Source of the DNA: Akkermansiaceae bacterium
GTDB taxonomy: Bacteria; Verrucomicrobiota; Verrucomicrobiia; Verrucomicrobiales; Akkermansiaceae
Assembly: GCA_903908495.1 (NCBI GenBank)
Contig: CAIVSK010000028.1
Location: forward strand, 1 to 64,000
Direction of reading: 5' to 3'
Length of the DNA: 64,000 nucleotides
Part shown: positions 1 to 64,000 of the stretch, piece after piece
Position numbering within the stretch: position 1 is the stretch's first letter
Layout: each line of letters starts with the position of its first letter
Made by a program: the position numbers and the translations under genes
The notes under the pieces: generated by a model
Seen by the model: only the letters and a program-made list of their open reading frames with translations
What the model was told of the DNA's origin: nothing
The model's database searches: none

Positions 1-11
1 CGCGCAACCGG

Positions 12-116
12 CCGTTAGCCGTTAGCCGTTAGCCGTTAGCCGTTAGCCGTTAGCCGTTAGCCGTTAGCCGTTAGCCGTTAGCCGTTAGCCGTTGGCCGTT
101 GGCCGTTGGCCGTTGG
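12..116. repeat. Tandem heptanucleotide repeat, 15 units
   Basis: Eleven perfect head-to-tail copies of CCGTTAG (12-88) are followed by four copies of CCGTTGG (89-116) that differ by one base. The array ends just past the stop codon of the minus-strand lipoprotein gene. There are no spacers, so it is not a CRISPR. The block of changed units at one end is typical of slippage-generated arrays. The same GTTAG core recurs through the coding sequence of the window. Confidence 0.95.
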
Positions 117-120
117 CCGC

Positions 121-360
121 TCAGTAGCCTTCTTGCTGGTCCTTGGACTTGCCGTAAGCGCCGCCGATGAGAGTGCCCGCACCGGCACCAATGAGCGCGC
201 CTTGACCCGCGTGACCGGATTGATTGCCGATGATGGCACCCGTGCCAGCACCGAGAAGGGCGCCGGTGGCCATGCCGGAATTCGTGTTAGGCCCTTGGTT
301 GGAGCAGGAGGGCAGGGCGAAAGCAGCTGCGACGGCGAGGATGGCTAGGGTGTTTTTCAT
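121..360 (-). CDS. Small glycine-zipper lipoprotein
   Basis: A 79-residue protein. The start was placed at the Met of MKNTLAILAV because it opens a clean lipoprotein signal: a hydrophobic stretch at residues 4-16, then a lipobox-like ALPSC with the acylated Cys at 19. The rest is a Gly/Ala-rich segment with GxxxG spacing (ATGALLGAGTGAIIGNQ and a second similar block), as in glycine-zipper or YMGG-type outer-membrane proteins. It probably sits in the outer membrane or periplasm. Its job is unknown; relatives are structural or stress proteins. It is the last gene of the minus-strand run and abuts the tandem repeat. An upstream in-frame Met exists but would bury the signal peptide. Confidence 0.75.
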   Translation of the reverse strand: MKNTLAILAVAAAFALPSCSNQGPNTNSGMATGALLGAGTGAIIGNQSGHAGQGALIGAGAGTLIGGAYGKSKDQQEGY

Positions 361-528
361 GGTTGTAGTGTCGATTAAACCCGACGATGAAACCTGCCGC
401 CGTTCGACCCCGAACGCAAGGGAAACCGGAAGTTTTCCAAAAGGGTCTCCCAACTGGAGGAGTCTCCAATTATCAAAAACCAGTATTGATGTGCGGACGG
501 TGGCACTTGGCCTGCAGGAGGGTTGGCG

Positions 529-1416
529 CTAACCCAGGGCTGCCGCAAGGTGAAATATTCCCGCAAACATTAACAACAGGACGCCGCCGAGCGCCAGCAA
601 GCGGTTGTAGATGGGGCCGGGGGCGGAGGTCCGCACACCGTGGACAATCCGCCAGCCCAGGAGAACGATTGGAAGCCCGGCAAGTGCCAACCACGGCAGG
701 CCGAGGGCGATCCAGGCACCGCCGGCGGCAGCGGCGAGCACCAGTTCGGTGGCGATGACGGCCACTGCCGCCTGATGGCCGAAGCGGACGGCGAGGGTGC
801 GCTTGCCGGTGGTGGCGTCCTCCGCCCGGTCGCGGAGGTTGTTGATGGAGATGAGCACGGCGGAGAGCAGGCCGATTTGCAATCCCAACAGCCCGGCTGC
901 CGGTGGCCAGGTGCCGGTTTGGATGAAGACGGTTCCCGCCACGGCGACGAAACCGAAGAAGAGAATGACAAACACTTCGCCCAAACCGCGATAGGCCAGC
1001 GGAAACGGGCCGCCGGTGTAGCCGTAGGCCAGAAACAACGAGGGCCCGCCGATGATCAGGATCGGCCACCCCCGCGCCTGATAGAGAACGCTCCCAAACC
1101 CGGCTGCCAGAAGCAAAAATCCCAGCGCCAAACCCAACACCACGCGCGGTGAAAGCAAGCCGGAGGCCGTCACCCGCTTCGGCCCGAGGCGGCGCGCGGT
1201 ATCGGCACCTTTGTGCGAATCGATCGCGTCGTTGAAGAAATTGGTGGCGATCTGGATGGCGACGGCACCACCCAAGGTGCACAGGGCGAGGGTGAGGTGG
1301 AAAACGCCGGTGAGTTTCCAGGCGAGCACGCAGGCGGCCCACACCGGCACGACGGCGGCGGGCAGCGTCTTGGGACGCGCGGCGAGAAGACAGGCATGCA
1401 AAGTGGAGGCGGGCAC
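529..1416 (-). CDS. menA: 1,4-dihydroxy-2-naphthoate polyprenyltransferase (MenA)
   Basis: A 295-residue integral membrane prenyltransferase of the UbiA superfamily. It attaches the polyprenyl chain to dihydroxynaphthoate in menaquinone synthesis. The first Asp-rich motif is at residues 59-72 (NFFNDAIDSHKGAD) and the second is NNLRDRAEDATTGKRT in the middle loop; both bind the Mg-prenyl diphosphate. About eight hydrophobic helices are evident and the length is normal for MenA. DHNA preference is inferred from the NDAIDSHKGAD form of motif one. Menaquinone is the expected electron carrier between the complex I and alternative complex III encoded in the window. No other men gene is nearby. Confidence 0.9.
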   Translation of the reverse strand: MPASTLHACLLAARPKTLPAAVVPVWAACVLAWKLTGVFHLTLALCTLGGAVAIQIATNFFNDAIDSHKGADTARRLGPKRVTASGLLSPRVVLGLALGFLLLAAGFGSVLYQARGWPILIIGGPSLFLAYGYTGGPFPLAYRGLGEVFVILFFGFVAVAGTVFIQTGTWPPAAGLLGLQIGLLSAVLISINNLRDRAEDATTGKRTLAVRFGHQAAVAVIATELVLAAAAGGAWIALGLPWLALAGLPIVLLGWRIVHGVRTSAPGPIYNRLLALGGVLLLMFAGIFHLAAALG

Positions 1417-1508
1417 GGCGCGAGTGGAGCAGTTCCCGCCGCGGGAATCGAGACGAGATGAGAGGTGCCGGACGAATTGTCCGAAACGACGCTTGGGCGC
1501 GGCTCCGA

Positions 1509-3056
1509 TCAGCGCAAGTCGAGGATGAGGATAGCCGCATCCTTGACGCGGTCGATGACGGCGCGTTCATCGCCTTGCTTGATGGCCGCTGCGGGCTTGC
1601 GTTCCACCGCCAACTTGGCTTCCGGCACGGAAGCCAGGAACGTCCACGCCACGTTGCCCTTGATCGCATAGCTCACGTTGGCAATGCCGGTGCCGCTGCG
1701 GGAGTCTTCCAAGCGCGAATTGACCACGCCGACGACCCAGCCGGTCTTGAGATCGACGAGAGGGCCGCCCGAATTGCCGTGCTGCACTGGCACGGTGGTC
1801 TGATAGTGGTTTTTGCTGTCGGCGATTCCCGTGACGCTGCTGATGCGACCGTCGGTGAATTTCGGTTCGAGCCCCTGGACCTGGGGATTGGGATAGCCGA
1901 TGGTGAAGACGGTTTGCCCGAGCTTGAGTTCGGCTTCGCCTTTGGAAACCGGCAACCAGGACGGTGGCATCGAAGCGGCCTTCAACAGCGCCAAATCATT
2001 GACCGTATCGGTTTTGACCACCGTGGCCTGAATGATAGTGCCGTCCCGCATGCGCAGCTCCACCGACTTCGCGGCATTAACCACATGGTGATTGGTCAGC
2101 AGCCAGCCATCGGCGGACACCCAGAAGCCCGAGCCGAAGGCGGCATACCTGCTGAAGTCAAAGCTGGCACCCGGCGAGCCGTCAGCGGAGTTGGGATTTT
2201 TCCCCGCCAAGCCTGGCACCAGGTCCTCCGGCTTGCGGCCGTGGTCCTCCAACCAGTGGTACAAGATGGAATTCTTGCCCGCACGCTCGATCATGCGCGC
2301 CGCGACGAATTTATCCGCTTCCTCCGCAGAGCTGCGTTCCTTGGCATTTTCCGGCAGCAGCGCCACGTCATTGCGGATGTTTTCCAGTTCGGTGATGAAT
2401 GCACCAGCTGCTGTCTCGTCACCCTCAAACAATCGTGTCGCATAGTACTTCCGCATCTTGGTCCGCTGCATGGCCGCCTCAGCTTCCAGCTTGACGCGTG
2501 CCGTCTGATTCTCCTCCTGCTCCGCCTGTTCCTGCTTGTCACGGATGAGTTTGCCGCGCTCGACTTCTTTCTCGAGTTCCTTTTGTTTGGCTTCGAGGCG
2601 CTCCACGTCCTTGTCCCGCGCGGCGTGTCCGGCACCGGTTGGGGCCGTTGGCGGTGGAGTGGGTGGAGCCGGGTTTTGATTGGCGTGCTGCATCATCCAC
2701 AGCAATCCGAAAACCAGCAGTCCGCCGCCAATCAGCACGCTCGCGATCAGGATCTTGTCTTTGGTATCGCTGCTGTCCTGCTGTCTCTGGGCGAAGGCGG
2801 GCGGCGCGTGGCGCTGCTGGCCCGCCAGACCCGGCCGCGGCATCGCCACGGGCGGATGGCCTGGTCCCGCATGCGGCGCGAGCGTCGGCCTCGGACCGGC
2901 CCCGACCACCTGCGCCGTGACCACCGGCAGTGGCTGCGGCGTGGCGGCCACCACGAATTCCTGACCACAGGATGGGCACTGGCCGGTGCCACCGACGTTG
3001 CTGGTTTCCGCCAGCATTTCCAAGCCGCAATTGGGACACTTGAAATGGAGATTCAT
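1509..3056 (-). CDS. Membrane-anchored trypsin-like serine protease with N-terminal zinc ribbon
   Basis: A 515-residue protein. In order: a zinc ribbon with Cys 7, 10, 27 and 30; a Pro/Ala-rich linker; one membrane helix at about 101-123; a charged coiled coil at about 147-200; and a trypsin-like protease domain from about 305. The catalytic triad is His324 (TNHHVV), Asp354 (NDLALLK) and Ser429 (GNSGGPLVD), as in the HtrA/DegP fold. No PDZ domain follows the protease, unlike DegP. The zinc ribbon resembles the MJ0042-type ribbons common at the N-terminus of PVC and myxobacterial membrane proteins. Inference: the ribbon is cytoplasmic and the protease periplasmic. Substrate is unknown. Confidence 0.85.
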   Translation of the reverse strand: MNLHFKCPNCGLEMLAETSNVGGTGQCPSCGQEFVVAATPQPLPVVTAQVVGAGPRPTLAPHAGPGHPPVAMPRPGLAGQQRHAPPAFAQRQQDSSDTKDKILIASVLIGGGLLVFGLLWMMQHANQNPAPPTPPPTAPTGAGHAARDKDVERLEAKQKELEKEVERGKLIRDKQEQAEQEENQTARVKLEAEAAMQRTKMRKYYATRLFEGDETAAGAFITELENIRNDVALLPENAKERSSAEEADKFVAARMIERAGKNSILYHWLEDHGRKPEDLVPGLAGKNPNSADGSPGASFDFSRYAAFGSGFWVSADGWLLTNHHVVNAAKSVELRMRDGTIIQATVVKTDTVNDLALLKAASMPPSWLPVSKGEAELKLGQTVFTIGYPNPQVQGLEPKFTDGRISSVTGIADSKNHYQTTVPVQHGNSGGPLVDLKTGWVVGVVNSRLEDSRSGTGIANVSYAIKGNVAWTFLASVPEAKLAVERKPAAAIKQGDERAVIDRVKDAAILILDLR

Positions 3057-3182
3057 GAGGGTGAATGGTAAGAAATAGGGCCGTTCGCCGCCTCTAGCGA
3101 GGAGCTAGCACTTGCTGCCGGAGTCTGTTACGGGCATCAGTCCCCCGAAATAACAAAAAATATGCTAGAGCTGGGGCGCTTG

Positions 3183-4196
3183 TCAGCCGAACGCCTTGAG
3201 GAAGCCGACCTCAATGGCCAAGGGCTCGAAGGCATTGGTATCGAGGGTGCGGCGCAGGGCGTCGAGCGCCTCCATGCGCAGCAGCAAGCGGGATTCGCTT
3301 TCGGCCTCGGCGATGGGCCGCAATTTGGGGGCGGAATCGGGGAAATCCAGTCCGCCGGCGCGGGTTTTAAGGCGGAGCAGGTCGGCCATCCAGGCCATAA
3401 GCACGTCAAACAAGCGGCCGCGTGAATCCAGATACTCGGCCTGTGCCGCGGCCTCGTGAAACACCTTGCGCTCCTTCAACCAGCTGCCGTCGGTCGCCTC
3501 GCGGTAGGCGGCAATTTCTTCTTTTTCGGCGGCCGAAGCCGCCGCCTCCGCAGCCTCGCGGCGCTGGGCCAGGAATGAGACAAAGGCCGCTTTAAGGTGC
3601 AAGGCGGCGATCGGGGTGCCGAAGCCGCGGGTGGCTGCCAGATTCAGAGCCGCCACCAACTCGGCGCCGCCCTCGGCCAGCAGCGGCCGCCCGCCCAGCA
3701 GCTGGATGCGCACGCAGCGCGATAGAATCGTCGGCAACAAGCGCTGTGGGTTGGCGCTCAGCAACAACAACAGCGTGCGTTGCGGCGGTTCTTCCAGGGT
3801 CTTAAGAAACGCGTTTGCCGCTTGGTCGTTCATGCGGTCGGCCTCCACAATGACCCCGACCTTGCAGGCCCCGCCGGGTGCCGCCAGATGCAACGTGTGT
3901 TCCAGGTCGCGGATTTCATCGACGCCGATGCGGCGGGATTTCATGCGGGGCCGCAACACCCGCACCCAGCCGCTTTCCAATTCATCGAGTGCGGGTACGG
4001 TGACCGGCACGGGCTCGCCAAACAAATCGAAGCCGCCGCCGGACTGCGGCGAATTATTGACCAATTGGATCAGGCGGGCGGCCAGGGATTCCTTACCGCA
4101 GCCGACCGCGCCGCTGATTAAGAACGCGTGGGCCAGGCGGCCGCGCTCGTTGGCTGCCGCGATCAACTCGAATGCCCGGTCTGAGGTGTATGCCAT
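3183..4196 (-). CDS. holB: DNA polymerase III delta-prime subunit
   Basis: A 337-residue AAA+ clamp-loader subunit that helps load the sliding clamp. Visible features: a P-loop-like segment (GAVGCGKES, residues 29-37) in which the residue after Lys is Glu rather than Ser/Thr, fitting the family's weak or absent ATP binding; a Walker B region (VGVIVEADRMNDQAANAFLK); the hallmark LEEPP; and the SRC motif in ILSRCVRI that supplies the arginine finger. The start at MAYTSDRAFE matches homologues; 12 upstream residues are possible but look non-native. It lies downstream of rpsD beyond a terminator and is probably transcribed separately. Confidence 0.85.
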   Translation of the reverse strand: MAYTSDRAFELIAAANERGRLAHAFLISGAVGCGKESLAARLIQLVNNSPQSGGGFDLFGEPVPVTVPALDELESGWVRVLRPRMKSRRIGVDEIRDLEHTLHLAAPGGACKVGVIVEADRMNDQAANAFLKTLEEPPQRTLLLLLSANPQRLLPTILSRCVRIQLLGGRPLLAEGGAELVAALNLAATRGFGTPIAALHLKAAFVSFLAQRREAAEAAASAAEKEEIAAYREATDGSWLKERKVFHEAAAQAEYLDSRGRLFDVLMAWMADLLRLKTRAGGLDFPDSAPKLRPIAEAESESRLLLRMEALDALRRTLDTNAFEPLAIEVGFLKAFG

Positions 4197-4308
4197 GCGC
4201 CGCGATGGTGGCTGGCCCTGCCCGCCGCGCAATCACAAAGCGATCATTGCAGTGCTGAATTGTGGCGACGGGGGGAGATTGCGGCCGCGGGGGGGGGATC
4301 AGGACACT

Positions 4309-4432
4309 TGCGGCGAGACGCCGCAGCCACGGCCTGCGGAACGACACTTGCCAGTGTCGTGTGAAGAGGTGAAGAAGCGGGGCGAGCTGTGCTGGGTCCG
4401 AGGCACTTGCGGCGAGGCGCCAAGGCAGCCAC
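4309..4432. repeat. Two decayed copies of a dispersed GC-rich element in a 426-bp intergenic stretch
   Basis: The stretch between holB and rpsD (4197-4622) carries no convincing gene. It holds two related words, at 4309-4330 (TGCGGCGAGACGCCGCAGCC + AC) and 4408-4432, each preceded by CACT. A third relative lies far away at 57120-57142. Further right, 4515-4555 is rich in the words GGATGC and GCCGGC. This looks like degenerate intergenic repeat DNA rather than a regulatory region. The holB promoter must lie somewhere in the stretch but could not be picked out. Confidence 0.5.
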
Positions 4433-4560
4433 TGGCCGGGCATCCTGCCAGTTCCCCGGGGTGCGAGCATGGGCGGCAACTGGAGCGCGCTCATGCTCCT
4501 CGAAGAGGGATTGACAGGATGCGAATCCCAGCCGGCAGGATGCCGGCGCTCCCCAAGACG

Positions 4561-4591
4561 CAAAAACGCCCGGGTTTGCAGCCCGGGCGTT
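4561..4591 (-). terminator. Intrinsic terminator of the rpsM-rpsK-rpsD operon
   Basis: A perfect 10-bp stem, AACGCCCGGG (4565-4574) pairing with CCCGGGCGTT (4582-4591), with a 7-nt loop. Read on the minus strand it runs into TTTTTG. It begins about 30 bp past the rpsD stop codon, so the operon ends here. Confidence 0.85.
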
Positions 4592-4622
4592 CTGTGAAAT
4601 GAATGAGGTGAACAAGCGCCGG

Positions 4623-5234
4623 TTAGCGCGAGTAGAGCTCGACGATGAGCTGCTCGTTGACGAGCGGATCGATCTCGTCACGTGCTGGCACGCGGGACAT
4701 CGTTCCTTCCATCTTGTCGCGGTCCAGCGTGAGCCAGTCCTTGACCGAGGCGGCCTGGGTCAGGTCGAGCATGCGCAACGCCAATTGCTTGGAGGATGGC
4801 TTGGCACCGACCTTGACGACATCGCCCGGCTTGCACTGGAAGCTTGGAATGTCCACACAATGGCCGTTGACCAGGATGTGGCCGTGATTGACCAACTGGC
4901 GGGCCGCCTGGCGGGTGTTGCCGAAGCCGAAGCGATAGCACACGTTGTCGAGACGCGTCTCGAGCAATTGCAGCAGGATCACCCCGGTGACGCCACGGCG
5001 ACGGGCGGCTTCCTCGTAATACTTGCGGAATTGCTTCTCCAACACACCGTATTGAAAGCGCAGTTTCTGCTTTTCACCAAGGGCGACGGAATATTCGCTC
5101 TTCTTTTTGCGTCCGGCGCGCACACCGTGCTGACCGGGCGGGAAATTGCGCCGCTCGAGCGCTTTGGACGGGCCGAAGAGAGAGACGCCGAAACGGCGGC
5201 TGATCTTCGCGCGGGGACCTGTGTAACGTGCCAT
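4623..5234 (-). CDS. rpsD: 30S ribosomal protein S4
   Basis: A 203-residue primary 16S-binding protein of the small subunit. It starts MARYTGPRAKISRRFG, carries the S4 RNA-binding domain (LETRLDNVCYRFGFGNTRQAARQLVNHGHILVNG) and has the normal bacterial length. The N-terminal zinc-binding Cys cluster of some S4 proteins is absent. It is the last gene of a three-gene operon: a terminator follows, where rpoA and rplQ usually lie. S4 is the classic translational repressor of this operon in E. coli; no matching leader structure was identified here. Confidence 0.97.
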   Translation of the reverse strand: MARYTGPRAKISRRFGVSLFGPSKALERRNFPPGQHGVRAGRKKKSEYSVALGEKQKLRFQYGVLEKQFRKYYEEAARRRGVTGVILLQLLETRLDNVCYRFGFGNTRQAARQLVNHGHILVNGHCVDIPSFQCKPGDVVKVGAKPSSKQLALRMLDLTQAASVKDWLTLDRDKMEGTMSRVPARDEIDPLVNEQLIVELYSR

Positions 5235-5261
5235 GATCTGTTAGTTTGAAATTGATAGGGA

Positions 5262-5798
5262 TTACACGCGACGGGCCTTCTTGGGGCGGCAGCCGTTGTG
5301 GGGGATTGGCGTCACATCGCGGATGGAGAGAATCTCCAGACCCAAGCCTTGGACGGCACGCACCGCAGCCTCGCGGCCGGAACCGGGACCTTTCACCCGC
5401 ACTTCAGCTTCCTTCAGGCCGTGGCCCATGGCCTGACGGCAGGCGTCCTGCGACACCACCTGGGCGGCGTAGGCCGTGCTCTTGCGCGAGCCCTTGAAGC
5501 CCATCTTGCCGGCACTCGACCAACCGATTGAGTTGCCATTGGTGTCAGTCACGCTGACCAAGGTGTTGTTGAAAGTGGCGGTGACGTGAACGATGCCGCG
5601 GAGGACATTTTTCGAGCCTTTGGCCTTGTGAATCTTGATTTCCTCCTCACCTCCGCCGATTTCGGCGAAAATGTCGCGCTTGACCGCCTTGGGCGGCATG
5701 CCCTCGACGGCGGCCTCCGGTGCGGCAGCGGGGGCGGCGGGGGCAGGTTTGACCACCGCAGGAGCGGCGGGAATGGGAGTCGTTGCTTCGTCTGACAT
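5262..5798 (-). CDS. rpsK: 30S ribosomal protein S11 with N-terminal extension
   Basis: A 178-residue protein. The conserved S11 core begins near residue 53 ([25 protein letters not shown]) and continues through KSTAYAAQ and the C-terminal [13 protein letters not shown]. Ahead of it is an extra segment of about 50 residues that is Ala/Pro-rich and then acidic, absent from the usual 127-130 residue S11. No Met close to the core start gives a standard-length protein; MPPKAVKRD at residue 34 is the only internal alternative and would still leave about 19 extra residues. It sits between rpsM and rpsD on the same strand. Confidence 0.95.
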
Positions 5799-5826
5799 AG
5801 GGAGAGCTCTTGGTGCTTACTGGAAA

Positions 5827-6195
5827 TTATTTCTTCACGCCGACGGTCTTCTTCTTGCCCTTACGGGTGCGGGCATTGGTGCGGGTGCGCTGGCCGCGGA
5901 CCGGCAAGCCGCGCTTGTGGCGGATGCCGCGGTAGCAATTGATCGAGGTGAGCCGCTTGAGTTGTGTCTGGCGCTCGCGGCGCAGATCGCCTTCGATGAG
6001 GATCGACTCGGCCTGAATCACTTGCGCGATTCGCACCAATTGGTCTTCGGTGAGCTGCCCGGTGCGGATGTTCGGGTCGATGCCGGAGTGTTCTAGAATT
6101 TTTGCCGCGGTCGGGCGGCCAATGCCAAACATGTAGGGCAGAGAAGCTTCGATGCGCTTCTCATTGGGGATTTCAATGCCTAGGATACGTGCCAT
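5827..6195 (-). CDS. rpsM: 30S ribosomal protein S13
   Basis: A 122-residue small-subunit head protein contacting the P-site tRNA and, through bridges, the large subunit. The start MARILGIEIPNEKRIE is standard; an in-frame extension upstream lacks similarity to S13. The helix-two-turn-helix (FGIGRPTAAKIL), the RGIRHKRGLPVRGQRT motif and the Lys-rich tail are all present. It is the first gene of the rpsM-rpsK-rpsD operon. No rpmJ, infA or secY is seen upstream in the window; the next gene upstream is an Rpn nuclease. Confidence 0.97.
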   Translation of the reverse strand: MARILGIEIPNEKRIEASLPYMFGIGRPTAAKILEHSGIDPNIRTGQLTEDQLVRIAQVIQAESILIEGDLRRERQTQLKRLTSINCYRGIRHKRGLPVRGQRTRTNARTRKGKKKTVGVKK

Positions 6196-6295
6196 GATGT
6201 GCGGGAATTTCGCGTGACCGCGTGACGACACCGGAACTGTCCGGATCTGCCGCGGGGGCGGATGGTTTAGCAAACGTCCGGCCACTGGCAAGCCG

Positions 6296-6362
6296 GAAAT
6301 GGCAAAATTTTGAATTTCCCGCCGATTTTTTTAATTTGCCTGCCATTGCAAGGATTTTTCGA
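6296..6362 (-). promoter_or_regulatory. AT-rich island upstream of rpsM, probable promoter region
   Basis: In the 234-bp gap between the Rpn gene and rpsM, 6296-6362 is strikingly A/T-rich for this genome (runs of T and A, including TTTTTTTAATTTG). It lies 100-170 bp ahead of the rpsM start. On the minus strand TTGCAA could act as a -35, but no well-spaced -10 was found. The promoter call rests on composition and position only. Confidence 0.3.
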
Positions 6363-6429
6363 GGGTGCTTGGAGGGGCTAAGCGGCATGGGGATGACGTT
6401 GCAGGGGTCCCACGGGACGCGTAATGCAG

Positions 6430-7332
6430 CTACAAGCGGGCAATTCGCGCCATTGGCACTCCGGTGATGCGGGCGATGGTCTCGGGGTCGATGCCCGCTG
6501 CTTGCATTGCCGCCGAGGTCTCACGCAGGGTTTCGGCCTTACCAGCAGCCTTGCCCTCGGCCAACCCTGCGGCCTTGCCCTCGGCCAAGCCCTCGGCAAA
6601 TTTCCCGCTCAGCAGGCTGCGTTCGATCCTCACGGCGTCCCAAAATCCGTCATAAATCGCCAATTGCTCGCGCGTGAAGCCGCATTCCTCGGCGATGGTC
6701 AGGGCCTGGCGCAGCGGCTCGTTGATGCCGACCTGCGCGCTGAAATCCGCCACTGAAAGATGACCCTGGCTGCCTGCATCGCCGGCTTCACGCAGGAATT
6801 TGAGCCAGGCCCAGCGCAGTTTGCGCGCCTCCTGCGGGTTGGTTTCGCGGTATTTGGGCAATTCCACGAAAATCAACCGCAGGCCCTCCAGCACCCGCTG
6901 CGGGTTGTCGGTTTCGACGATCCGGTAGTCGTGGTAGTATGCGTCGGGATCGGGATCGTAGGTGGCATCCAGCAGGCTCAAGCCCCAGACCGGGCAGAGC
7001 AGATCGTAGCTCTCGCTTTTTTCCAACTGCCGCACATACGCTTTGCTGGCGTTGAAGAGCACCCGCTGGAGAAACGAACTGGTCCACTGCATCTGCATTT
7101 CCACGATGAATTGGCGGCCGAGGGCATCCTTGCAGCGAACGTCGACGATGCTGTTCTTGATCACCGGAATGTCCGGCACCTGCTCGCTGGGCAGATACTC
7201 CAACATGGCGATGTGCTGGCTTTCATCGGCAAATGGCAGCACCCCGTTGAGAAAATCCCGCAGAATCTCCGGGTGCTCACCGAAAATCCGCTTGAACACC
7301 AAATCACTGCGGGGATCGAGAAAATGCGCCAT
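6430..7332 (-). CDS. Rpn family (PD-(D/E)XK) recombination-promoting nuclease / putative transposase
   Basis: A 300-residue protein of the Rpn/YhgA-like family, DNA endonucleases with the PD-(D/E)XK fold. The N-terminus MAHFLDPRSDLVFKRIFG is the family signature. The nuclease core shows Asp64 (SIVDVRC), Glu78 and Gln80 (FIVEMQMQ), the D-ExQ arrangement of the family. The C-terminal third contains short repeats (AEGKAAGL and variants) typical of its hypervariable tail. Related proteins promote RecA-independent recombination or behave as phage-responsive nucleases; which applies here is unknown. It stands alone between the ribosomal operon and the respiratory cluster, on the opposite strand to the latter. 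Confidence 0.88.
   Translation of the reverse strand: MAHFLDPRSDLVFKRIFGEHPEILRDFLNGVLPFADESQHIAMLEYLPSEQVPDIPVIKNSIVDVRCKDALGRQFIVEMQMQWTSSFLQRVLFNASKAYVRQLEKSESYDLLCPVWGLSLLDATYDPDPDAYYHDYRIVETDNPQRVLEGLRLIFVELPKYRETNPQEARKLRWAWLKFLREAGDAGSQGHLSVADFSAQVGINEPLRQALTIAEECGFTREQLAIYDGFWDAVRIERSLLSGKFAEGLAEGKAAGLAEGKAAGKAETLRETSAAMQAAGIDPETIARITGVPMARIARL
6537..6600. repeat. Internal coding repeat in the Rpn gene
   Basis: About three imperfect copies of a roughly 24-bp unit containing GCCTTGCCCTCGGCCAA encode the (AEGKAAGL)-like repeats near residues 245-265 of the Rpn protein. Copy number in such arrays can change by slippage without breaking the frame, altering the tail length. Confidence 0.7.
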
Positions 7333-7592
7333 ATCCGACGTAGGGTCGCATGCCGGGGGCCACTGTCAAGCCGGCAGACGGCAGTGCCCCGCCCCGCGGC
7401 CCTCCGCCAGACCCACCCGGCGTCAACAAAGAATTTCATTATCGGGAGTCTCCTGCACGTCGGGAGGGCCCTTGTGTGGCGTGCGGGCAGCGATGGTGGC
7501 ATCAAAATACCCGTGGCGTGCGTCGGGGGGCGACAACCCCATCCGGCGGGCCTTGGCCGCGGAACGCCTGCCGAATAAAAAGCTGATTTTTT

Positions 7593-7624
7593 GGGTTGCA
7601 CGTTTACGAAGGGGTTGCATGTTT
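7593..7624 (+). promoter_or_regulatory. Direct repeat upstream of the alternative complex III operon
   Basis: Two near-identical 13-bp words, GGGTTGCACGTTT (7593-7605) and GGGTTGCATGTTT (7612-7624), start 19 bp apart and lie about 90-120 bp upstream of actA. They fall in the 378-bp gap between the divergent Rpn gene and actA. Tandem words at this spacing are a common form for an activator site; the TTGCA(C/T) core could also be a -35 element. The function is inferred from position only. Confidence 0.35.
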
Positions 7625-7710
7625 GCGCCTCGACCGGCTTCGTTCGGGGCGATTTTGTATTTGTCTGTGACCCTTTCCGCAATTTTCATCCCATTTCCCA
7701 CAGCCCTCCC

Positions 7711-8409
7711 ATGGCAAACATCTTCCCCCGCTGGTCCAACCTGCTGCCCCTCAAGATCGCCTTCTGCGTGCTTTCGGTGGCGGGCGGGGTGACCGTCGCG
7801 TTCACCTATTACGCGACGCCCAAGGCCCAGGTGGTCGGCTACCAACCGTCCCAGCCGATTCCCTTTTCCCACAAGATCCACGTCGACCAAGTCGGCATGG
7901 ACTGCCGCTATTGCCACTCGTTTGTCGATGTGGCGGGCCATTCGAACGTGCCGACGGGCAACACGTGCTGGAATTGCCACCAGCACGTCCAGCGCGAAAG
8001 CCCTAAACTCGCGCCGCTGCGCAAGTCGATGGACCCGTCGTTTGCCGGCTACGATGGCAAGCCGATCGAGTGGGTGCGTATTCACAAGGCGCCGGATTTC
8101 GTGAAATTCAATCACTCGGCCCATCTCAACCGCGGCATTTCCTGCGCGAGCTGCCACGGCCGGATCGACCAGATGGAGGTGGTGTACCAGGATCAGAACC
8201 AGTCGATGGGTTGGTGTCTGGATTGCCACCGCGCGCCGGAAACCCAGCTGCGCCCGCTCGAAGAGGTCTATAACATGAAGTACGACGCGGCCCAATACCT
8301 CAAGGACCACCCGCAGCCCAATGTGAAGACCCCCGCCGAGTTCGGGCTCAAGCTCAAGGACCAATTCCGCGTCTCCCCCAAGACCACTTGTGCCACCTGT
8401 CACCATTGA
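7711..8409 (+). CDS. actA: Alternative complex III subunit A, pentaheme cytochrome c
   Basis: A 232-residue membrane-anchored multiheme cytochrome that hands electrons from the quinol-oxidising core of alternative complex III to a downstream carrier. There is one N-terminal helix (about residues 14-33) and five CxxCH sites, at 65-69, 86-90, 145-149, 169-173 and 227-231, the last almost at the C-terminus. Five hemes match the known ActA. The Met at 7711 was chosen because it directly precedes the membrane anchor; the longer reading adds a Cys/Phe-rich tail with no similarity to the family. It is the first gene of actABCDEF, with 48 bp before actB. Confidence 0.92.
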   Translation: MANIFPRWSNLLPLKIAFCVLSVAGGVTVAFTYYATPKAQVVGYQPSQPIPFSHKIHVDQVGMDCRYCHSFVDVAGHSNVPTGNTCWNCHQHVQRESPKLAPLRKSMDPSFAGYDGKPIEWVRIHKAPDFVKFNHSAHLNRGISCASCHGRIDQMEVVYQDQNQSMGWCLDCHRAPETQLRPLEEVYNMKYDAAQYLKDHPQPNVKTPAEFGLKLKDQFRVSPKTTCATCHH

Positions 8410-8457
8410 TCCGCCCGATCGTTTCCCCATTTTCAATCCATTCTCCCGTAGTCTAAC

Positions 8458-11850
<3,393 letters not shown>

Positions 11851-11892
11851 TTTCTCCCTCCAATCCCCTTCACTCCAGCAATTCAACGACTC

Positions 11893-13362
<1,470 letters not shown>

Positions 13363-13425
13363 CTTCCGTCTCGCAACTCTGAACGCAGAAATGCCAACTC
13401 TCCAACCACAACTCTCCATTTCCCA

Positions 13426-13980
13426 GTGAGCACGACCCGTCAACGAGTTTACGGCTACCTCGCCGAGTTCAAGAGCGCCTCCGCGCTCTACAAGGCGGCG
13501 GAACAAGTCCGCGACGCCGGCTTCAAACGCTGGGATTGCTATTCACCCTATCCGATCCATGGCCTCGACCAGGCGATGGGCCTCAAGCGCTCGGTGCTGC
13601 CGTGGTTTGTGTTTTTCGGCGGCATGACCGGCACGGCCACCGCCTTCACCCTCGCCTACGTCACTCAGGTGGTCATCTTTCCCACCGTGGTGCAGGGCAA
13701 GCCGGCCAACATCTTCACCATCCCGGCGTTTTTCCCCATCATGTTCGAGCTGACGATCCTGTTCTCCGGCTTCACCGTGCTCTTCGGCCTGCTGTCGTTG
13801 ATCCGCCTGCCGCGGCTCAACCACCCATTGTTCGCCAGCACCCAGTTCCTGCGCGCCACCGACGACGGGTTCTTCATCGCCATCGAGGCCCGCGACGTCA
13901 ATTTCAGCACCGCCGGCACCCGCGACATGCTGGCCCAAATCGGTGGTGCCAACATCGAACTCGTCGTCGAGGAAGATTGA
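13426..13980 (+). CDS. actD: Alternative complex III subunit D (DUF3341)
   Basis: A 184-residue membrane protein of the DUF3341 family: an N-terminal soluble ferredoxin-like part (VYGYLAEFKSASALYKAAEQ, DAGFKRWDCYSPYPIHGLD) and two transmembrane helices at about 58-80 and 96-120. ActD helps hold the membrane part of the complex together. It starts with GTG; no ATG gives the conserved N-terminus. It lies between actC and actE as in characterised clusters. Confidence 0.92.
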   Translation: MSTTRQRVYGYLAEFKSASALYKAAEQVRDAGFKRWDCYSPYPIHGLDQAMGLKRSVLPWFVFFGGMTGTATAFTLAYVTQVVIFPTVVQGKPANIFTIPAFFPIMFELTILFSGFTVLFGLLSLIRLPRLNHPLFASTQFLRATDDGFFIAIEARDVNFSTAGTRDMLAQIGGANIELVVEED

Positions 13981-14025
13981 TGCCAAAATCTGAAATCCTA
14001 AATCCTAAATTCTAAACAAATTTCC

Positions 14026-14712
14026 ATGCGATACTTTTTCCTGGTTTATGCGATTGTCGCGGTGCTGGTGGTCGGCATCTTCGGCTTCCGCGGCGAGAAG
14101 TTTGCCAAGCCGCCGATCCGGATCTTTCCGGATATGCGCGAGCAGGATGTGCTGCGCGCCCAGAAGCCCGATGCGTTCTTTGCCAACGGCCAGGGCGGCC
14201 GCCAGCCGCTGGCGCAAACCCAGCCGCGCGGATTCAACGAGGATGGCCTGCGCGAACTTGGCGGCATCCCCGAATATGAGTTCGGCGGCGCCACCGGTTA
14301 CTATTACACCGGCCAGATCGGCGATTATTTCGGCAATGGCATGCCCGAGGAACTCCAACTCACCGCCGCCAACTCCACCGCCCTGATCAAGCGCGGCCAG
14401 GAGGTCTTCACCATCAATTGCTCCCTCTGCCACGGCCCCTCCGGCGATGGCCAGGGCATCACCACCACCTACGGCGTGCCGGTGGCCATCACCCCCATCG
14501 CCAACGGCAGGCTCAACCTCCACACCCAGGACCCGAACCCACCCGCAGGACGTATCTTCTATCCAGACGGCCGGGTGTTCGACACCATCACCAAGGGCAA
14601 GGGCAACATGGGTGCCTATGGACCCAACCTATCGGTCCGCGACCGCTGGGCCGTCGTCGCCTACCTCCACACCCTGCAAGCCGCCAAGGCCGGCCAGCCC
14701 ACACCGCAATAA
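14026..14712 (+). CDS. actE: Alternative complex III subunit E, monoheme cytochrome c
   Basis: A 228-residue membrane-anchored cytochrome c. One N-terminal helix (residues 4-20) is followed by a cytochrome domain with CSLCH at 132-136 and a likely Met ligand in KGNMGAYGPNLSVRD near 196. The C-terminal helix ERxxVAYLHTLQ form (RDRWAVVAYLHTLQ) is typical. It probably passes electrons out of the complex. It sits 45 bp after actD and just ahead of actF. Confidence 0.92.
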   Translation: MRYFFLVYAIVAVLVVGIFGFRGEKFAKPPIRIFPDMREQDVLRAQKPDAFFANGQGGRQPLAQTQPRGFNEDGLRELGGIPEYEFGGATGYYYTGQIGDYFGNGMPEELQLTAANSTALIKRGQEVFTINCSLCHGPSGDGQGITTTYGVPVAITPIANGRLNLHTQDPNPPAGRIFYPDGRVFDTITKGKGNMGAYGPNLSVRDRWAVVAYLHTLQAAKAGQPTPQ

Positions 14713-14734
14713 CCTTTTTCCGAACCTGCTAGCA

Positions 14735-16072
14735 ATGGCCCACCACCACCACGTCACTTCCGCCGATCTCGCCATCCACGGCGACCACCTCGATGCCTCC
14801 TCGGTGTCCAAGGTCAAGTCGCTCGCCTTGGGCATCGCCGTCATCTTCACGCTTGTTAGCTTGTACCTGCTGTTTTTCGCCCCGGTGAAAGTGCGCGCGC
14901 CATTCGCCTATTCCTGGCTCTTCGCGTTCTATTTCTACCTCACGCTGTCCATCGGCGGCTGTTTTTGGACCTTGCTCCACAACGTCACCAACGCCAGTTG
15001 GGGCATCTCGGTGCGGCGCACCTTTGAGAACCTCGGCTCCACCTATCCGTGGATGTTCCTGTTCGGTTTGCCGCTGCTGTGCCCTGAAGTCCAGCAATAC
15101 CTCTACGAGTGGATGAACATCCATCGCGCAGCCCCCGCCACCATGATGATCAAGGATTACCTCAGCCACGAGGCCAGCCTGCTCTATCACAAATACTGGT
15201 TCATGAACATCCCGTTTTGGTACGCGCGGGTCGCCTTCTGGGGCATCGGGCTGAGCGTGGTCATCTACGGCCTGCGCAAGCTCTCCACCGACCAAGACAC
15301 CGATCCGAATCCCGGCATCGGCCGCCTGCTCAAGGCGCGCTTCCACTCGACGTACACGCTGGTCATCTTCGCCCTGACGATCACCTTCACCGGCTTTGAT
15401 TTCATGATGGGTCTGGACTACAAGTGGTTCTCCACCATGTGGGGCGTCTATTTGTTTGCCGGGTCCGCGCTCAACTCGATGGCTGTAATCGTGCTGGTGT
15501 GCACCTGGCTCAAGAGCAAAGGCCACCTCAAGCACGTGACCGGGCCGGAGCATTTCCACCTGATGGGCAAGCTGATGCTGGCGTTCACGGTGTTCTGGGC
15601 GTATGTCACGTTCTCGCAGTTTTTCCTTATTTGGTATTCCAACCAGACCGAGGAGACCGCCTATTTCCTCATCCGCAACACCGGCAATTGGAACATCGCC
15701 ATGATCACCCTGGTGTTCGGCCATTTTGTCGTGCCCTTCGTCATCCTGTTGCAGGCCTGGCTGAAGAAAAACCCCAAGGCACTCTCGGTGGTGGCCGTGT
15801 ACACCCTCTGCATGCACGTGCTCGACCACTACCTCATCACCATTCCCGAGCGCGGCATCTCGCTGGGCGGCGAGCACATGAGCCAGGGGCCCGCCTTCGC
15901 CGGTCTCGGGCCGATCCAGGTCTCCATCCCCGGCGCATTCTGGGGGGACATCTTCGCCTTCGTCACCATCGGTGCCGCCTTTCTGTTCTTCCTGCTGCGC
16001 GCCCTCGGCCAACACTCGCTCTATCCCAACCGCGACCCCCGCATCCTCGAGTCCGCCAATGTCTCCAATTGA
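14735..16072 (+). CDS. actF: Alternative complex III subunit F, NrfD-like membrane protein
   Basis: A 445-residue paralogue of ActC with about ten transmembrane helices (for example ALGIAVIFTLVSLYLLFFAP and TFTGFDFMMGLDYKWFSTMW). The start at MAHHHHVTSADL follows the actE stop by 22 bp; a longer in-frame reading overlaps actE and is not credible. The His-rich N-terminus is unusual and could bind metal, though it may be neutral. It completes the actABCDEF set; no actG is obvious. Confidence 0.92.
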   Translation: MAHHHHVTSADLAIHGDHLDASSVSKVKSLALGIAVIFTLVSLYLLFFAPVKVRAPFAYSWLFAFYFYLTLSIGGCFWTLLHNVTNASWGISVRRTFENLGSTYPWMFLFGLPLLCPEVQQYLYEWMNIHRAAPATMMIKDYLSHEASLLYHKYWFMNIPFWYARVAFWGIGLSVVIYGLRKLSTDQDTDPNPGIGRLLKARFHSTYTLVIFALTITFTGFDFMMGLDYKWFSTMWGVYLFAGSALNSMAVIVLVCTWLKSKGHLKHVTGPEHFHLMGKLMLAFTVFWAYVTFSQFFLIWYSNQTEETAYFLIRNTGNWNIAMITLVFGHFVVPFVILLQAWLKKNPKALSVVAVYTLCMHVLDHYLITIPERGISLGGEHMSQGPAFAGLGPIQVSIPGAFWGDIFAFVTIGAAFLFFLLRALGQHSLYPNRDPRILESANVSN

Positions 16073-16129
16073 TTGAAGATAGCAGATAGTTGATTACAGA
16101 TAGCAGATTACTCTTTTCACACACTTCAC

Positions 16130-16546
16130 ATGGACCCCACCCGCAACAACCCGGTCATCCGCTTCAACACCTTTTGGTGGGCCCTGTGGACCTTTCTCAT
16201 CTTCGGCGTGCTGCTCGCCGCGGTCATCGTCTTCAACCGCAAGCCGCCCACCAGCCTCGAAAGCGCCGCCGCAGTCGCCCGCTACGCCACCAAGGACAAG
16301 GTGACCGAGGCCCAGTCCGCCGCTCTTTCCGGCGCGGAAATTGACGCCGCCATCGCCAAGGTGGCAGCCACGCTCCCGTCTAGCAAACCGGCCGCGGTCG
16401 AGAAGACAGAGCAGGTGGTGCCCGGTTCGCCCACCGCGCTGAAGCTCGCCGCCGAGCCGGCCAGCGCGCCTGCCGCCAATGGAGCGCCGGCCGCCACGCC
16501 ACCTGCGCAACCCGCGACGCCTCCGGCGCCCCCCGCCAAACCCTGA
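16130..16546 (+). CDS. Small membrane protein between actF and the ccoN-like gene
   Basis: A 138-residue protein of unknown function. Residues 1-12 are polar, 13-36 form one membrane helix (TFWWALWTFLIFGVLLAAVI), and the rest is a soluble tail that turns into an Ala/Pro-rich, low-complexity C-terminus from about 85. No heme or metal motif is present. It is co-directional with, and tightly packed between, actF (57 bp) and the ccoN-like gene (29 bp), so it is likely an accessory or assembly subunit of this respiratory complex. The role is inferred from context only. Confidence 0.7.
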   Translation: MDPTRNNPVIRFNTFWWALWTFLIFGVLLAAVIVFNRKPPTSLESAAAVARYATKDKVTEAQSAALSGAEIDAAIAKVAATLPSSKPAAVEKTEQVVPGSPTALKLAAEPASAPAANGAPAATPPAQPATPPAPPAKP

Positions 16547-16575
16547 CGCTGCCAGCCTCATTTTCACCCAACACA

Positions 16576-18045
16576 ATGTCATCCTCCCCTTCCGCCACCG
16601 CCCCATCGGACGCCCTGCTGCGAGCCGGCATCGACCGCTCGTTGCGTCATCCGGTGATGTTTTTCCTAACCAGCGGTGCCGCCTGGCTAGCGGTGTCGAT
16701 CCTGCTGGCAATCATTGCATCGATCAAGGTGCACTATCCGGAGTTCATGGATGATTGTCCCTGCATGAGCTACGGCCGGGTATTTCCGGCACATATCAAC
16801 ACACTCATTTACGGCTGGGGTTTCCAGGCGGCCTTCGGGGTGCTCATCTGGCTGATGGCGCGCATGTCGCGGCAGGAATGCCGCGCCGCGGGGACCATCC
16901 TCACTGCCGGGCACGTGTGGAACCTGGCCGTATTGTTAGGAACGGTGGGAATTCTCGGCGGCTCGGGCACGGGCATGGCGTGGATGGAATTCCCGAGGTT
17001 TGTTTGGCCGGGCCTGTTGTTGTGCTATTTCGCGATTGTGGTGTGGTCGTTCATTCAGTTCCGGGTGCGTGAAGGCGAGCGCTCGCACGTCGCGCAGTGG
17101 TATCTGTTGGCCGCCATGATCTGGTTTCCATGGATTTTCATCACCGCCAATGTGCTGCTGAATTGCACCAGCGGGCATCCGCTGATGGCCGCCGCGATCG
17201 ACGCCTGGTTCAAGTCCGCGCTGATGTTTTTGTTCTTTATTCCGCTCGCCCTGGGGACCGCGTATTATCTGGCACCCAAGCTCACCGGGCGGCCGATCCC
17301 CAGCGCCACCCTTGCCAAGTTGGGCTTTTGGACGCTGGCGGTAGTCGCGCCATGGGCCGGCATGCAGAAACTCGCCGGGGTGCCGCTGCCGGTGTTTTTG
17401 CCCTATCTGGGAGCTGCCGCCACCGTGCTGCTGGCCGTCCCGCTGGCCACTGCGGCCGTCAATATCCTGCGCACGATTTTCTCGTCAGAGGAGAAACTGC
17501 CCAAGAGCCCGGCGCTGCACTTCACCTTGGCGGGCCTGATGGGTGTGTTGTTGCTGGCGGTGGCCGCCATCGCGCTCAACCTGCCGGGGTCCTCGCTCAA
17601 GCTGACCCAGTTTTCCATCTCCGGTTACGGCTTTGAGATTCTGGCCATCTACGGGTGTTTCAGCTTCATGATGTTTGGTGCCGTGTATTTCATCGTGCCG
17701 CGCATCACCTGCCGCGAATGGATTTCCAGCCGCTTCATCAACATGCATTTCTTCTTCTCGGCCTACGGGATTGTCGCCATCGTTTTCGGTGCCCTGTTTG
17801 GCGGCTTCATCCAGGGCAGCGCCCAGGAAGCCTGGCTCCAACCGTGGGAAACGGTCACCGATGTGGTGCGGCCCTATGCCGCGGTGTCCACCTTCGCCTG
17901 GTGCGTCATCCTGTTTTCCAACATCTTCTTCTTCGCTCATCTCGCCATGATGTGGCTGGGCCTCGGCCGCCGCGGTCCCGCCCCCACCCTGATGGATTCG
18001 CCCGCCAACCTGGCCGTGCCCGCAGCCCCCCAGTCCGGCCACTGA
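16576..18045 (+). CDS. CcoN-like heme-copper oxidase homologue lacking the active-site ligands
   Basis: A 489-residue, roughly 12-helix protein clearly homologous to cbb3 oxidase subunit I: SYGRVFPAHINTLIYGWGF aligns with the first heme helix, and LAPKLTGRPIP, WAG and IVPRITCREW align with later segments. One low-spin heme ligand remains, His73. Compared with Pseudomonas stutzeri CcoN as I recall it, the Cu_B His becomes Ser214, the His-His pair becomes Gln264-Lys265, the cross-linked Tyr becomes Ala258, the heme b3 His becomes Phe353 and the second heme b His becomes Ile355. The frame is unbroken, so this is not a sequencing artefact. It cannot reduce oxygen by the known mechanism. ccoO- and ccoP-like cytochromes follow it. 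Confidence 0.88.
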   Translation: MSSSPSATAPSDALLRAGIDRSLRHPVMFFLTSGAAWLAVSILLAIIASIKVHYPEFMDDCPCMSYGRVFPAHINTLIYGWGFQAAFGVLIWLMARMSRQECRAAGTILTAGHVWNLAVLLGTVGILGGSGTGMAWMEFPRFVWPGLLLCYFAIVVWSFIQFRVREGERSHVAQWYLLAAMIWFPWIFITANVLLNCTSGHPLMAAAIDAWFKSALMFLFFIPLALGTAYYLAPKLTGRPIPSATLAKLGFWTLAVVAPWAGMQKLAGVPLPVFLPYLGAAATVLLAVPLATAAVNILRTIFSSEEKLPKSPALHFTLAGLMGVLLLAVAAIALNLPGSSLKLTQFSISGYGFEILAIYGCFSFMMFGAVYFIVPRITCREWISSRFINMHFFFSAYGIVAIVFGALFGGFIQGSAQEAWLQPWETVTDVVRPYAAVSTFAWCVILFSNIFFFAHLAMMWLGLGRRGPAPTLMDSPANLAVPAAPQSGH

Positions 18046-18095
18046 ATCGAACCATCTGCAATCTTCCATCCATTATCCTCCATCCGCGCTCTTCC

Positions 18096-18812
18096 ATGTC
18101 CCTCCGCAATTTCATTCTCGGCCTGTCCGCCAGCTTTGGTTTCGCCTGGCTGTTTGTCGTCATTGTGCCCTTCATCAAGATGCGCAACCTCGAGCCCATC
18201 ACCCTGTCCAAGGACGCCGATGGCGCGACCGGGATTTTCTATCCGAAGCGCTCCGGCCGCATCGTCAACGGGGCCAAGGTGTATGCTGAAAACGGCTGCT
18301 ATCTGTGCCACACCCAGGTGGTGCGGCCCACCTACGCCGGCAACGATCTGTACCGTCCGGATTGGGGCGGCCTGGCCAAGGATCCGGAGCGCGGCGACAC
18401 CCGGCGGGAAACCAATGCCTACGACTTCGAGGGCGAGACCTTTGCGCAGATCGGCAGCACCCGCATGGGGCCCGATCTATCCAATCTAACGCGGCGGCTG
18501 GAGGCGGCGGTGGCGGCCAAGGGCAGCGGCGATCCGGCCGCGATGCTCTATGCGCATCTTTACGATCCGCGGCACAACCCCGAACTCCGCAAGTCCACCT
18601 GTCCGTCCTATCGCTATCTGTTCGACAGGCGTGAAATCAAGGGCCAGCCATCCGCCGATGCCCTGCCGTTTGGCGGCGATATGGCCACCGAGCTGGTGCC
18701 CAGCTCCGATGCCAAGGCGTTGGTGTCTTATCTGCTTGCCATGAAAAAAGACCAACCAGCTCCGGCCGCGTTGAATTTCGCCCCGATTGACCCGAAGGCC
18801 GCCGGCCGTTGA
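18096..18812 (+). CDS. ccoO: CcoO-like monoheme cytochrome c
   Basis: A 238-residue membrane-anchored cytochrome of the FixO/CcoO family, normally cbb3 oxidase subunit II. One N-terminal helix (about 7-27) is followed by CYLCHTQ at 68-72 and the axial Met124 in GSTRMGPDLSN, both canonical. The family's ENGCYLCHTQVVRPT block is intact. The start at MSLRNFIL follows the ccoN-like stop by about 50 bp. Unlike its partner CcoN, this protein keeps all redox residues, so electron transfer through it is still possible. Confidence 0.9.
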   Translation: MSLRNFILGLSASFGFAWLFVVIVPFIKMRNLEPITLSKDADGATGIFYPKRSGRIVNGAKVYAENGCYLCHTQVVRPTYAGNDLYRPDWGGLAKDPERGDTRRETNAYDFEGETFAQIGSTRMGPDLSNLTRRLEAAVAAKGSGDPAAMLYAHLYDPRHNPELRKSTCPSYRYLFDRREIKGQPSADALPFGGDMATELVPSSDAKALVSYLLAMKKDQPAPAALNFAPIDPKAAGR

Positions 18813-18846
18813 GCGTTGTTCCCCACCTTCCATTCCCCCTTGCATC

Positions 18847-19677
18847 ATGTCCGCGCCCTCTCACCCGACCGATCCTAACGACTCCGCTGCTGCGACCGCC
18901 GCCAACCTTGATATTGCCGCGGCGGCGCGTGAGAAGCAGATTCCGGAGACCGGCAGCCAGCCGATCTCGTTGTGGACCACTGTAATTTGCGGTGCGGTGC
19001 TGATTTTTGCGGGATTGATCTTTGGCTATGGAGGCAACCGCTTGTCCTATGACTCGCTGTTCCGCGACGGCTATGTCCGCAGTTCGCCGCCCGGCAGTGT
19101 CGCCACGCCGCTGCCGCCCAAGCCCGCGCTGGAGGCCTACATGGCTCGCGGCAAGAAGGTGTTTGAGGCCAAATGCATCACCTGCCACGGACCTGAGGCC
19201 AAGGGCAACGGCACCACCTATCCGTCATTGGTGGGCAGCGCCTGGGCCAATGGCGAGACCGAGCGTTTCTCGATGATCGTTCTCAACGGTCTGCAAGGTC
19301 CCACCAGCAATGGCAAGGTCTATGGCGTGATGACCCCGCAAGGCATCGGCATGACCCCGGAGGAACTCGCCGGCATCATGACCTATGTGCGCAACCACTT
19401 CGGCAACACCAAGGGCGATGTCATTACCACCGAGATGGCCAAAGCCGCCATGAAGATCTCCGCCGCCCGCAAGAACGCCGGCCAATCCGTCACCGCCGAG
19501 GAACTCACCGCCGATCACCTCAAAGCCCTCGAAGGCAAGCCGGTTGCCGCCACCACCCTGGTCGATCCGCTGTCGCTCGAACCGGTCCCTAACGCCGCAG
19601 CAGCGGCCCCGGCGGCCCCCGCCCCAACTGCCCCGGTCACCCCGGCCCCGGCTGTGTCGGCCCCCAAAGCCCCCTGA
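18847..19677 (+). CDS. CcoP-like monoheme cytochrome c
   Basis: A 276-residue protein: a polar N-terminus, one helix at about 42-61, a single cytochrome c domain with CITCHGPEAKGNG at 110-114 and later GIGMTPEELAGIMTYVRNHFG, then an Ala/Pro-rich tail from about 245. Canonical CcoP has two hemes; this has one, so the symbol is left empty. A likely axial Met lies in GVMTPQGIGM. It ends the respiratory cluster. The Met at 18847 was preferred because the extension upstream lies inside ccoO. Confidence 0.85.
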   Translation: MSAPSHPTDPNDSAAATAANLDIAAAAREKQIPETGSQPISLWTTVICGAVLIFAGLIFGYGGNRLSYDSLFRDGYVRSSPPGSVATPLPPKPALEAYMARGKKVFEAKCITCHGPEAKGNGTTYPSLVGSAWANGETERFSMIVLNGLQGPTSNGKVYGVMTPQGIGMTPEELAGIMTYVRNHFGNTKGDVITTEMAKAAMKISAARKNAGQSVTAEELTADHLKALEGKPVAATTLVDPLSLEPVPNAAAAAPAAPAPTAPVTPAPAVSAPKAP

Positions 19678-20311
19678 AATCAGAGGCTAAGAAACGGCGC
19701 TGCAACCCCTTCCATTATCCTTTTTGGCACCAGGACCCGACGGGCCGGGTGTGGAACGAGTAACTGCCGCATGCTGATATGAACGCTGTTGCCTAACTAT
19801 TCTGCGGGCTGGGTTTCAGCACGCCGGCGGGGAGACCTGAAGCGCTCAAGTCCGGTCTGGCCGAAAACCCGGTACTCCCGTCCGACGCTCGCCAACGACG
19901 CAGCGCATGCACCATGGCATGGTTCGCCGCAGTGATCTCCGCCCCGACTCCATTGAAAACGGATGCCGGCCGAAAATCACAAAAAGCAATATCGTCTGGG
20001 CCATTTTCTCGTCTCAGGATCTTCCCATTTCCGGAAAGTTTGACAGCCTCGCAGAACCTCTGCCACAGCCAATACCCTGTATAGCATCCTGGTATCCTTG
20101 CGTGCCTCTGGACGCAGTCGTTACAGCTCCGAAGACGGGACGCTCAGCGTTTCGCAAATCCGACAGTCAATTCGCAGAATAGCCATTGTGCGACCTAGCG
20201 GGATGTTGTCTCATGGCTTGGCAGAAGTCGGCTTCGATCCTGGGCACGGACTTGTGCGCGGCTCTCCGGGAGGGCTCCGGCATCCCGCCCTCCCTTCGAC
20301 TCATCACTGCC
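19678..20311. other. Intergenic region, 634 bp, no gene recognised
   Basis: This region separates the respiratory cluster from the secreted-protein run. Short open frames occur (for example 19907-20182, plus strand) but have no signal peptide, motif or suitable spacing. A TTGACA at 20039-20044 has no -10 at proper distance. Base composition is less GC-rich than the flanks around 19970-20090, so the promoter of the next gene probably lies there. No terminator hairpin with a T-run was found after the cytochrome gene. Confidence 0.4.
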
Positions 20312-23300
20312 ATGAAGCACCCTGACAAATTCATTGCGGCTGTAACTGCGGGGCTGGCCGTGGCATGCTGTCTGGCGGTGGCTGCGGTCGGCGACGAGGA
20401 CAAGCCATGGCGGGACAACGAGCGCAAATTCAAGAGCGATGACCCGACGCTGAATTTCCGCCGCTCGGAGCATTTCCGCATCGCGTGGGGCCAGGGGGCA
20501 GGTGCCAACAAGGAAGAAAACGCGGATTTTGGCGGAGTGACAGAGCAGTTGGTGCAGGGCAATCTTCAAATGTTGGAGAAAGTGTGGCACCGCTATCACG
20601 ACCCGCAGCCGGGCGGGCTGGGTTTTCACAATCCAGGAGTTTCATCCAACGCCAAGGACCAGGATGGCAATTGCTATCGGGCCAATCTGACCCTCAACAA
20701 CACCGGCATCTGGGCCGGTGGGGCGTGGGGGTCCTGCGACGAGTGGGGCCTGCCGATGTTTGCCCTGCCACCATCGTATCTGGCCTATGATCCGCCGTCG
20801 GGCGCCACGCCGCATGAATATGGCCATACGGTACTCATCAACGCGGGTGGCTTCAACGACACGCCATACGACGGCATGTGGCACGAGGCCACCGCCAACT
20901 GGCTGATGTTGCAATTCAATAACAGCTACCCCGGCCCCGGCGGGATCGGTACCCAACCGTTTCTATCGTTGCCGCACGGCCGCAATTATTATGATGCCTG
21001 GTTGATCTGGGAGCATCTCCGCGAGACGCCGGGTTATGGCAGCGCTTTCGTCAACAAGATGTGGACCGAGGCCCGTGGCAACAAGAACAAGGGTGGGGAA
21101 TATATCTTCGATGCCATGGTCCGCCTCGCCCCCAGCGGCAATCCGGACCCGTATAATGCAATCAAGGATGCCATCGGCCACATGGCGGCGCGCAGCGTGA
21201 CGTGGGATTACCAACGCCAGGTGTTTTTTCAGAAACTCAGCCCGCGGACGATGGACCCGTTCACCGAGATGTATCGGCGGGCCTATACCGAATTGACCCG
21301 CCGCGCGGCGGACTCCAACTGGTATCGCGTCCCCTTTGCCCACGCGCCGATGCAGGGTGGCTACAACGTCGTGCCCATCGCCCTGCCTGGCAAGACCGGC
21401 CAGTCCTACCCTGTATCTATCAATTTCAAGCCGCTGTGGGACGCAACCCGCCACGCCGATTGGCGCGCCACCCTGGTAGCCGTCAACGACGCCGGCGAGG
21501 CGCGCTACAGCACGATGTGGAATGCCGGCGTGAATTCCATCACTCTATCGACCGACGAGAACCGCTTGTTTCTGGTGGTGGCAGCCACGCCGGACTTCAT
21601 GCCATTTGAAGGGTTCCAACATCCGCTGCTGTCCGACCTGCCGTTGCAGCCGCAGGCCTACGAGGTCGCCTTTGTCAACACCAAGGCCGACGCCTATCAA
21701 AGCAAGCCCTCAGTCCCCGCGGGAGTCGCCGGCAAACCCCACGCCAACGGCGGCGGATTCGTGGCCGCCACCGCAAAAGTGGCAGCCAGCGCCTATGTGG
21801 GGCCCGACGCCATGGTGTTGGGCAGCGCGCAAGTGACAGGCAAGGCCCGGATCGAGGATTTTGCGGTGGTGATGGACCGCGCAGAGGTGAGCGAAACCGC
21901 GGTGCTCAGCGGCCATGCCCTGGTGCGGGAAACCGCCCAGGTAAGCGGCCACGGCAAGGTGCGGGACTGGGCGACGGTGCAAGGCGGGTGGAAGATTTCT
22001 GGCAACGGACGGGCGCTGGAGCGCGCCTATCTGGCGGATCGCGGTGAGTTGACGGACCACGCCACCATCAAGGGCGCGGCATCGGACAACGGCGGCGCGA
22101 AGGTCGGCGGGCATGCCATCAAGGAGGGAGATTGCGCCAACAGCGCCAACGTCGATCACCAAACGCTGATGTGCTGGGTGTGGGGAATCGATCAAAAATA
22201 CGCCGATGACCGGCCGGACAACGAGAGCCTGTATTGCAACTATCAATTCAACCGCAGCAGCCCGATCTATGCGCTCGACCGCTTCGGCGTGATGCATGGC
22301 TATCTGATGGGCTCGCCGCAAACCCTCACCCTCGATGACACACAACTGCGCGGTGCCCTGCAACTCGACGGCCAGGGCCAACACGTCGAGTTGAAGCGCG
22401 ATGTGGCGGACTTTGCCGACACCACCATCTCGTTGTGGCTCAACTGGGCCGGGGGATCGGCCGGCCAGCGCATCCTGCATTTCGGCGATGGCGGGAAGAA
22501 ATATGCCTATCTCACGCCGAAGGATGCCGCCACCGGCAAGTTGAAGTTTGTCATCAGCACCGGCGGCCCGCAGAGTGAACAGGCGCTGGTGGGTCCAGCG
22601 CCGTTGCCAAAGGGGACTTGGACGCATGTGGCCATCACCCTCAGCGGCGATACTGCCACGCTCTATGTTGATGGCAAGGCCGTCGCCAAGAACCCCGCCA
22701 TGACGCTCAAACCGGACATGGTGCTAGGACCTAACACGCTTGCAGGAAACGATTGCATGTTTCTGGGCCGCGGGCCGCAGGGCGGGTATTACCTCGGCTG
22801 GCTAACTGACTTTCGGGTCTATGTGCAGGCGCAGGAGGCGGCCGTGATCGCCACTCTGGCCGGCCAAATCCACAATCGCTCAGCCAAGGGCACAGCAGCA
22901 GCCAAAGACACCGCGCCGACGAAAACATCCAGAGCAGCGTTTCTGATGCCGCCCACGCCGCTGGGTGACAGCGCCGTGGTGATGTCCGCGCCCAAAGCCG
23001 CCGCTGACGCAGCCGGGGTCGAGTACTCGTTTATCGGATCCGGCGCAGGCGGCCACGCAAGCGGCTGGATCTCCAGCAACCGCTGGACCGACTGCCGGCT
23101 CGAACCCGGTAAAACATATGCCTATATCTTCAAACTGCGCGACCAACAGGGCAACGAAACACCGCCGTCCCCACCGCAGCGGGTGACTCTGCCGCCGTTG
23201 ACTGAAGTGCTGGAATGCGCTTTTGAAAGCCCGCCCAAGGGGGTGAGCCCGTCAGCCATCCGCATGACTGTGGCGAAGCCGGAAGGCACCAGCGGCGCGG

Positions 23301-24049
23301 TGGAATACCAATTTGCCAGCATTGGCGGCAAGCCGGGTGCCTGGCAATCCAGCCGGACCTGGACCGACAGCGGGCTCACCGAGGGGAGCAAGCACAGCTA
23401 TTCAGTGCGAATGCGCGATGCCGCCGGCACGTTTGGCAAGCCCTCGCCGGTAGCGGCGGCGGTGGTGCGCGATGACACCCCGCCCGCCCGCTATGCCATC
23501 GGCGAGTGGCAGACGTTGCCCTTCGCCACCGTGGAAAACTCCGTATCCATGAAAGCCATGTCGGTGACCGGAGCCAATGAGTGCCCGAAAATCGAAGCCG
23601 ACGCGGTCGAGTATTCCTTCCATTGCGTGGCGGGTGGCGGCCCGGACAGCGGCTGGATTGCCACGCCGGCGTGGCAGACGCCGGCCTTGCCTAACGGATT
23701 GTACCAGTACGCGTTCAAGCTGCGCGACAAGTCGCCGCAACTCAACGAAACACCGTGGTCCAGCAACGAGACGGCGGTGGTTTCCGCACTGACGGGCTAT
23801 CACGACTGTCCTGTTAGTCAACTCGCACGCCAGCCCGAAGGCGCGTTGGTGTCATTTCAAGGCAAGGTGACCAAAGTCGACACCGCCTCGTACACGGTCA
23901 CAGCTGGTGGCACCAGCATCAAGGTGGTGCCCCGCAGCGTCGCGGCTGCCACCGATGCCAAACTCGCCAACGCCAGCGTCTCGGTTCAAGGCTGCCTGTG
24001 GATCCGCAACAAGGAGAAATGCGTCGTGTGGGCCGAGTTGCGCAAATGA
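20312..24049 (+). CDS. Secreted multidomain protein: HEXXH (DUF6055-like), beta-helix, LamG and Ig-like domains
   Basis: A 1245-residue exported protein; MKHPDKFIAAVTAG starts a signal peptide of about 28 residues. The N-terminal domain (40-400) resembles DUF6055/avirulence-type proteins and has HEYGH at 168-172 with a downstream WHEATANW that could give a third zinc ligand. From about 485 to 610 are hexapeptide repeats of a left-handed beta helix (VxGxAxV form). A LamG/concanavalin-like domain spans about 680-855. Two or three Ig/FN3-like modules ending in (W)TDxGL(T)...YSVRMRD follow, and the C-terminus resembles an OB-fold. A zinc-dependent peptidase acting on a cell-wall or glycoprotein substrate is plausible but not shown. 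It starts a run of secreted genes; the next begins 27 bp later. Confidence 0.75.
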   Translation: MKHPDKFIAAVTAGLAVACCLAVAAVGDEDKPWRDNERKFKSDDPTLNFRRSEHFRIAWGQGAGANKEENADFGGVTEQLVQGNLQMLEKVWHRYHDPQPGGLGFHNPGVSSNAKDQDGNCYRANLTLNNTGIWAGGAWGSCDEWGLPMFALPPSYLAYDPPSGATPHEYGHTVLINAGGFNDTPYDGMWHEATANWLMLQFNNSYPGPGGIGTQPFLSLPHGRNYYDAWLIWEHLRETPGYGSAFVNKMWTEARGNKNKGGEYIFDAMVRLAPSGNPDPYNAIKDAIGHMAARSVTWDYQRQVFFQKLSPRTMDPFTEMYRRAYTELTRRAADSNWYRVPFAHAPMQGGYNVVPIALPGKTGQSYPVSINFKPLWDATRHADWRATLVAVNDAGEARYSTMWNAGVNSITLSTDENRLFLVVAATPDFMPFEGFQHPLLSDLPLQPQAYEVAFVNTKADAYQSKPSVPAGVAGKPHANGGGFVAATAKVAASAYVGPDAMVLGSAQVTGKARIEDFAVVMDRAEVSETAVLSGHALVRETAQVSGHGKVRDWATVQGGWKISGNGRALERAYLADRGELTDHATIKGAASDNGGAKVGGHAIKEGDCANSANVDHQTLMCWVWGIDQKYADDRPDNESLYCNYQFNRSSPIYALDRFGVMHGYLMGSPQTLTLDDTQLRGALQLDGQGQHVELKRDVADFADTTISLWLNWAGGSAGQRILHFGDGGKKYAYLTPKDAATGKLKFVISTGGPQSEQALVGPAPLPKGTWTHVAITLSGDTATLYVDGKAVAKNPAMTLKPDMVLGPNTLAGNDCMFLGRGPQGGYYLGWLTDFRVYVQAQEAAVIATLAGQIHNRSAKGTAAAKDTAPTKTSRAAFLMPPTPLGDSAVVMSAPKAAADAAGVEYSFIGSGAGGHASGWISSNRWTDCRLEPGKTYAYIFKLRDQQGNETPPSPPQRVTLPPLTEVLECAFESPPKGVSPSAIRMTVAKPEGTSGAVEYQFASIGGKPGAWQSSRTWTDSGLTEGSKHSYSVRMRDAAGTFGKPSPVAAAVVRDDTPPARYAIGEWQTLPFATVENSVSMKAMSVTGANECPKIEADAVEYSFHCVAGGGPDSGWIATPAWQTPALPNGLYQYAFKLRDKSPQLNETPWSSNETAVVSALTGYHDCPVSQLARQPEGALVSFQGKVTKVDTASYTVTAGGTSIKVVPRSVAAATDAKLANASVSVQGCLWIRNKEKCVVWAELRK

Positions 24050-24076
24050 CGGCATCTGGCACCGTCAATCCAACCT

Positions 24077-26857
24077 ATGAAGCGCTCCTCATTGTTCATC
24101 CCGGCTGTTGCCCTTGGCGTCGGGCTGCTGCTAGGCGGCAGCCATGCGGCCGCCGAACCGAGCGGCGTGGCTTGTCGCCATGGAAATTTCGGGGTGTGCT
24201 TTGAGCGGGGCGCCATCACCAGTCTCAAACGCGTCGGTGACACGCAAGCAACCGATTATCTCCGTGCCGGGGGACGCTTCGGCGATCTAACAGTCCGCTG
24301 GCGCGCGGACCATGCCCCTTGGCAAACCATCGCCACCCAGGACCTGCCGGTAAATGCCGCCGTCTCGCTGGTCAACCCCCCGGAGAATTTCGCCCACGGC
24401 ACCCAGTGGAGTCCGCCAACCGGACCGCGGATCGAGAACCGCTTCACATTCGAGGGCGATGCGCTGGTCTGGAGCATGACGCTGAGCAACCCGGGCAATC
24501 ACCCGCTGGAAATCGGTGACCTGGCCTTTGCATGCCCGATGAACACCAAGTATGAATGGGATCGGGACGTCACCTATCATCAGCGGGTCATCCGCCATTC
24601 CCTGATCTCGGGCCACGGCTCTTTCATGTTCTGGACGCGCTGCGACGCTGAGGGGCCCTACCTGCTCATGACGCCTCTCCCCAACACAAGTCTGGAATAT
24701 TTTGACGCACCGCCGTCGCCCGGCCAACTTACGGACAACTTCACCGCCTACATCCACTCCGCCGCGCAGAGCGACGTTCTGCGGGAGCACGCCACCCACT
24801 GGAGGCAAGCCAACACCAGCGCCACCCTCGCCCCGGCAGGACAACCCGGCAACTCTGTGACATATGGCTTCCGCCTGAGCTGGGTGCAGGATTACGCCGC
24901 GCTGCGCCAACGCATCGTCGACGACGGGTTGTTCGACGTGCGCGTCGCGCCCGGCATGACGCTGCCAGTTGATCTAACGGCCAGAATCGCGATCAAGTCC
25001 CACTGCCGGATTCTGGCGTTGGATGCCGAATTTCCCGAAGCCACCGACGTGCGTGACCTCGGCACTCGTGACGACGGCACGCGTCTCTATGAGGTTGGAT
25101 TTCGCAAACTCGGGGAGAACCGACTCACGCTGCGGGCCGAGGACGGGCGTCACATGGTGCTCGAGTTTTTCTCCACCGAACCGTTGGAGACACTGATCCA
25201 CAAGCGCGCGGCTTTCCTCAGCCGCTCACAGCACCGCGACCCGGCGAAATGGTACAATGGCCTGATCAGTGACTGGAACATGGCGGACGGCGTGCTGGTT
25301 AGCCCGGACAATCTCGACACCATTCCCGAGTCCCGCCGCTATGCAGTGAGTTGTGACGATCCGGGCCTGTGCAAGGCTCCGTTTCTAGCCGCAAAGAACG
25401 TTGAATATCCAGACCGCGGCGAGATCGAAGCGCTGGAGTATTACGTCGAGCACTTCCTGTGGGGCGGACTGCAAATGACGGACGCCGAGAGCCATCCGTT
25501 TGGTCTCTATGGGATTGATGACTGGAAACGCAATCGCGAGAGTCCGGATCCGGGCACCAAGGGCCGGACCCACCTGTGGCGGATATACGACTACCCGCAC
25601 GTTGTGATGCTCTATCTGCAACTCCACCGCATTGCCCGCGAGCACCCGGATATTCCCACCCGGATCAGCGCGGCCGAATATCTGCGGCGTGCTCACGGCA
25701 CCGCCATGGCGTTGTTTACCTATCCGATGGAGTTGGCGCGGTGGTCGCCCTGCGAGACGGGGCTTTACAACGAACTCGTCATCGAGGAGGTGATTCAGGA
25801 ATTAGAGCGTGCCGGCCAAACCCGGCAAGCCGGGGAATTGCGCCAGCACTGGCAGCGCAAGGTTGCGTTCTTCGTCAGCGGCAAGGCCAATCTCTTTGCC
25901 TCAGAGTATCCGTTCGACACCACCGGCTTCGAGTCGACGCATGCCTTCGCGCGTTATGTCTTGCGCGGCGAGGATCAGGCTGGTGGATCGGCGGCGGGGC
26001 GAGTAGACGCCTTGCGCTTCGCCCACCAGCAGGCGGCGCTCAATGTCGGCTGCCGCGGCTGGCTGGAAACCGCGTATTACCTTTACGGCAGCGATTATCG
26101 GGGGGGCGGCAACGGTCACTATACCTTGAGCTATATGTCACAAATGGGCGGCTGGTCGCTGTTGGACTACACGTTACACGATGCCGTTGACCCGCAGCGT
26201 CTGTTGCCGCTCGCCTATGGCTCGATCCTGAGTTCCTGGGCGCTGCTGAACTCGGGCACTGCCCAATCCAACTACGGCTACTGGTATCCCGGCGTGGCCA
26301 ATGACGGCGGCGCGAGCGGCGGCTTCGAGCCCGCTCCCTATGGCAAAACCTGGCTCGGCCAGCCGCACCATCGCGGCGCGTGGTCATACGGCTGTGAGAT
26401 CGACCTGGGCTTCAGCGGCGCGTTGCGAGCTGCGGCCACGATCTTTGCTGATGATCCGCTGTTCGGACCCATCGCCTATGGCGGCACCTGCCTGCGCGAT
26501 GACCGGAGTTGGCAGGTCTGGTGCAAGGACGGCGTGCGGCGCCGCTTCCACATCCTGCGGAAGGACCAGCGCGTCCATCTCCAGTTGGATCGCGATCACA
26601 TCGCAGCCGATGTGCCGCTGCGCTTCGATGACGCATTGTCGACACTCAGTTTCACTCTCGAATCCCCGGACCCGCAACCTCGTGCCACCACCCTGCGCCT
26701 GGCAGGACTGCCAACCGGCGACTACACCATCGCCCTCGACGGGCAGGCAGCGGGCCTGTGCCACCAGCAAGGGGACGTCGAGGCACGGGTGGAGTTGAAG
26801 CCGACCCGGTCACGGCACGTCGTGACCATCGCGATTACAAGATCTCAAACCAAGTGA
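24077..26857 (+). CDS. Secreted protein, DUF5695-like, possible carbohydrate-active enzyme
   Basis: A 926-residue protein with a signal peptide (MKRSSLFIPAVALGVGLLLGGSH). The first 300 residues are beta-rich and resemble the N-terminal sandwich of glycosidases. The 390-760 part is helical with many Trp, Tyr and Asp residues (GLISDWNMADG, HFLWGGLQMTD, SYMSQMGGWSLLDYT), as in (alpha/alpha)6 barrels. The C-terminus is a small beta domain. The best family recalled is DUF5695, whose chemistry I cannot state. Neighbouring GH127-like genes 9 and 16 bp apart imply one transcript and a joint role in glycan breakdown. Confidence 0.6.
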   Translation: MKRSSLFIPAVALGVGLLLGGSHAAAEPSGVACRHGNFGVCFERGAITSLKRVGDTQATDYLRAGGRFGDLTVRWRADHAPWQTIATQDLPVNAAVSLVNPPENFAHGTQWSPPTGPRIENRFTFEGDALVWSMTLSNPGNHPLEIGDLAFACPMNTKYEWDRDVTYHQRVIRHSLISGHGSFMFWTRCDAEGPYLLMTPLPNTSLEYFDAPPSPGQLTDNFTAYIHSAAQSDVLREHATHWRQANTSATLAPAGQPGNSVTYGFRLSWVQDYAALRQRIVDDGLFDVRVAPGMTLPVDLTARIAIKSHCRILALDAEFPEATDVRDLGTRDDGTRLYEVGFRKLGENRLTLRAEDGRHMVLEFFSTEPLETLIHKRAAFLSRSQHRDPAKWYNGLISDWNMADGVLVSPDNLDTIPESRRYAVSCDDPGLCKAPFLAAKNVEYPDRGEIEALEYYVEHFLWGGLQMTDAESHPFGLYGIDDWKRNRESPDPGTKGRTHLWRIYDYPHVVMLYLQLHRIAREHPDIPTRISAAEYLRRAHGTAMALFTYPMELARWSPCETGLYNELVIEEVIQELERAGQTRQAGELRQHWQRKVAFFVSGKANLFASEYPFDTTGFESTHAFARYVLRGEDQAGGSAAGRVDALRFAHQQAALNVGCRGWLETAYYLYGSDYRGGGNGHYTLSYMSQMGGWSLLDYTLHDAVDPQRLLPLAYGSILSSWALLNSGTAQSNYGYWYPGVANDGGASGGFEPAPYGKTWLGQPHHRGAWSYGCEIDLGFSGALRAAATIFADDPLFGPIAYGGTCLRDDRSWQVWCKDGVRRRFHILRKDQRVHLQLDRDHIAADVPLRFDDALSTLSFTLESPDPQPRATTLRLAGLPTGDYTIALDGQAAGLCHQQGDVEARVELKPTRSRHVVTIAITRSQTK

Positions 26858-26866
26858 CAATCTAAC

Positions 26867-29770
26867 ATGAAGACATACCTAACGCAAATAACAGGCTTCG
26901 CCGCCATTGTGGTGTCGATGGGCAACATAAGTGGAGCGGAACCGGTAGTGAAGGCCGTCGAGCGGCCCGACACCAGCCAGCCGCGCAACGCGTATTATCC
27001 CGGCAATCGCGAACCGCTGCTGCCCAGCCCACTGGTGAGCCTGCCGTTTGGCAGCATCAAGCCACAGGGCTGGTTGCGGACCCAGTTGGAACTCGAGCGC
27101 GATGGGTTCACCGGCCATCTCACCGAGATCAGCGGGTTTTGCAATCCGGAGAATAACGCGTGGCTCAACAAGGATGGAATAGGCAACAACGGCTGGGAAG
27201 AGGTGCCATATTGGTTCCGCGGATTCGCAGCGCTGGCCTATGTGCTGGGCGACAAGGAACTGGTGAAACAGGCGCAACCGTGGATCGAGAACATGATCGC
27301 CAGCCAAAATGAGTTTGGTTATTTCGGCACCCAGGCCAACCTGTTTGCGCCGATCCACCCGCCGGTGCCCGCCGAGTTGCTGAGCACCCCGGATGGCAAG
27401 CCGGGATTGCTCGGCGAGTATTTCGCGGACGTCGACTTGAAGGATCGCAAGGCGATCCGCGTCGATCCCATCATCGATTTCGACTGGGCCGAACTGCCTC
27501 CGATGGAGGGCATGCCCAACAAGCAATGGAGCGCGCGCTGGACCGGGTTTATCACGGTGCAGAAGACGGCGGACTACACGTTTTCGGCCTGTTCCGACGA
27601 CGGGGCCAGGCTGTGGGTGAACAACGAAGCGCTGATCGACAACTGGAAATTCCAAGCGCCGATCACGGTGGCCGCCACCAAGCCCATCCACTTGGAAGCT
27701 GGCAGGAAATATCCACTCAAGTTCGAGTACCTGCAATTGGCTGGCGGGGCCGAGGTCCGCCTGAGCTGGAAGATGCCCGGAGCGGTTTACAAGGCGGGCA
27801 CGCTCGCTCCAGATTTCATGCCTAACATGAGCATGCTCTTCGCGCTGCGTTCCTACTACGAGTATTCCGGCGACAAGCGCATCATTGATTTGATGACGCG
27901 CTATTTCGAGTGGCAGCTGAGCGTGCCGGACAACAAGTTTTTTGCGGGCGGCTGGCAGTTTCCGCGCAATGGAGACAACATGGACAGCGTCTATTGGCTC
28001 TATAACATCACCGGCGATAAGAAGTTGCTGGATCTCACGGCCAAGCTGATGCGCACCGGTGCGCCATGGACCAACGGCAAGGTGGATGGCGGTCACAATG
28101 TAGATTACTCGCAGGGTTTCCGCAAGCCGGGACAATTCTATGTGCAAAGCAAGGATCCCAAACACCTGGCGGAGGCCTATGGCAACTACGACTCAATGCA
28201 TGACATCTACGGCCAGGTGCCGGGTGGCATGTTTGGCGGCGATGAATTTGCCCGCCCCGGCTACACCGATCCGCAGAACGCGATCGAGACCTGTGGCTCG
28301 GTGGACATGATGCTGTCACAGGAGATCCTGCTGCGCATCACCGGGGACCTGACCTGGGCCGACCGCTGTGAGAATATCGCTTTCAACACCCTGCCCGCCT
28401 CGTTCACGCCGGACCTCAAAGCGCTGCGCTACTTGACGTCCCCCAACCAGGTCAACTCCGACAAGCGCAGCAAGTATCCGATTCTGGCCGACGCCGGCGA
28501 CATGCAGGCGATGGATCCCTATAACCATCGTTGCTGCCAGCATAACTCCGGCATGGGCTGGCCGTATTTCGCCCAGAACTTGTGGCAGGCCACCCCCGGC
28601 AACGGCCTCTGCGCCGTGATGTTCGCGCCTAACACCGTGAGTGCCAAGGTCGGTGACGGCACGCCGGTGAGCATCGTCGAAGACACCCACTATCCGTTCG
28701 ATGGCACCGTCAATCTCGCATTCGCCACGCCCAAGGCGGTGCAATTCCCGCTCTACGTCCGCATCCCCGGTTGGTGTGAGGCACCCGTGATTACGCTCAA
28801 CGGCAAGCCCGTCAAGGTGGAGGCCAAGCCGAAGTCACTGGTGATGATCGATCGAGTCTGGGCCAATGGCGACAAGCTCGCCATCCAGTTTCCGATGGAC
28901 GTCAAGGTCAAGACCTGGGCGAAGCAGAAGAACGCGGTGTCGGTCGATCGCGGCCCGCTGACGTTTTCGGTGAAGATTGCTGAGAAATACGTGCCCTATC
29001 GGACAGAAGAGCATCGGAAGTGGGCGGCCTGGGAAATTCTGGCAGGCAGTCCGTGGAATTACGGCCTGGTCATCGCCCAGGGCGATCCGGCCAAGTCATT
29101 CAAGGTGGTTACCAAAACATGGCCCGCGGACGACCAGCCATTCAAGTGGGACCAGGCACCGGTCGAGTTGCTGGCACAGGCGAAGAAGATTCCTAACTGG
29201 ACCGAGAATTACTGGGGCACCATCGACGCCCTGCAAGCGAGCCCGATCAAGAGCAGCGCCGCGGCCGAGACGATTGCGATGATTCCGATGGGTGCGGGCC
29301 GCTTGCGGGTATCCCAATTGCCGCGGATTGGCGACGGCCCGGAGGCCAAGGAATGGGCAGCGTTCCAGGAGCCCATCGCGTCCGCCACCCACCCGGCCAC
29401 GCCGATGTCGGCACTGTGGGACGGCCTGGTACCCAAGGCATCCAATGACAAAACGGTGCCGCATTTCTCATGGTGGCCGCAGTCCAACAGCACCGAATAT
29501 GTCATCTGGAAATTTGACAAGCCCAAGACGGTCTCGAAGTCCGAGGTGTATTGGTTCATCGACGAGGACGCCACCACCACCCCGGTGGCATGGAAACTAT
29601 ACTACAAGATGGGCGACAAGTGGCTGGAATGCAAGAACACAACGCCCTACGGCTTGGAGAAAGACAAATTCAACGTTGTTAACTTCGCGCCGGTGACGAC
29701 GAGCGCCATCAAGCTGGAAGCCAAGCTCGGCGGCCGCTCGGGCGGAATTTCAGAGTGGAAAGTCAATTAG
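26867..29770 (+). CDS. GH127-like beta-L-arabinofuranosidase with inserted PA14 domain
   Basis: A 967-residue secreted protein (signal about 1-24). The N-terminal part of an (alpha/alpha)6 barrel (90-165) is interrupted by a PA14 carbohydrate-binding domain at about 180-312 (GLLGEYFADVDL ... LSWKMPG), and the barrel resumes with MSMLFALRSYYEYSGD. The GH127 zinc/nucleophile set is present: Glu474-Thr-Cys476 and Cys556-Cys557 (HRCCQHN). In the family the zinc-bound Cys of the CC pair is the nucleophile. The C-terminus (about 870-967) looks like a discoidin/F5-8-type module. Substrate specificity within GH127 and its relatives is not resolved. Confidence 0.8.
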   Translation: MKTYLTQITGFAAIVVSMGNISGAEPVVKAVERPDTSQPRNAYYPGNREPLLPSPLVSLPFGSIKPQGWLRTQLELERDGFTGHLTEISGFCNPENNAWLNKDGIGNNGWEEVPYWFRGFAALAYVLGDKELVKQAQPWIENMIASQNEFGYFGTQANLFAPIHPPVPAELLSTPDGKPGLLGEYFADVDLKDRKAIRVDPIIDFDWAELPPMEGMPNKQWSARWTGFITVQKTADYTFSACSDDGARLWVNNEALIDNWKFQAPITVAATKPIHLEAGRKYPLKFEYLQLAGGAEVRLSWKMPGAVYKAGTLAPDFMPNMSMLFALRSYYEYSGDKRIIDLMTRYFEWQLSVPDNKFFAGGWQFPRNGDNMDSVYWLYNITGDKKLLDLTAKLMRTGAPWTNGKVDGGHNVDYSQGFRKPGQFYVQSKDPKHLAEAYGNYDSMHDIYGQVPGGMFGGDEFARPGYTDPQNAIETCGSVDMMLSQEILLRITGDLTWADRCENIAFNTLPASFTPDLKALRYLTSPNQVNSDKRSKYPILADAGDMQAMDPYNHRCCQHNSGMGWPYFAQNLWQATPGNGLCAVMFAPNTVSAKVGDGTPVSIVEDTHYPFDGTVNLAFATPKAVQFPLYVRIPGWCEAPVITLNGKPVKVEAKPKSLVMIDRVWANGDKLAIQFPMDVKVKTWAKQKNAVSVDRGPLTFSVKIAEKYVPYRTEEHRKWAAWEILAGSPWNYGLVIAQGDPAKSFKVVTKTWPADDQPFKWDQAPVELLAQAKKIPNWTENYWGTIDALQASPIKSSAAAETIAMIPMGAGRLRVSQLPRIGDGPEAKEWAAFQEPIASATHPATPMSALWDGLVPKASNDKTVPHFSWWPQSNSTEYVIWKFDKPKTVSKSEVYWFIDEDATTTPVAWKLYYKMGDKWLECKNTTPYGLEKDKFNVVNFAPVTTSAIKLEAKLGGRSGGISEWKVN

Positions 29771-29785
29771 AAATCCCATAGAACC

Positions 29786-32700
29786 ATGTCCGTGAAACGC
29801 TTGCTCACCTGTCAGATGACCCTCCTTGCCATCGCCCATGCCGCCCCCAACCCCGCGGCTCCACCCGCAGTGGCACGCGCGCTGCCGCTAACCGCTGTCC
29901 GTCTAACCGGCGGACCGCTCAAGCAGGCGCAGGACCTCGATGCCAAGTACCTGCTGTCCCTGGAAGTGGACCGTCTGGTGGCCGGCTACCGGTTGCGGGC
30001 GGGGCTTGAGACCAAGGCCAAGGGCTACGGCGGCTGGGATTCGGTGGAAGGCAAACAATTGACCGGGCACATCGCCGGGCATTACCTCTCGGCGGTGAGC
30101 CTGATGTATGCGGCCACCGGCGATGACCGGTTCAAGCAGCGCGCCGATCAACTCGTCGCGCAATTCAAGGAGGTCCAGGACAAGCGCGGCAACGGGTATC
30201 TGGGTGCTCTAACCGATGCGCAGGGCCGTGACGCGGCGGGCATTTTCGAGCAGGACGTGGCGGCGGGCAAGATCCACTCCGGCGGGTTTGACCTCAACGG
30301 AATGTGGTCGCCGTATTATGTGCTCCACAAGACCTATGCCGGGCTGCGCGATGCCTATCGCTATGCCGGCAGCAAGACGGCGTTGGAGCTGGAGGTCAAG
30401 TTCGCGGCGTGGGCCGAGCGGGTGTTTGCCAAGCTGGATGCGGCGCAGGTCCAAACCATTCTCAACACCGAGTTTGGCGGCATGAACGAAGTGATGGTCG
30501 ATCTCTATGTCGACACCGGCGACGCGCGCTGGCTGGAGTTGTCCCACAAGTTCGAGCATCACGCCGTCACCGACGGGCTGAAGCAGCAAAAGGACAATTT
30601 GGCGGGCAAGCACGGCAACACCCAGATTCCGAAGCTCCTTGGTTCGATGGAACGCTATGCCGCCACCGGCGACGCCGAGGATCTGACAGCCGCGACGTTC
30701 TTCTGGGAGCGTGTCGCCCACCATCACAGTTATGCCACCGGTGGCGACGGCAAGGACGAATACTTCGGCGAGGCCGATCACTTCAACGAGCGCATCGACG
30801 GCCGCACCGCGGAGTCCTGCAATGTCTATAATATGCTCAAGCTCACCCGGCGCTTGTTCACCTTTGCGCCGTCCGCCGCCTATGCCGACTTTCAGGAGCG
30901 GGCGCTGTTCAATCATGTGCTCGGCTCGATCGATCCGCAAAATGGCTCCACCTGTTATATGGTGCCGGTCGGCCGCGGCGTGGAGCGGGAATATTCCGAC
31001 ATGTTGGGCAGCTTCACCTGCTGCGTCGGCAGCGGCATGGAAAGCCACGCCTTGCACGGCGACGGCATCTATCATGAAAATGGCGACAAGCTGTGGGTCA
31101 ACCTGTATGCGCCATCGACCGCCACCTGGCGGGCTGCGGGGGTGGCGCTTGAAATGAAGACCGATTTTCCGTTAGGCGAATCGGCAAGCCTGCGCCTCAA
31201 ATTGGCGGCGGCGAGGGAATTCACGCTGGCGCTGCGGCGGCCATGGTGGGCGGGTGCCGGCTTTGCGGTGAAGATCAACGGTCTAGCAGTCGCTGGCCAG
31301 TCCCCTGCCGTCGTGCCTGCCAATACCGGTTGTTTTGTCGAATTCCGGCGCACCTGGCACGATGGCGACACGGTGGAAATCGCCTTGCCCAAGGCGCTTC
31401 ATATCGAACCGTTGCCGGACAATCCGAACCGCGTCGCCATCCTGTGGGGGCCGCTGGTGTTAGCCGGCAAAATCGGTGGCAGCAGTGGACACCCGAACGC
31501 ACACTCCGGTCATGCCGAGGACCTCAAGGCGATACCGGTTCTGGTCGCCGCCGGCCGCCCGGTCGATGAGTGGCTCAAGCCGGTGGCAGGACAAGCCGGG
31601 GTGTTCCGGAGTGCCGGCGTTGGGCGAGATAGTGAGGTGGAGTTGATGCCGTTCTATCAACTGCAACGGCACCGCTACGCGGCCTACTGGGACTTGTTTA
31701 CGCCGGCAAGCTGGCAGGAGAAGTCCGACGAGATCGCCCGCCAGCGCGAGCGCCAACTCAAGCTGGAGGCCGCCACCGTGGCGTTTGTGCAACCGGGTGA
31801 AATGCAGCCTGAGCGCGACTTCCATCAACAAGGCGAAGACACCGCGCCGGACCGAGTGATGGGCAGGGCCTGCCGCCGGGGCAGCAAGTGGTTCTCGTTT
31901 GACGTCCCGGTGGAGGCAGCCAAGCCGATGGTGTTGGTGGTGACCTACACGCGGGATGAATGGCGCAAACGGACGTTCGATATTTTGCTAGACGGCAACA
32001 AGGTTGCCGAGCAGGCCATCGAGCCGCGCGGGCCGCAGCAGTTTTTCGATGTGGAATACCCGCTGCCGGCCGCGGCTTTGAAAGACAAGAGCAAGGTCAC
32101 TTTGCGGTTTCAAGCGACGGGGGGCAACGAGATCGCCGCCGTGTTTGGTCTGCGCATGATCCGCCGCGAGGCCATGCCCGCCATCCAACAAATCACGCCG
32201 CCCGAGCAGGGATTTTTTTCCAAGCAACTCGACTATCACGGGATTCCCATCAAGGCGCACGAGGTGGTGAGCGACGCCGCCTTGGGCGAGGCCTATCATC
32301 GGCTCGACACCCTCATGGAGCATCAACCGGTGGTGCTCGCCAACCTGGTTAGAGCCGGCGCGCAACTGCATATCATCGGCAAGGACCAGGTGACGTCCGA
32401 CCTGCCGGAACACCGCCACATGAAGGGCGAGAAGATTGACTCATACGGCGGCCAGACCGTGGACGAGCGCACCCGCGGGCTCGGCGGCCTGCTGACGTCC
32501 TGCGGCGAGGAGAACCTGCTGCGGCTCGACAAGGATCACTATCGGGGCCGCGACATCTGCATTCATGAGTTTGCCCACAACATCCGCAATGCCGGCATGA
32601 CCGCCGAGGTTCGCAAGCGCTTCGACGAGCAGCGCGAGCGTTCGCTCAAGAACAACCTGTGGGTCCAATCCTATGCAGGGTCCAATCCGGACGAGTTTTT

Positions 32701-32890
32701 CGCCGAGTTGACGATGTGGTATTTCGGCACCTTCGGCGACATGGGCATGAAGGGGCCCAAGCCTGAGAATGGCAGGGACGGCTTGAAGAAATACGATCCG
32801 GAGGCCTTCGCCTTGTTCGATGATTTTTACTCGGGAAGAATCAAGATAGAGGCGCTGGCAGCGAGTGCGGGCCGGCGCCGGCACGAGTGA
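29786..32890 (+). CDS. GH127-type arabinofuranosidase fused to a C-terminal M34/ATLF-like zinc peptidase domain
   Basis: A 1034-residue secreted protein. Residues 35-560 are GH127/GH146-like: NTEFGGMNEV, Glu343-Ser-Cys345 (ESCNVYNMLKLTRRLF) and Cys412-Cys413 (TCCVGSGMES) give the zinc site and Cys nucleophile. Residues 620-795 are a beta module of the DUF6805 kind. The last 240 residues are a zincin: HEFAH 927-931, Tyr963, Glu970 and Glu974 (DEFFAE). The spacing His-to-Tyr 36 and His-to-Glu 43 equals that of Pro-Pro endopeptidase PPEP-1 (H142, H146, Y178, E185, from memory). The gene lies 16 bp after the PA14 paralogue. Glycosidase plus proline-directed protease in one chain fits attack on Hyp-arabinosylated protein; this is inference. 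Confidence 0.82.
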   Translation: MSVKRLLTCQMTLLAIAHAAPNPAAPPAVARALPLTAVRLTGGPLKQAQDLDAKYLLSLEVDRLVAGYRLRAGLETKAKGYGGWDSVEGKQLTGHIAGHYLSAVSLMYAATGDDRFKQRADQLVAQFKEVQDKRGNGYLGALTDAQGRDAAGIFEQDVAAGKIHSGGFDLNGMWSPYYVLHKTYAGLRDAYRYAGSKTALELEVKFAAWAERVFAKLDAAQVQTILNTEFGGMNEVMVDLYVDTGDARWLELSHKFEHHAVTDGLKQQKDNLAGKHGNTQIPKLLGSMERYAATGDAEDLTAATFFWERVAHHHSYATGGDGKDEYFGEADHFNERIDGRTAESCNVYNMLKLTRRLFTFAPSAAYADFQERALFNHVLGSIDPQNGSTCYMVPVGRGVEREYSDMLGSFTCCVGSGMESHALHGDGIYHENGDKLWVNLYAPSTATWRAAGVALEMKTDFPLGESASLRLKLAAAREFTLALRRPWWAGAGFAVKINGLAVAGQSPAVVPANTGCFVEFRRTWHDGDTVEIALPKALHIEPLPDNPNRVAILWGPLVLAGKIGGSSGHPNAHSGHAEDLKAIPVLVAAGRPVDEWLKPVAGQAGVFRSAGVGRDSEVELMPFYQLQRHRYAAYWDLFTPASWQEKSDEIARQRERQLKLEAATVAFVQPGEMQPERDFHQQGEDTAPDRVMGRACRRGSKWFSFDVPVEAAKPMVLVVTYTRDEWRKRTFDILLDGNKVAEQAIEPRGPQQFFDVEYPLPAAALKDKSKVTLRFQATGGNEIAAVFGLRMIRREAMPAIQQITPPEQGFFSKQLDYHGIPIKAHEVVSDAALGEAYHRLDTLMEHQPVVLANLVRAGAQLHIIGKDQVTSDLPEHRHMKGEKIDSYGGQTVDERTRGLGGLLTSCGEENLLRLDKDHYRGRDICIHEFAHNIRNAGMTAEVRKRFDEQRERSLKNNLWVQSYAGSNPDEFFAELTMWYFGTFGDMGMKGPKPENGRDGLKKYDPEAFALFDDFYSGRIKIEALAASAGRRRHE

Positions 32891-32951
32891 GCGCCCGCTG
32901 GAAACTTTTCGATGAGCCAATTCCGCCCGTGTCGCGCCGCCCCCGCCGTTG

Positions 32952-34442
32952 ATGAGTGATATTCTGGTGGAACCCGCAGGACCCGCCGCACGCCGCCACC
33001 CGCGCGGCCTGCGCACGCTGTTTTTCACCGAGATGTGGGAACGCTTCAGCTATTATGGCATGCGGGCATTGCTGGTTCTTTTTATGGTTAGGGAAACTGC
33101 CAGTGGTGGAATGGGCCTCAGCGACGAGGACGCCACGGCCATCTACGGGCTGTATACGGCGGGTGTCTATCTGATGGCACTGCCCGGCGGCTGGATCTCC
33201 GACCGCATTTTCGGTGCCCAGAGGACGGTGTGGTATGGTGGCATTATCATCGCGCTGGGGCATTTCACGCTGGCGGTGCCGTGGACCCAGACGTTTTATC
33301 TCGGCTTGGTGCTGGTGGTGGTCGGCAGTGGCATCCTCAAACCCAACATGAGCGCCTTGGTCGGTGAGCTCTATCCGGAGGGCGGGGCCCGCCGGGACGC
33401 CGGCTTCACCATCTTTTACATGGGGGTGAATCTCGGCGCGGCGCTGGGGCCCATCGCCTGCTGCTATCTCGCCCAGCAGCTCGGCTGGCACTGGGGGTTT
33501 GCCGCTGCGGGAGTGGGCATGGTACTGGGCCTGACACAGTTCCGGTGGACGCAGCACTGGTTAGGAGATGCCGGTGGAGCCTTGCCGGAGAGCAGGCGTG
33601 TGGGTCGGGTGGGCATGGGGATTGGGGCGGGCATGGTGGCGGTGGCGGCCGGCTTGGTCGGGTTGTGCCTGGCGGGGATCATCGTTATCTATCCACCCGC
33701 CATCGCCCGTTTGGCGTCATGGGTCATTGTCCTCATTGCTGCGGTCTATTTTGCGTACGTGCTGTTATTGCTAGGTCTGGACCGCAATGAGAAGCGACGG
33801 GTGCTGCTGGTGTTGGTGTTGTTTTTGGCCGCGGCGTTGTTCTGGGCGGGTTTCGAACAGGCCGGCTCGTCGTTCAATTTGTTTGCGGAACGCCACACCG
33901 ACCGGGTGATTGGCGCGGGTGGGTTTGTGATTCCGGCGGGATGGTTTCAATCGTTGGGCGCGGTGTTTGTCATCGCGCTGGCCCCGGTGATGGCCGCACT
34001 GTGGGTGGCGCTCGCCCGCCGCAACCGCAACCCCTCGATCCCGATGAAGTTCGGCCTCGGGCTGATGTTTCTGGCGCTGGGCTTCGGCGTCATGGCCGCG
34101 GCGTCGGGCTTCGTTGCCGCGGGCAAACAGGTGCTGCCAGTGTGGCTGGTGGCCACCTATCTGATCCACACCGTCGGTGAGTTGTGCCTGAGCCCGGTCG
34201 GGCTCAGCTCGGTGACCAAGCTGGCGCCGCGCAAGCTGGTCGGGCAAATGATGGGACTGTGGTTTTTGGCGACGGCGCTCGGCAATCTGATCGCCGGGTT
34301 GTTAGCCGGGGCCTTCAGTTCCGAGGCGGTTCAACACTGGCCGGTGATGTATCTTAAAATCACGCTGCTGCCGGTGGCCGCCGGATTGTTGCTGATGGTG
34401 TTTTCCAGGTTGCTCAGGGGTCTCGCGCCAGATGTCAGATAG
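32952..34442 (+). CDS. POT/PTR family proton-dependent oligopeptide transporter
   Basis: A 496-residue inner-membrane transporter of the major facilitator superfamily that imports di- and tripeptides with protons. Signatures: FFTEMWERFSYYGMRALL (the ExxER-type helix 1), LPGGWISDRIFG (motif A), GSGILKPNMSALVGELYP and GFTIFYMGVNLGAALGP (the PTR2 motif FYxxINxG type), and TVGELCLSPVGLSSVTKLAP. ATG at 32952 is chosen over an adjacent TTG. It follows the GH127-zincin gene by 61 bp on the same strand, which suggests import of peptides released by the secreted enzymes. Confidence 0.92.
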   Translation: MSDILVEPAGPAARRHPRGLRTLFFTEMWERFSYYGMRALLVLFMVRETASGGMGLSDEDATAIYGLYTAGVYLMALPGGWISDRIFGAQRTVWYGGIIIALGHFTLAVPWTQTFYLGLVLVVVGSGILKPNMSALVGELYPEGGARRDAGFTIFYMGVNLGAALGPIACCYLAQQLGWHWGFAAAGVGMVLGLTQFRWTQHWLGDAGGALPESRRVGRVGMGIGAGMVAVAAGLVGLCLAGIIVIYPPAIARLASWVIVLIAAVYFAYVLLLLGLDRNEKRRVLLVLVLFLAAALFWAGFEQAGSSFNLFAERHTDRVIGAGGFVIPAGWFQSLGAVFVIALAPVMAALWVALARRNRNPSIPMKFGLGLMFLALGFGVMAAASGFVAAGKQVLPVWLVATYLIHTVGELCLSPVGLSSVTKLAPRKLVGQMMGLWFLATALGNLIAGLLAGAFSSEAVQHWPVMYLKITLLPVAAGLLLMVFSRLLRGLAPDVR

Positions 34443-34631
34443 ATCTGCCGCCGGGGCCGGCGCATGGCGCAGCCGACCTGCGCGTGGCTGAGGCGCACCG
34501 GTGCTCCCGTCGGAATCGGCCCGCGGGCTGCGAAAAAAATCCCCGATTTTTCATTTGGAACGCATCAGGACTTCACACAGGCGGGCGACGCTGGCCGGGT
34601 CATGAATCACGAACTGATTGCCAGAACGGGT

Positions 34632-35882
34632 TCAGGGAGTGGCCGGTTGGAGGACAAACGAGTGCGGCTGTGGCAGGCGGGCGGCGTTGATCTTGGTTTC
34701 GATCTGTGCGATGGCTCCGTCGAGGCGTGCCAGTTCCTGCGTGCGGCTGGCCTCAACGGCCGGGTTCTTGGCCCAGTCCGGCAGCGAGAACAATTGAACG
34801 GAGCGCCAGCGGTTGAAGAACGTGTTGTTTTTCTCCACCACCAGGGCCAACACCTGGCGGGCTTGGGCGGTGATCGGTCCGGCGGTGAGCGTCAGGTTGC
34901 AGCCTTGGGCCAATTCCTGCGCCGTGAAGGTGGCACTCGGCTGGTCATCAATCAGGAGCTGATATTTCGGGGCCGTCAGGCCGGTGACCTTCAGTTCGTA
35001 GCGGCTCAAGTCCTGCAACAGCGGAATGAGTTTCGTCACCGCCTCGGCGGCCGGATCGACCGGCAGCGGCAGCGCCTCGTCCTTGCGGGTGAAACGAACC
35101 ACACCGCCGCTCACTTGCAGATGGGTGATCTGGCAGCCGGTCGCGGCCGTGACTTTGCTAGTGGCGGCGTCCAGCGTCGCGCTCGACACGGCAGCGGTGG
35201 CGCCGAGGCCTTTCAGGATGGCGCAGGCCATGACGGTGTGGCCGGCCGGGCCCGGATGGACCGCGTCGCCACCGCCGATGACGGCGTTGGGATCGGCCTG
35301 GCGGGCCTTGAGCATCACGGTCATGTACGGATCGAACTGGTCGACGAAAAGGACTTCCTGTTTATTGGCGACGTCGCGCAGGCCGTCGGACATTTTGCGC
35401 AGCGACTGGTTGCGGACGTCCTTGTCGGGATCCGGGCGCTTGTCTTCGATGGGCTGGGGCGTGAGGAGTGCGACCCGCGCCGGCTGCGCCTTGAGCAGGG
35501 TGACCAGCTGCGTCTGCTTATCGACGTAGTTGTCGAAAATGTCTTGCTGAAACGCCTTGTAGCCGTGGTCGTTCATGCCGAAGTCGATGGTCACGAACGT
35601 CGGTTTGAGCGGCAGCATGTCGCGCTGGGCGCGGTTCAAGCCGCCCGGCGCGGTATCGCCGCCCCAACCAATGTTGCGGAAGGTCAAGTGCCACTGCGGG
35701 TAGCGGGTGAGCGTGTAGGCCTCGAGGTAGCTGGTGTAGAGGCGTTGCTCGGTGATGCTGTCGCCGAGCAGCACAACCCGGTCGCCGTCGTGAATGGCAA
35801 ACTCCGCGCATGCCGGGCGCGGGCTGAGGGCAGTGACGGCTCCGGCAGCCAACGCGGTGAGAACGAATGTGTTTTTCATCAT
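34632..35882 (-). CDS. Secreted SGNH/GDSL hydrolase
   Basis: A 416-residue protein with a signal peptide (MMKNTFVLTALAAGAVTALS). The SGNH blocks are clear: GDSIT with Ser42, NIGWGGDT with the oxyanion Gly, GMND with Asn104, and DAVHP with Asp206 and His209. The family removes acyl groups (acetyl or other esters) from carbohydrates or lipids. A roughly 200-residue beta-rich extension follows the catalytic domain, then a short C-terminal helix pair. It faces the peptide transporter tail to tail across 189 bp. Carbohydrate deacetylation is a guess from context. Confidence 0.88.
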   Translation of the reverse strand: MMKNTFVLTALAAGAVTALSPRPACAEFAIHDGDRVVLLGDSITEQRLYTSYLEAYTLTRYPQWHLTFRNIGWGGDTAPGGLNRAQRDMLPLKPTFVTIDFGMNDHGYKAFQQDIFDNYVDKQTQLVTLLKAQPARVALLTPQPIEDKRPDPDKDVRNQSLRKMSDGLRDVANKQEVLFVDQFDPYMTVMLKARQADPNAVIGGGDAVHPGPAGHTVMACAILKGLGATAAVSSATLDAATSKVTAATGCQITHLQVSGGVVRFTRKDEALPLPVDPAAEAVTKLIPLLQDLSRYELKVTGLTAPKYQLLIDDQPSATFTAQELAQGCNLTLTAGPITAQARQVLALVVEKNNTFFNRWRSVQLFSLPDWAKNPAVEASRTQELARLDGAIAQIETKINAARLPQPHSFVLQPATP

Positions 35883-35966
35883 CGGTCCAATACTTCGCAC
35901 GGCTGCGCTTTCCATCAATAAAACGAAACGACTTTCCGGCTAGAGATAGCAGGATGCCCAGCGGGG

Positions 35967-37067
35967 CTATTTGGCGGCGGGCTTGGCATCGTCGAGCAAG
36001 GCGGCGGCGGCGATTTCGACGAATGAGCCGGGCGGGCCTGCATAGTGGATTTTGCGGGTGCCATCGAGGACATAAGCCAGGGGCCAGGTGCCGATGCGAT
36101 ATTCATGGGCGAGGAGGTTCTGGGGGTCGGAGAAATTGGGGAAGGTGACGAAGTCGGGGGTTTTTTGCCATTCGCGCAGGTTGGCAGTGGTGTCATTATT
36201 GACGCCGATGACGGCGAAGGGTTTGCCGGCGAATTTTTTCTCCATGGCGGAGGCCATTTGGAGGACCCGGGCCGCCTCCTGGATACCGCTGTTCCAGAAC
36301 AGGAGGACGACGACCTTGCCCGCGGAGTCGGACAATTTCATTGGACGCGGGCCGGAATCGTTGCCCTGAAGATCGGGCGCGACCTGGCCTTTGGAGAGGA
36401 AGCGGATGATGTAAAGTTCTTCCTCGGCGAGCTTGGCCACCGAGGTGCCGTTGATTTCGACCTCGGCGCTATCGATGATGGCCTTGCGCAGGAGCGTCAG
36501 GCGCTTGCTTTTGAGGGCCGGTTCATCGCCGAGGAATTTAAGGCGCATGGCGATGGCGAGGGCCGCGACGCCTTGGACCTTGGGATCGGCATGGGCGGTT
36601 TGGATTTTTTCGAGCAAAGTCAATGAGCGCGGGTCCTCGCTGGCGGCCAGGGCGAGGCAGACCGGCGGGAGCTTGGGGTTTTTCAGGTGGTAGTTTTCAA
36701 TGGCGGCGTAGACGGCATTGATTTCCTCGGTGAAGGTGCGGCTGCTGCTGCCGTTGGGCTGGGTGGTGCGCAGTCCGGCGGAGATGCCCAGAAACCAGGC
36801 TGTGGGCTCGACGCTCCAAGCTTCGCGCAGATCGGGGCTGATGACTGCCCACATTTGTTTGGCGGCTGCGGCCGGGTCCGGGCGGGCGCTCAGGGCCTTG
36901 GTGCGGGCGTCGGTGGTGGTGGCGGCACGCACCTCCAGCGCCCACTTGTCGAGCGAGAGTTGGTAGGCTTTTTCCACCCGTTCGGCATCGGCTGGCGAGG
37001 CGCTGGCGGCCGCGGGCAGCAACAACAACATCAACAACAAGGCGGCGGGGCGGGACGGGTGATTCAT
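35967..37067 (-). CDS. Secreted thioredoxin-fold protein without the CxxC
   Basis: A 366-residue protein with a signal peptide (MNHPSRPAALLLMLLLLPAAASA). The first two-thirds are helical with no recognised domain. Residues about 232-355 are a redoxin/TlpA-like fold: GQVAPDLQGND, KVVVLLFWNSG, and the cis-Pro strand YRIGTWPLAYVLDG. Where TlpA has WCxxC, this reads FWNSGIQEA, so both active-site cysteines are lost and disulfide chemistry is excluded. It may bind a partner or chaperone. It lies upstream of the SGNH gene on the same strand, 85 bp apart. Confidence 0.75.
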   Translation of the reverse strand: MNHPSRPAALLLMLLLLPAAASASPADAERVEKAYQLSLDKWALEVRAATTTDARTKALSARPDPAAAAKQMWAVISPDLREAWSVEPTAWFLGISAGLRTTQPNGSSSRTFTEEINAVYAAIENYHLKNPKLPPVCLALAASEDPRSLTLLEKIQTAHADPKVQGVAALAIAMRLKFLGDEPALKSKRLTLLRKAIIDSAEVEINGTSVAKLAEEELYIIRFLSKGQVAPDLQGNDSGPRPMKLSDSAGKVVVLLFWNSGIQEAARVLQMASAMEKKFAGKPFAVIGVNNDTTANLREWQKTPDFVTFPNFSDPQNLLAHEYRIGTWPLAYVLDGTRKIHYAGPPGSFVEIAAAALLDDAKPAAK

Positions 37068-37130
37068 AAAAGGAGAGAATAGCGGGGAGGGATCGGAAAA
37101 GGGAATCTGAAAATCGCGGGTGACAGGCAA

Positions 37131-38306
37131 TTATGCGCAGTTTTGACAAAAGGCATCGGCGGCTTGTCGAGCCCAGTGGTCGGCGGCGACGACTGCGGCG
37201 AGCGAGCCCGACGGCTGGACTTGGTGGGCATCCATTGCGGCGGCGACACAGGCCCAGATGCCAGGGAAGGTGAGCCGCCCGTTGCGGAAAGCCGCCACGG
37301 CCACCTCGTTGGCCGCGTTTAACACCGCCGGCAGCGTGCCGCCACACAGACCGGCCCGCCGCGCGAGTCCCAGCGCCGGAAACGCGTCGTCGCGCGGGGC
37401 CTCGAATTCCAGCTTGGCCAAAGCGGCGAAATCCGGAGCGCGCAAGCCGCCGGCCACGCGGTCCGGCCAGGTCAGCGCGTACTGGATGGGGAAGCACATG
37501 TCGGTTCGGCTCAGTTGGGCCAGCAGCGAGCCATCGCGAAACTCGACCATCGAGTGGACGATGCTCTGCGGGTGGACCAGCACATCGATGCGGTCCATGC
37601 CGATGCCGAACAACCAGCGGGCCTCGATCATTTCCAGTCCCTTGTTGAACAAGGTGGCGGAGTCGATGGTGACCTTGGGCCCCATGTCCCAGGTCGGGTG
37701 GCGCAAGGCTTGCTCCGGGGTCACCCGCGCCAAGTCTGCCGCCGGCAGCGTCCGGAACGGGCCGCCGGAAGCGGTCAGCACCAGCCGTGCCACCTCGTCC
37801 GCCCCGCCGCGCTGGCCGTCGAGGCATTGGAAAATCGCGTTGTGCTCGCTATCCACCGGCAGCAATTTCACGCCGTGGCGGGCGGCAGCGGTGGTGATGA
37901 CCTCGCCGGCCATGACCAGGATTTCCTTGGAGGCGATCGCGAGGTCCTTGCCCGCCTCGATGGCCGCCAGCGCTGGTTGCAAGCCGGCGGTGCCAACAAT
38001 GGCCACCAACACGATATCGGCCGCAGCCAGCGTCGCCAAGTGGGCCAAGCCCTCGGCCCCGACATGAACCCGCACTCCCGGCGGCAACAAGGCGCGCAGA
38101 GCGGCCGCCTTGTCGGCATCATAAATTGCCACCTCGCGCACCCCGGTGTTGCGCGCCTGTTGGGCGAGTTTTTCGATGCTGCTGGCGGCGGCGAGGCCGA
38201 CGATCTCGATGTGCTCAGGGAGTTGGGCAGCCACCTTGAGGGTGGAGCAACCGATGGAGCCGGTGGATCCGAGCAGCACGACGCGGCGTTTGCGGGGCTG
38301 GCTCAT
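37131..38306 (-). CDS. dxr: 1-deoxy-D-xylulose 5-phosphate reductoisomerase
   Basis: A 391-residue cytosolic enzyme of the MEP isoprenoid pathway, making 2-C-methyl-D-erythritol 4-phosphate with NADPH and a divalent metal. The Rossmann motif GSTGSIG is at 13-19; ASKEILVMAGEVI, LPVDSEHNAIFQCL (metal and substrate ligands), TASGGPFR and HPTWDMGPKVTIDSATLFNKGLE are all intact. Start MSQPRKRRVV gives normal length. Its first four bases overlap the cdsA stop, so the two are translationally coupled (cdsA then dxr), a common pairing. Confidence 0.96.
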   Translation of the reverse strand: MSQPRKRRVVLLGSTGSIGCSTLKVAAQLPEHIEIVGLAAASSIEKLAQQARNTGVREVAIYDADKAAALRALLPPGVRVHVGAEGLAHLATLAAADIVLVAIVGTAGLQPALAAIEAGKDLAIASKEILVMAGEVITTAAARHGVKLLPVDSEHNAIFQCLDGQRGGADEVARLVLTASGGPFRTLPAADLARVTPEQALRHPTWDMGPKVTIDSATLFNKGLEMIEARWLFGIGMDRIDVLVHPQSIVHSMVEFRDGSLLAQLSRTDMCFPIQYALTWPDRVAGGLRAPDFAALAKLEFEAPRDDAFPALGLARRAGLCGGTLPAVLNAANEVAVAAFRNGRLTFPGIWACVAAAMDAHQVQPSGSLAAVVAADHWARQAADAFCQNCA

Positions 38307-39226
38307 GGCGCGGGGAGCAGCACCCATTGCAGATAGAAATACAGTGCGGGGGCGGTGAAGCAGATGCTGTCGATCAAATCCAACGCGCCGCCGATGCCCG
38401 GCAACATGCGCCCGGAATCCTTGGCCTGCAATGCGCGTTTGAGCACGCTCTCCGCCAAATCCCCCAGCACCGCCAAAATCGCCAGCAAGAAGCCCAAAAA
38501 CACCACGTGGCCCCAACCGCCCAGCACCGCAAGCTGCTGCGGCAACCACGCGTAGAGGCCGCAGCCGGCCAATTGCGAAAAGACCAGCGCGCCGCCCAGC
38601 CCCTCCCAGGTTTTTCCCGGGCTCACGTGCGGAATCATCTTGTGCCGCCCGATCAGCGAGCCGACCAAATAGGCACCCATGTCCGTAAACTTGGTCACCG
38701 CTAACAGCCACATCACCAAAATCGCCGCAGGTGCCGCCACTTTGCCCGATGCCAGCTGCCAGGACGGAGCCAGAAACAACAATTTGGCCGTAAAATTAAA
38801 CAACAGCGCCACATAAACAAATCCACCCAGGGTCAGCATCACCGCCACCAAGCTCTCGATCCCGCGGATCGGCTCGCGCATCTGCAAAATAAACGCCCCG
38901 CACAGCGCCACACTGATGGCGAACAGGTCCCAACCGGCCAAGCTGCCACCCGCCAACCGGAAAAACCCGGCGTGCAGCACGCCGCAATACACCAGCGCCA
39001 GGCCCAGTCCGAAGCGCGGAAAACACCGCAGCCCGGCCGCCTCCAACATCCGGAAATATTCGCGCGTGGCCACCACCGTCAACAATGTGATCAAGCCCAG
39101 ATAGGCCCAGGCCCACATGCTCGCAAAGGCCACTCCGATCAATCCCCACAAAAACACGGTGCTGCCAGCGCGCCGGGCAAAAACGCGCGCTTTCGAGGGG
39201 GCGGGAATGGGGGCGGTTTCGGCCAT
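38303..39226 (-). CDS. cdsA: Phosphatidate cytidylyltransferase
   Basis: A 307-residue inner-membrane enzyme that makes CDP-diacylglycerol from phosphatidate and CTP. About eight membrane helices. The C-terminal signature is present as DLAESVLKRALQAKDSGRML followed by PGIGGALDLIDS; the usual HGGxxDRxD reads IGGALDLID here, a variant in two positions of the signature. DMGAYLVGSLIGRHK and the SPGKTWEG motif are canonical. It overlaps dxr by 4 bp. No uppS or frr, frequent partners, is present. Confidence 0.92.
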   Translation of the reverse strand: MAETAPIPAPSKARVFARRAGSTVFLWGLIGVAFASMWAWAYLGLITLLTVVATREYFRMLEAAGLRCFPRFGLGLALVYCGVLHAGFFRLAGGSLAGWDLFAISVALCGAFILQMREPIRGIESLVAVMLTLGGFVYVALLFNFTAKLLFLAPSWQLASGKVAAPAAILVMWLLAVTKFTDMGAYLVGSLIGRHKMIPHVSPGKTWEGLGGALVFSQLAGCGLYAWLPQQLAVLGGWGHVVFLGFLLAILAVLGDLAESVLKRALQAKDSGRMLPGIGGALDLIDSICFTAPALYFYLQWVLLPAP

Positions 39227-39385
39227 GGCTCAACGCCATCCAATCCCTTGCGCCAACCTCTGGCAACTTATTCCTCGATTTCACCCGCAACCTTTTTTTC
39301 CACCGGCGGTTCAATGGCTCAGACAGCGGCCTAACCGGCCTCCGTCCCGTTACTGACTCAACCAACAACTGAACAACCGAACCAC

Positions 39386-39910
39386 ATGAAAGCCACCACG
39401 CTCATCGCCCTCGCCACCCTTCTTGGCTCCAGCGCCTTTGTCGCCGCCCAAGACACACCGGCCGCCCCCACCCGCCCCGCCCGCACCCCGCGCGCTCCCA
39501 CCGCCGAACAAATCAAGGAATTTGACAAGAATGGCGACGGCAAACTCGACGAGACCGAGCTGAAAGCGATGCAGGACGCCCGCAAGGCGAAGGCTGAAGC
39601 CATGCAGAAAGCCAACCTGGAAAAATATGACGCCAACAAGAATGGCAAGCTCGACCCGGAAGAAATCGCCAAGATGCGCGCCGACCGCGAAGCCGAAATG
39701 ATCAAGAAGTATGACAAAGACGGCGACGGCAAACTTTCCGACGAAGAACGCAAGGCCATCCCTGCCAGCGAACGCTTCATGGGCGGCGGCGGCCAGGGTG
39801 GTCGCACCGGCACCGGCGGTCGCCGCGGCGGCGCTGCAGGCGGAGCCACTCCTCCTGCCGCTCCTCCTGCCGCTCCGGCTCCGACTCCGGCTCCCGATGC
39901 CACCAAATAA
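39386..39910 (+). CDS. Secreted EF-hand calcium-binding protein
   Basis: A 174-residue exported protein (signal peptide about 1-21, cleavage near VAAQ). Three EF-hand loops are spelled out: DKNGDGKLDETE (about 47-58), DANKNGKLDPEE (about 82-93) and DKDGDGKLSDEE (about 109-120), each with the 1,3,5,12 ligands. The tail is Gly-rich then Ala/Pro-rich, low complexity. Such small secreted EF-hand proteins are common in Planctomycetes and Verrucomicrobia; function unknown. A strong terminator follows 25 bp on. It stands alone on the plus strand between two minus-strand operons. Confidence 0.88.
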   Translation: MKATTLIALATLLGSSAFVAAQDTPAAPTRPARTPRAPTAEQIKEFDKNGDGKLDETELKAMQDARKAKAEAMQKANLEKYDANKNGKLDPEEIAKMRADREAEMIKKYDKDGDGKLSDEERKAIPASERFMGGGGQGGRTGTGGRRGGAAGGATPPAAPPAAPAPTPAPDATK

Positions 39911-39935
39911 TATCTAACGAACATTAGTTCCCTTC

Positions 39936-39970
39936 AACCGCAGATGGCAGCCGCCGTCTGCGGTTTTTTT
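39936..39970 (+). terminator. Intrinsic terminator after the EF-hand gene
   Basis: AACCGCAGA (39936-39944) pairs with TCTGCGGTT (39957-39965), followed by a run of T. The inner bases GGC/GCC allow a longer stem. Lies 25 bp past the stop codon. Confidence 0.88.
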
Positions 39971-40034
39971 ACGAGCATCGCGTCCTCTAACGCAGCGCCA
40001 GACTGTCCGTATCGGGCCGGCTGCGCAGTCCCAC

Positions 40035-40068
40035 TAAAAAAGCCGCACTCCGGTGAGAGAGTGCGGCT
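40035..40068 (-). terminator. Intrinsic terminator of the rplU-rpmA operon
   Basis: AGCCGCACTC (40041-40050) pairs perfectly with GAGTGCGGCT (40059-40068). On the minus strand the hairpin is followed by TTTTTTAG. It begins about 22 bp past the rpmA stop codon. Confidence 0.88.
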
Positions 40069-40090
40069 GGAAGAAAAACCGGAGAGGGTC

Positions 40091-40366
40091 TCAGTTCGCG
40101 GCAGCGGCGGCAGGCGCAGCGGCCGGCACGGCGATGTTGACGCGGCGGCCTTCGCGGTCGAAGAGCACCTTGCCATCGACCAGCGCAAAGAGCGTGTGAT
40201 CGCGGCCCATGCCGACGCCGATGCCCGGATGCACCTTGGTGCCGCGCTGACGAATGATGATATTGCCGGCGATGACGGCTTGACCGCCGAATTTTTTCAC
40301 GCCGAGGCGTTTGCTGCGGGAATCGCGACCGTTTTTGACGGAGCCTTGTCCTTTTTTATGGGCCAT
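40091..40366 (-). CDS. rpmA: 50S ribosomal protein L27
   Basis: A 91-residue large-subunit protein near the peptidyl transferase centre. [20 protein letters not shown] is the standard bacterial start with no cleavable N-terminal extension of the Firmicutes type. [22 protein letters not shown] is canonical. The C-terminus ends in an Ala/Pro-rich tail. Directly downstream of rplU (24 bp), the usual pair; obgE, often third, is not present. Confidence 0.97.
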
Positions 40367-40390
40367 GGTAAGAGGGGGTGGGGATGGGGA

Positions 40391-40705
40391 TTAGCCGGCG
40401 ATCGAGACGATCTCGAGCTTGGTGAGGTGACGACGGAAGCCCTTGGTCTTGTGGAACCCCTTGCGGCGCTTGAACTTGAACGCGATGCCTTTGGGTCCGC
40501 GGAATTGGCTGACGACCTTGGCGGTGACCAAGGCACCGGCCACGGTGGGGGCACCGATCTTGACACTTTCGCCTTCGCCCAAAATCAGGACGTCGGTGAA
40601 TTGGATTTCAGAATCGACTTCGGCGTCGAGCTTTTCGACGTCGAATTGTTCGCCTTGTTGGATGCGGTATTGTTTGCCGCCGGTTTTGATCACTGCGTAG
40701 GCCAT
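40391..40705 (-). CDS. rplU: 50S ribosomal protein L21
   Basis: A 104-residue protein. MAYAVIKTGGKQYRIQQGE is the invariant start, so the longer in-frame reading is rejected. GEGESVKIGAPTV and the KRRKGFHKTKGFRRHLTKLEI motif are present. First gene of the rplU-rpmA pair. Confidence 0.97.
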   Translation of the reverse strand: MAYAVIKTGGKQYRIQQGEQFDVEKLDAEVDSEIQFTDVLILGEGESVKIGAPTVAGALVTAKVVSQFRGPKGIAFKFKRRKGFHKTKGFRRHLTKLEIVSIAG

Positions 40706-41120
40706 GGCCGTTTGGGGAAATGTGGAGTTGCTCCGCCATTGTGGGCGGGCAGGGAGATCAACACGCTCCCTACCCCTAGGCAAGGTTTTTTTTTAGAAAT
40801 TTCGGCAAATTCGTTTCCGGCGGGCCTGCCGTCGCGCGCCCCGGCGTCCCGCGTTACTTTCGGCGGCCGGTGGCGCTTGCGGCTGGAATGGGTGTTGGCA
40901 GGGAGTGCATGGGCTTGAGCACCCGGCGGACCGACCAAGAAATAAAGAAGTAGATTTCTTGCATTATGCGGGGCCTGGGATAGTTTGTCGGCTGGATTTG
41001 CGCGATTGGCACCCGAACGCCGCCCGGCATCCCGGCAATTCCGGCCGCAGTTGACTGCGGCGGAATCGTCCGGCGGCAATCGAGCTTTTCCAGTTACCCG
41101 ACCTCCAACCCTTCCGACTT
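40706..41120. other. Divergent intergenic region, 415 bp
   Basis: This lies between rplU (minus) and a large secreted protein (plus) and must hold both promoters. A T-rich tract at 40786-40802 is the likely upstream part of the rplU promoter. A second AT-rich patch at 40938-40966 (AAGAAATAAAGAAGTAG) may serve the plus-strand gene. No spaced -35/-10 pair could be assigned with confidence, and no gene is seen. Confidence 0.35.
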
Positions 41121-44100
41121 ATGCAACCCTGGTTCCGTCTCGTCATGATTTCGGCGTCGCTGCTGGCGCATTTCACCCCGACCGCCGTGGCGCAGGACGC
41201 GCCGCAGCTTGCCCTTGAGATGCAGGCGGGCCGGCGTCTGGTGCTGCGCTGGCAAGCCACCGCCGGCACGACGCAGCTGGTGTGGTCGGATACACTCGGC
41301 AATGCGAGCGGCTGGCAACCGCTGGCCGGGGCGCAACCGCTGGGCGGCGATGCTTGGCAGGCGGAGTTTCAGGCGACGCCGCCGCGCGCGTTTTTCAGGC
41401 TGCAAGCGCCGGGCCTGCCTGTGGCGCCGCCCAATCCGCGGCTCGTGATGGTCGGCGATCATTTCCAACTCGAGTGGGACTCGACCAGCGATGCCGCCGG
41501 CTACGTCGTGTATGTCGGGCTGAGCCCCGACGTCGGCCCGGTCAACAGCCTGCTGCGGCTGGTCGTGCCATTGGCGAATGCGGTCGAGATCCAGGGCCTG
41601 ACAGCCGGCGGGACGTATTTCATCACCGTGGCGGCGACCAACGGCGCGGGCGAAGGACCGCCAGCGGCACCGGTCAGCGGGGTGTTCGGGCCGAAAGGTG
41701 TGCTGGCGGGCACGGCGGTGCAATCGTTCCAACTCAGCAGCGGCGAGGCATTTGACGTGGTGGCGGAAGGTGCGGGAATCACGCTCATTGCGGCGGCAAA
41801 CCCGAAGGCGCAGGCGCGGGCCGCCACGGCCGACGACAACGGGCAGGTCCGCTTTGCGAATCTGCCGGCCGGCGACTATCTGATCGGCTACGGATTTCAA
41901 GGGCAGACCGGGGTGCTGAAGACTCCGGTGACGGTGCCGGAGGGCGGCGTTGCGATCATGCCCATCCGCCTGCCGGGCGGGACGTCGACGCCCGGCGCCA
42001 CCTTGGTTGGCACGCTGGCGCTGGCCGACGGCAGCCCGGCACGCAACGACATCGAGGAATTCGGCATCCACGTTGAGGCGCAATTGCGGGCGGTGCTGGC
42101 AAGCGGCACGGAGCGCGCGATCCGTCCCAACCGCAGCGGTGCATGGGCACTCACCGGCCTGACCAGCGCGGATTACCCGCTGTCGCTGGTGATGGACTAC
42201 CAAGGCCTGCATCAGCGCGTCACGGCGGTCACCGCAGCTCCCTCGAAGCTGGCGCGGATCGATCTGCGGTTTGCAGAAACCCTGCCCACCGTCAAACGGG
42301 TGACCTTTTTCCAAAACGGCAAGGAAGTCCAAAGCATCACCCCCGGTGTGCCGGTGACCGTCAGCGGCGAGATCGACAACCCGGACGGCCTGGCGCTCGA
42401 GCCGCGCTGGATCGCCGAATTCAACGGCGAAAAACAACTGGCGACCGGCACCGCGCCGGTATTCGTTTTCAACCAGCCGCCCGGTCCGGACGCACCCGGG
42501 TCCGGCGATGTGCTGGACGGCGGGATGGTGCGCGTCAGGTTCATCCCCGCGCCCATCGATATCGGCCCCTACTTTGGCATCGCCATCGCTGAAGGCGGCG
42601 GCGCCACCATCGCCGGGGTCGGTTGCTGGTCCGGGCTGGTCGGCCAGTGGAGTCCGTACGGGCCGGATGTCATCGCCGGCGCACTTCCCGCCACCATCAC
42701 CGTCACCCATTCCGGCCCGCTCTCGCCGAGCAGCACCACCACCATCAATAACAACGCCGGCGGCTACTTCGAGCTGCCCGTCGATCCGACCTCCGTCCCG
42801 CCCTACCTCGTGCGGGTGGACAAGCCCGGCTTCATGCGGTTTCTCTGGCCCTTCGAGTCGCGCCTGCCGACGGAGGCGACGTATTGCGTGACCGCGACGA
42901 CGACCAGCTACCAATCGCAGAATCCCAGCGGACCGCGCGTTTTCACCCATCCGCTCGGCGGTACGGTCACCATTCCATGGGGCGAAGTGATCGATCCGCT
43001 CAATCAGCATTGGTACGGCGACATCATTGTGACGATGACGACGTTTGATCCCACGGTGCGGCACCCCCTGCCGCCCGGTGCGGAAGTGCGCGGGACGAAT
43101 CTGCGCAACGGCATCCTGGCCTATGGCGGCGTATGGTTCGAGATCACCGATTATGTCGGCGTGCCGCTGATGCCCACCGCCGCCTGCACGCTGACGTTGA
43201 AAGTTCCCGCCTCCGTTCCCGGCACGACGCTGCCCGGCTACCATCAGGTGGAAACCACGGGCTACTTCGAGCGCTGGGGCTACGGCGCCGGCACCGACGC
43301 GCAAAAGACGGGCACCGGGCAGTTCACCATCTCGCTGGGAACCAAGGGGCTTTTCCTCGTCGGCTACGACTGGCCGCTGGTTGAGATGTTCATCGATAAC
43401 GACCGGACGCTTGGCTACCCGTTCGATGTGCTGGTCGGCAAGTCGATCTTCCCCGTGACGGCGCAGGGGTACCATCAGGTGAACACCGGTCACCTGTTCG
43501 CCCCCTCACAGGCGGTCACCGAGCTCAACGTGCTCGATCTGCGCCACGCACCCGGCCTGTACTATCCGAACCCGGCGACGCCCACCTACTACCTGTCGCC
43601 AATGCAAAAAACCCCGGTCGTCACCAAGTCGTTCCTGCCCAATCCGGCCATCCCGGCACTGCCGGCCATTGCCACCTATGCCGCCGCCGTTTCCCTCAAG
43701 GACTCCGAGCCGAAACTCACCACCGTTGCACCCGGCAGCGCCGTGCTCAACAACCCCACCCAATTCCTGTCCCGCGGCGGCGTCAACTCCGCGGCCGATG
43801 CCCAGGACTATTACACCCGCATCAACGCGCCGGCGACGCTGGCCCAATGGCGCACACTCAACGGGTTTCCCGCGCGCTTCGGCGGGCCGCTCGCCGGCGT
43901 CAGCGCGGACGATTACGCCACCGCCTACTACCACAACCTTGGCGATCTCGGCTTCGCCCGCGCCCAGACGATGCGGGTGAAATTCTCCGCCTTCGATGCC
44001 GGCTACGACACCGCCTATGCCGTCACCAACTACGGCTCGCTGGATGACGCGATCTGCGGCCGCGGCGCCGTCGCCACGGTGTGCATGGACTTTGCCAAGC

Positions 44101-44783
44101 GCAACGACACCGGAGCACTCAGCCCGACGCGCTATACCCGCTTCTACGTCTACGGCAGCAATGGCCTGCTGCTCAAGCAGGCGGACCTCGACGGTGCGGG
44201 CTTGAAAGGCGTGCCGAATCTGTGCGTCACCTGCCACGGGGGCAATTTTTACGACGGCAGCGACCCCGGCCGAACCCCCAACCTCGGGTCCCGTTTCCTG
44301 CCCTTCGACTTGGAAAGCTACACCTACCACCCCAAGTTCGGCGTGCCGCAGGCCGAACTGGCCCGCATGAACAAGGGCGTCCTGCTCACCGGCCCCACCG
44401 CCGCCACCGCCGACCTCATCGCCGGTTGGTATGGCACGCCCAATCCGCTCACCAACTTGTACGCCTTCAACCAAAACTACGTGCCCACCACCGGCGCACT
44501 GTCCTGGGCAGCCAACCCCGGCCTTTACAGCAACGTCTTCAAGGGTGCCTGCCGGGTCTGCCACAACTCGCGCGAAACCACCGGCTATGTCCAGTTCGCC
44601 TCGCTGAGCGCCTTGCAGGCATCCGGCTTCGGCAACTATCCGGTGGGCTCGTCGCTGCAAATGCCCCACGCCCAGCGGCCGTGGGGCATCTTCTGGGGCT
44701 CCCGCGCCGCGGCCAATCTCGGCCACCCCGTCACCGACATGCCCACCGTGCTGCAATTGCTCGGCGGCACCCTGTATCGTTAG
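41121..44783 (+). CDS. Large secreted protein with FN3 domain and two C-terminal heme c motifs
   Basis: A 1220-residue exported protein (signal MQPWFRLVMISASLLAHFTPTAVAQ). Residues about 105-190 are a fibronectin type III domain (YVVYVGLSPD, GLTAGGTYFITVAATNGAGEG). Carboxypeptidase-regulatory-like beta domains follow (DDNGQVRFANLPAGDYLIGY; NNNAGGYFELPVD). The C-terminal 350 residues form a cytochrome-like region with CVTCHGG at 1035-1039 and CRVCHNS at 1144-1148, so two hemes c are expected. No membrane anchor or sorting tail was found. A surface redox or dehydrogenase-linked role is possible; the family is not recognised. It lies 250 bp ahead of the complex I operon. Confidence 0.75.
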   Translation: MQPWFRLVMISASLLAHFTPTAVAQDAPQLALEMQAGRRLVLRWQATAGTTQLVWSDTLGNASGWQPLAGAQPLGGDAWQAEFQATPPRAFFRLQAPGLPVAPPNPRLVMVGDHFQLEWDSTSDAAGYVVYVGLSPDVGPVNSLLRLVVPLANAVEIQGLTAGGTYFITVAATNGAGEGPPAAPVSGVFGPKGVLAGTAVQSFQLSSGEAFDVVAEGAGITLIAAANPKAQARAATADDNGQVRFANLPAGDYLIGYGFQGQTGVLKTPVTVPEGGVAIMPIRLPGGTSTPGATLVGTLALADGSPARNDIEEFGIHVEAQLRAVLASGTERAIRPNRSGAWALTGLTSADYPLSLVMDYQGLHQRVTAVTAAPSKLARIDLRFAETLPTVKRVTFFQNGKEVQSITPGVPVTVSGEIDNPDGLALEPRWIAEFNGEKQLATGTAPVFVFNQPPGPDAPGSGDVLDGGMVRVRFIPAPIDIGPYFGIAIAEGGGATIAGVGCWSGLVGQWSPYGPDVIAGALPATITVTHSGPLSPSSTTTINNNAGGYFELPVDPTSVPPYLVRVDKPGFMRFLWPFESRLPTEATYCVTATTTSYQSQNPSGPRVFTHPLGGTVTIPWGEVIDPLNQHWYGDIIVTMTTFDPTVRHPLPPGAEVRGTNLRNGILAYGGVWFEITDYVGVPLMPTAACTLTLKVPASVPGTTLPGYHQVETTGYFERWGYGAGTDAQKTGTGQFTISLGTKGLFLVGYDWPLVEMFIDNDRTLGYPFDVLVGKSIFPVTAQGYHQVNTGHLFAPSQAVTELNVLDLRHAPGLYYPNPATPTYYLSPMQKTPVVTKSFLPNPAIPALPAIATYAAAVSLKDSEPKLTTVAPGSAVLNNPTQFLSRGGVNSAADAQDYYTRINAPATLAQWRTLNGFPARFGGPLAGVSADDYATAYYHNLGDLGFARAQTMRVKFSAFDAGYDTAYAVTNYGSLDDAICGRGAVATVCMDFAKRNDTGALSPTRYTRFYVYGSNGLLLKQADLDGAGLKGVPNLCVTCHGGNFYDGSDPGRTPNLGSRFLPFDLESYTYHPKFGVPQAELARMNKGVLLTGPTAATADLIAGWYGTPNPLTNLYAFNQNYVPTTGALSWAANPGLYSNVFKGACRVCHNSRETTGYVQFASLSALQASGFGNYPVGSSLQMPHAQRPWGIFWGSRAAANLGHPVTDMPTVLQLLGGTLYR

Positions 44784-45033
44784 TCAAGAAGTGGTATCTG
44801 CGGCGTATTTCAGAGGTCGAGCGGAGCCGACCGGGTCAATTTGCGCTTTGGTTCTTTTGTTGCTTGACGGCGAGGCCGTTCCCTAGCTTCTTCCGGCAGC
44901 CGCAATTCTCGGTGATTGGCTTGGATCGAGGGTGGCGGCCGCAGTCTGATTGCTGCTTCCTGCTGAGGGATTGGTAGGGGCGTGAGCAACGGATTGAGCT
45001 GAAAAAGCACCCGGAGGACCCGATTCGAGACGC

Positions 45034-45663
45034 ATGGCAATTGATCAAAAACTAGCGGAAGACCTGAAATCGCAGGGAGTGCATGTCACTTCCTTCGAGA
45101 GCTTGATCAATTGGGGCCGCTCCAGTTCGCTGTGGCCGATGCAATTTGGCCTGGCCTGCTGCGCCATCGAGATGATTGCCGCCACCATGGCCAAATACGA
45201 CATGGCGCGCTTTGGTGCCGAGGTGTTCCGGCCCTCGCCGCGGCAGGCGGACCTGATGATTGTGGCCGGCACCGTGACCAAGAAAATGGCACCGCAAGTG
45301 GTCCGTCTCTACAACCAAATGGCCGAGCCGAAATACGTCATCGCCATGGGCGCTTGCGCGATTTCCGGCGGCCCGTTCAAGGATGGCTACAACGTGCTCA
45401 AAGGCATCGACCGCTTCATCCCGGTGGACGTGTCCATCCCCGGCTGCCCGCCACGGCCCGAAGCCTTGCTCCACGGCCTGATGACCTTGCAGAAAAAAAT
45501 TGCCAAGGAAAAACTCATGGGTAGCAGCCGAGCGCGCCACGCCGATCCCAACGGCCCCGGCGACCTGCCGGTGCCCGCATTCGGCCCGCACGACCTCGAG
45601 CCGACCTTCAACCCGGACGTTTGGAATCCGCCCGCCATCACCCGCGACGCCAGCGAATCATGA
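45034..45663 (+). CDS. nuoB: NADH-quinone oxidoreductase subunit B
   Basis: A 209-residue peripheral-arm subunit that carries the N2 [4Fe-4S] cluster, last in the chain to quinone. All ligands are visible: the tandem Cys in [10 protein letters not shown], Cys in MGACAISGG, and Cys in IPGCPPRPE. First gene of the operon; nuoA, its usual predecessor, is absent and does not fit in the 250-bp upstream gap. Overlaps nuoC by ATGA. Confidence 0.97.
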
Positions 45664-46268
45664 CGCCCGACCTCCCCGCCATCCTCGCCCGCCTGCAGGC
45701 CGCCCTGCCCGCGGCCGGCCTCGTCCATCTGCGCAACCCCGGCCCCGCCGCCCAGGACTCACTGCTCGTCGCTCACGATTCACTCGTCGCCGTGTGCCAG
45801 ACCCTGCGCGACACCCCGGAGCTGGCGTTCGATTTCCTATCCAATGTGAGCGGCGTCGATTGGCCCGAACCGGCCAAGGCCGACGCCGTGGCGGTGCCGC
45901 CCGAAGGCACCGCGCCAGCCGCCGGTGGCTTTCTGGAGGTCGTCTATCACCTGTATTCCACCGCCCGCCGCTGCGGCCCGCTGGTGCTGCGGGCGCGCAC
46001 CCTGGACCGCCAGGCCCAGGTGTTTGTGCCCTCGGTGGTGGCGGTCTATCGCAGCGCCGACTACCAGGAACGCGAAATCTTCGATTTGTTCGGCGTCATT
46101 TTCACCGGGCATCCGGACCTGCGCCGCATCCTGATGTGGGAGGAATTCGTCGATCACCCGATGCGCAAGGATTACGTGGCACCCGACGATTACGAGTACG
46201 AACCCACACCCCACGATGCCGTGTTGGAAAAAGCCAAACTGCATTACCCCGCCAAACCTGAAATCTGA
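45660..46268 (+). CDS. nuoC: NADH-quinone oxidoreductase subunit C
   Basis: A 202-residue peripheral-arm subunit. The conserved C-terminal block [30 protein letters not shown] and HPMRKDY are present. Stand-alone, not fused to NuoD as in E. coli. Start chosen at the ATGA overlap with nuoB; the longer reading lies inside nuoB. nuoD follows 30 bp later. Confidence 0.95.
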
Positions 46269-46298
46269 AATCCGCGGTTTCCAACTGAATTTTCCCGA

Positions 46299-47459
46299 AT
46301 GATTTCCAACCCGTTCATGTCGCCCGCCGCCGCCCCTGCCTCTGTGCCGGAGTTGGATGAGGACCAATTGCTGCATGTCTCGTTAGGCCCGCAGCACCCC
46401 TCCACCCACGGCGTGTTCCGCATGAACGTCGTGCTCGACGGCGAAACCGTCGTGAGCCTCAAGCCGGTCTTCGGCTACCTTCACCGCAATCACGAGAAAA
46501 TCGCCGAGGGCGTCACCTTCCTCTCGTCGATGCCGTTCACCGACCGCCTCGATTACATCTGCCCGCTGACCAACAACTGGGCCTATGCCCAGGCCGTGGA
46601 AAAACTCGCCGGCATCGAGGTGCCGGAGCGCGCCGAGTACATGCGCGTCATCACCGCCGAACTGACCCGCCTGATCAACCACACCGCATTTGTCGGGTTT
46701 TTCCTCGGCGACATGGGTGCCTGGGGCACCGCGCTGATGTATGCGTTCCGCGAGCGCGAAAAAATCCTCGATTTGTTCGAGGAACTCACCGGCGCGCGGA
46801 TGATGTCCAACTTCATGCGCTTCGGCGGTTGCCGCAACGACCTGCCCGCCGGCTGGGCGGCCAAGGCCAGCACCTTGGTGAATGAATTCCCGCGCTTTCT
46901 CGATGAATTGGAAAACCTCATCATCGGCAACGAAGTGCTCATCGCCCGCACCCAGAACGTCGGCGCGCTCCCCAAGGAAGCCCTGATCAATGGCGGCATC
47001 ACCGGACCGATGTTGCGCGCGGCCGGCGTCGCCTATGACATCCGCAAGGCCGAGCCCTACGGCATCTACGACCGCTTCAAATTCCGCATCCCGCTGGGCA
47101 CCACCGGCGATTGCTACGACCGCATGATGATCCGATTCCTGGAATTGCGCGAGTCGCTCGCCATCCTGCGCCAGGCACTCGACCAATTGCCAGAGGGGCA
47201 ATTCATCAACCCGAAGTCGAAAATCCGCAACTTCAAGGCCCCGGTCGGCGAGGCCTACGCCCGCATCGAAGGGCCCAAGGGAGAACTCGGCTTCTACCTC
47301 ATCAGCGACGGCTCGACCAATCCATTCCGCTACCGCATCCGCCCGCCCAGCTTCATCAACCTGACATTGCTCGAAGACATGTGCCTCGGCCTCGACCTCG
47401 CCGACGTGGTCATCATCCTCGGCAGCGTCGATATCGTGTTAGGTGAAGTTGATAGATAA
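46299..47459 (+). CDS. nuoD: NADH-quinone oxidoreductase subunit D
   Basis: A 386-residue subunit that forms the quinone pocket with Nuo[14 protein letters not shown] near 31-43 holds the quinone-head His; the conserved Tyr in the HNYEK-equivalent region ([12 protein letters not shown]) is followed by [37 protein letters not shown] at the C-terminus shows the protein is full length. It keeps [NiFe]-hydrogenase-like architecture but lacks the metal-binding Cys, as in all complex I. Confidence 0.97.
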
Positions 47460-47466
47460 TCATCGC

Positions 47467-48135
47467 ATGGAATCTCCCGCACCCACCACCCGCGCTTCAA
47501 GCCCGCCGCCTGCGGCAGGCTGGTCCCTGCCCGGCATCGGACTGCTCAAGGGCATGGCGGTGACCGCCGTCAACATGATCCAGAGTTATTACCGCAAGGA
47601 TCGCATGACGACCGTGCAGTATCCCGAGGAGCGTGCCCCGATCAGCCCCAACTTCCGCAATTTCCCCTTCCTGGTTTATGATGGGGACAACATGGCCGGG
47701 CTGCGCTGCACCGCGTGTTCGATTTGCGAGAAGGAATGCCCGCCGCAATGCATCTACATCGTGCTGGACCGCGATGAGAACGGCAAGTCGCTCAAACGCC
47801 CGAAAGTCTTTGATATCGATGTGTCCGTCTGCATGAACTGCGGGATTTGCGCCGAAGTTTGTCCGTTTGATTCAATCTACATGGACGGCCAGTACGAACT
47901 GGCCACCGGCGATCGCTTCGGCGGCCTGCTCTTCAACAAAGAGACGCTGGCGCGATCGACCGACTATCACGCCCAGCTCCGCCCGCTGGAAGCGGCCGAG
48001 GTGGCCGCCCGCCGCAAGGCAGAGGAAGAGAAAAAACTCGCCGCGCAAGCGGCCAAGGTAGCCAAAGCCAAATTGGAAAAGGAACAAAAGGAATTGAAAG
48101 CCAAAGAGGAGCAAGAGAAAGGAACCGGCGCATGA
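47467..48135 (+). CDS. nuoI: NADH-quinone oxidoreductase subunit I
   Basis: A 222-residue ferredoxin-type subunit with clusters N6a and N6b: CTACSICEKECP and CMNCGICAEVCP. The N-terminal amphipathic helix (LLKGMAVTAVNMIQSYYRK) fits membrane contact. A charged Ala/Lys/Glu-rich coiled-coil tail of about 45 residues after residue 178 is longer than in most NuoI. nuoH overlaps its stop by 4 bp. An upstream Met eight codons earlier overlaps nuoD and is less likely. Confidence 0.95.
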   Translation: MESPAPTTRASSPPPAAGWSLPGIGLLKGMAVTAVNMIQSYYRKDRMTTVQYPEERAPISPNFRNFPFLVYDGDNMAGLRCTACSICEKECPPQCIYIVLDRDENGKSLKRPKVFDIDVSVCMNCGICAEVCPFDSIYMDGQYELATGDRFGGLLFNKETLARSTDYHAQLRPLEAAEVAARRKAEEEKKLAAQAAKVAKAKLEKEQKELKAKEEQEKGTGA

Positions 48136-49415
48136 GAGTGCCCGCGTTGATCGCCCTGGTGCTGGGCTCCTTCCCAAGCCTGGGCCTGGCGGCAACCGAC
48201 AAGCCGCCGTTGCTAACCGGTGAGTCGCTGCCGCGGCTGCCCCAACGCTTGGTGGAAATGGCGCTGGAAGCGCTCAAGGCACCGGACTGGCTGGTGTCGC
48301 TCGCCTCATTCGCCACGGCGGCCGGCACGGTGGTGGCGGTCTTTCTATCCGCCTTCGCGCTATTGTCGCTGATCGAGCGCAAAACGCTGGCACGCGCCCA
48401 AAACCGCCTCGGCCCCAACCGCGCGGGCATTTTCGGCATTCTCCAACCGGTGGCCGACGGCATCAAGATGCTCACCAAGGAAGACATCGTCCCGACCAAG
48501 GCGGAATGGTTCCTGCACTTGGTGGCCCCGGTCATGATCGTCATTCCATCGATTCTGGCGCTGGGAGTCATTCCCTACGGCCGCGAGTGGCTGCCGGTGC
48601 CGCTGGAACTTGGCCTGGTGTTTTTCTTCGCCACCGGCACCATGACGGAAGTGGCGGTGTTCATTGCCGGGTGGGCCAGCGGCTCGAAGTTCCCGATGCT
48701 CGGGGCGATGCGCGCAATCTCGCAAATGATCAGTTATGAACTGCCGCTCATCATCTCCGCCCTGAGCGTCGTCATGCTCTCCGGCACCCTCTCGCTTGCC
48801 GACATCGTGGCGGCCCAGAGCGGCTATCATCTCGGCTTCATCCCGGCTTGGAACATTCTAACGCCCTGGGGCTTCGTGGCGGGCATCATCTTCCTGATAG
48901 CCGCCAACGCGGAAAGCAACCGCTGCCCGTTCGACCTGCCGGAAGGTGAGTCGGAAATCGTCGCCGGCCACATGACCGAGTACTCCGGATTCAAGTACGC
49001 GTTGTTTTTCATGGGCGAGTACCTCGGGCTGTTCGCCATCTCCGGGCTTGGCATCACCTTGTTTCTCGGCGGTTGGCAGGCCCCCTTGCCCGGCCTCGGG
49101 TTTGTGCCGTCGTGGTTCTGGTTCTTCGGCAAACTCGCCGCAATCATCTTCTTCTTCCTGTGGGTGCGCACCACTTTCCCGCGGGTGCGCGTCGACCAAT
49201 TGATGCGCTTCGCCTGGCTCTGCCTCATTCCCATCGCGCTGCTCACGCTGCCGGTCGCGGCGCTGTGGCACTTCACCGCCAATCCGGACGGCAGCAACGG
49301 AGTGCTCAGCTGGCTGCTGTGCTCGGCGATCCTGGCGGTCCCGTTCATCATCATCACCGTCATCTTCAACCGCCGCCTGGCACCCTCGCTCCGCACCTAC
49401 CACTACGCCGAATGA
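48132..49415 (+). CDS. nuoH: NADH-quinone oxidoreductase subunit H
   Basis: A 427-residue membrane subunit that contacts the peripheral arm and forms the quinone tunnel entrance. Conserved loops: ERKTLARAQNRLGPNRAG, DGIKMLTKEDIVP, AESNRCPFDLPEGESEIVAG (the acidic quinone-linked loop) and FPRVRVDQLM. An N-terminal extension of about 50 residues with a hydrophobic start precedes the first standard helix; it may be a signal-like segment. Followed not by nuoJ directly but by a 198-bp gap with an inverted repeat. Confidence 0.96.
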   Translation: MRVPALIALVLGSFPSLGLAATDKPPLLTGESLPRLPQRLVEMALEALKAPDWLVSLASFATAAGTVVAVFLSAFALLSLIERKTLARAQNRLGPNRAGIFGILQPVADGIKMLTKEDIVPTKAEWFLHLVAPVMIVIPSILALGVIPYGREWLPVPLELGLVFFFATGTMTEVAVFIAGWASGSKFPMLGAMRAISQMISYELPLIISALSVVMLSGTLSLADIVAAQSGYHLGFIPAWNILTPWGFVAGIIFLIAANAESNRCPFDLPEGESEIVAGHMTEYSGFKYALFFMGEYLGLFAISGLGITLFLGGWQAPLPGLGFVPSWFWFFGKLAAIIFFFLWVRTTFPRVRVDQLMRFAWLCLIPIALLTLPVAALWHFTANPDGSNGVLSWLLCSAILAVPFIIITVIFNRRLAPSLRTYHYAE

Positions 49416-49457
49416 TTCCGCGCAATCGCAGTGCTGTGAACTCTACCACCTTTTTTT

Positions 49458-49595
49458 AACCACGGATTACACGGATTTAACGGATCACACAGAATGAAGA
49501 TTGAGGTTCAAAACAATATTCTTTTCACCCGGCACGCGGACGTGGCGGGTCTTTCAACCCAATCTTAATCCGTGAAATCCGTGTAATCCGTGGTT
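49458..49595. repeat. Long inverted repeat between nuoH and nuoJ
   Basis: The 21-bp arm 49458-49478 (AACCACGGATTACACGGATT + T) is perfectly inverse-complementary to 49575-49595. The two are separated by 96 bp that include the related word AACGGATCACAC at 49479-49490 and AATCCGTGAAATCC at 49567-49580. The loop encodes nothing recognisable. The ACCACGGATTACACGGAT word is of the dispersed-repeat type met in many PVC and other genomes. It may be a decayed mobile palindrome, or fold as mRNA and lower readthrough to nuoJ-N. Confidence 0.9.
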
Positions 49596-49613
49596 TCAAA
49601 CCCACTACCCCAA

Positions 49614-50129
49614 ATGGTCCCGCTGCTATTACTCTCCCCTCTGATCCTCCTCGCCGCGCTGGGCGCGGTGTGGAAGGCGCGCCCGGTCCATGCGGCCTTG
49701 TTGCTGGCGCTCGCTCTCGCGCTGGTCGCGGTGCTCTATCTGAGCGTGGGTGCCGAGTTCATCGGCCTGGTCCAATTCATGGTATATGTCGGTGGCGTGG
49801 CCATCCTGATCGTGTTCGCGTTGTTGATCACCCGTCCGGGCGATGAGGCGGCTGAAGTCGCCCGCCGCCCGCGCTCGCTGGCCTTGGGGCTGGTCTGCGT
49901 GGCACCGGTCTTGGGCATCTTGTTATACGCGGTTTCCAAAGGCCTGCCAGTGGCGGCTTTCGAGGACGCCAATCCCAAGCTGCCGGTGCAGGCGCTGGGC
50001 ACCGAGTTGTTTGAAAATGCGGTGCCGGCCGTGTTGACGGTGGGGGTGTTGCTCACCGCGGTGCTGATAGGCGCCGCGTTGTTTGCCCGCGAGCCCGGCC
50101 CTAAATCCGAACTCCCAGCCGACCGATGA
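49614..50129 (+). CDS. nuoJ: NADH-quinone oxidoreductase subunit J
   Basis: A 171-residue membrane subunit with five helices. TM3 shows the pi-bulge region FMVYVGGVAILIVFALLIT, the family hallmark. ATG at 49614 is favoured; a GTG 24 bp upstream lies inside the inverted repeat. Overlaps nuoK by ATGA. Confidence 0.93.
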   Translation: MVPLLLLSPLILLAALGAVWKARPVHAALLLALALALVAVLYLSVGAEFIGLVQFMVYVGGVAILIVFALLITRPGDEAAEVARRPRSLALGLVCVAPVLGILLYAVSKGLPVAAFEDANPKLPVQALGTELFENAVPAVLTVGVLLTAVLIGAALFAREPGPKSELPADR

Positions 50130-50437
50130 ACCCGCTGCCCCTGTTGCTCACCCTGTCCTCGCTGCTGTTCGCCCTCGGCTTGCTGGCCGTGCTCACCCGC
50201 CGCAATGCCATCCTCATTTTGGTCGGCATCGAGCTCATGCTCAATGCGGCCAACATCAACTTCATCGCCTTCTGGCGTTATGGCTCGGTGGAGTTTGACC
50301 TAACAGGACCGCTGTTCGTCATGTTTTCCATCGCGATTGCGGCTGCGGAAGCCGCCGTGGGCCTGGCCATCATCCTGATGGTCTTCCGTCACACCCGTTC
50401 CACCGATCTCAACCGCCTCGATTCCCTCCATGGCTGA
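50126..50437 (+). CDS. nuoK: NADH-quinone oxidoreductase subunit K
   Basis: A 103-residue, three-helix membrane subunit homologous to MrpC. The two buried glutamates are present: GIELMLNAANINF and AAAEAAVGLAIIL. Normal length. Overlaps nuoJ by 4 bp and nuoL by 8 bp. Confidence 0.96.
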   Translation: MNPLPLLLTLSSLLFALGLLAVLTRRNAILILVGIELMLNAANINFIAFWRYGSVEFDLTGPLFVMFSIAIAAAEAAVGLAIILMVFRHTRSTDLNRLDSLHG

Positions 50438-52472
50438 CGCCCTCCAACCCCATCTTCCCTTGCTCCTCTGGCTGGTGCCGCTGTTGCCGCTGCTGGCCGG
50501 CGCCATCACCGCGTTCATGCCTAACCGGATGGGCCGGCCCGCCTCGTGGCTGGCGCTCGGCGCGTTGCTGACGTCCTGCGTCATCGCGCTGGCGGCCCTC
50601 GCCTGCGCGCTGGCACCGGTGCATGAAAAAGCGTTCCATTTGGAGACGGCCTGCACGTGGTTCAGCTTCGGGGATGTGGCGCTGAAGGTCGGCCTGGTGT
50701 TGGATCCGCTGAGTGCGGCGATGGGCGCGATGGTGACGTTTGTGGCGTTCTGGATTTTCCTCTACAGCACCGGCTACATGAAGCACGAGGCGCGTTTCGG
50801 CCGGTTTTTCTGCTTTTTGTCGCTGTTTTCCGGCGCGATGCTGATGGTCGTCTATTCCAACAGTTTGCTGTTGTTGTTCATGGCGTGGGAATTGGTGGGC
50901 CTCGCCTCGTATCTGCTCATCGGTTATTATTTTGAAAAACCCTCGGCGGCGGCGGCGGCACAAAAGGCGTTCATCACCACCCGCGTGGGCGACATGGCGT
51001 TTTTCCTCGGCATGATCTGGCTCTACGGCCAAACCGGCACGCTGTTGTTTTTCGATCACGGCCACGGGTTGTTGGAAACCGATGTGCTCGGCAGCCTGGC
51101 GGGCGTCACCACCATCGGCGGACTAACGGTCTCGGCGGCGGCGGCCTTGCTGCTGTTGGTCGGCGCGATGGGCAAGTCGGGCCAAGTGCCGTTGCACACC
51201 TGGTTGCCGGATGCGATGGAAGGCCCGACGCCGGTTTCCGCGCTGATTCACGCCGCGACGATGGTGGCTGCCGGGGTGTTCCTGGTGGCCCGCACCCATC
51301 CGATTTTCATGAACAGCGGGCCAACCGGCCTGCCTCTATCCGCCACCGCGTGGATCGGCGGAATCACCGCCTTGTACGCGGCCTGCGTGGCCCTCGGGCA
51401 AAATGACATCAAGCGCATTTTGGCCTATTCGACGGTGTCGCAACTCGGATTCATGATGGTGGCGCTGGGCACCGGCGGGGTGGCCGCGGCGATGTTCCAT
51501 CTGATTGCCCACGCGTTCTTCAAGGCGCTGTTGTTCCTCTCCGCCGGTTCGGTGATTCACGGTTGCCACGACGAACAGGACATCCGCCGCATGGGCGGCC
51601 TCGCCCGCTCAATGCCCAAAACCTTCGTCGCCTATGCCGTCGGCATGATGGCACTGGCCGGCTTCCCGTTTGTTTTCTCCGGCTTCTGGAGCAAGGAGGC
51701 GGTGTTGCACAGCGCGGAAACCTGGCCCGGCGGGCATGGTCCATTTTTGTTAGCGGCGACGGCGGCCTTGCTTACGGCGTTCTACATGACGCGGCAAGCG
51801 CTGCTGGTGTTTTTCGGCAAGCCGCGCAATCCGGGGGTTTCCCATCCGCACGAAAGCCCGCCTGTCATGCTGGTGCCGTTGTTTGTGTTAGCCGCCGGCG
51901 CGGTGTTGCTCGCGCTCATCGGCACGCCGCTGTGGCCGTGGTTCGAGGAATGGATGAAAGGCGAGACGGCCGTGTTCAACGGCTCCGCTCTAACCACTCC
52001 GGAAGCGCTCAAACTCATCGGCTTGTCGCTGGTGCTGGTGAGCGTCGGGGTGAGCGCCTCGTGGCTGGTCTATCGCAATCCGTCCGGCGACAGCCGGGCA
52101 CCGGATCCGCTGGAAGTCAAGCTGGGCGGGGTGTGGAGCTTCCTCGGCGACGGGATGCGTTTCGATGCCACCTATGAGAAGTTCATTATCGCGCCGCTGG
52201 CCGTCCTGGCCCGGGTGGTGGATGGCATCGAGCGCCAATGGTTTGTGCCGCTCATGGCGATGACCGAGGGCCTCATCAAGATGGTCGGCCGCTGGACCGG
52301 CCGCGCCGATGAAAAAGGTTTGAACGACGGCTTCAATCAGATTTGTTCCGGCCTGCAGGGCAGCGCCGATTCCGCTTCCGCGTGCCAGTCCGGACGCCCG
52401 CAGGCCTATCTCCGCGCGATCGGCCTCGGCGCCTCGGTTCTTCTCATCCTTTACTTCTGGCTCATCGCTTAA
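50430..52472 (+). CDS. nuoL: NADH-quinone oxidoreductase subunit L with lengthened lateral helix
   Basis: A 680-residue antiporter-like subunit at the distal end of the membrane arm. The pump residues are intact: Glu in FMAWELVGLASYLLIGYYFE, Lys in AMGKSGQVPLHTWLPDAMEGPTPVSA, and later FSGFWSKEAVL. The C-terminal lateral (HL) helix and its connectors run from about 578 to 667. Comparison by eye with ordinary NuoL gives 25-28 extra residues around 598-630 (DGIERQWFVPLMAMTEGLIK and onward). An additional antiporter subunit is encoded next door, so the longer helix would have more to span. Confidence 0.95.
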   Translation: MADALQPHLPLLLWLVPLLPLLAGAITAFMPNRMGRPASWLALGALLTSCVIALAALACALAPVHEKAFHLETACTWFSFGDVALKVGLVLDPLSAAMGAMVTFVAFWIFLYSTGYMKHEARFGRFFCFLSLFSGAMLMVVYSNSLLLLFMAWELVGLASYLLIGYYFEKPSAAAAAQKAFITTRVGDMAFFLGMIWLYGQTGTLLFFDHGHGLLETDVLGSLAGVTTIGGLTVSAAAALLLLVGAMGKSGQVPLHTWLPDAMEGPTPVSALIHAATMVAAGVFLVARTHPIFMNSGPTGLPLSATAWIGGITALYAACVALGQNDIKRILAYSTVSQLGFMMVALGTGGVAAAMFHLIAHAFFKALLFLSAGSVIHGCHDEQDIRRMGGLARSMPKTFVAYAVGMMALAGFPFVFSGFWSKEAVLHSAETWPGGHGPFLLAATAALLTAFYMTRQALLVFFGKPRNPGVSHPHESPPVMLVPLFVLAAGAVLLALIGTPLWPWFEEWMKGETAVFNGSALTTPEALKLIGLSLVLVSVGVSASWLVYRNPSGDSRAPDPLEVKLGGVWSFLGDGMRFDATYEKFIIAPLAVLARVVDGIERQWFVPLMAMTEGLIKMVGRWTGRADEKGLNDGFNQICSGLQGSADSASACQSGRPQAYLRAIGLGASVLLILYFWLIA

Positions 52473-52479
52473 CTCCGCC

Positions 52480-54018
52480 ATGTTGTTACTTTCACTGCTG
52501 TTGATTCCATTGTTAGGTGCCGCCGTCCTCGGTGGCTGGTCGGGATTGGGCAAGTCATGCGCCAGGCACCTGGCCGTCATCTGGGCCTTGCTGCCGCTGG
52601 TGCTGACGGTGTTCATCGGGGCGCATCAAGTCGAGTCGTCCAACGGCGTGCTCGCCGCGTGGGAATCCCAGTGGCTGCCGGATGCGGGCATCTCGCTGCG
52701 CTTCGCGGTGGATGGCACGTCGTGGTTGTTCTTGGTGCTCACCAGTCTGGTCACCTTGTTTGCGCTGGCCGCCTCGCTGCGCTTCGAACAGGGCGGCCGC
52801 GCCTATTGCGCGCTGATCCTGGTGCTGGAAGGCATGCTCTTCGGGGTGTTCACCGCGCGCCATTTCGTCCCGTGGTTCCTGTGCTGGGAAATGACGCTGA
52901 TTCCTTCCTATCTGCTCATCCGGCTGTGGGGCGGGCCGGGCGCGCCGCGCGCCGCACTGCGGTTTTTCATCATGACGCTGGGCGGCAGCGTGTTCATGCT
53001 GTTGGGCTTTCTCGCCCTCCAACTCGCGGTGGGCACCATGGATTTCTCCAAGCTCGCCCATCTCGCCGCCAACCATGAATTACTGCCGAAAATGGCCGCC
53101 GCTTTCGCGGGCACCGGCTACAGCGGGCAATTCTTGCTAGGTGCGGTGGCGGTGTGCGTGTTTCTCGGGCTGGCGGTGAAGCTGCCGGTGTTTCCATTCC
53201 ACGCCTGGTTGCCGGCCGCCTATGCCGAAGCACCCACCCCTGTGACGATGCTTCTAACCGGCCTGCTGTCGAAAATGGGTGTCTACGGCCTGCTGCGCAT
53301 CTTGCTGCCGATCTTCCCCGAGGTGTTGCCCGCGCTGGCACCGAGCCTGATGGTGCTGGCGGTGGCGACTGTTTTGCTAGGAGCGGTGGCGGCGCTGGCG
53401 CAGCGCGACTTGAAGCGCATTCTCGCCTACTCATCGGTCAACCACCTCGGCTACTGTGCGATGGCGGTGGTGGCGGCGGCGGCGGTGCACACGGACCGCA
53501 GCGCGCATGCGGCGATCATCTCCGGCACGATCCTGCAAGCGTTCAACCACGGCATCATTGCCACCACGATCTTTTTCTGCATCGGTCTGCTGGAGCAACG
53601 CAGCGGCGGAGCCCGCAACCTGGCGGACTTCGGCGGACTGCGTTCGCGCGCTCCGGTGTTGTGCGGCTTGATGGGAATCGCCATTTTCGCCTCGCTCGGG
53701 CTGCCGGGCCTGAGTGGATTCGTGGGTGAGTTTCTGATGTTCACCGGCGTGTTTGCGCTGGTGCCGTGGGCGGCGGCGCTGGCGGTGATCGGGCTGCTGC
53801 TCACGGCGGTGTTTTTCCTGCGGTTGTTGCGCTTGGTGTTCCACGGTCCGCTCAATCCGGCGTGTGCCAAGTTTCCCGATCTATCGGCCGGCGAGCGCTG
53901 GATCCTCGCCCCTGCCATCGCACTCATCGTCATCCCGGGGCTGTGGCCCCAGGCTCTCCTCCATTGTCTCAATGCCGACACCACGCGGCTTCTCGATCTC
54001 CTCCGCATTTTGCCATGA
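52480..54018 (+). CDS. nuoM: NADH-quinone oxidoreductase subunit M, copy 1
   Basis: A 512-residue antiporter-like subunit. The key residues are all present: TM5 Glu in FLCWEMTLIPSY, TM7 Lys in LAVKLPVFPFHAWLPAAYAEAPTPV, TM8 Lys in LLSKMGVYG, and TM12 Glu in GFVGEFLMF. It starts 7 bp after nuoL and overlaps the second nuoM by ATGA. This copy is the more standard of the two NuoM proteins. Confidence 0.95.
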   Translation: MLLLSLLLIPLLGAAVLGGWSGLGKSCARHLAVIWALLPLVLTVFIGAHQVESSNGVLAAWESQWLPDAGISLRFAVDGTSWLFLVLTSLVTLFALAASLRFEQGGRAYCALILVLEGMLFGVFTARHFVPWFLCWEMTLIPSYLLIRLWGGPGAPRAALRFFIMTLGGSVFMLLGFLALQLAVGTMDFSKLAHLAANHELLPKMAAAFAGTGYSGQFLLGAVAVCVFLGLAVKLPVFPFHAWLPAAYAEAPTPVTMLLTGLLSKMGVYGLLRILLPIFPEVLPALAPSLMVLAVATVLLGAVAALAQRDLKRILAYSSVNHLGYCAMAVVAAAAVHTDRSAHAAIISGTILQAFNHGIIATTIFFCIGLLEQRSGGARNLADFGGLRSRAPVLCGLMGIAIFASLGLPGLSGFVGEFLMFTGVFALVPWAAALAVIGLLLTAVFFLRLLRLVFHGPLNPACAKFPDLSAGERWILAPAIALIVIPGLWPQALLHCLNADTTRLLDLLRILP

Positions 54019-55496
54019 CTCCCGCCTGGACCCTCATTTCCGCGTTCGCCGGGGCCTTGTTAGTGCTCCTGTTGCCCGCCCGATCCGCCGGGTTTGCCCG
54101 GGTCATTGCCTTGGTCGCTTCCATTACCGGAGCGGTGGCCGCCGCCGCCGCCTGTCTGGCCAAACTGCAACACCCGGATGCCGCGGCGTGGTCGTTTGAC
54201 ACGGCGTGGATTCCCGAGCTGGGCATTCGCTTCCATCTGGCGGCCAACGGCTTGAGCCTGTCGCTGCTGTTGCTAACAGGCATCGTGGCCGTTGCCGGAG
54301 TGTTGTTCTCATGGAATGTAACGCTGCGGCCGCGGGCATTCTTCGCGTTTTTCATGACCATCATCGGCGGCGTCTACGGCGTGTTTCTCAGCCGCGATGC
54401 GTTCCTGTTATTTGTGTTTTATGAGATCGTGATCCTGCCCAAGTACATGCTTATCGCGATTTGGGGTTCGACCAACCGCGAGTACGGCGCGATGAAACTC
54501 ACACTCTATTCGATCGGGTCCAGCGCCCTCATTCTCATCGGCTTGGTCGTCGCTTATGCGGCCGCCGGCGGCACCAGCTTCGACCTCGACTATCTGGCCA
54601 GCGTCAAGTATGCGCCCGCCCTGCAAAGCTGGGCATTCCCGATTTTGTTTCTGGGCTTCGGCGTGCTGGGCGGCATTTGGCCGTTCCACACATGGGCGCC
54701 CACCGGTCACGTGGCAGCACCCACCGCGGCTTCCATGTTGCTGGCCGGGGTGGTGATGAAGCTCGGGGCGTATGGCGCGCTGTGCGTGGCGATGCCGATA
54801 TTCCCGCAGGGATTTGCCGAGTGGCGTCTGGTCATCGCCGGACTGGCGGTGGTGGGCATCATCTACGGCGCGCTGACCGCGCTGACCCAGAAGGATTTGA
54901 AGTTCGTTATCGGTTACTCGAGCGTGAGCCACATGGGATTCATCTTGTTAGGCCTGGCAACCGCCACCCACTGGGGCTTGAGCGGAGCGGTGCTGCAAAT
55001 GATTTCCCACGGCATCGTGGCGGGCCTGCTCTTCGGCATCGCCGGGCGCGTGGTGTACGAGCGCACCCACACCCGTGATCTAACCGCGCTGGGGGCCTTC
55101 GACCTGTGGCGCACCCTGCCGGGGGCGGCGTTTGCCTTCACCCTGGCCACTGCGGCGTCAATGGGGCTGCCGGGCTTCAGCGGGTTTGTGGCCGAGATAT
55201 CCGTCGGCATCGGCGTGTGGAAATCCTACCCCTGGCTGATCGTGCCAGTGGCGGTGGGCATCATCGTCACCGGCGCCTTTTCGCTGCGGGCCATGCACCG
55301 CGCCTTCTTCCCGGTTAGAAACGCGGCCGACGCGGCCGCGCCGATGTTGCCGCCGCTGACGTGGCCGGAAATTTCCGCCATCGCGTTGTTGATCAGCGTG
55401 TCGCTGGCGATCGGCGTCTATCCGATGCCATGGGTGACGCTCATCGACGACGGTCTGGCTTCCCCTCTGTTCCACTCGATTCTTTCCCTGCCGTGA
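54015..55496 (+). CDS. NADH-quinone oxidoreductase subunit M, copy 2 (divergent)
   Basis: A 493-residue second NuoM-type antiporter subunit, only distantly similar to copy 1, so an old duplication or separate origin rather than a recent copy. TM5 Glu137 (FVFYEIVILPKY), TM8 Lys249 (VVMKLGAYG) and TM12 Glu (GFVAEISV) are kept. The TM7 Lys (AVKxP in E. coli NuoM) is replaced by Leu218 in GVLGGIWPFHTWAP. Start is fixed by the ATGA overlap with copy 1. nuoN overlaps its stop with GTGA. Confidence 0.93.
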   Translation: MTPAWTLISAFAGALLVLLLPARSAGFARVIALVASITGAVAAAAACLAKLQHPDAAAWSFDTAWIPELGIRFHLAANGLSLSLLLLTGIVAVAGVLFSWNVTLRPRAFFAFFMTIIGGVYGVFLSRDAFLLFVFYEIVILPKYMLIAIWGSTNREYGAMKLTLYSIGSSALILIGLVVAYAAAGGTSFDLDYLASVKYAPALQSWAFPILFLGFGVLGGIWPFHTWAPTGHVAAPTAASMLLAGVVMKLGAYGALCVAMPIFPQGFAEWRLVIAGLAVVGIIYGALTALTQKDLKFVIGYSSVSHMGFILLGLATATHWGLSGAVLQMISHGIVAGLLFGIAGRVVYERTHTRDLTALGAFDLWRTLPGAAFAFTLATAASMGLPGFSGFVAEISVGIGVWKSYPWLIVPVAVGIIVTGAFSLRAMHRAFFPVRNAADAAAPMLPPLTWPEISAIALLISVSLAIGVYPMPWVTLIDDGLASPLFHSILSLP

Positions 55497-56989
55497 ACTA
55501 CTCCGCACTCTTCATTCAACTGTTGCCAGAAGCCGTGCTGGTGATCACCGCGCTGCTGCTCCTCGGCGTGGCCGTGACCATCGAGGCCCGGACCGGGCGT
55601 CCGATCCCCGTGGACCTGACCATCGTCATCTCCAGCCTGGGCATCGTGGGGGCCTGCGCGGCCCTGAACTTTTGCCCGGCCAACCCCGCGTCCGGAACCA
55701 CATTGTTAGTGATGGATCCGTTGGCCCGGGTCTTCAAGGCGATCGTGCTGGGCTTGGGTCTGCTGGCGGTGCTGCTGCCGCCCGCGCGGCGGGAGATCGC
55801 CCAACCCGGTGAGTTTCACGCGCTGTTGTTGTTTGCCCTGACCGGGCTGCTGCTGACGGTGGGCACCACCCACCTGTTGTTCCTGTTTGTCGCGCTCGAA
55901 CTGGCGAGTCTTTCGCTGTATCTGTTAGCCGGATTCTCGCGCACGGCCAAAGCGGCGGAGGCGTCGCTGAAGTACTTCCTGTTTGGCGGGGTGTCCGCCG
56001 CGTTCTTTCTGTTCGGGCTGAGTTTGCTCTACGGCTATTGCCACACGCTCACCCTGCCGGCCATGGCGGCCGCGCTGGAAGGTGGGCACTCATTGCCAGC
56101 CTTCGCGGTGGTGGGCTTGGTGATGGTGGTTGTCGGGCTGGGTTTCAAGCTGGCGGCCGCGCCGTTCCACTATTGGGCACCGGACGTCTATCAAGGTTCG
56201 CCGGCCACCAGCGTGGCGCTGATTGCGGCGGCGTCCAAGGCGGTCGGCGCGGTGGTGCTGGTGCGCTTGTTGTTGATGGGCTTCGGCGAGGCCGCGGGCT
56301 CCGCGGCCTGGGGACTGATGCAACCCGGCTGGTCGCTGTGGATCGGGGTGTTGGCGGCCGTTTCGATGGTGTTCGGCAATGTCCTGGCGCTGGCGCAAAC
56401 CAGCGTGCGGCGGCTGCTCGCTTACTCGGCGGTGGCCAACACCGGATATTTATTAGTCGCAATCTCCGCCAACGGTGCCGTTGCCGCCGGGGCCGCACTG
56501 TTTTATGTGGTGGTCTATGGCTTGGCCACGTTCGGCGCGCTGGCGGTGACCGCCGCAGTCGAGCGCGAGCGCGGCGACGATTCGCTGGGATCCTTCGCCG
56601 GGCTGGTCCACCGCTCGCCGTTGCAGGCGGTGGCGCTGCTGATTTTCCTATCATCGCTGGCGGGCATTCCGCCGCTGGCGGGTTTTGTCGGCAAGTTTGT
56701 CATGTTTGGCGCGGCGATGTCCGCGTCTACAACCGATGGCATCCCGGGTCTCACCTGGCTGGTAGGCCTGGGGGCGGTGATGAGCGCCATTTCGCTCTAC
56801 TACTATCTGATGGTGTTGAAGCAGGCGTTTGTCAGAGAGGCGGCAGATGCCACTCCGGTGGCGCTGAGCATGTCGCACCGGCTGGCCATGCTGATTCCGG
56901 CGCTGCTGTTGGTGGCGCTCGGCTTGTGCCCGGCAATGCTGCTCAGCCCGGTGACCCAGGCGTTGCTGGCGACCCTGCTGGGGCGGTGA
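55493..56989 (+). CDS. nuoN: NADH-quinone oxidoreductase subunit N
   Basis: A 498-residue antiporter-like subunit. TM7 Lys lies in GLGFKLAAAPFHYWAPDVYQGSPA and TM8 Lys in AAASKAVGAV; FVGKFVMFGAA supplies the TM12 Lys. GTG start at 55493, four bases overlapping copy 2 of nuoM, gives the usual N-terminus VNYSALFIQLLPEAVL; the next upstream Met lies well inside nuoM. Last gene of the operon. Confidence 0.94.
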   Translation: MNYSALFIQLLPEAVLVITALLLLGVAVTIEARTGRPIPVDLTIVISSLGIVGACAALNFCPANPASGTTLLVMDPLARVFKAIVLGLGLLAVLLPPARREIAQPGEFHALLLFALTGLLLTVGTTHLLFLFVALELASLSLYLLAGFSRTAKAAEASLKYFLFGGVSAAFFLFGLSLLYGYCHTLTLPAMAAALEGGHSLPAFAVVGLVMVVVGLGFKLAAAPFHYWAPDVYQGSPATSVALIAAASKAVGAVVLVRLLLMGFGEAAGSAAWGLMQPGWSLWIGVLAAVSMVFGNVLALAQTSVRRLLAYSAVANTGYLLVAISANGAVAAGAALFYVVVYGLATFGALAVTAAVERERGDDSLGSFAGLVHRSPLQAVALLIFLSSLAGIPPLAGFVGKFVMFGAAMSASTTDGIPGLTWLVGLGAVMSAISLYYYLMVLKQAFVREAADATPVALSMSHRLAMLIPALLLVALGLCPAMLLSPVTQALLATLLGR

Positions 56990-57714
56990 GATGGCGGATG
57001 CAGCACTCGGCTGCCTGCCGCTGCGTGAAACCGCGCCTGCCGACACGCGGAAGCCCTGCTCAGTTTGGCTCGGCAGTGCCAAACCGGCGCGCCGCCCGCC
57101 CCCCCTCCCTCTTGGAGCCTGCGGCGGGGACGTCGCAGCCACTTGGGGCTCAGGATTGCCGAACGGGCGGGGTGGGCAGGAGCTTGCCGCTCATTCGCTG
57201 GAGCAGCGCGCGGACGACATAGCGCTGGCGCGGGCGCAGCGCGCTGATGTCGAGACCCAGGTTGAAAACCGCATGGGACCGACCGCCGGTGAAACTGGGG
57301 CGGACACCCCCTCCGCTCTTGCTAGAGACTTTGGCACCGACTGCGTTGAGGTAGGATTTTGTGTTCATCGCAGCCACCATAGCCAGCAGTATATCTCTCG
57401 CCAATTGGGTGAATCGGACGACCTAACTGCGTCGGCACGCAGGCGTCACATAAGGGATTCATGTAGGTTCCGGCGCGATCCCCATGGCCCCGCGCCCGGC
57501 CCGCAGGATCCACGCATGAGTGGGCAGGTCGCGCCCGGCTTGCCGCTGCGGGTGCTCTCAGGCCTTTCTCCGCAGGATCATCCGAATTTGATAGAAAGCC
57601 GGGACGTTCGATTGCAGAAATTTGGCCGCCGGCCAGAGCCTATCGGGTTGGAAATCCAATTGCCCCATGCAACGGCCAACCTCCGCGCACGGTGCCAGTC
57701 CCGTTCCCTCACCG
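56990..57714. other. Intergenic region, 725 bp, no confident gene
   Basis: This follows nuoN. A small minus-strand frame, 57150-57368 (72 residues, MNTKSYLNAVGAKV ... KLLPTPPVRQS), is open but has no motif I recognise and may be a remnant. At 57120-57142 lies a copy of the GC-rich word also found twice near 4309-4432. The plus-strand frames across the region read through it without domain or signal peptide. No terminator with a clear T-run follows nuoN. Confidence 0.4.
57120..57142. repeat. Third copy of the dispersed GC-rich word
   Basis: TGCGGCGGGGACGTCGCAGC + CAC, differing from the copy at 4309-4330 by one indel and two substitutions. Both are intergenic, which supports a dispersed non-coding repeat. 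Short length limits confidence. Confidence 0.4.
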
Positions 57715-58110
57715 ATGAAACACCAGCACTCGCTCTTTCTGCTAGCTTCCGCCGTCGTTCTAACCGCCGTAGCCGCGGCCGCGGAATCCATGATCGTCCC
57801 CTGCGACCAACCGGTGAAGAGCCGCAAACGCGGCGTCTGCATCAACCAAGCGGACGCGAAAGACTTTCTGGCGCTTGCCCCGGGAATCTCGTGGTATTAC
57901 ACGTGGCACTTCACCGACACCCATCATGCACCGAAGGAGGCGAGGATCGAGTTGCTGGCCGGTGACAAGATTCTCGCCGAATTCACCGGCAAGTCCACCG
58001 GGTGGCAAACGCTCGATGCCCGGCTGGCCCTCCCCGCCGGCAAGTCGTCGTTCCGCATCCGCTCAAACAGCGCGGCGCGGTTGAATTGGATCGAATTCAA
58101 GCCCCGTTAG
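57715..58110 (+). CDS. Small secreted protein, probable internally deleted GH128 glycosidase
   Basis: A 131-residue protein with signal peptide (MKHQHSLFLLASAVVLTAVAAAAES). Residues 36-68 (SRKRGVCINQADAKDFLALA, then PGISWYYTWHF) match the opening strand and helix of Asl1/GH128 beta-glucanase catalytic domains. The chain then jumps straight to a beta-sandwich end resembling a CBM6/malectin-type domain (WQTLDARLALPAGKSSFRIR, LNWIEFKP). The roughly 200-residue barrel expected in between is missing. Either an in-frame deletion remnant or a minimal lectin-like derivative. The family match is from memory. Confidence 0.6.
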   Translation: MKHQHSLFLLASAVVLTAVAAAAESMIVPCDQPVKSRKRGVCINQADAKDFLALAPGISWYYTWHFTDTHHAPKEARIELLAGDKILAEFTGKSTGWQTLDARLALPAGKSSFRIRSNSAARLNWIEFKPR

Positions 58111-58241
58111 GACGCTCTGCGATCAACTGTTGGTTAATCCCGATCATAATTCCCCCACCTCGGGCGACTCCAGCATCGGGAAGCGCGGCCTCAGGGCAAG
58201 CAGGAATCGCAGAATCGATCCTTGAAAAAGGCTGCAGGCAT

Positions 58242-58817
58242 TCAACGACTGCCTGAGCGAGTGGCCTTGGCGGCGAGGGGAGGAGCGGATTGGTAGGCTT
58301 GGGAATGTTCCAGGTGCGCCTTCCAGTTGGCAGTGTAGACCTTGGCGAGGGCGGCATCCTGAATGACCAACAAATTCTCAGCGTTGCTGCCCTCGGCCGC
58401 TTTCGTGAAATTAAACGACCCAGTCAAAATAGTTTTTCCATCAATCACCATGATCTTGTTGTGCGAGATTGCGTGTCTTGCGTCGATGTAGGTGGGAATG
58501 TTGGCGTGTGCCACGAAATCCGCCGAGGAATATTGGCCGGTGAGGTTGCTTTTATCGAGGATCACCTGGACGTTGACGCCGCGCTTTCTGGCGTCCACCA
58601 GGGCTTTGGCGATGGGGGCGCTGGTGAAGGAATACGCCTGAACCAACACGCTGTTGGCGGCCCGCCCGAGATTATCCACCACCGCTTCGGTGCAGCCGCC
58701 GTGGGGGGAAAAGAAGACTTGGATGTCCCCGGCGGCGGCCAGCGGCAAGGCCAGCGCCAGCAAGGCAACACACAGGAGGGAATTGGCTGGGAATATGAGA
58801 CTCGGGTTTGCGCGCAT
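58242..58817 (-). CDS. Secreted phospholipase D-like protein with one HKD motif
   Basis: A 191-residue protein with a signal peptide (MRANPSLIFPANSLLCVALLALALP). It contains one HKD motif, HNKIMVIDGKTILTGSFNFT, near 126-145, preceded by VQAYSFTSAPIAKALVDARKRGV. Single-HKD proteins of this size resemble the Nuc endonuclease group, which dimerise to form the active site. Substrate could be DNA or lipid. The start was set at the signal peptide; the frame is open far upstream, overlapping the divergent CAP gene, and that part is not coding. It is divergent from the CAP gene. Confidence 0.85.
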   Translation of the reverse strand: MRANPSLIFPANSLLCVALLALALPLAAAGDIQVFFSPHGGCTEAVVDNLGRAANSVLVQAYSFTSAPIAKALVDARKRGVNVQVILDKSNLTGQYSSADFVAHANIPTYIDARHAISHNKIMVIDGKTILTGSFNFTKAAEGSNAENLLVIQDAALAKVYTANWKAHLEHSQAYQSAPPLAAKATRSGSR

Positions 58818-59079
58818 CGAAAAACGGTATGGAGCGGGAGGAGGGATAAGGGGACGGAGGCAATAGCGACAAAACCCAAGCATGAAGTTCCGCACGGCAA
58901 AGGCCGGGACCGGGACGCCATGGTGTGGGAATTGTCCTTGGCGGGAAAGTAGCCCTCCCACCCGATCCGCCAAGCGAAATCGGCGGCGCGGCACAACTCC
59001 CGCCGAAAGTTCCAAAACAGTGCTTCGCAACCACATCGTGGTGGCCAAAGTGCCACCCAACGCATATCTTGTTGTCTCC

Positions 59080-59784
59080 ATGCGCCACCCCCTGCCACCT
59101 AATTTCCCGGCCGCGGTCACCATTCTCAAGCTGCTGCGGGTCGGCTGGTTGGGGTTGGTGATGGCTACGGCGGCGTCTGCGGCCAGTGGTCCGGCGCCCC
59201 GCGAGGGCATCCAAAAGGCGGTGTTCGACGAGCTGAACCTCGCCCGCACCGCACCTGGGAAATACGTCGAGTATCTCAAGGACCAGCGGAGCCGGTTCAA
59301 GGGCAACCTGTTCATCGGGACCCCGGGGGTCAGGATGATGACCCACGAGGGCGTCGCCGCCGTCGATGAGGCCATTGCCGCGCTCGCCAAGCAGGCACCC
59401 GTCGCCGCGCTCAAATTTTCCGAAGGGCTGGCGTTGGCGGCCCTCGATCACGTCCAGGACACCGGTCCCAAAGGGATCGTGAGCCATGAAGGGACCGACG
59501 GCGAGATGTCCGGCAGCCGGGCCAGGCGCTATGGCCGGGTGGAACATGGCTCGGGCGAGTGCATCTCGTATGGATTCTACGAGGCGCGGCAGATTGTCAT
59601 GGCACTCATCATCGACGACGGGGTGGCGGGGCGCGGGCATCGGCGCAACATCTACGACGGTGACTTCCGGCTCGTCGGGATGGCCAGCGGCCCGCACAAG
59701 ACATTCAAGACCCTGTGCGTGATCGACTTCGCCGTCGGCTATCAGGACGACCCGGTGGCCATCCGCCAGCGCCCGGCAAAGTAG
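59080..59784 (+). CDS. Secreted CAP (SCP/PR1-like) domain protein
   Basis: A 234-residue exported protein with a hydrophobic stretch at about 12-33. The CAP fold is shown by LNLARTAPGKYVEYL, ALDHVQDTGPKGIVSHEGTD and GRGHRRNIYDGDFRLVG, including the His of HRRN; the cavity Glu lies in HGSGECISYG. Bacterial CAP proteins are secreted and of uncertain function, some binding sterols or lipids. The Met at 59080 was picked for the signal-like segment; upstream residues are unlike any CAP protein. Confidence 0.85.
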   Translation: MRHPLPPNFPAAVTILKLLRVGWLGLVMATAASAASGPAPREGIQKAVFDELNLARTAPGKYVEYLKDQRSRFKGNLFIGTPGVRMMTHEGVAAVDEAIAALAKQAPVAALKFSEGLALAALDHVQDTGPKGIVSHEGTDGEMSGSRARRYGRVEHGSGECISYGFYEARQIVMALIIDDGVAGRGHRRNIYDGDFRLVGMASGPHKTFKTLCVIDFAVGYQDDPVAIRQRPAK

Positions 59785-59809
59785 GCAGCTTGCAAGGGCG
59801 GGGGGCGGC

Positions 59810-60703
59810 TCAGGCGCTCACCCACACGGATTTCAGATAGGCCTCGCCGGTAAAGTCGGCGGGCATCGGGCTGGAGCGGGTCTGCAGCAAGCGCCGCGAG
59901 GCTGATAGAATCTGGCGCTCAAAGTCGGCGGCGCCGAGGCTGCGGCAGTTGGTGCAGCACAGCAGCCAGCCGTCCGGTGTTAGAACATCCAGTGCGAGAG
60001 CGGCGAGGGTGCCGAAGTCCTGCTCGGCGCGGAAAATCCTGCCTTGGTCGTCGCGGGAAAACGTCGGCGGATCGAGGATGATGGCGTCGAACTTGCGGCC
60101 TTGTTTGGCAAAGCGCCGGAGCCAGTGGAATGTATCTCCCTTGCAAAAATGATGGGCGGCGGGATCAAGCGAGTTATGGGAAAAATTGCGTTTGGCCCAG
60201 TCGAGGTACGGTTGTGACAGGTCGAGAGTGGTGGTTTGCGCGCCGGCGCTGGCGGCGGCGATCGAGAAAGCACCGGTGTAGGCAAACGTGTTGAGCAGGC
60301 GCTGGCCGGGCCGCAGCAAGCGGCGGACCTCGGCGCGATTGTCGCGTTGGTCGAGAAAAATCCCTTGGGAGTAGCCGGCTTGGAACCCGATCTCAAACTG
60401 AAGGCCGTTTTCGCGGATGAGGAACGGAGCGCTGAGTTCCGGCCCGCAGTGGTGGAGCGGTGAACTTTTTTGCTGCTGGTCGAGGGTTTTCCTATAGCAG
60501 GCATGCCCTTGCTGCCGCAGCCAGGCGTCAAGCGCCGCCGACACCTCAGCCACGGGAGTGGCCACCAGCCAGTGGCCGGCATACGCTTCCAACGTGATGC
60601 CGGGCAACCCGTCGCCGCTGCCATCCACGAGGCGCAGCGCGTTGGTCTCCGCAGTGAACAGCGGCGTGCGCCTGGCAAGCGCGGCAGTGAGAAGGTCAAG
60701 CAT
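59810..60703 (-). CDS. Class I SAM-dependent RNA methyltransferase, RlmI-like
   Basis: A 297-residue protein. FLDQRDNRAEVRRLLRPGQRLLNTFAYTGAFSIAA is the RlmI/RlmK-type SAM-binding block, and DAIILDPPTFSRD holds the motif IV of cytosine-5 23S rRNA methyltransferases. The N-terminus (residues 1-65) is a short beta domain without the full PUA fold of E. coli RlmI. Methylation of 23S rRNA is likely but the position is not known. Start MLDLLTAALARR was chosen because upstream residues are unlike the family. It converges with the CAP gene across 25 bp. Confidence 0.85.
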   Translation of the reverse strand: MLDLLTAALARRTPLFTAETNALRLVDGSGDGLPGITLEAYAGHWLVATPVAEVSAALDAWLRQQGHACYRKTLDQQQKSSPLHHCGPELSAPFLIRENGLQFEIGFQAGYSQGIFLDQRDNRAEVRRLLRPGQRLLNTFAYTGAFSIAAASAGAQTTTLDLSQPYLDWAKRNFSHNSLDPAAHHFCKGDTFHWLRRFAKQGRKFDAIILDPPTFSRDDQGRIFRAEQDFGTLAALALDVLTPDGWLLCCTNCRSLGAADFERQILSASRRLLQTRSSPMPADFTGEAYLKSVWVSA

Positions 60704-60870
60704 CGGCGCGGATTGTAGCGGCGGCCTGTGACCGTCGCAAGCCATTGCTTGGGGGTGCCTGAAACCCGAGCTAATGCCAAAACATGCACCAGCCAAGAAT
60801 GCCCTTTTTTTTCGTCACCTTGTGTCGGGAAAAGGCCAGCGCCCGACCCAAGGAACTGGCCGATGTCGAT

Positions 60871-60924
60871 GCCCTTGAACAAGGGGAAGCACTGCGGGCA
60901 ATTTTGAATGTTGGATATGGCATG
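60871..60924. repeat. Direct repeat, left copy, flanking vapBC
   Basis: 54 bp beginning GCCCTTGAACAAGGGGAAGC and ending TTGGATATGGCATG. It matches the right copy at 61734-61785 over its whole length except a 2-bp insertion and one substitution. It includes the small palindrome CCCTTGAACAAGGG. Confidence 0.9.
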
Positions 60925-60945
60925 CTTATCTCGGCGCCTCGTTTT

Positions 60946-61374
60946 TCAAGGAAGCGGGCACGACCAGCGCAACCCTGGATAGCGGGCGAAGCCCCGGTCG
61001 AAGGTAATCCATTCGAGACCATATTCAATGGCCAGTGCGGCATGAAAAGCATCGGGTACCAGATTTCCCCGGACATCGGCGGACCGGCAGAGTTCCAGAA
61101 AAATCTCCCAGTGGCCTGCCCCGGGACGGACGATGGTGACCTCAAATCGGCCTCGTAGATCGACTGCGAATTCCAATGCTTGTTTGAGCGGCGTCGGAAT
61201 TTTGAAAACCTTTGGATGAGTCACCACACGCACGAAGCCGGACAGCACGAGATCAGAGAGCGCGATTCCAGGAGGTTTTCGCAACTCTGACTCCAGCCAC
61301 GGACGTATGGCGGGGTGCTGCTCCGCATCCTGCCGGTGCGCTGCCACGAGGACGTTGACATCGAGAAGCTTCAT
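60946..61374 (-). CDS. vapC: VapC-type PIN-domain toxin
   Basis: A 142-residue PIN-domain ribonuclease. Acidic residues of the fold: Asp5 in LLDVNVLVAAH, then VPDAFHAALAIEYG and ITFDRGFARYPGL. LSDLVLSGFVRVVTHPKVF is typical of the VapC branch acting with short ribbon-helix-helix antitoxins. It is expected to cleave RNA and stop growth when the antitoxin is lost. The start overlaps the vapB stop by ATGA, so translation is coupled. The pair lies between two copies of a direct repeat. Confidence 0.92.
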   Translation of the reverse strand: MKLLDVNVLVAAHRQDAEQHPAIRPWLESELRKPPGIALSDLVLSGFVRVVTHPKVFKIPTPLKQALEFAVDLRGRFEVTIVRPGAGHWEIFLELCRSADVRGNLVPDAFHAALAIEYGLEWITFDRGFARYPGLRWSCPLP

Positions 61375-61613
61375 GATTGCTCCATCATATCGAGGAGTTC
61401 AGAGGAATTGCGAAGATCGACCCCGGCTTGCAACCCATCGCCGCGAAAGGTCTTCAAGGGAGCATTCGATTTGGCGGGGGAGCGTTCACCGACGCGGAGC
61501 AATCCCAGACGCAAGGCGTCATTCAGCACCACCCCAAGCGTGTTTTTCCTCTGCCGCGCAAGGGTTTTCGCCTCCTCCAGCAATCCGTCCTCAATATTAA
61601 TGGTCGTTCTCAC
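61371..61613 (-). CDS. vapB: VapB-type ribbon-helix-helix antitoxin
   Basis: An 80-residue protein: MRTTINIEDGLLEEAKTLAR gives the strand and first helix of a ribbon-helix-helix DNA-binding domain; the C-terminal half (LQAGVDLRNSSELLDMMEQS) would wrap the toxin. It should neutralise VapC and repress its own promoter. The presumed operator lies in 61614-61733; a palindrome was not resolved. Confidence 0.9.
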   Translation of the reverse strand: MRTTINIEDGLLEEAKTLARQRKNTLGVVLNDALRLGLLRVGERSPAKSNAPLKTFRGDGLQAGVDLRNSSELLDMMEQS

Positions 61614-61733
61614 GCATCAAAGCATCAATGTACTGCATCATGATGTCAAATTTCAAAAATTCAGAAAATCGGCGGCCAGACATGATGGGGTTGACGCTGT
61701 GAGGACGATGTCTCCGTTCCCTCATCCCGGGCA

Positions 61734-61785
61734 GCCCTTGAACAAGGGGAAGCTGCGGGCAATTTTGAATGTTGGATATTGCATG
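61734..61785. repeat. Direct repeat, right copy, flanking vapBC
   Basis: 52 bp matching the left copy at 60871-60924 as described there. It lies 121 bp upstream of vapB, inside a 361-bp gap (61614-61974) that otherwise holds no gene. The spacing of about 0.8 kb puts the whole toxin-antitoxin pair between the copies. Confidence 0.9.
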
Positions 61786-61816
61786 AAAAGCGAAGAGTGC
61801 AGCAACTCCATTGCGC

Positions 61817-61831
61817 CCACTCACGGAGTGG
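61817..61831. repeat. Short hairpin in the gap upstream of the MazG-like gene
   Basis: CCACTC ACG GAGTGG forms a 6-bp stem with a 3-nt loop, with GCG on both sides nearly extending it. No T-run follows on either strand, so it is not a standard terminator. It directly adjoins the right copy of the direct repeat and may be part of the same dispersed element. Confidence 0.5.
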
Positions 61832-61974
61832 CGGACTCTGGCCGCCATGGCCCATGGTGAAGCCAATGATTAGGGGAATTGTGCTTTGCCATTCCGGCCT
61901 TCCGCTGTACACGAGCGCGGGTGACGCGGCACAATCCGAGCCGGCGCGGAGATATTACGATCGGCAAAACTCAT

Positions 61975-62337
61975 ATGAAAACAACAAGCGATACCGACTT
62001 TTCGCAGGCGATTGAACGTTCACTGAAGATTCGAGCAATCTACAATCAACTCGAGCTCCTCCACCATGGATCGGCGTGGACGAATGGGGAAGATATGATC
62101 GGCTTGGTCTCTGATGTGGGGGAATTGGGCCGCATGGTGATGGCGGCGGACGGGCGATGGCTGTATCAAGGCGATTTGAACACGGATTTGCCAGACAAGC
62201 TCGCTGAGTGCCTGTGGTGGATTTTCGTGCTTTCGGACCGGCTTGGAATCAACCTGACTTCCGCGTTTTCTGCCAAAATGGCGGAATTGGAGGCCAGTCT
62301 TGGCACCAGCTTGGAACGTACAGGCGGGCAAAGCTGA
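61975..62337 (+). CDS. MazG-like nucleotide pyrophosphohydrolase family protein
   Basis: A 120-residue all-helical protein. MIGLVSDVGELGRMVMA and DKLAECLWWIFVLSDRLGI resemble the two metal-binding helix halves of MazG-like NTP pyrophosphatases (ExxE then ExxD); here the first motif reads VGELGR and the second LAECLWW, so the acidic set is reduced. It could clean noncanonical nucleotides or be a degenerate relative. Start at MKTTSDTDFSQAIE; the longer reading has no similarity. It lies downstream of the divergent vapBC region. Confidence 0.7.
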   Translation: MKTTSDTDFSQAIERSLKIRAIYNQLELLHHGSAWTNGEDMIGLVSDVGELGRMVMAADGRWLYQGDLNTDLPDKLAECLWWIFVLSDRLGINLTSAFSAKMAELEASLGTSLERTGGQS

Positions 62338-62474
62338 ACTCAAGCCGCCGGAGTTGACGGTCATACAAGGATCTGCGGTGACCGTGAGTCCGCGCCGCAA
62401 AACCAAACTTGACGCCACGGCCCGCAAGCCTGACTTTGCCGTTGGAAAGTTTTTTGTCCCGCCCCGCCCGTTGC

Positions 62475-63344
62475 ATGCACCTCGTCACCGCCAAAGTCCA
62501 GCTCAGTCCGAACGTCACCCGCCTCGATCTCGAGGCCAGCCGCATCGCCGAAATCCGCCAGCCCGGCCAGTTCGTCATCGTCCGCCTCGGCAACGGCGCT
62601 GAGCGCATTCCGCTGACCATCGCCGACGCCGATCCCGCCCGCGGCACCATCGCCCTGGTGATCCAGGCGGTGGGTAAATCCACCCGCGACCTGGTCGCCC
62701 TCGAAGTCGGCGACTCGATTCTCGACATTTCCGGCCCCCTCGGCCACCCCACCGAAATGATCTCCTCCGGCCGCGCCATCTGCGTCGGCGGCGGCGTGGG
62801 CACGGCGGTGGTCCACCCGATCGCCCACGGCTTGCACCAGCGCGGCGTGGAAGTCATCAGCATCATCGGCGGACGCTCCCGCGAGTGGGTCATTTTCGAA
62901 GAAGAACTGCGGCGCCTCGGCCAGGTGATCGTGTGCACCGACGACGGCAGCTACGGCCGCCAGGGGTTTGTGACCGACGCCACCCGCGAGGTGCTGGAAG
63001 CTGGCGGCGTGGACATCGTCTACGCGGTCGGACCGGTGCCGATGATGCGGGCGGTGGCCAACCTGACCCGGCCGTTTGGCGTGCGCACCATCGTATCACT
63101 CAACCCGGTGATGGTGGATGGTACCGGAATGTGTGGCGGTTGCCGGGTGGATATCGGCGGCCAGACCAAGTTCGCCTGTGTCGACGGCCCGGAGTTCGAC
63201 GGCCATCTGGTGGATTTCGACTTGCTGGCCGAACGCCTCGGCACCTACCGCGAATTTGAACAACAAGCCAGCGCGGCCTGCGAGGCCGGCAGCTGCCGCG
63301 TCGGACTGGCGCGCCCCGACCCATCCTCACCCGCTAAACCGTGA
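62475..63344 (+). CDS. NfnA/SudB-type FAD- and [2Fe-2S]-containing ferredoxin-NADP reductase subunit
   Basis: A 289-residue flavoprotein of the dihydroorotate dehydrogenase electron-transfer (PyrK/NfnA) type. FAD-binding: PGQFVIVRLGNGAERIPLTI; NAD(P)-binding: AICVGGGVGTAVVHPIAHGL and GRSREWVIFEEEL. The cluster site MCGGCRV ... TKFACVDGPEFDGHLVDFD gives three Cys plus the Asp-type ligand of this family. It overlaps the next gene by GTGA. In NfnAB such a subunit bifurcates electrons between NADH, NADPH and ferredoxin; in other bacteria the pair acts as sulfide dehydrogenase. The actual role is not decided by sequence. Confidence 0.88.
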   Translation: MHLVTAKVQLSPNVTRLDLEASRIAEIRQPGQFVIVRLGNGAERIPLTIADADPARGTIALVIQAVGKSTRDLVALEVGDSILDISGPLGHPTEMISSGRAICVGGGVGTAVVHPIAHGLHQRGVEVISIIGGRSREWVIFEEELRRLGQVIVCTDDGSYGRQGFVTDATREVLEAGGVDIVYAVGPVPMMRAVANLTRPFGVRTIVSLNPVMVDGTGMCGGCRVDIGGQTKFACVDGPEFDGHLVDFDLLAERLGTYREFEQQASAACEAGSCRVGLARPDPSSPAKP

Positions 63345-64000
63345 ACGAACCCAAACTGCCGCTCAAGGAGCGCATGAAAATCGACCGGCAATCGATGCCG
63401 GAACAAAATGCCACTTTACGCAGCGGCAATTTCCTGGAAGTTAACCTCGGTTTCACCGAAAAAATGGCCCTCTTGGAGGCGCAGCGTTGCATCCAGTGCA
63501 AGGAGCCAAAATGCGTGCAGGGCTGCCCGGTAATGGTCAACATCCCGCGCTTCCTGGATTTCGTCGTGGCGGGCGACCTCACCGCCGCCGCCCGCAGCTT
63601 GTTCGGCGACAACGCCCTGCCCACCGTCACCGGCCGGGTGTGCCCGCAGGAAACCCAGTGCGAGGCGCAATGCGTCCGCGGCATCAAGGGCAAACCCGTG
63701 GCCATCGGCTACTTGGAGCGCTTCGTCGCCGATTGGGCGCGCTCCAACCGCGACGCAGTCAAAATCGAACCCTGCGCCGCCACCGGTAAAAAAGTCGCCA
63801 TCGTCGGCGGCGGCCCCGCCGGACTGACCGCGGCGGGCGAACTGGTCAAACTCGGGCATGAGGTCACGCTGTACGAAGCCCTGCACAAGCCGGGTGGCGT
63901 GCTGGTGTATGGCATCCCGGAATTCCGCCTGCCCAAGCTCATTGTCGAGGAGGAGGTCGAGCGACTGGTGCAAGCCGGGGTGAAGATCGAGAACAACGTG
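63341..64000 (+). CDS. Glutamate synthase small-subunit-like / NfnB oxidoreductase, 3' end cut by window
   Basis: 220 codons of a longer protein (about 460 in the family). GTG start overlapping the previous stop. N-terminal [4Fe-4S] domain: RCIQCKEPKCVQGCP and GRVCPQETQCEAQCV; then the FAD motif KKVAIVGGGPAGLTAAGEL and KPGGVLVYGIPEFRLPK. These match the NADPH-binding subunit of NfnAB and homotetrameric GltA. It is truncated only by the end of the window. Context with the preceding flavoprotein makes the NfnAB/SudAB reading more likely than true glutamate synthase. Confidence 0.92.
   Translation, partial: MNEPKLPLKERMKIDRQSMPEQNATLRSGNFLEVNLGFTEKMALLEAQRCIQCKEPKCVQGCPVMVNIPRFLDFVVAGDLTAAARSLFGDNALPTVTGRVCPQETQCEAQCVRGIKGKPVAIGYLERFVADWARSNRDAVKIEPCAATGKKVAIVGGGPAGLTAAGELVKLGHEVTLYEALHKPGGVLVYGIPEFRLPKLIVEEEVERLVQAGVKIENNV

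Follow-up and report, generated by a model that had tools for sequence, protein, structure and literature searches.

A CcoN-like protein lacking oxygen-reduction ligands, encoded beside alternative complex III in Verrucomicrobiota

Alternative complex III (ACIII) forms a supercomplex with a caa3- or aa3-type oxidase in Rhodothermus marinus and Flavobacterium johnsoniae (PMC5928083, PMC8552683). In both, actABCDEF is followed by the aa3 genes, as it is in many relatives of the locus described here. In these organisms a cytochrome c domain, carried by either subunit II or ActA, links ACIII to CuA (PMC5928083). A cbb3 oxidase has been listed beside ACIII in verrucomicrobial methanotrophs (PMC8498564), and an ACIII-adjacent cbb3 oxidase has been tied to high oxygen affinity (PMC6688271). 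The gene arrangement in those reports (verrucomicrobial methanotrophs and Opitutaceae) is the same as the one described here, and it was called a C-type oxidase there.

The window is the whole stretch of 64,000 nucleotides that was analyzed, from an Akkermansiaceae bacterium. It contains a complete actABCDEF set, with ActA to ActE assigned by profile and ActF by position. The set is followed by genes of the CcoNOP type. They resemble cbb3-type CcoNOP in the sequence and fold of CcoN and in the order of the CcoO-like and CcoP-like cytochromes. They differ in that the residues for Cu_B, heme b3, the cross-link, and the second heme b ligand are missing, that CcoP has one heme motif, and that the genes lie directly after ACIII. 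We call such a CcoN disarmed. In contrast to R. marinus and F. johnsoniae, clusters with a disarmed CcoN place the CcoNOP-type genes between the ACIII and aa3 genes. Their subunit II lacks a fused cytochrome c, and their ActA carries five hemes rather than six. No earlier description of a disarmed ACIII-linked CcoN was found in the freely readable papers searched. The genes of the cluster are as follows.

7711..8409, plus strand: ActA, pentaheme cytochrome c (Cytochrome_C7/QrcA-like matches; putative start MANIFPRW)
8458..11850, plus strand: ActB, molybdoenzyme-like plus Fe-S domain (QrcC/DsrO/Fer4 and QrcB matches)
11893..13362, plus strand: ActC, NrfD-type quinol-binding membrane subunit (Pfam NrfD, 85.9 bits)
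13426..13980, plus strand: ActD (Pfam ActD, 203 bits)
14026..14712, plus strand: ActE, monoheme cytochrome c (Pfam Cytochrome_CBB3; one CxxCH)
14735..16072, plus strand: ActF (no Pfam match; assigned by position and conservation in the act operons of relatives; putative start MAHHHHVT)
16130..16546, plus strand: 138-residue transmembrane protein with a Pro/Ala-rich tail, a short form of a membrane-anchored cytochrome c
16576..18045, plus strand: disarmed CcoN with the fold of C-family oxidase subunit I (sequence, ligand columns, and predicted model)
18096..18812, plus strand: CcoO-like monoheme cytochrome c (Pfam FixO; putative start MSLRNF)
18847..19677, plus strand: CcoP-like cytochrome c with one heme motif (Pfam Cytochrom_C; putative start MSAPSHPT)

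The CcoN-like protein and its neighbors

The open reading frame at 16576-18045 (plus strand) is uninterrupted and encodes a membrane protein of 489 residues. It matches COX1/CcoN over its full length (Pfam COX1, 142.8 bits) and scores 87.5 bits against NCBIfam ccoN, which has a cut-off of 583. The top sequence match in the PDB was CcoN 3mk7 (E 5e-20). The COX1 and 3mk7 matches bear out the preliminary description of this DNA, which had aligned the protein along its whole length with cbb3 oxidase subunit I. An AlphaFold2 model was built from 15 relatives (pLDDT 78.5, pTM 0.83). The closest solved structure to this predicted model was CcoN (Foldseek, E 9e-17). The model matched 3mk7 over 443 residues at 2.7 Å with a VIA Z of 42.3, which indicates a CcoN-type 12-helix fold, and it was nearer to CcoN (Z about 42) than to NorB (Z 38.7).

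Ligand positions were read from a sequence alignment with L001, the genome's own canonical cbb3 CcoN. The Cu_B ligand H234 is replaced by S214, and H284-H285 is replaced by Q264-K265. The cross-link residue Y278 corresponds to A258, the heme b3 ligand H372 to F353, and the heme b ligand H374 to I355. The sole ligand retained is the other heme b histidine (H87, here H73). These are the substitutions named in the preliminary description; the alignment reproduced every one, and 51 homologues agree. The window protein thus has neither the Cu_B His triad nor the heme b3 His of C-family oxygen reductases (S214, Q264, K265, F353). Alanine 258, found in 51/51, stands where intact relatives have the cross-linked tyrosine of helix VII. 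Of the low-spin heme b histidine pair, H73 alone is retained, and position 355 is Ile. The Fe_B His ligands of nitric oxide reductase (NorB) are also absent, the same His positions being substituted. The residues and the predicted model indicate that the CcoN fold is preserved and that oxygen chemistry is lost.

A scan of genome contigs with one protein query, which reaches close relatives only, retrieved 50 loci. Every one was from Verrucomicrobiota. A258, Q264, and H73 are invariant (51/51 homologues), S214 and K265 occur in 50/51, F353 in 48/51, and I355 in 44/51. A sequencing quirk, assembly error, or frameshift is ruled out because the substitutions are common to 51 homologues. His113, His391, and His455 are also conserved in the window's family. 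The disarmed CcoN has more than 100 invariant columns, and its reading frame is open at all loci. Its dN/dS against the nearest relatives was 0.08 to 0.16. Several further close disarmed pairs gave 0.03 to 0.10, two more distant pairs gave 0.28 and 0.33, and values were mostly 0.03 to 0.19 overall. The close-pair values resemble those of active homologues and of the partner genes.

Where loci had enough flanking sequence, the order was ActA-B-C-D-E-F, small transmembrane protein, CcoN-like, CcoO-like, and CcoP-like. It was conserved at every complete locus. Two loci of family f2 (L057 and L058) encode ActE-ActF-CcoNOP-aa3 and have no ActABCD in about 11.5 kb upstream; the act operon is split there. 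A promoter scan gave nothing useful. Farther downstream, at 20186-32890 of the window, genes match DUF6055, DUF5695, and, in two cases, GH127 beta-L-arabinofuranosidase-type proteins. These are genes for polysaccharide breakdown with no tie to respiration.

ActA has five CxxCH motifs in every relative that has ActA. The CcoO-like protein has one CxxCH in 49/49 close relatives. The CcoP-like protein of the window also has one (canonical CcoP has two), and each of the two proteins has one whether the cluster is intact or disarmed. CcoP had no CxxCH in 1/51 Akkermansiaceae assignments. The earlier statement that the partners keep their hemes holds for one motif each, not for the canonical pair of CcoP. 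The 138-residue protein, which the preliminary description had named for complex prediction, is a heme-less remnant by comparison with full-length relatives. These are about 250 to 266 residues long with one CxxCH and a Pfam Cytochrom_C match (e.g., L053, 10687-11481). The transmembrane stalk remains, and most of the window's clade, which also has no aa3 genes, no longer has the heme domain. Two loci depart from this pattern. At L017, the heme domain of the small cytochrome is lost and aa3 is kept. At L046, the heme domain is kept and there is no aa3 within 10 kb.

Intact and disarmed relatives

Of 388 Verrucomicrobiota genomes searched with a profile, 122 gave a match, canonical cbb3 counted in, and 80 regions were examined. 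ACIII followed by CcoNOP is a class-wide arrangement. Among 73 aligned members, 23 have fully intact ligand columns (H-H-Y-H-H-H-H), including the helix VII tyrosine of C-family oxidases. The other members (50/73) are disarmed, with differing residue sets. The window's family has H-S-A-Q-K-F-I. Family f4 has S-E-S-S-H-F-V. Family f5 has Q-Q-G-R-H-Q-Q, A-H-S-S-R-R-W, and others. Family f6 (L062 and L063) has H-N-S-Q-R-Y-H, in which the oxygen site is lost and both low-spin heme b ligands (H73 and H355) are kept. It may be an intermediate that still carries heme b. His73 is kept in f2, f6, and the window's order. Nearly all f5 members and the disarmed members of f4, f9, f11, and f15 lack it, as do most disarmed lineages beyond the window's order.

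In two small genomes (G001 and G146), no heme-copper oxidase was detected other than the intact ACIII-linked CcoN, which suggests that intact members probably function as oxidases. A distant intact clade (L118, L119, L121, L122, and L131) was found in other classes of the phylum. Its CcoN is preceded by a large multiheme cytochrome c open reading frame with three Cytochrome_CBB3 stretches, and Ser replaces His at column 345. The intact CcoN cluster L065 is followed by genes for aa3 subunits II and I, giving two oxidases in one cluster. This may be the state before disarming.

The tree of ActB plus ActC contained 64 rows and 1478 columns. On it, intact or disarmed status takes nine changes, eight of them forced by starred branches. 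The tree of ActF plus CcoO, the direct neighbors of CcoN, gave eight changes, seven of them forced. With irreversible loss assumed, the two trees give 9 to 11 losses. The metal-binding residues were lost about ten separate times. The preliminary description had not foreseen intact relatives in the same cluster type or repeated disarming.

Two other histories were weighed. A single ancient disarming is ruled out by the AU test on the flanking genes: a single disarmed group on ActF plus CcoO lowers lnL by 918 (p-AU 5e-35). This holds although CcoN's own tree, with ligand columns removed, forces only three changes. Disarmed rows are long-branched in that tree, and it is compatible with one clade for f5 (p 0.10) and for f3 (p 0.38). 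Later transfer of an intact CcoN into disarmed clusters is not favored because the near (ActF plus CcoO) and more distant (ActB plus ActC) trees have similar counts.

The rate of CcoN relative to ActBC had a median of 3.0 to 3.7 in intact-disarmed pairs versus 1.0 in intact pairs. Disarming is followed by a roughly threefold rise in the evolutionary rate of CcoN, which is still under purifying selection.

Oxidases that accompany the cluster

Genes for an aa3 oxidase lie directly downstream in f1, f2, f4, and f15, including most Akkermansiaceae/Verrucomicrobiaceae. The preliminary description had missed that many disarmed clusters run straight into them. Where fully covered, the adjacent subunit II has a CuA C...C..H motif and no fused cytochrome c. 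The disarmed clusters of f5, f3, and f9 have no adjacent aa3. No aa3 genes were found in the available downstream sequence of the window (W), L004 to L008, L020, L036, L045, and L046. G000 and the sister genomes of the window's clade contain only a canonical fused cbb3 oxidase and the disarmed CcoN. An assembly gap is unlikely to explain the missing aa3, as the sister genomes, several of them at least 95% complete, have the same two only. The window's own genome encodes its canonical cbb3 oxidase on contig C291. It also encodes one cytochrome bd and two NrfD-family proteins, one of which is the ActC of this operon. No bc1 cytochrome b was found in it.

Five f4 genomes encode two to four PmoA/AmoA-family genes each and were taken as verrucomicrobial methanotrophs for that reason. 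Their ACIII-adjacent CcoN has lost all catalytic ligands but one histidine column. The remaining heme-copper proteins of these genomes are of the aa3, ba3, and NorB-like types, and no canonical cbb3 was found in the five. CcoN is thus disarmed in five PmoA-bearing genomes, in contrast to the claims of PMC8498564 and PMC6688271. Judged by its residues, the published cbb3 assignment is not supported in the five f4 genomes examined and needs revising.

Proposed role of the disarmed subunit

We lean toward an active ancestor of the ACIII-linked CcoN that was disarmed repeatedly and then became a scaffold seating CcoO and CcoP as the electron outlet of ACIII. The ancestral, class-wide unit would have been ACIII with an active C-family oxidase (CcoNOP), probably as one quinol-to-oxygen assembly. 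In roughly ten lineages, that of the window among them, the presence of other oxidases may have freed CcoN from the need for an active site. Its ligands to Cu_B, heme b3, and heme b would then have disappeared, with selection preserving the 12-helix fold. The disarmed CcoN would be a membrane scaffold, poor in cofactors, on which CcoO and CcoP are seated at ACIII. Electrons would pass from menaquinol through ActB/ActA/ActE to CcoP/CcoO and then to an acceptor. In many relatives, the acceptor may be CuA in the aa3 oxidase encoded next to the cluster. The window's clade lacks aa3, and there the canonical cbb3 oxidase or a soluble carrier may take this part. With neither a cytochrome c domain on subunit II nor a sixth heme in ActA, the cluster leaves CcoO/CcoP and the small membrane cytochrome as candidates for the ACIII-CuA link.

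Synteny in every complete locus, low dN/dS, and the retained hemes of CcoO and CcoP agree with the earlier proposal of a selected role tied to ACIII without oxygen chemistry. Counted against the scaffold are the three forced changes of CcoN's own tree, the lack of adjacent aa3 in the f5, f3, and f9 disarmed clusters and in the window's clade, the adjacent aa3 of the intact cluster L065, and the retention of His73 across the window's order. A role only in docking aa3 is rejected as universal because the disarmed CcoN is still under selection in the window's clade, and other clusters also have no adjacent aa3. The chances appear about even that this is a new respiratory complex, in which a disarmed oxidase subunit, a state repeatedly reached, is a permanent cofactor-free scaffold of ACIII with CcoO/CcoP as the outlet.

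The disarmed CcoN could instead serve solely to assemble or stabilize CcoO/CcoP or the adjacent aa3, outside mature ACIII. The gene adjacency that is seen would suit such a factor. It is nevertheless unlikely, as the low dN/dS persists in the window's clade after aa3 loss and the complete 12-helix fold is retained. A redox or proton-path role without oxygen, through low-spin heme b or proton conduction, would fit the invariant His73 of the window's family (kept also in f2 and f6), both heme b ligands of f6, and the conserved His113, 391, and 455. His355 has become Ile/Val/Leu in the window's family, and the wide loss of His73 in f5, f4, f9, f11, and f15 likewise makes this role distinctly unlikely. 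The electron relay through CcoN itself that was first suggested is not supported, because the last heme b ligand is gone from most of the disarmed lineages beyond the window's order. The replacement residues might form a new metal or substrate site for other chemistry, since the window's family shows almost no variation at Gln264-Lys265, Ser214, and Gln345. The replacements vary by lineage (QK, RH, SR, SH, and others), where a shared new active site predicts otherwise, and we regard this as highly improbable. A decaying pseudogene or operon bystander would suit the threefold faster rate, but the open frame and synteny at all loci, the invariant columns, and the low dN/dS rule out a pseudogene and leave this reading a negligible chance.

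Under the scaffold reading, genes that are often annotated as a cbb3 oxygen reductase probably specify a structural component of a complex that transfers electrons from quinol to cytochrome. Subunit I of heme-copper oxidases is normally taken as a sign of oxygen or NO reduction. Because a large, conserved branch appears to keep the fold without the chemistry, claims of oxygen respiration made from Verrucomicrobiota genomes need checks at the residue level. About ten losses at one gene position, together with intact relatives, provide a natural experiment on the noncatalytic role of an oxidase in ACIII.

The ActB1 domain of ACIII is homologous to the catalytic subunit of molybdoenzymes (PMC5928083). 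It is likewise an enzyme-derived subunit within the same complex. ActB1 is not known to carry a molybdenum cofactor. It differs in having another fold and a single older event, whereas CcoN disarming was repeated and intact relatives survive. Given this precedent, CcoN may be a second former enzyme that ACIII has absorbed for a structural purpose.
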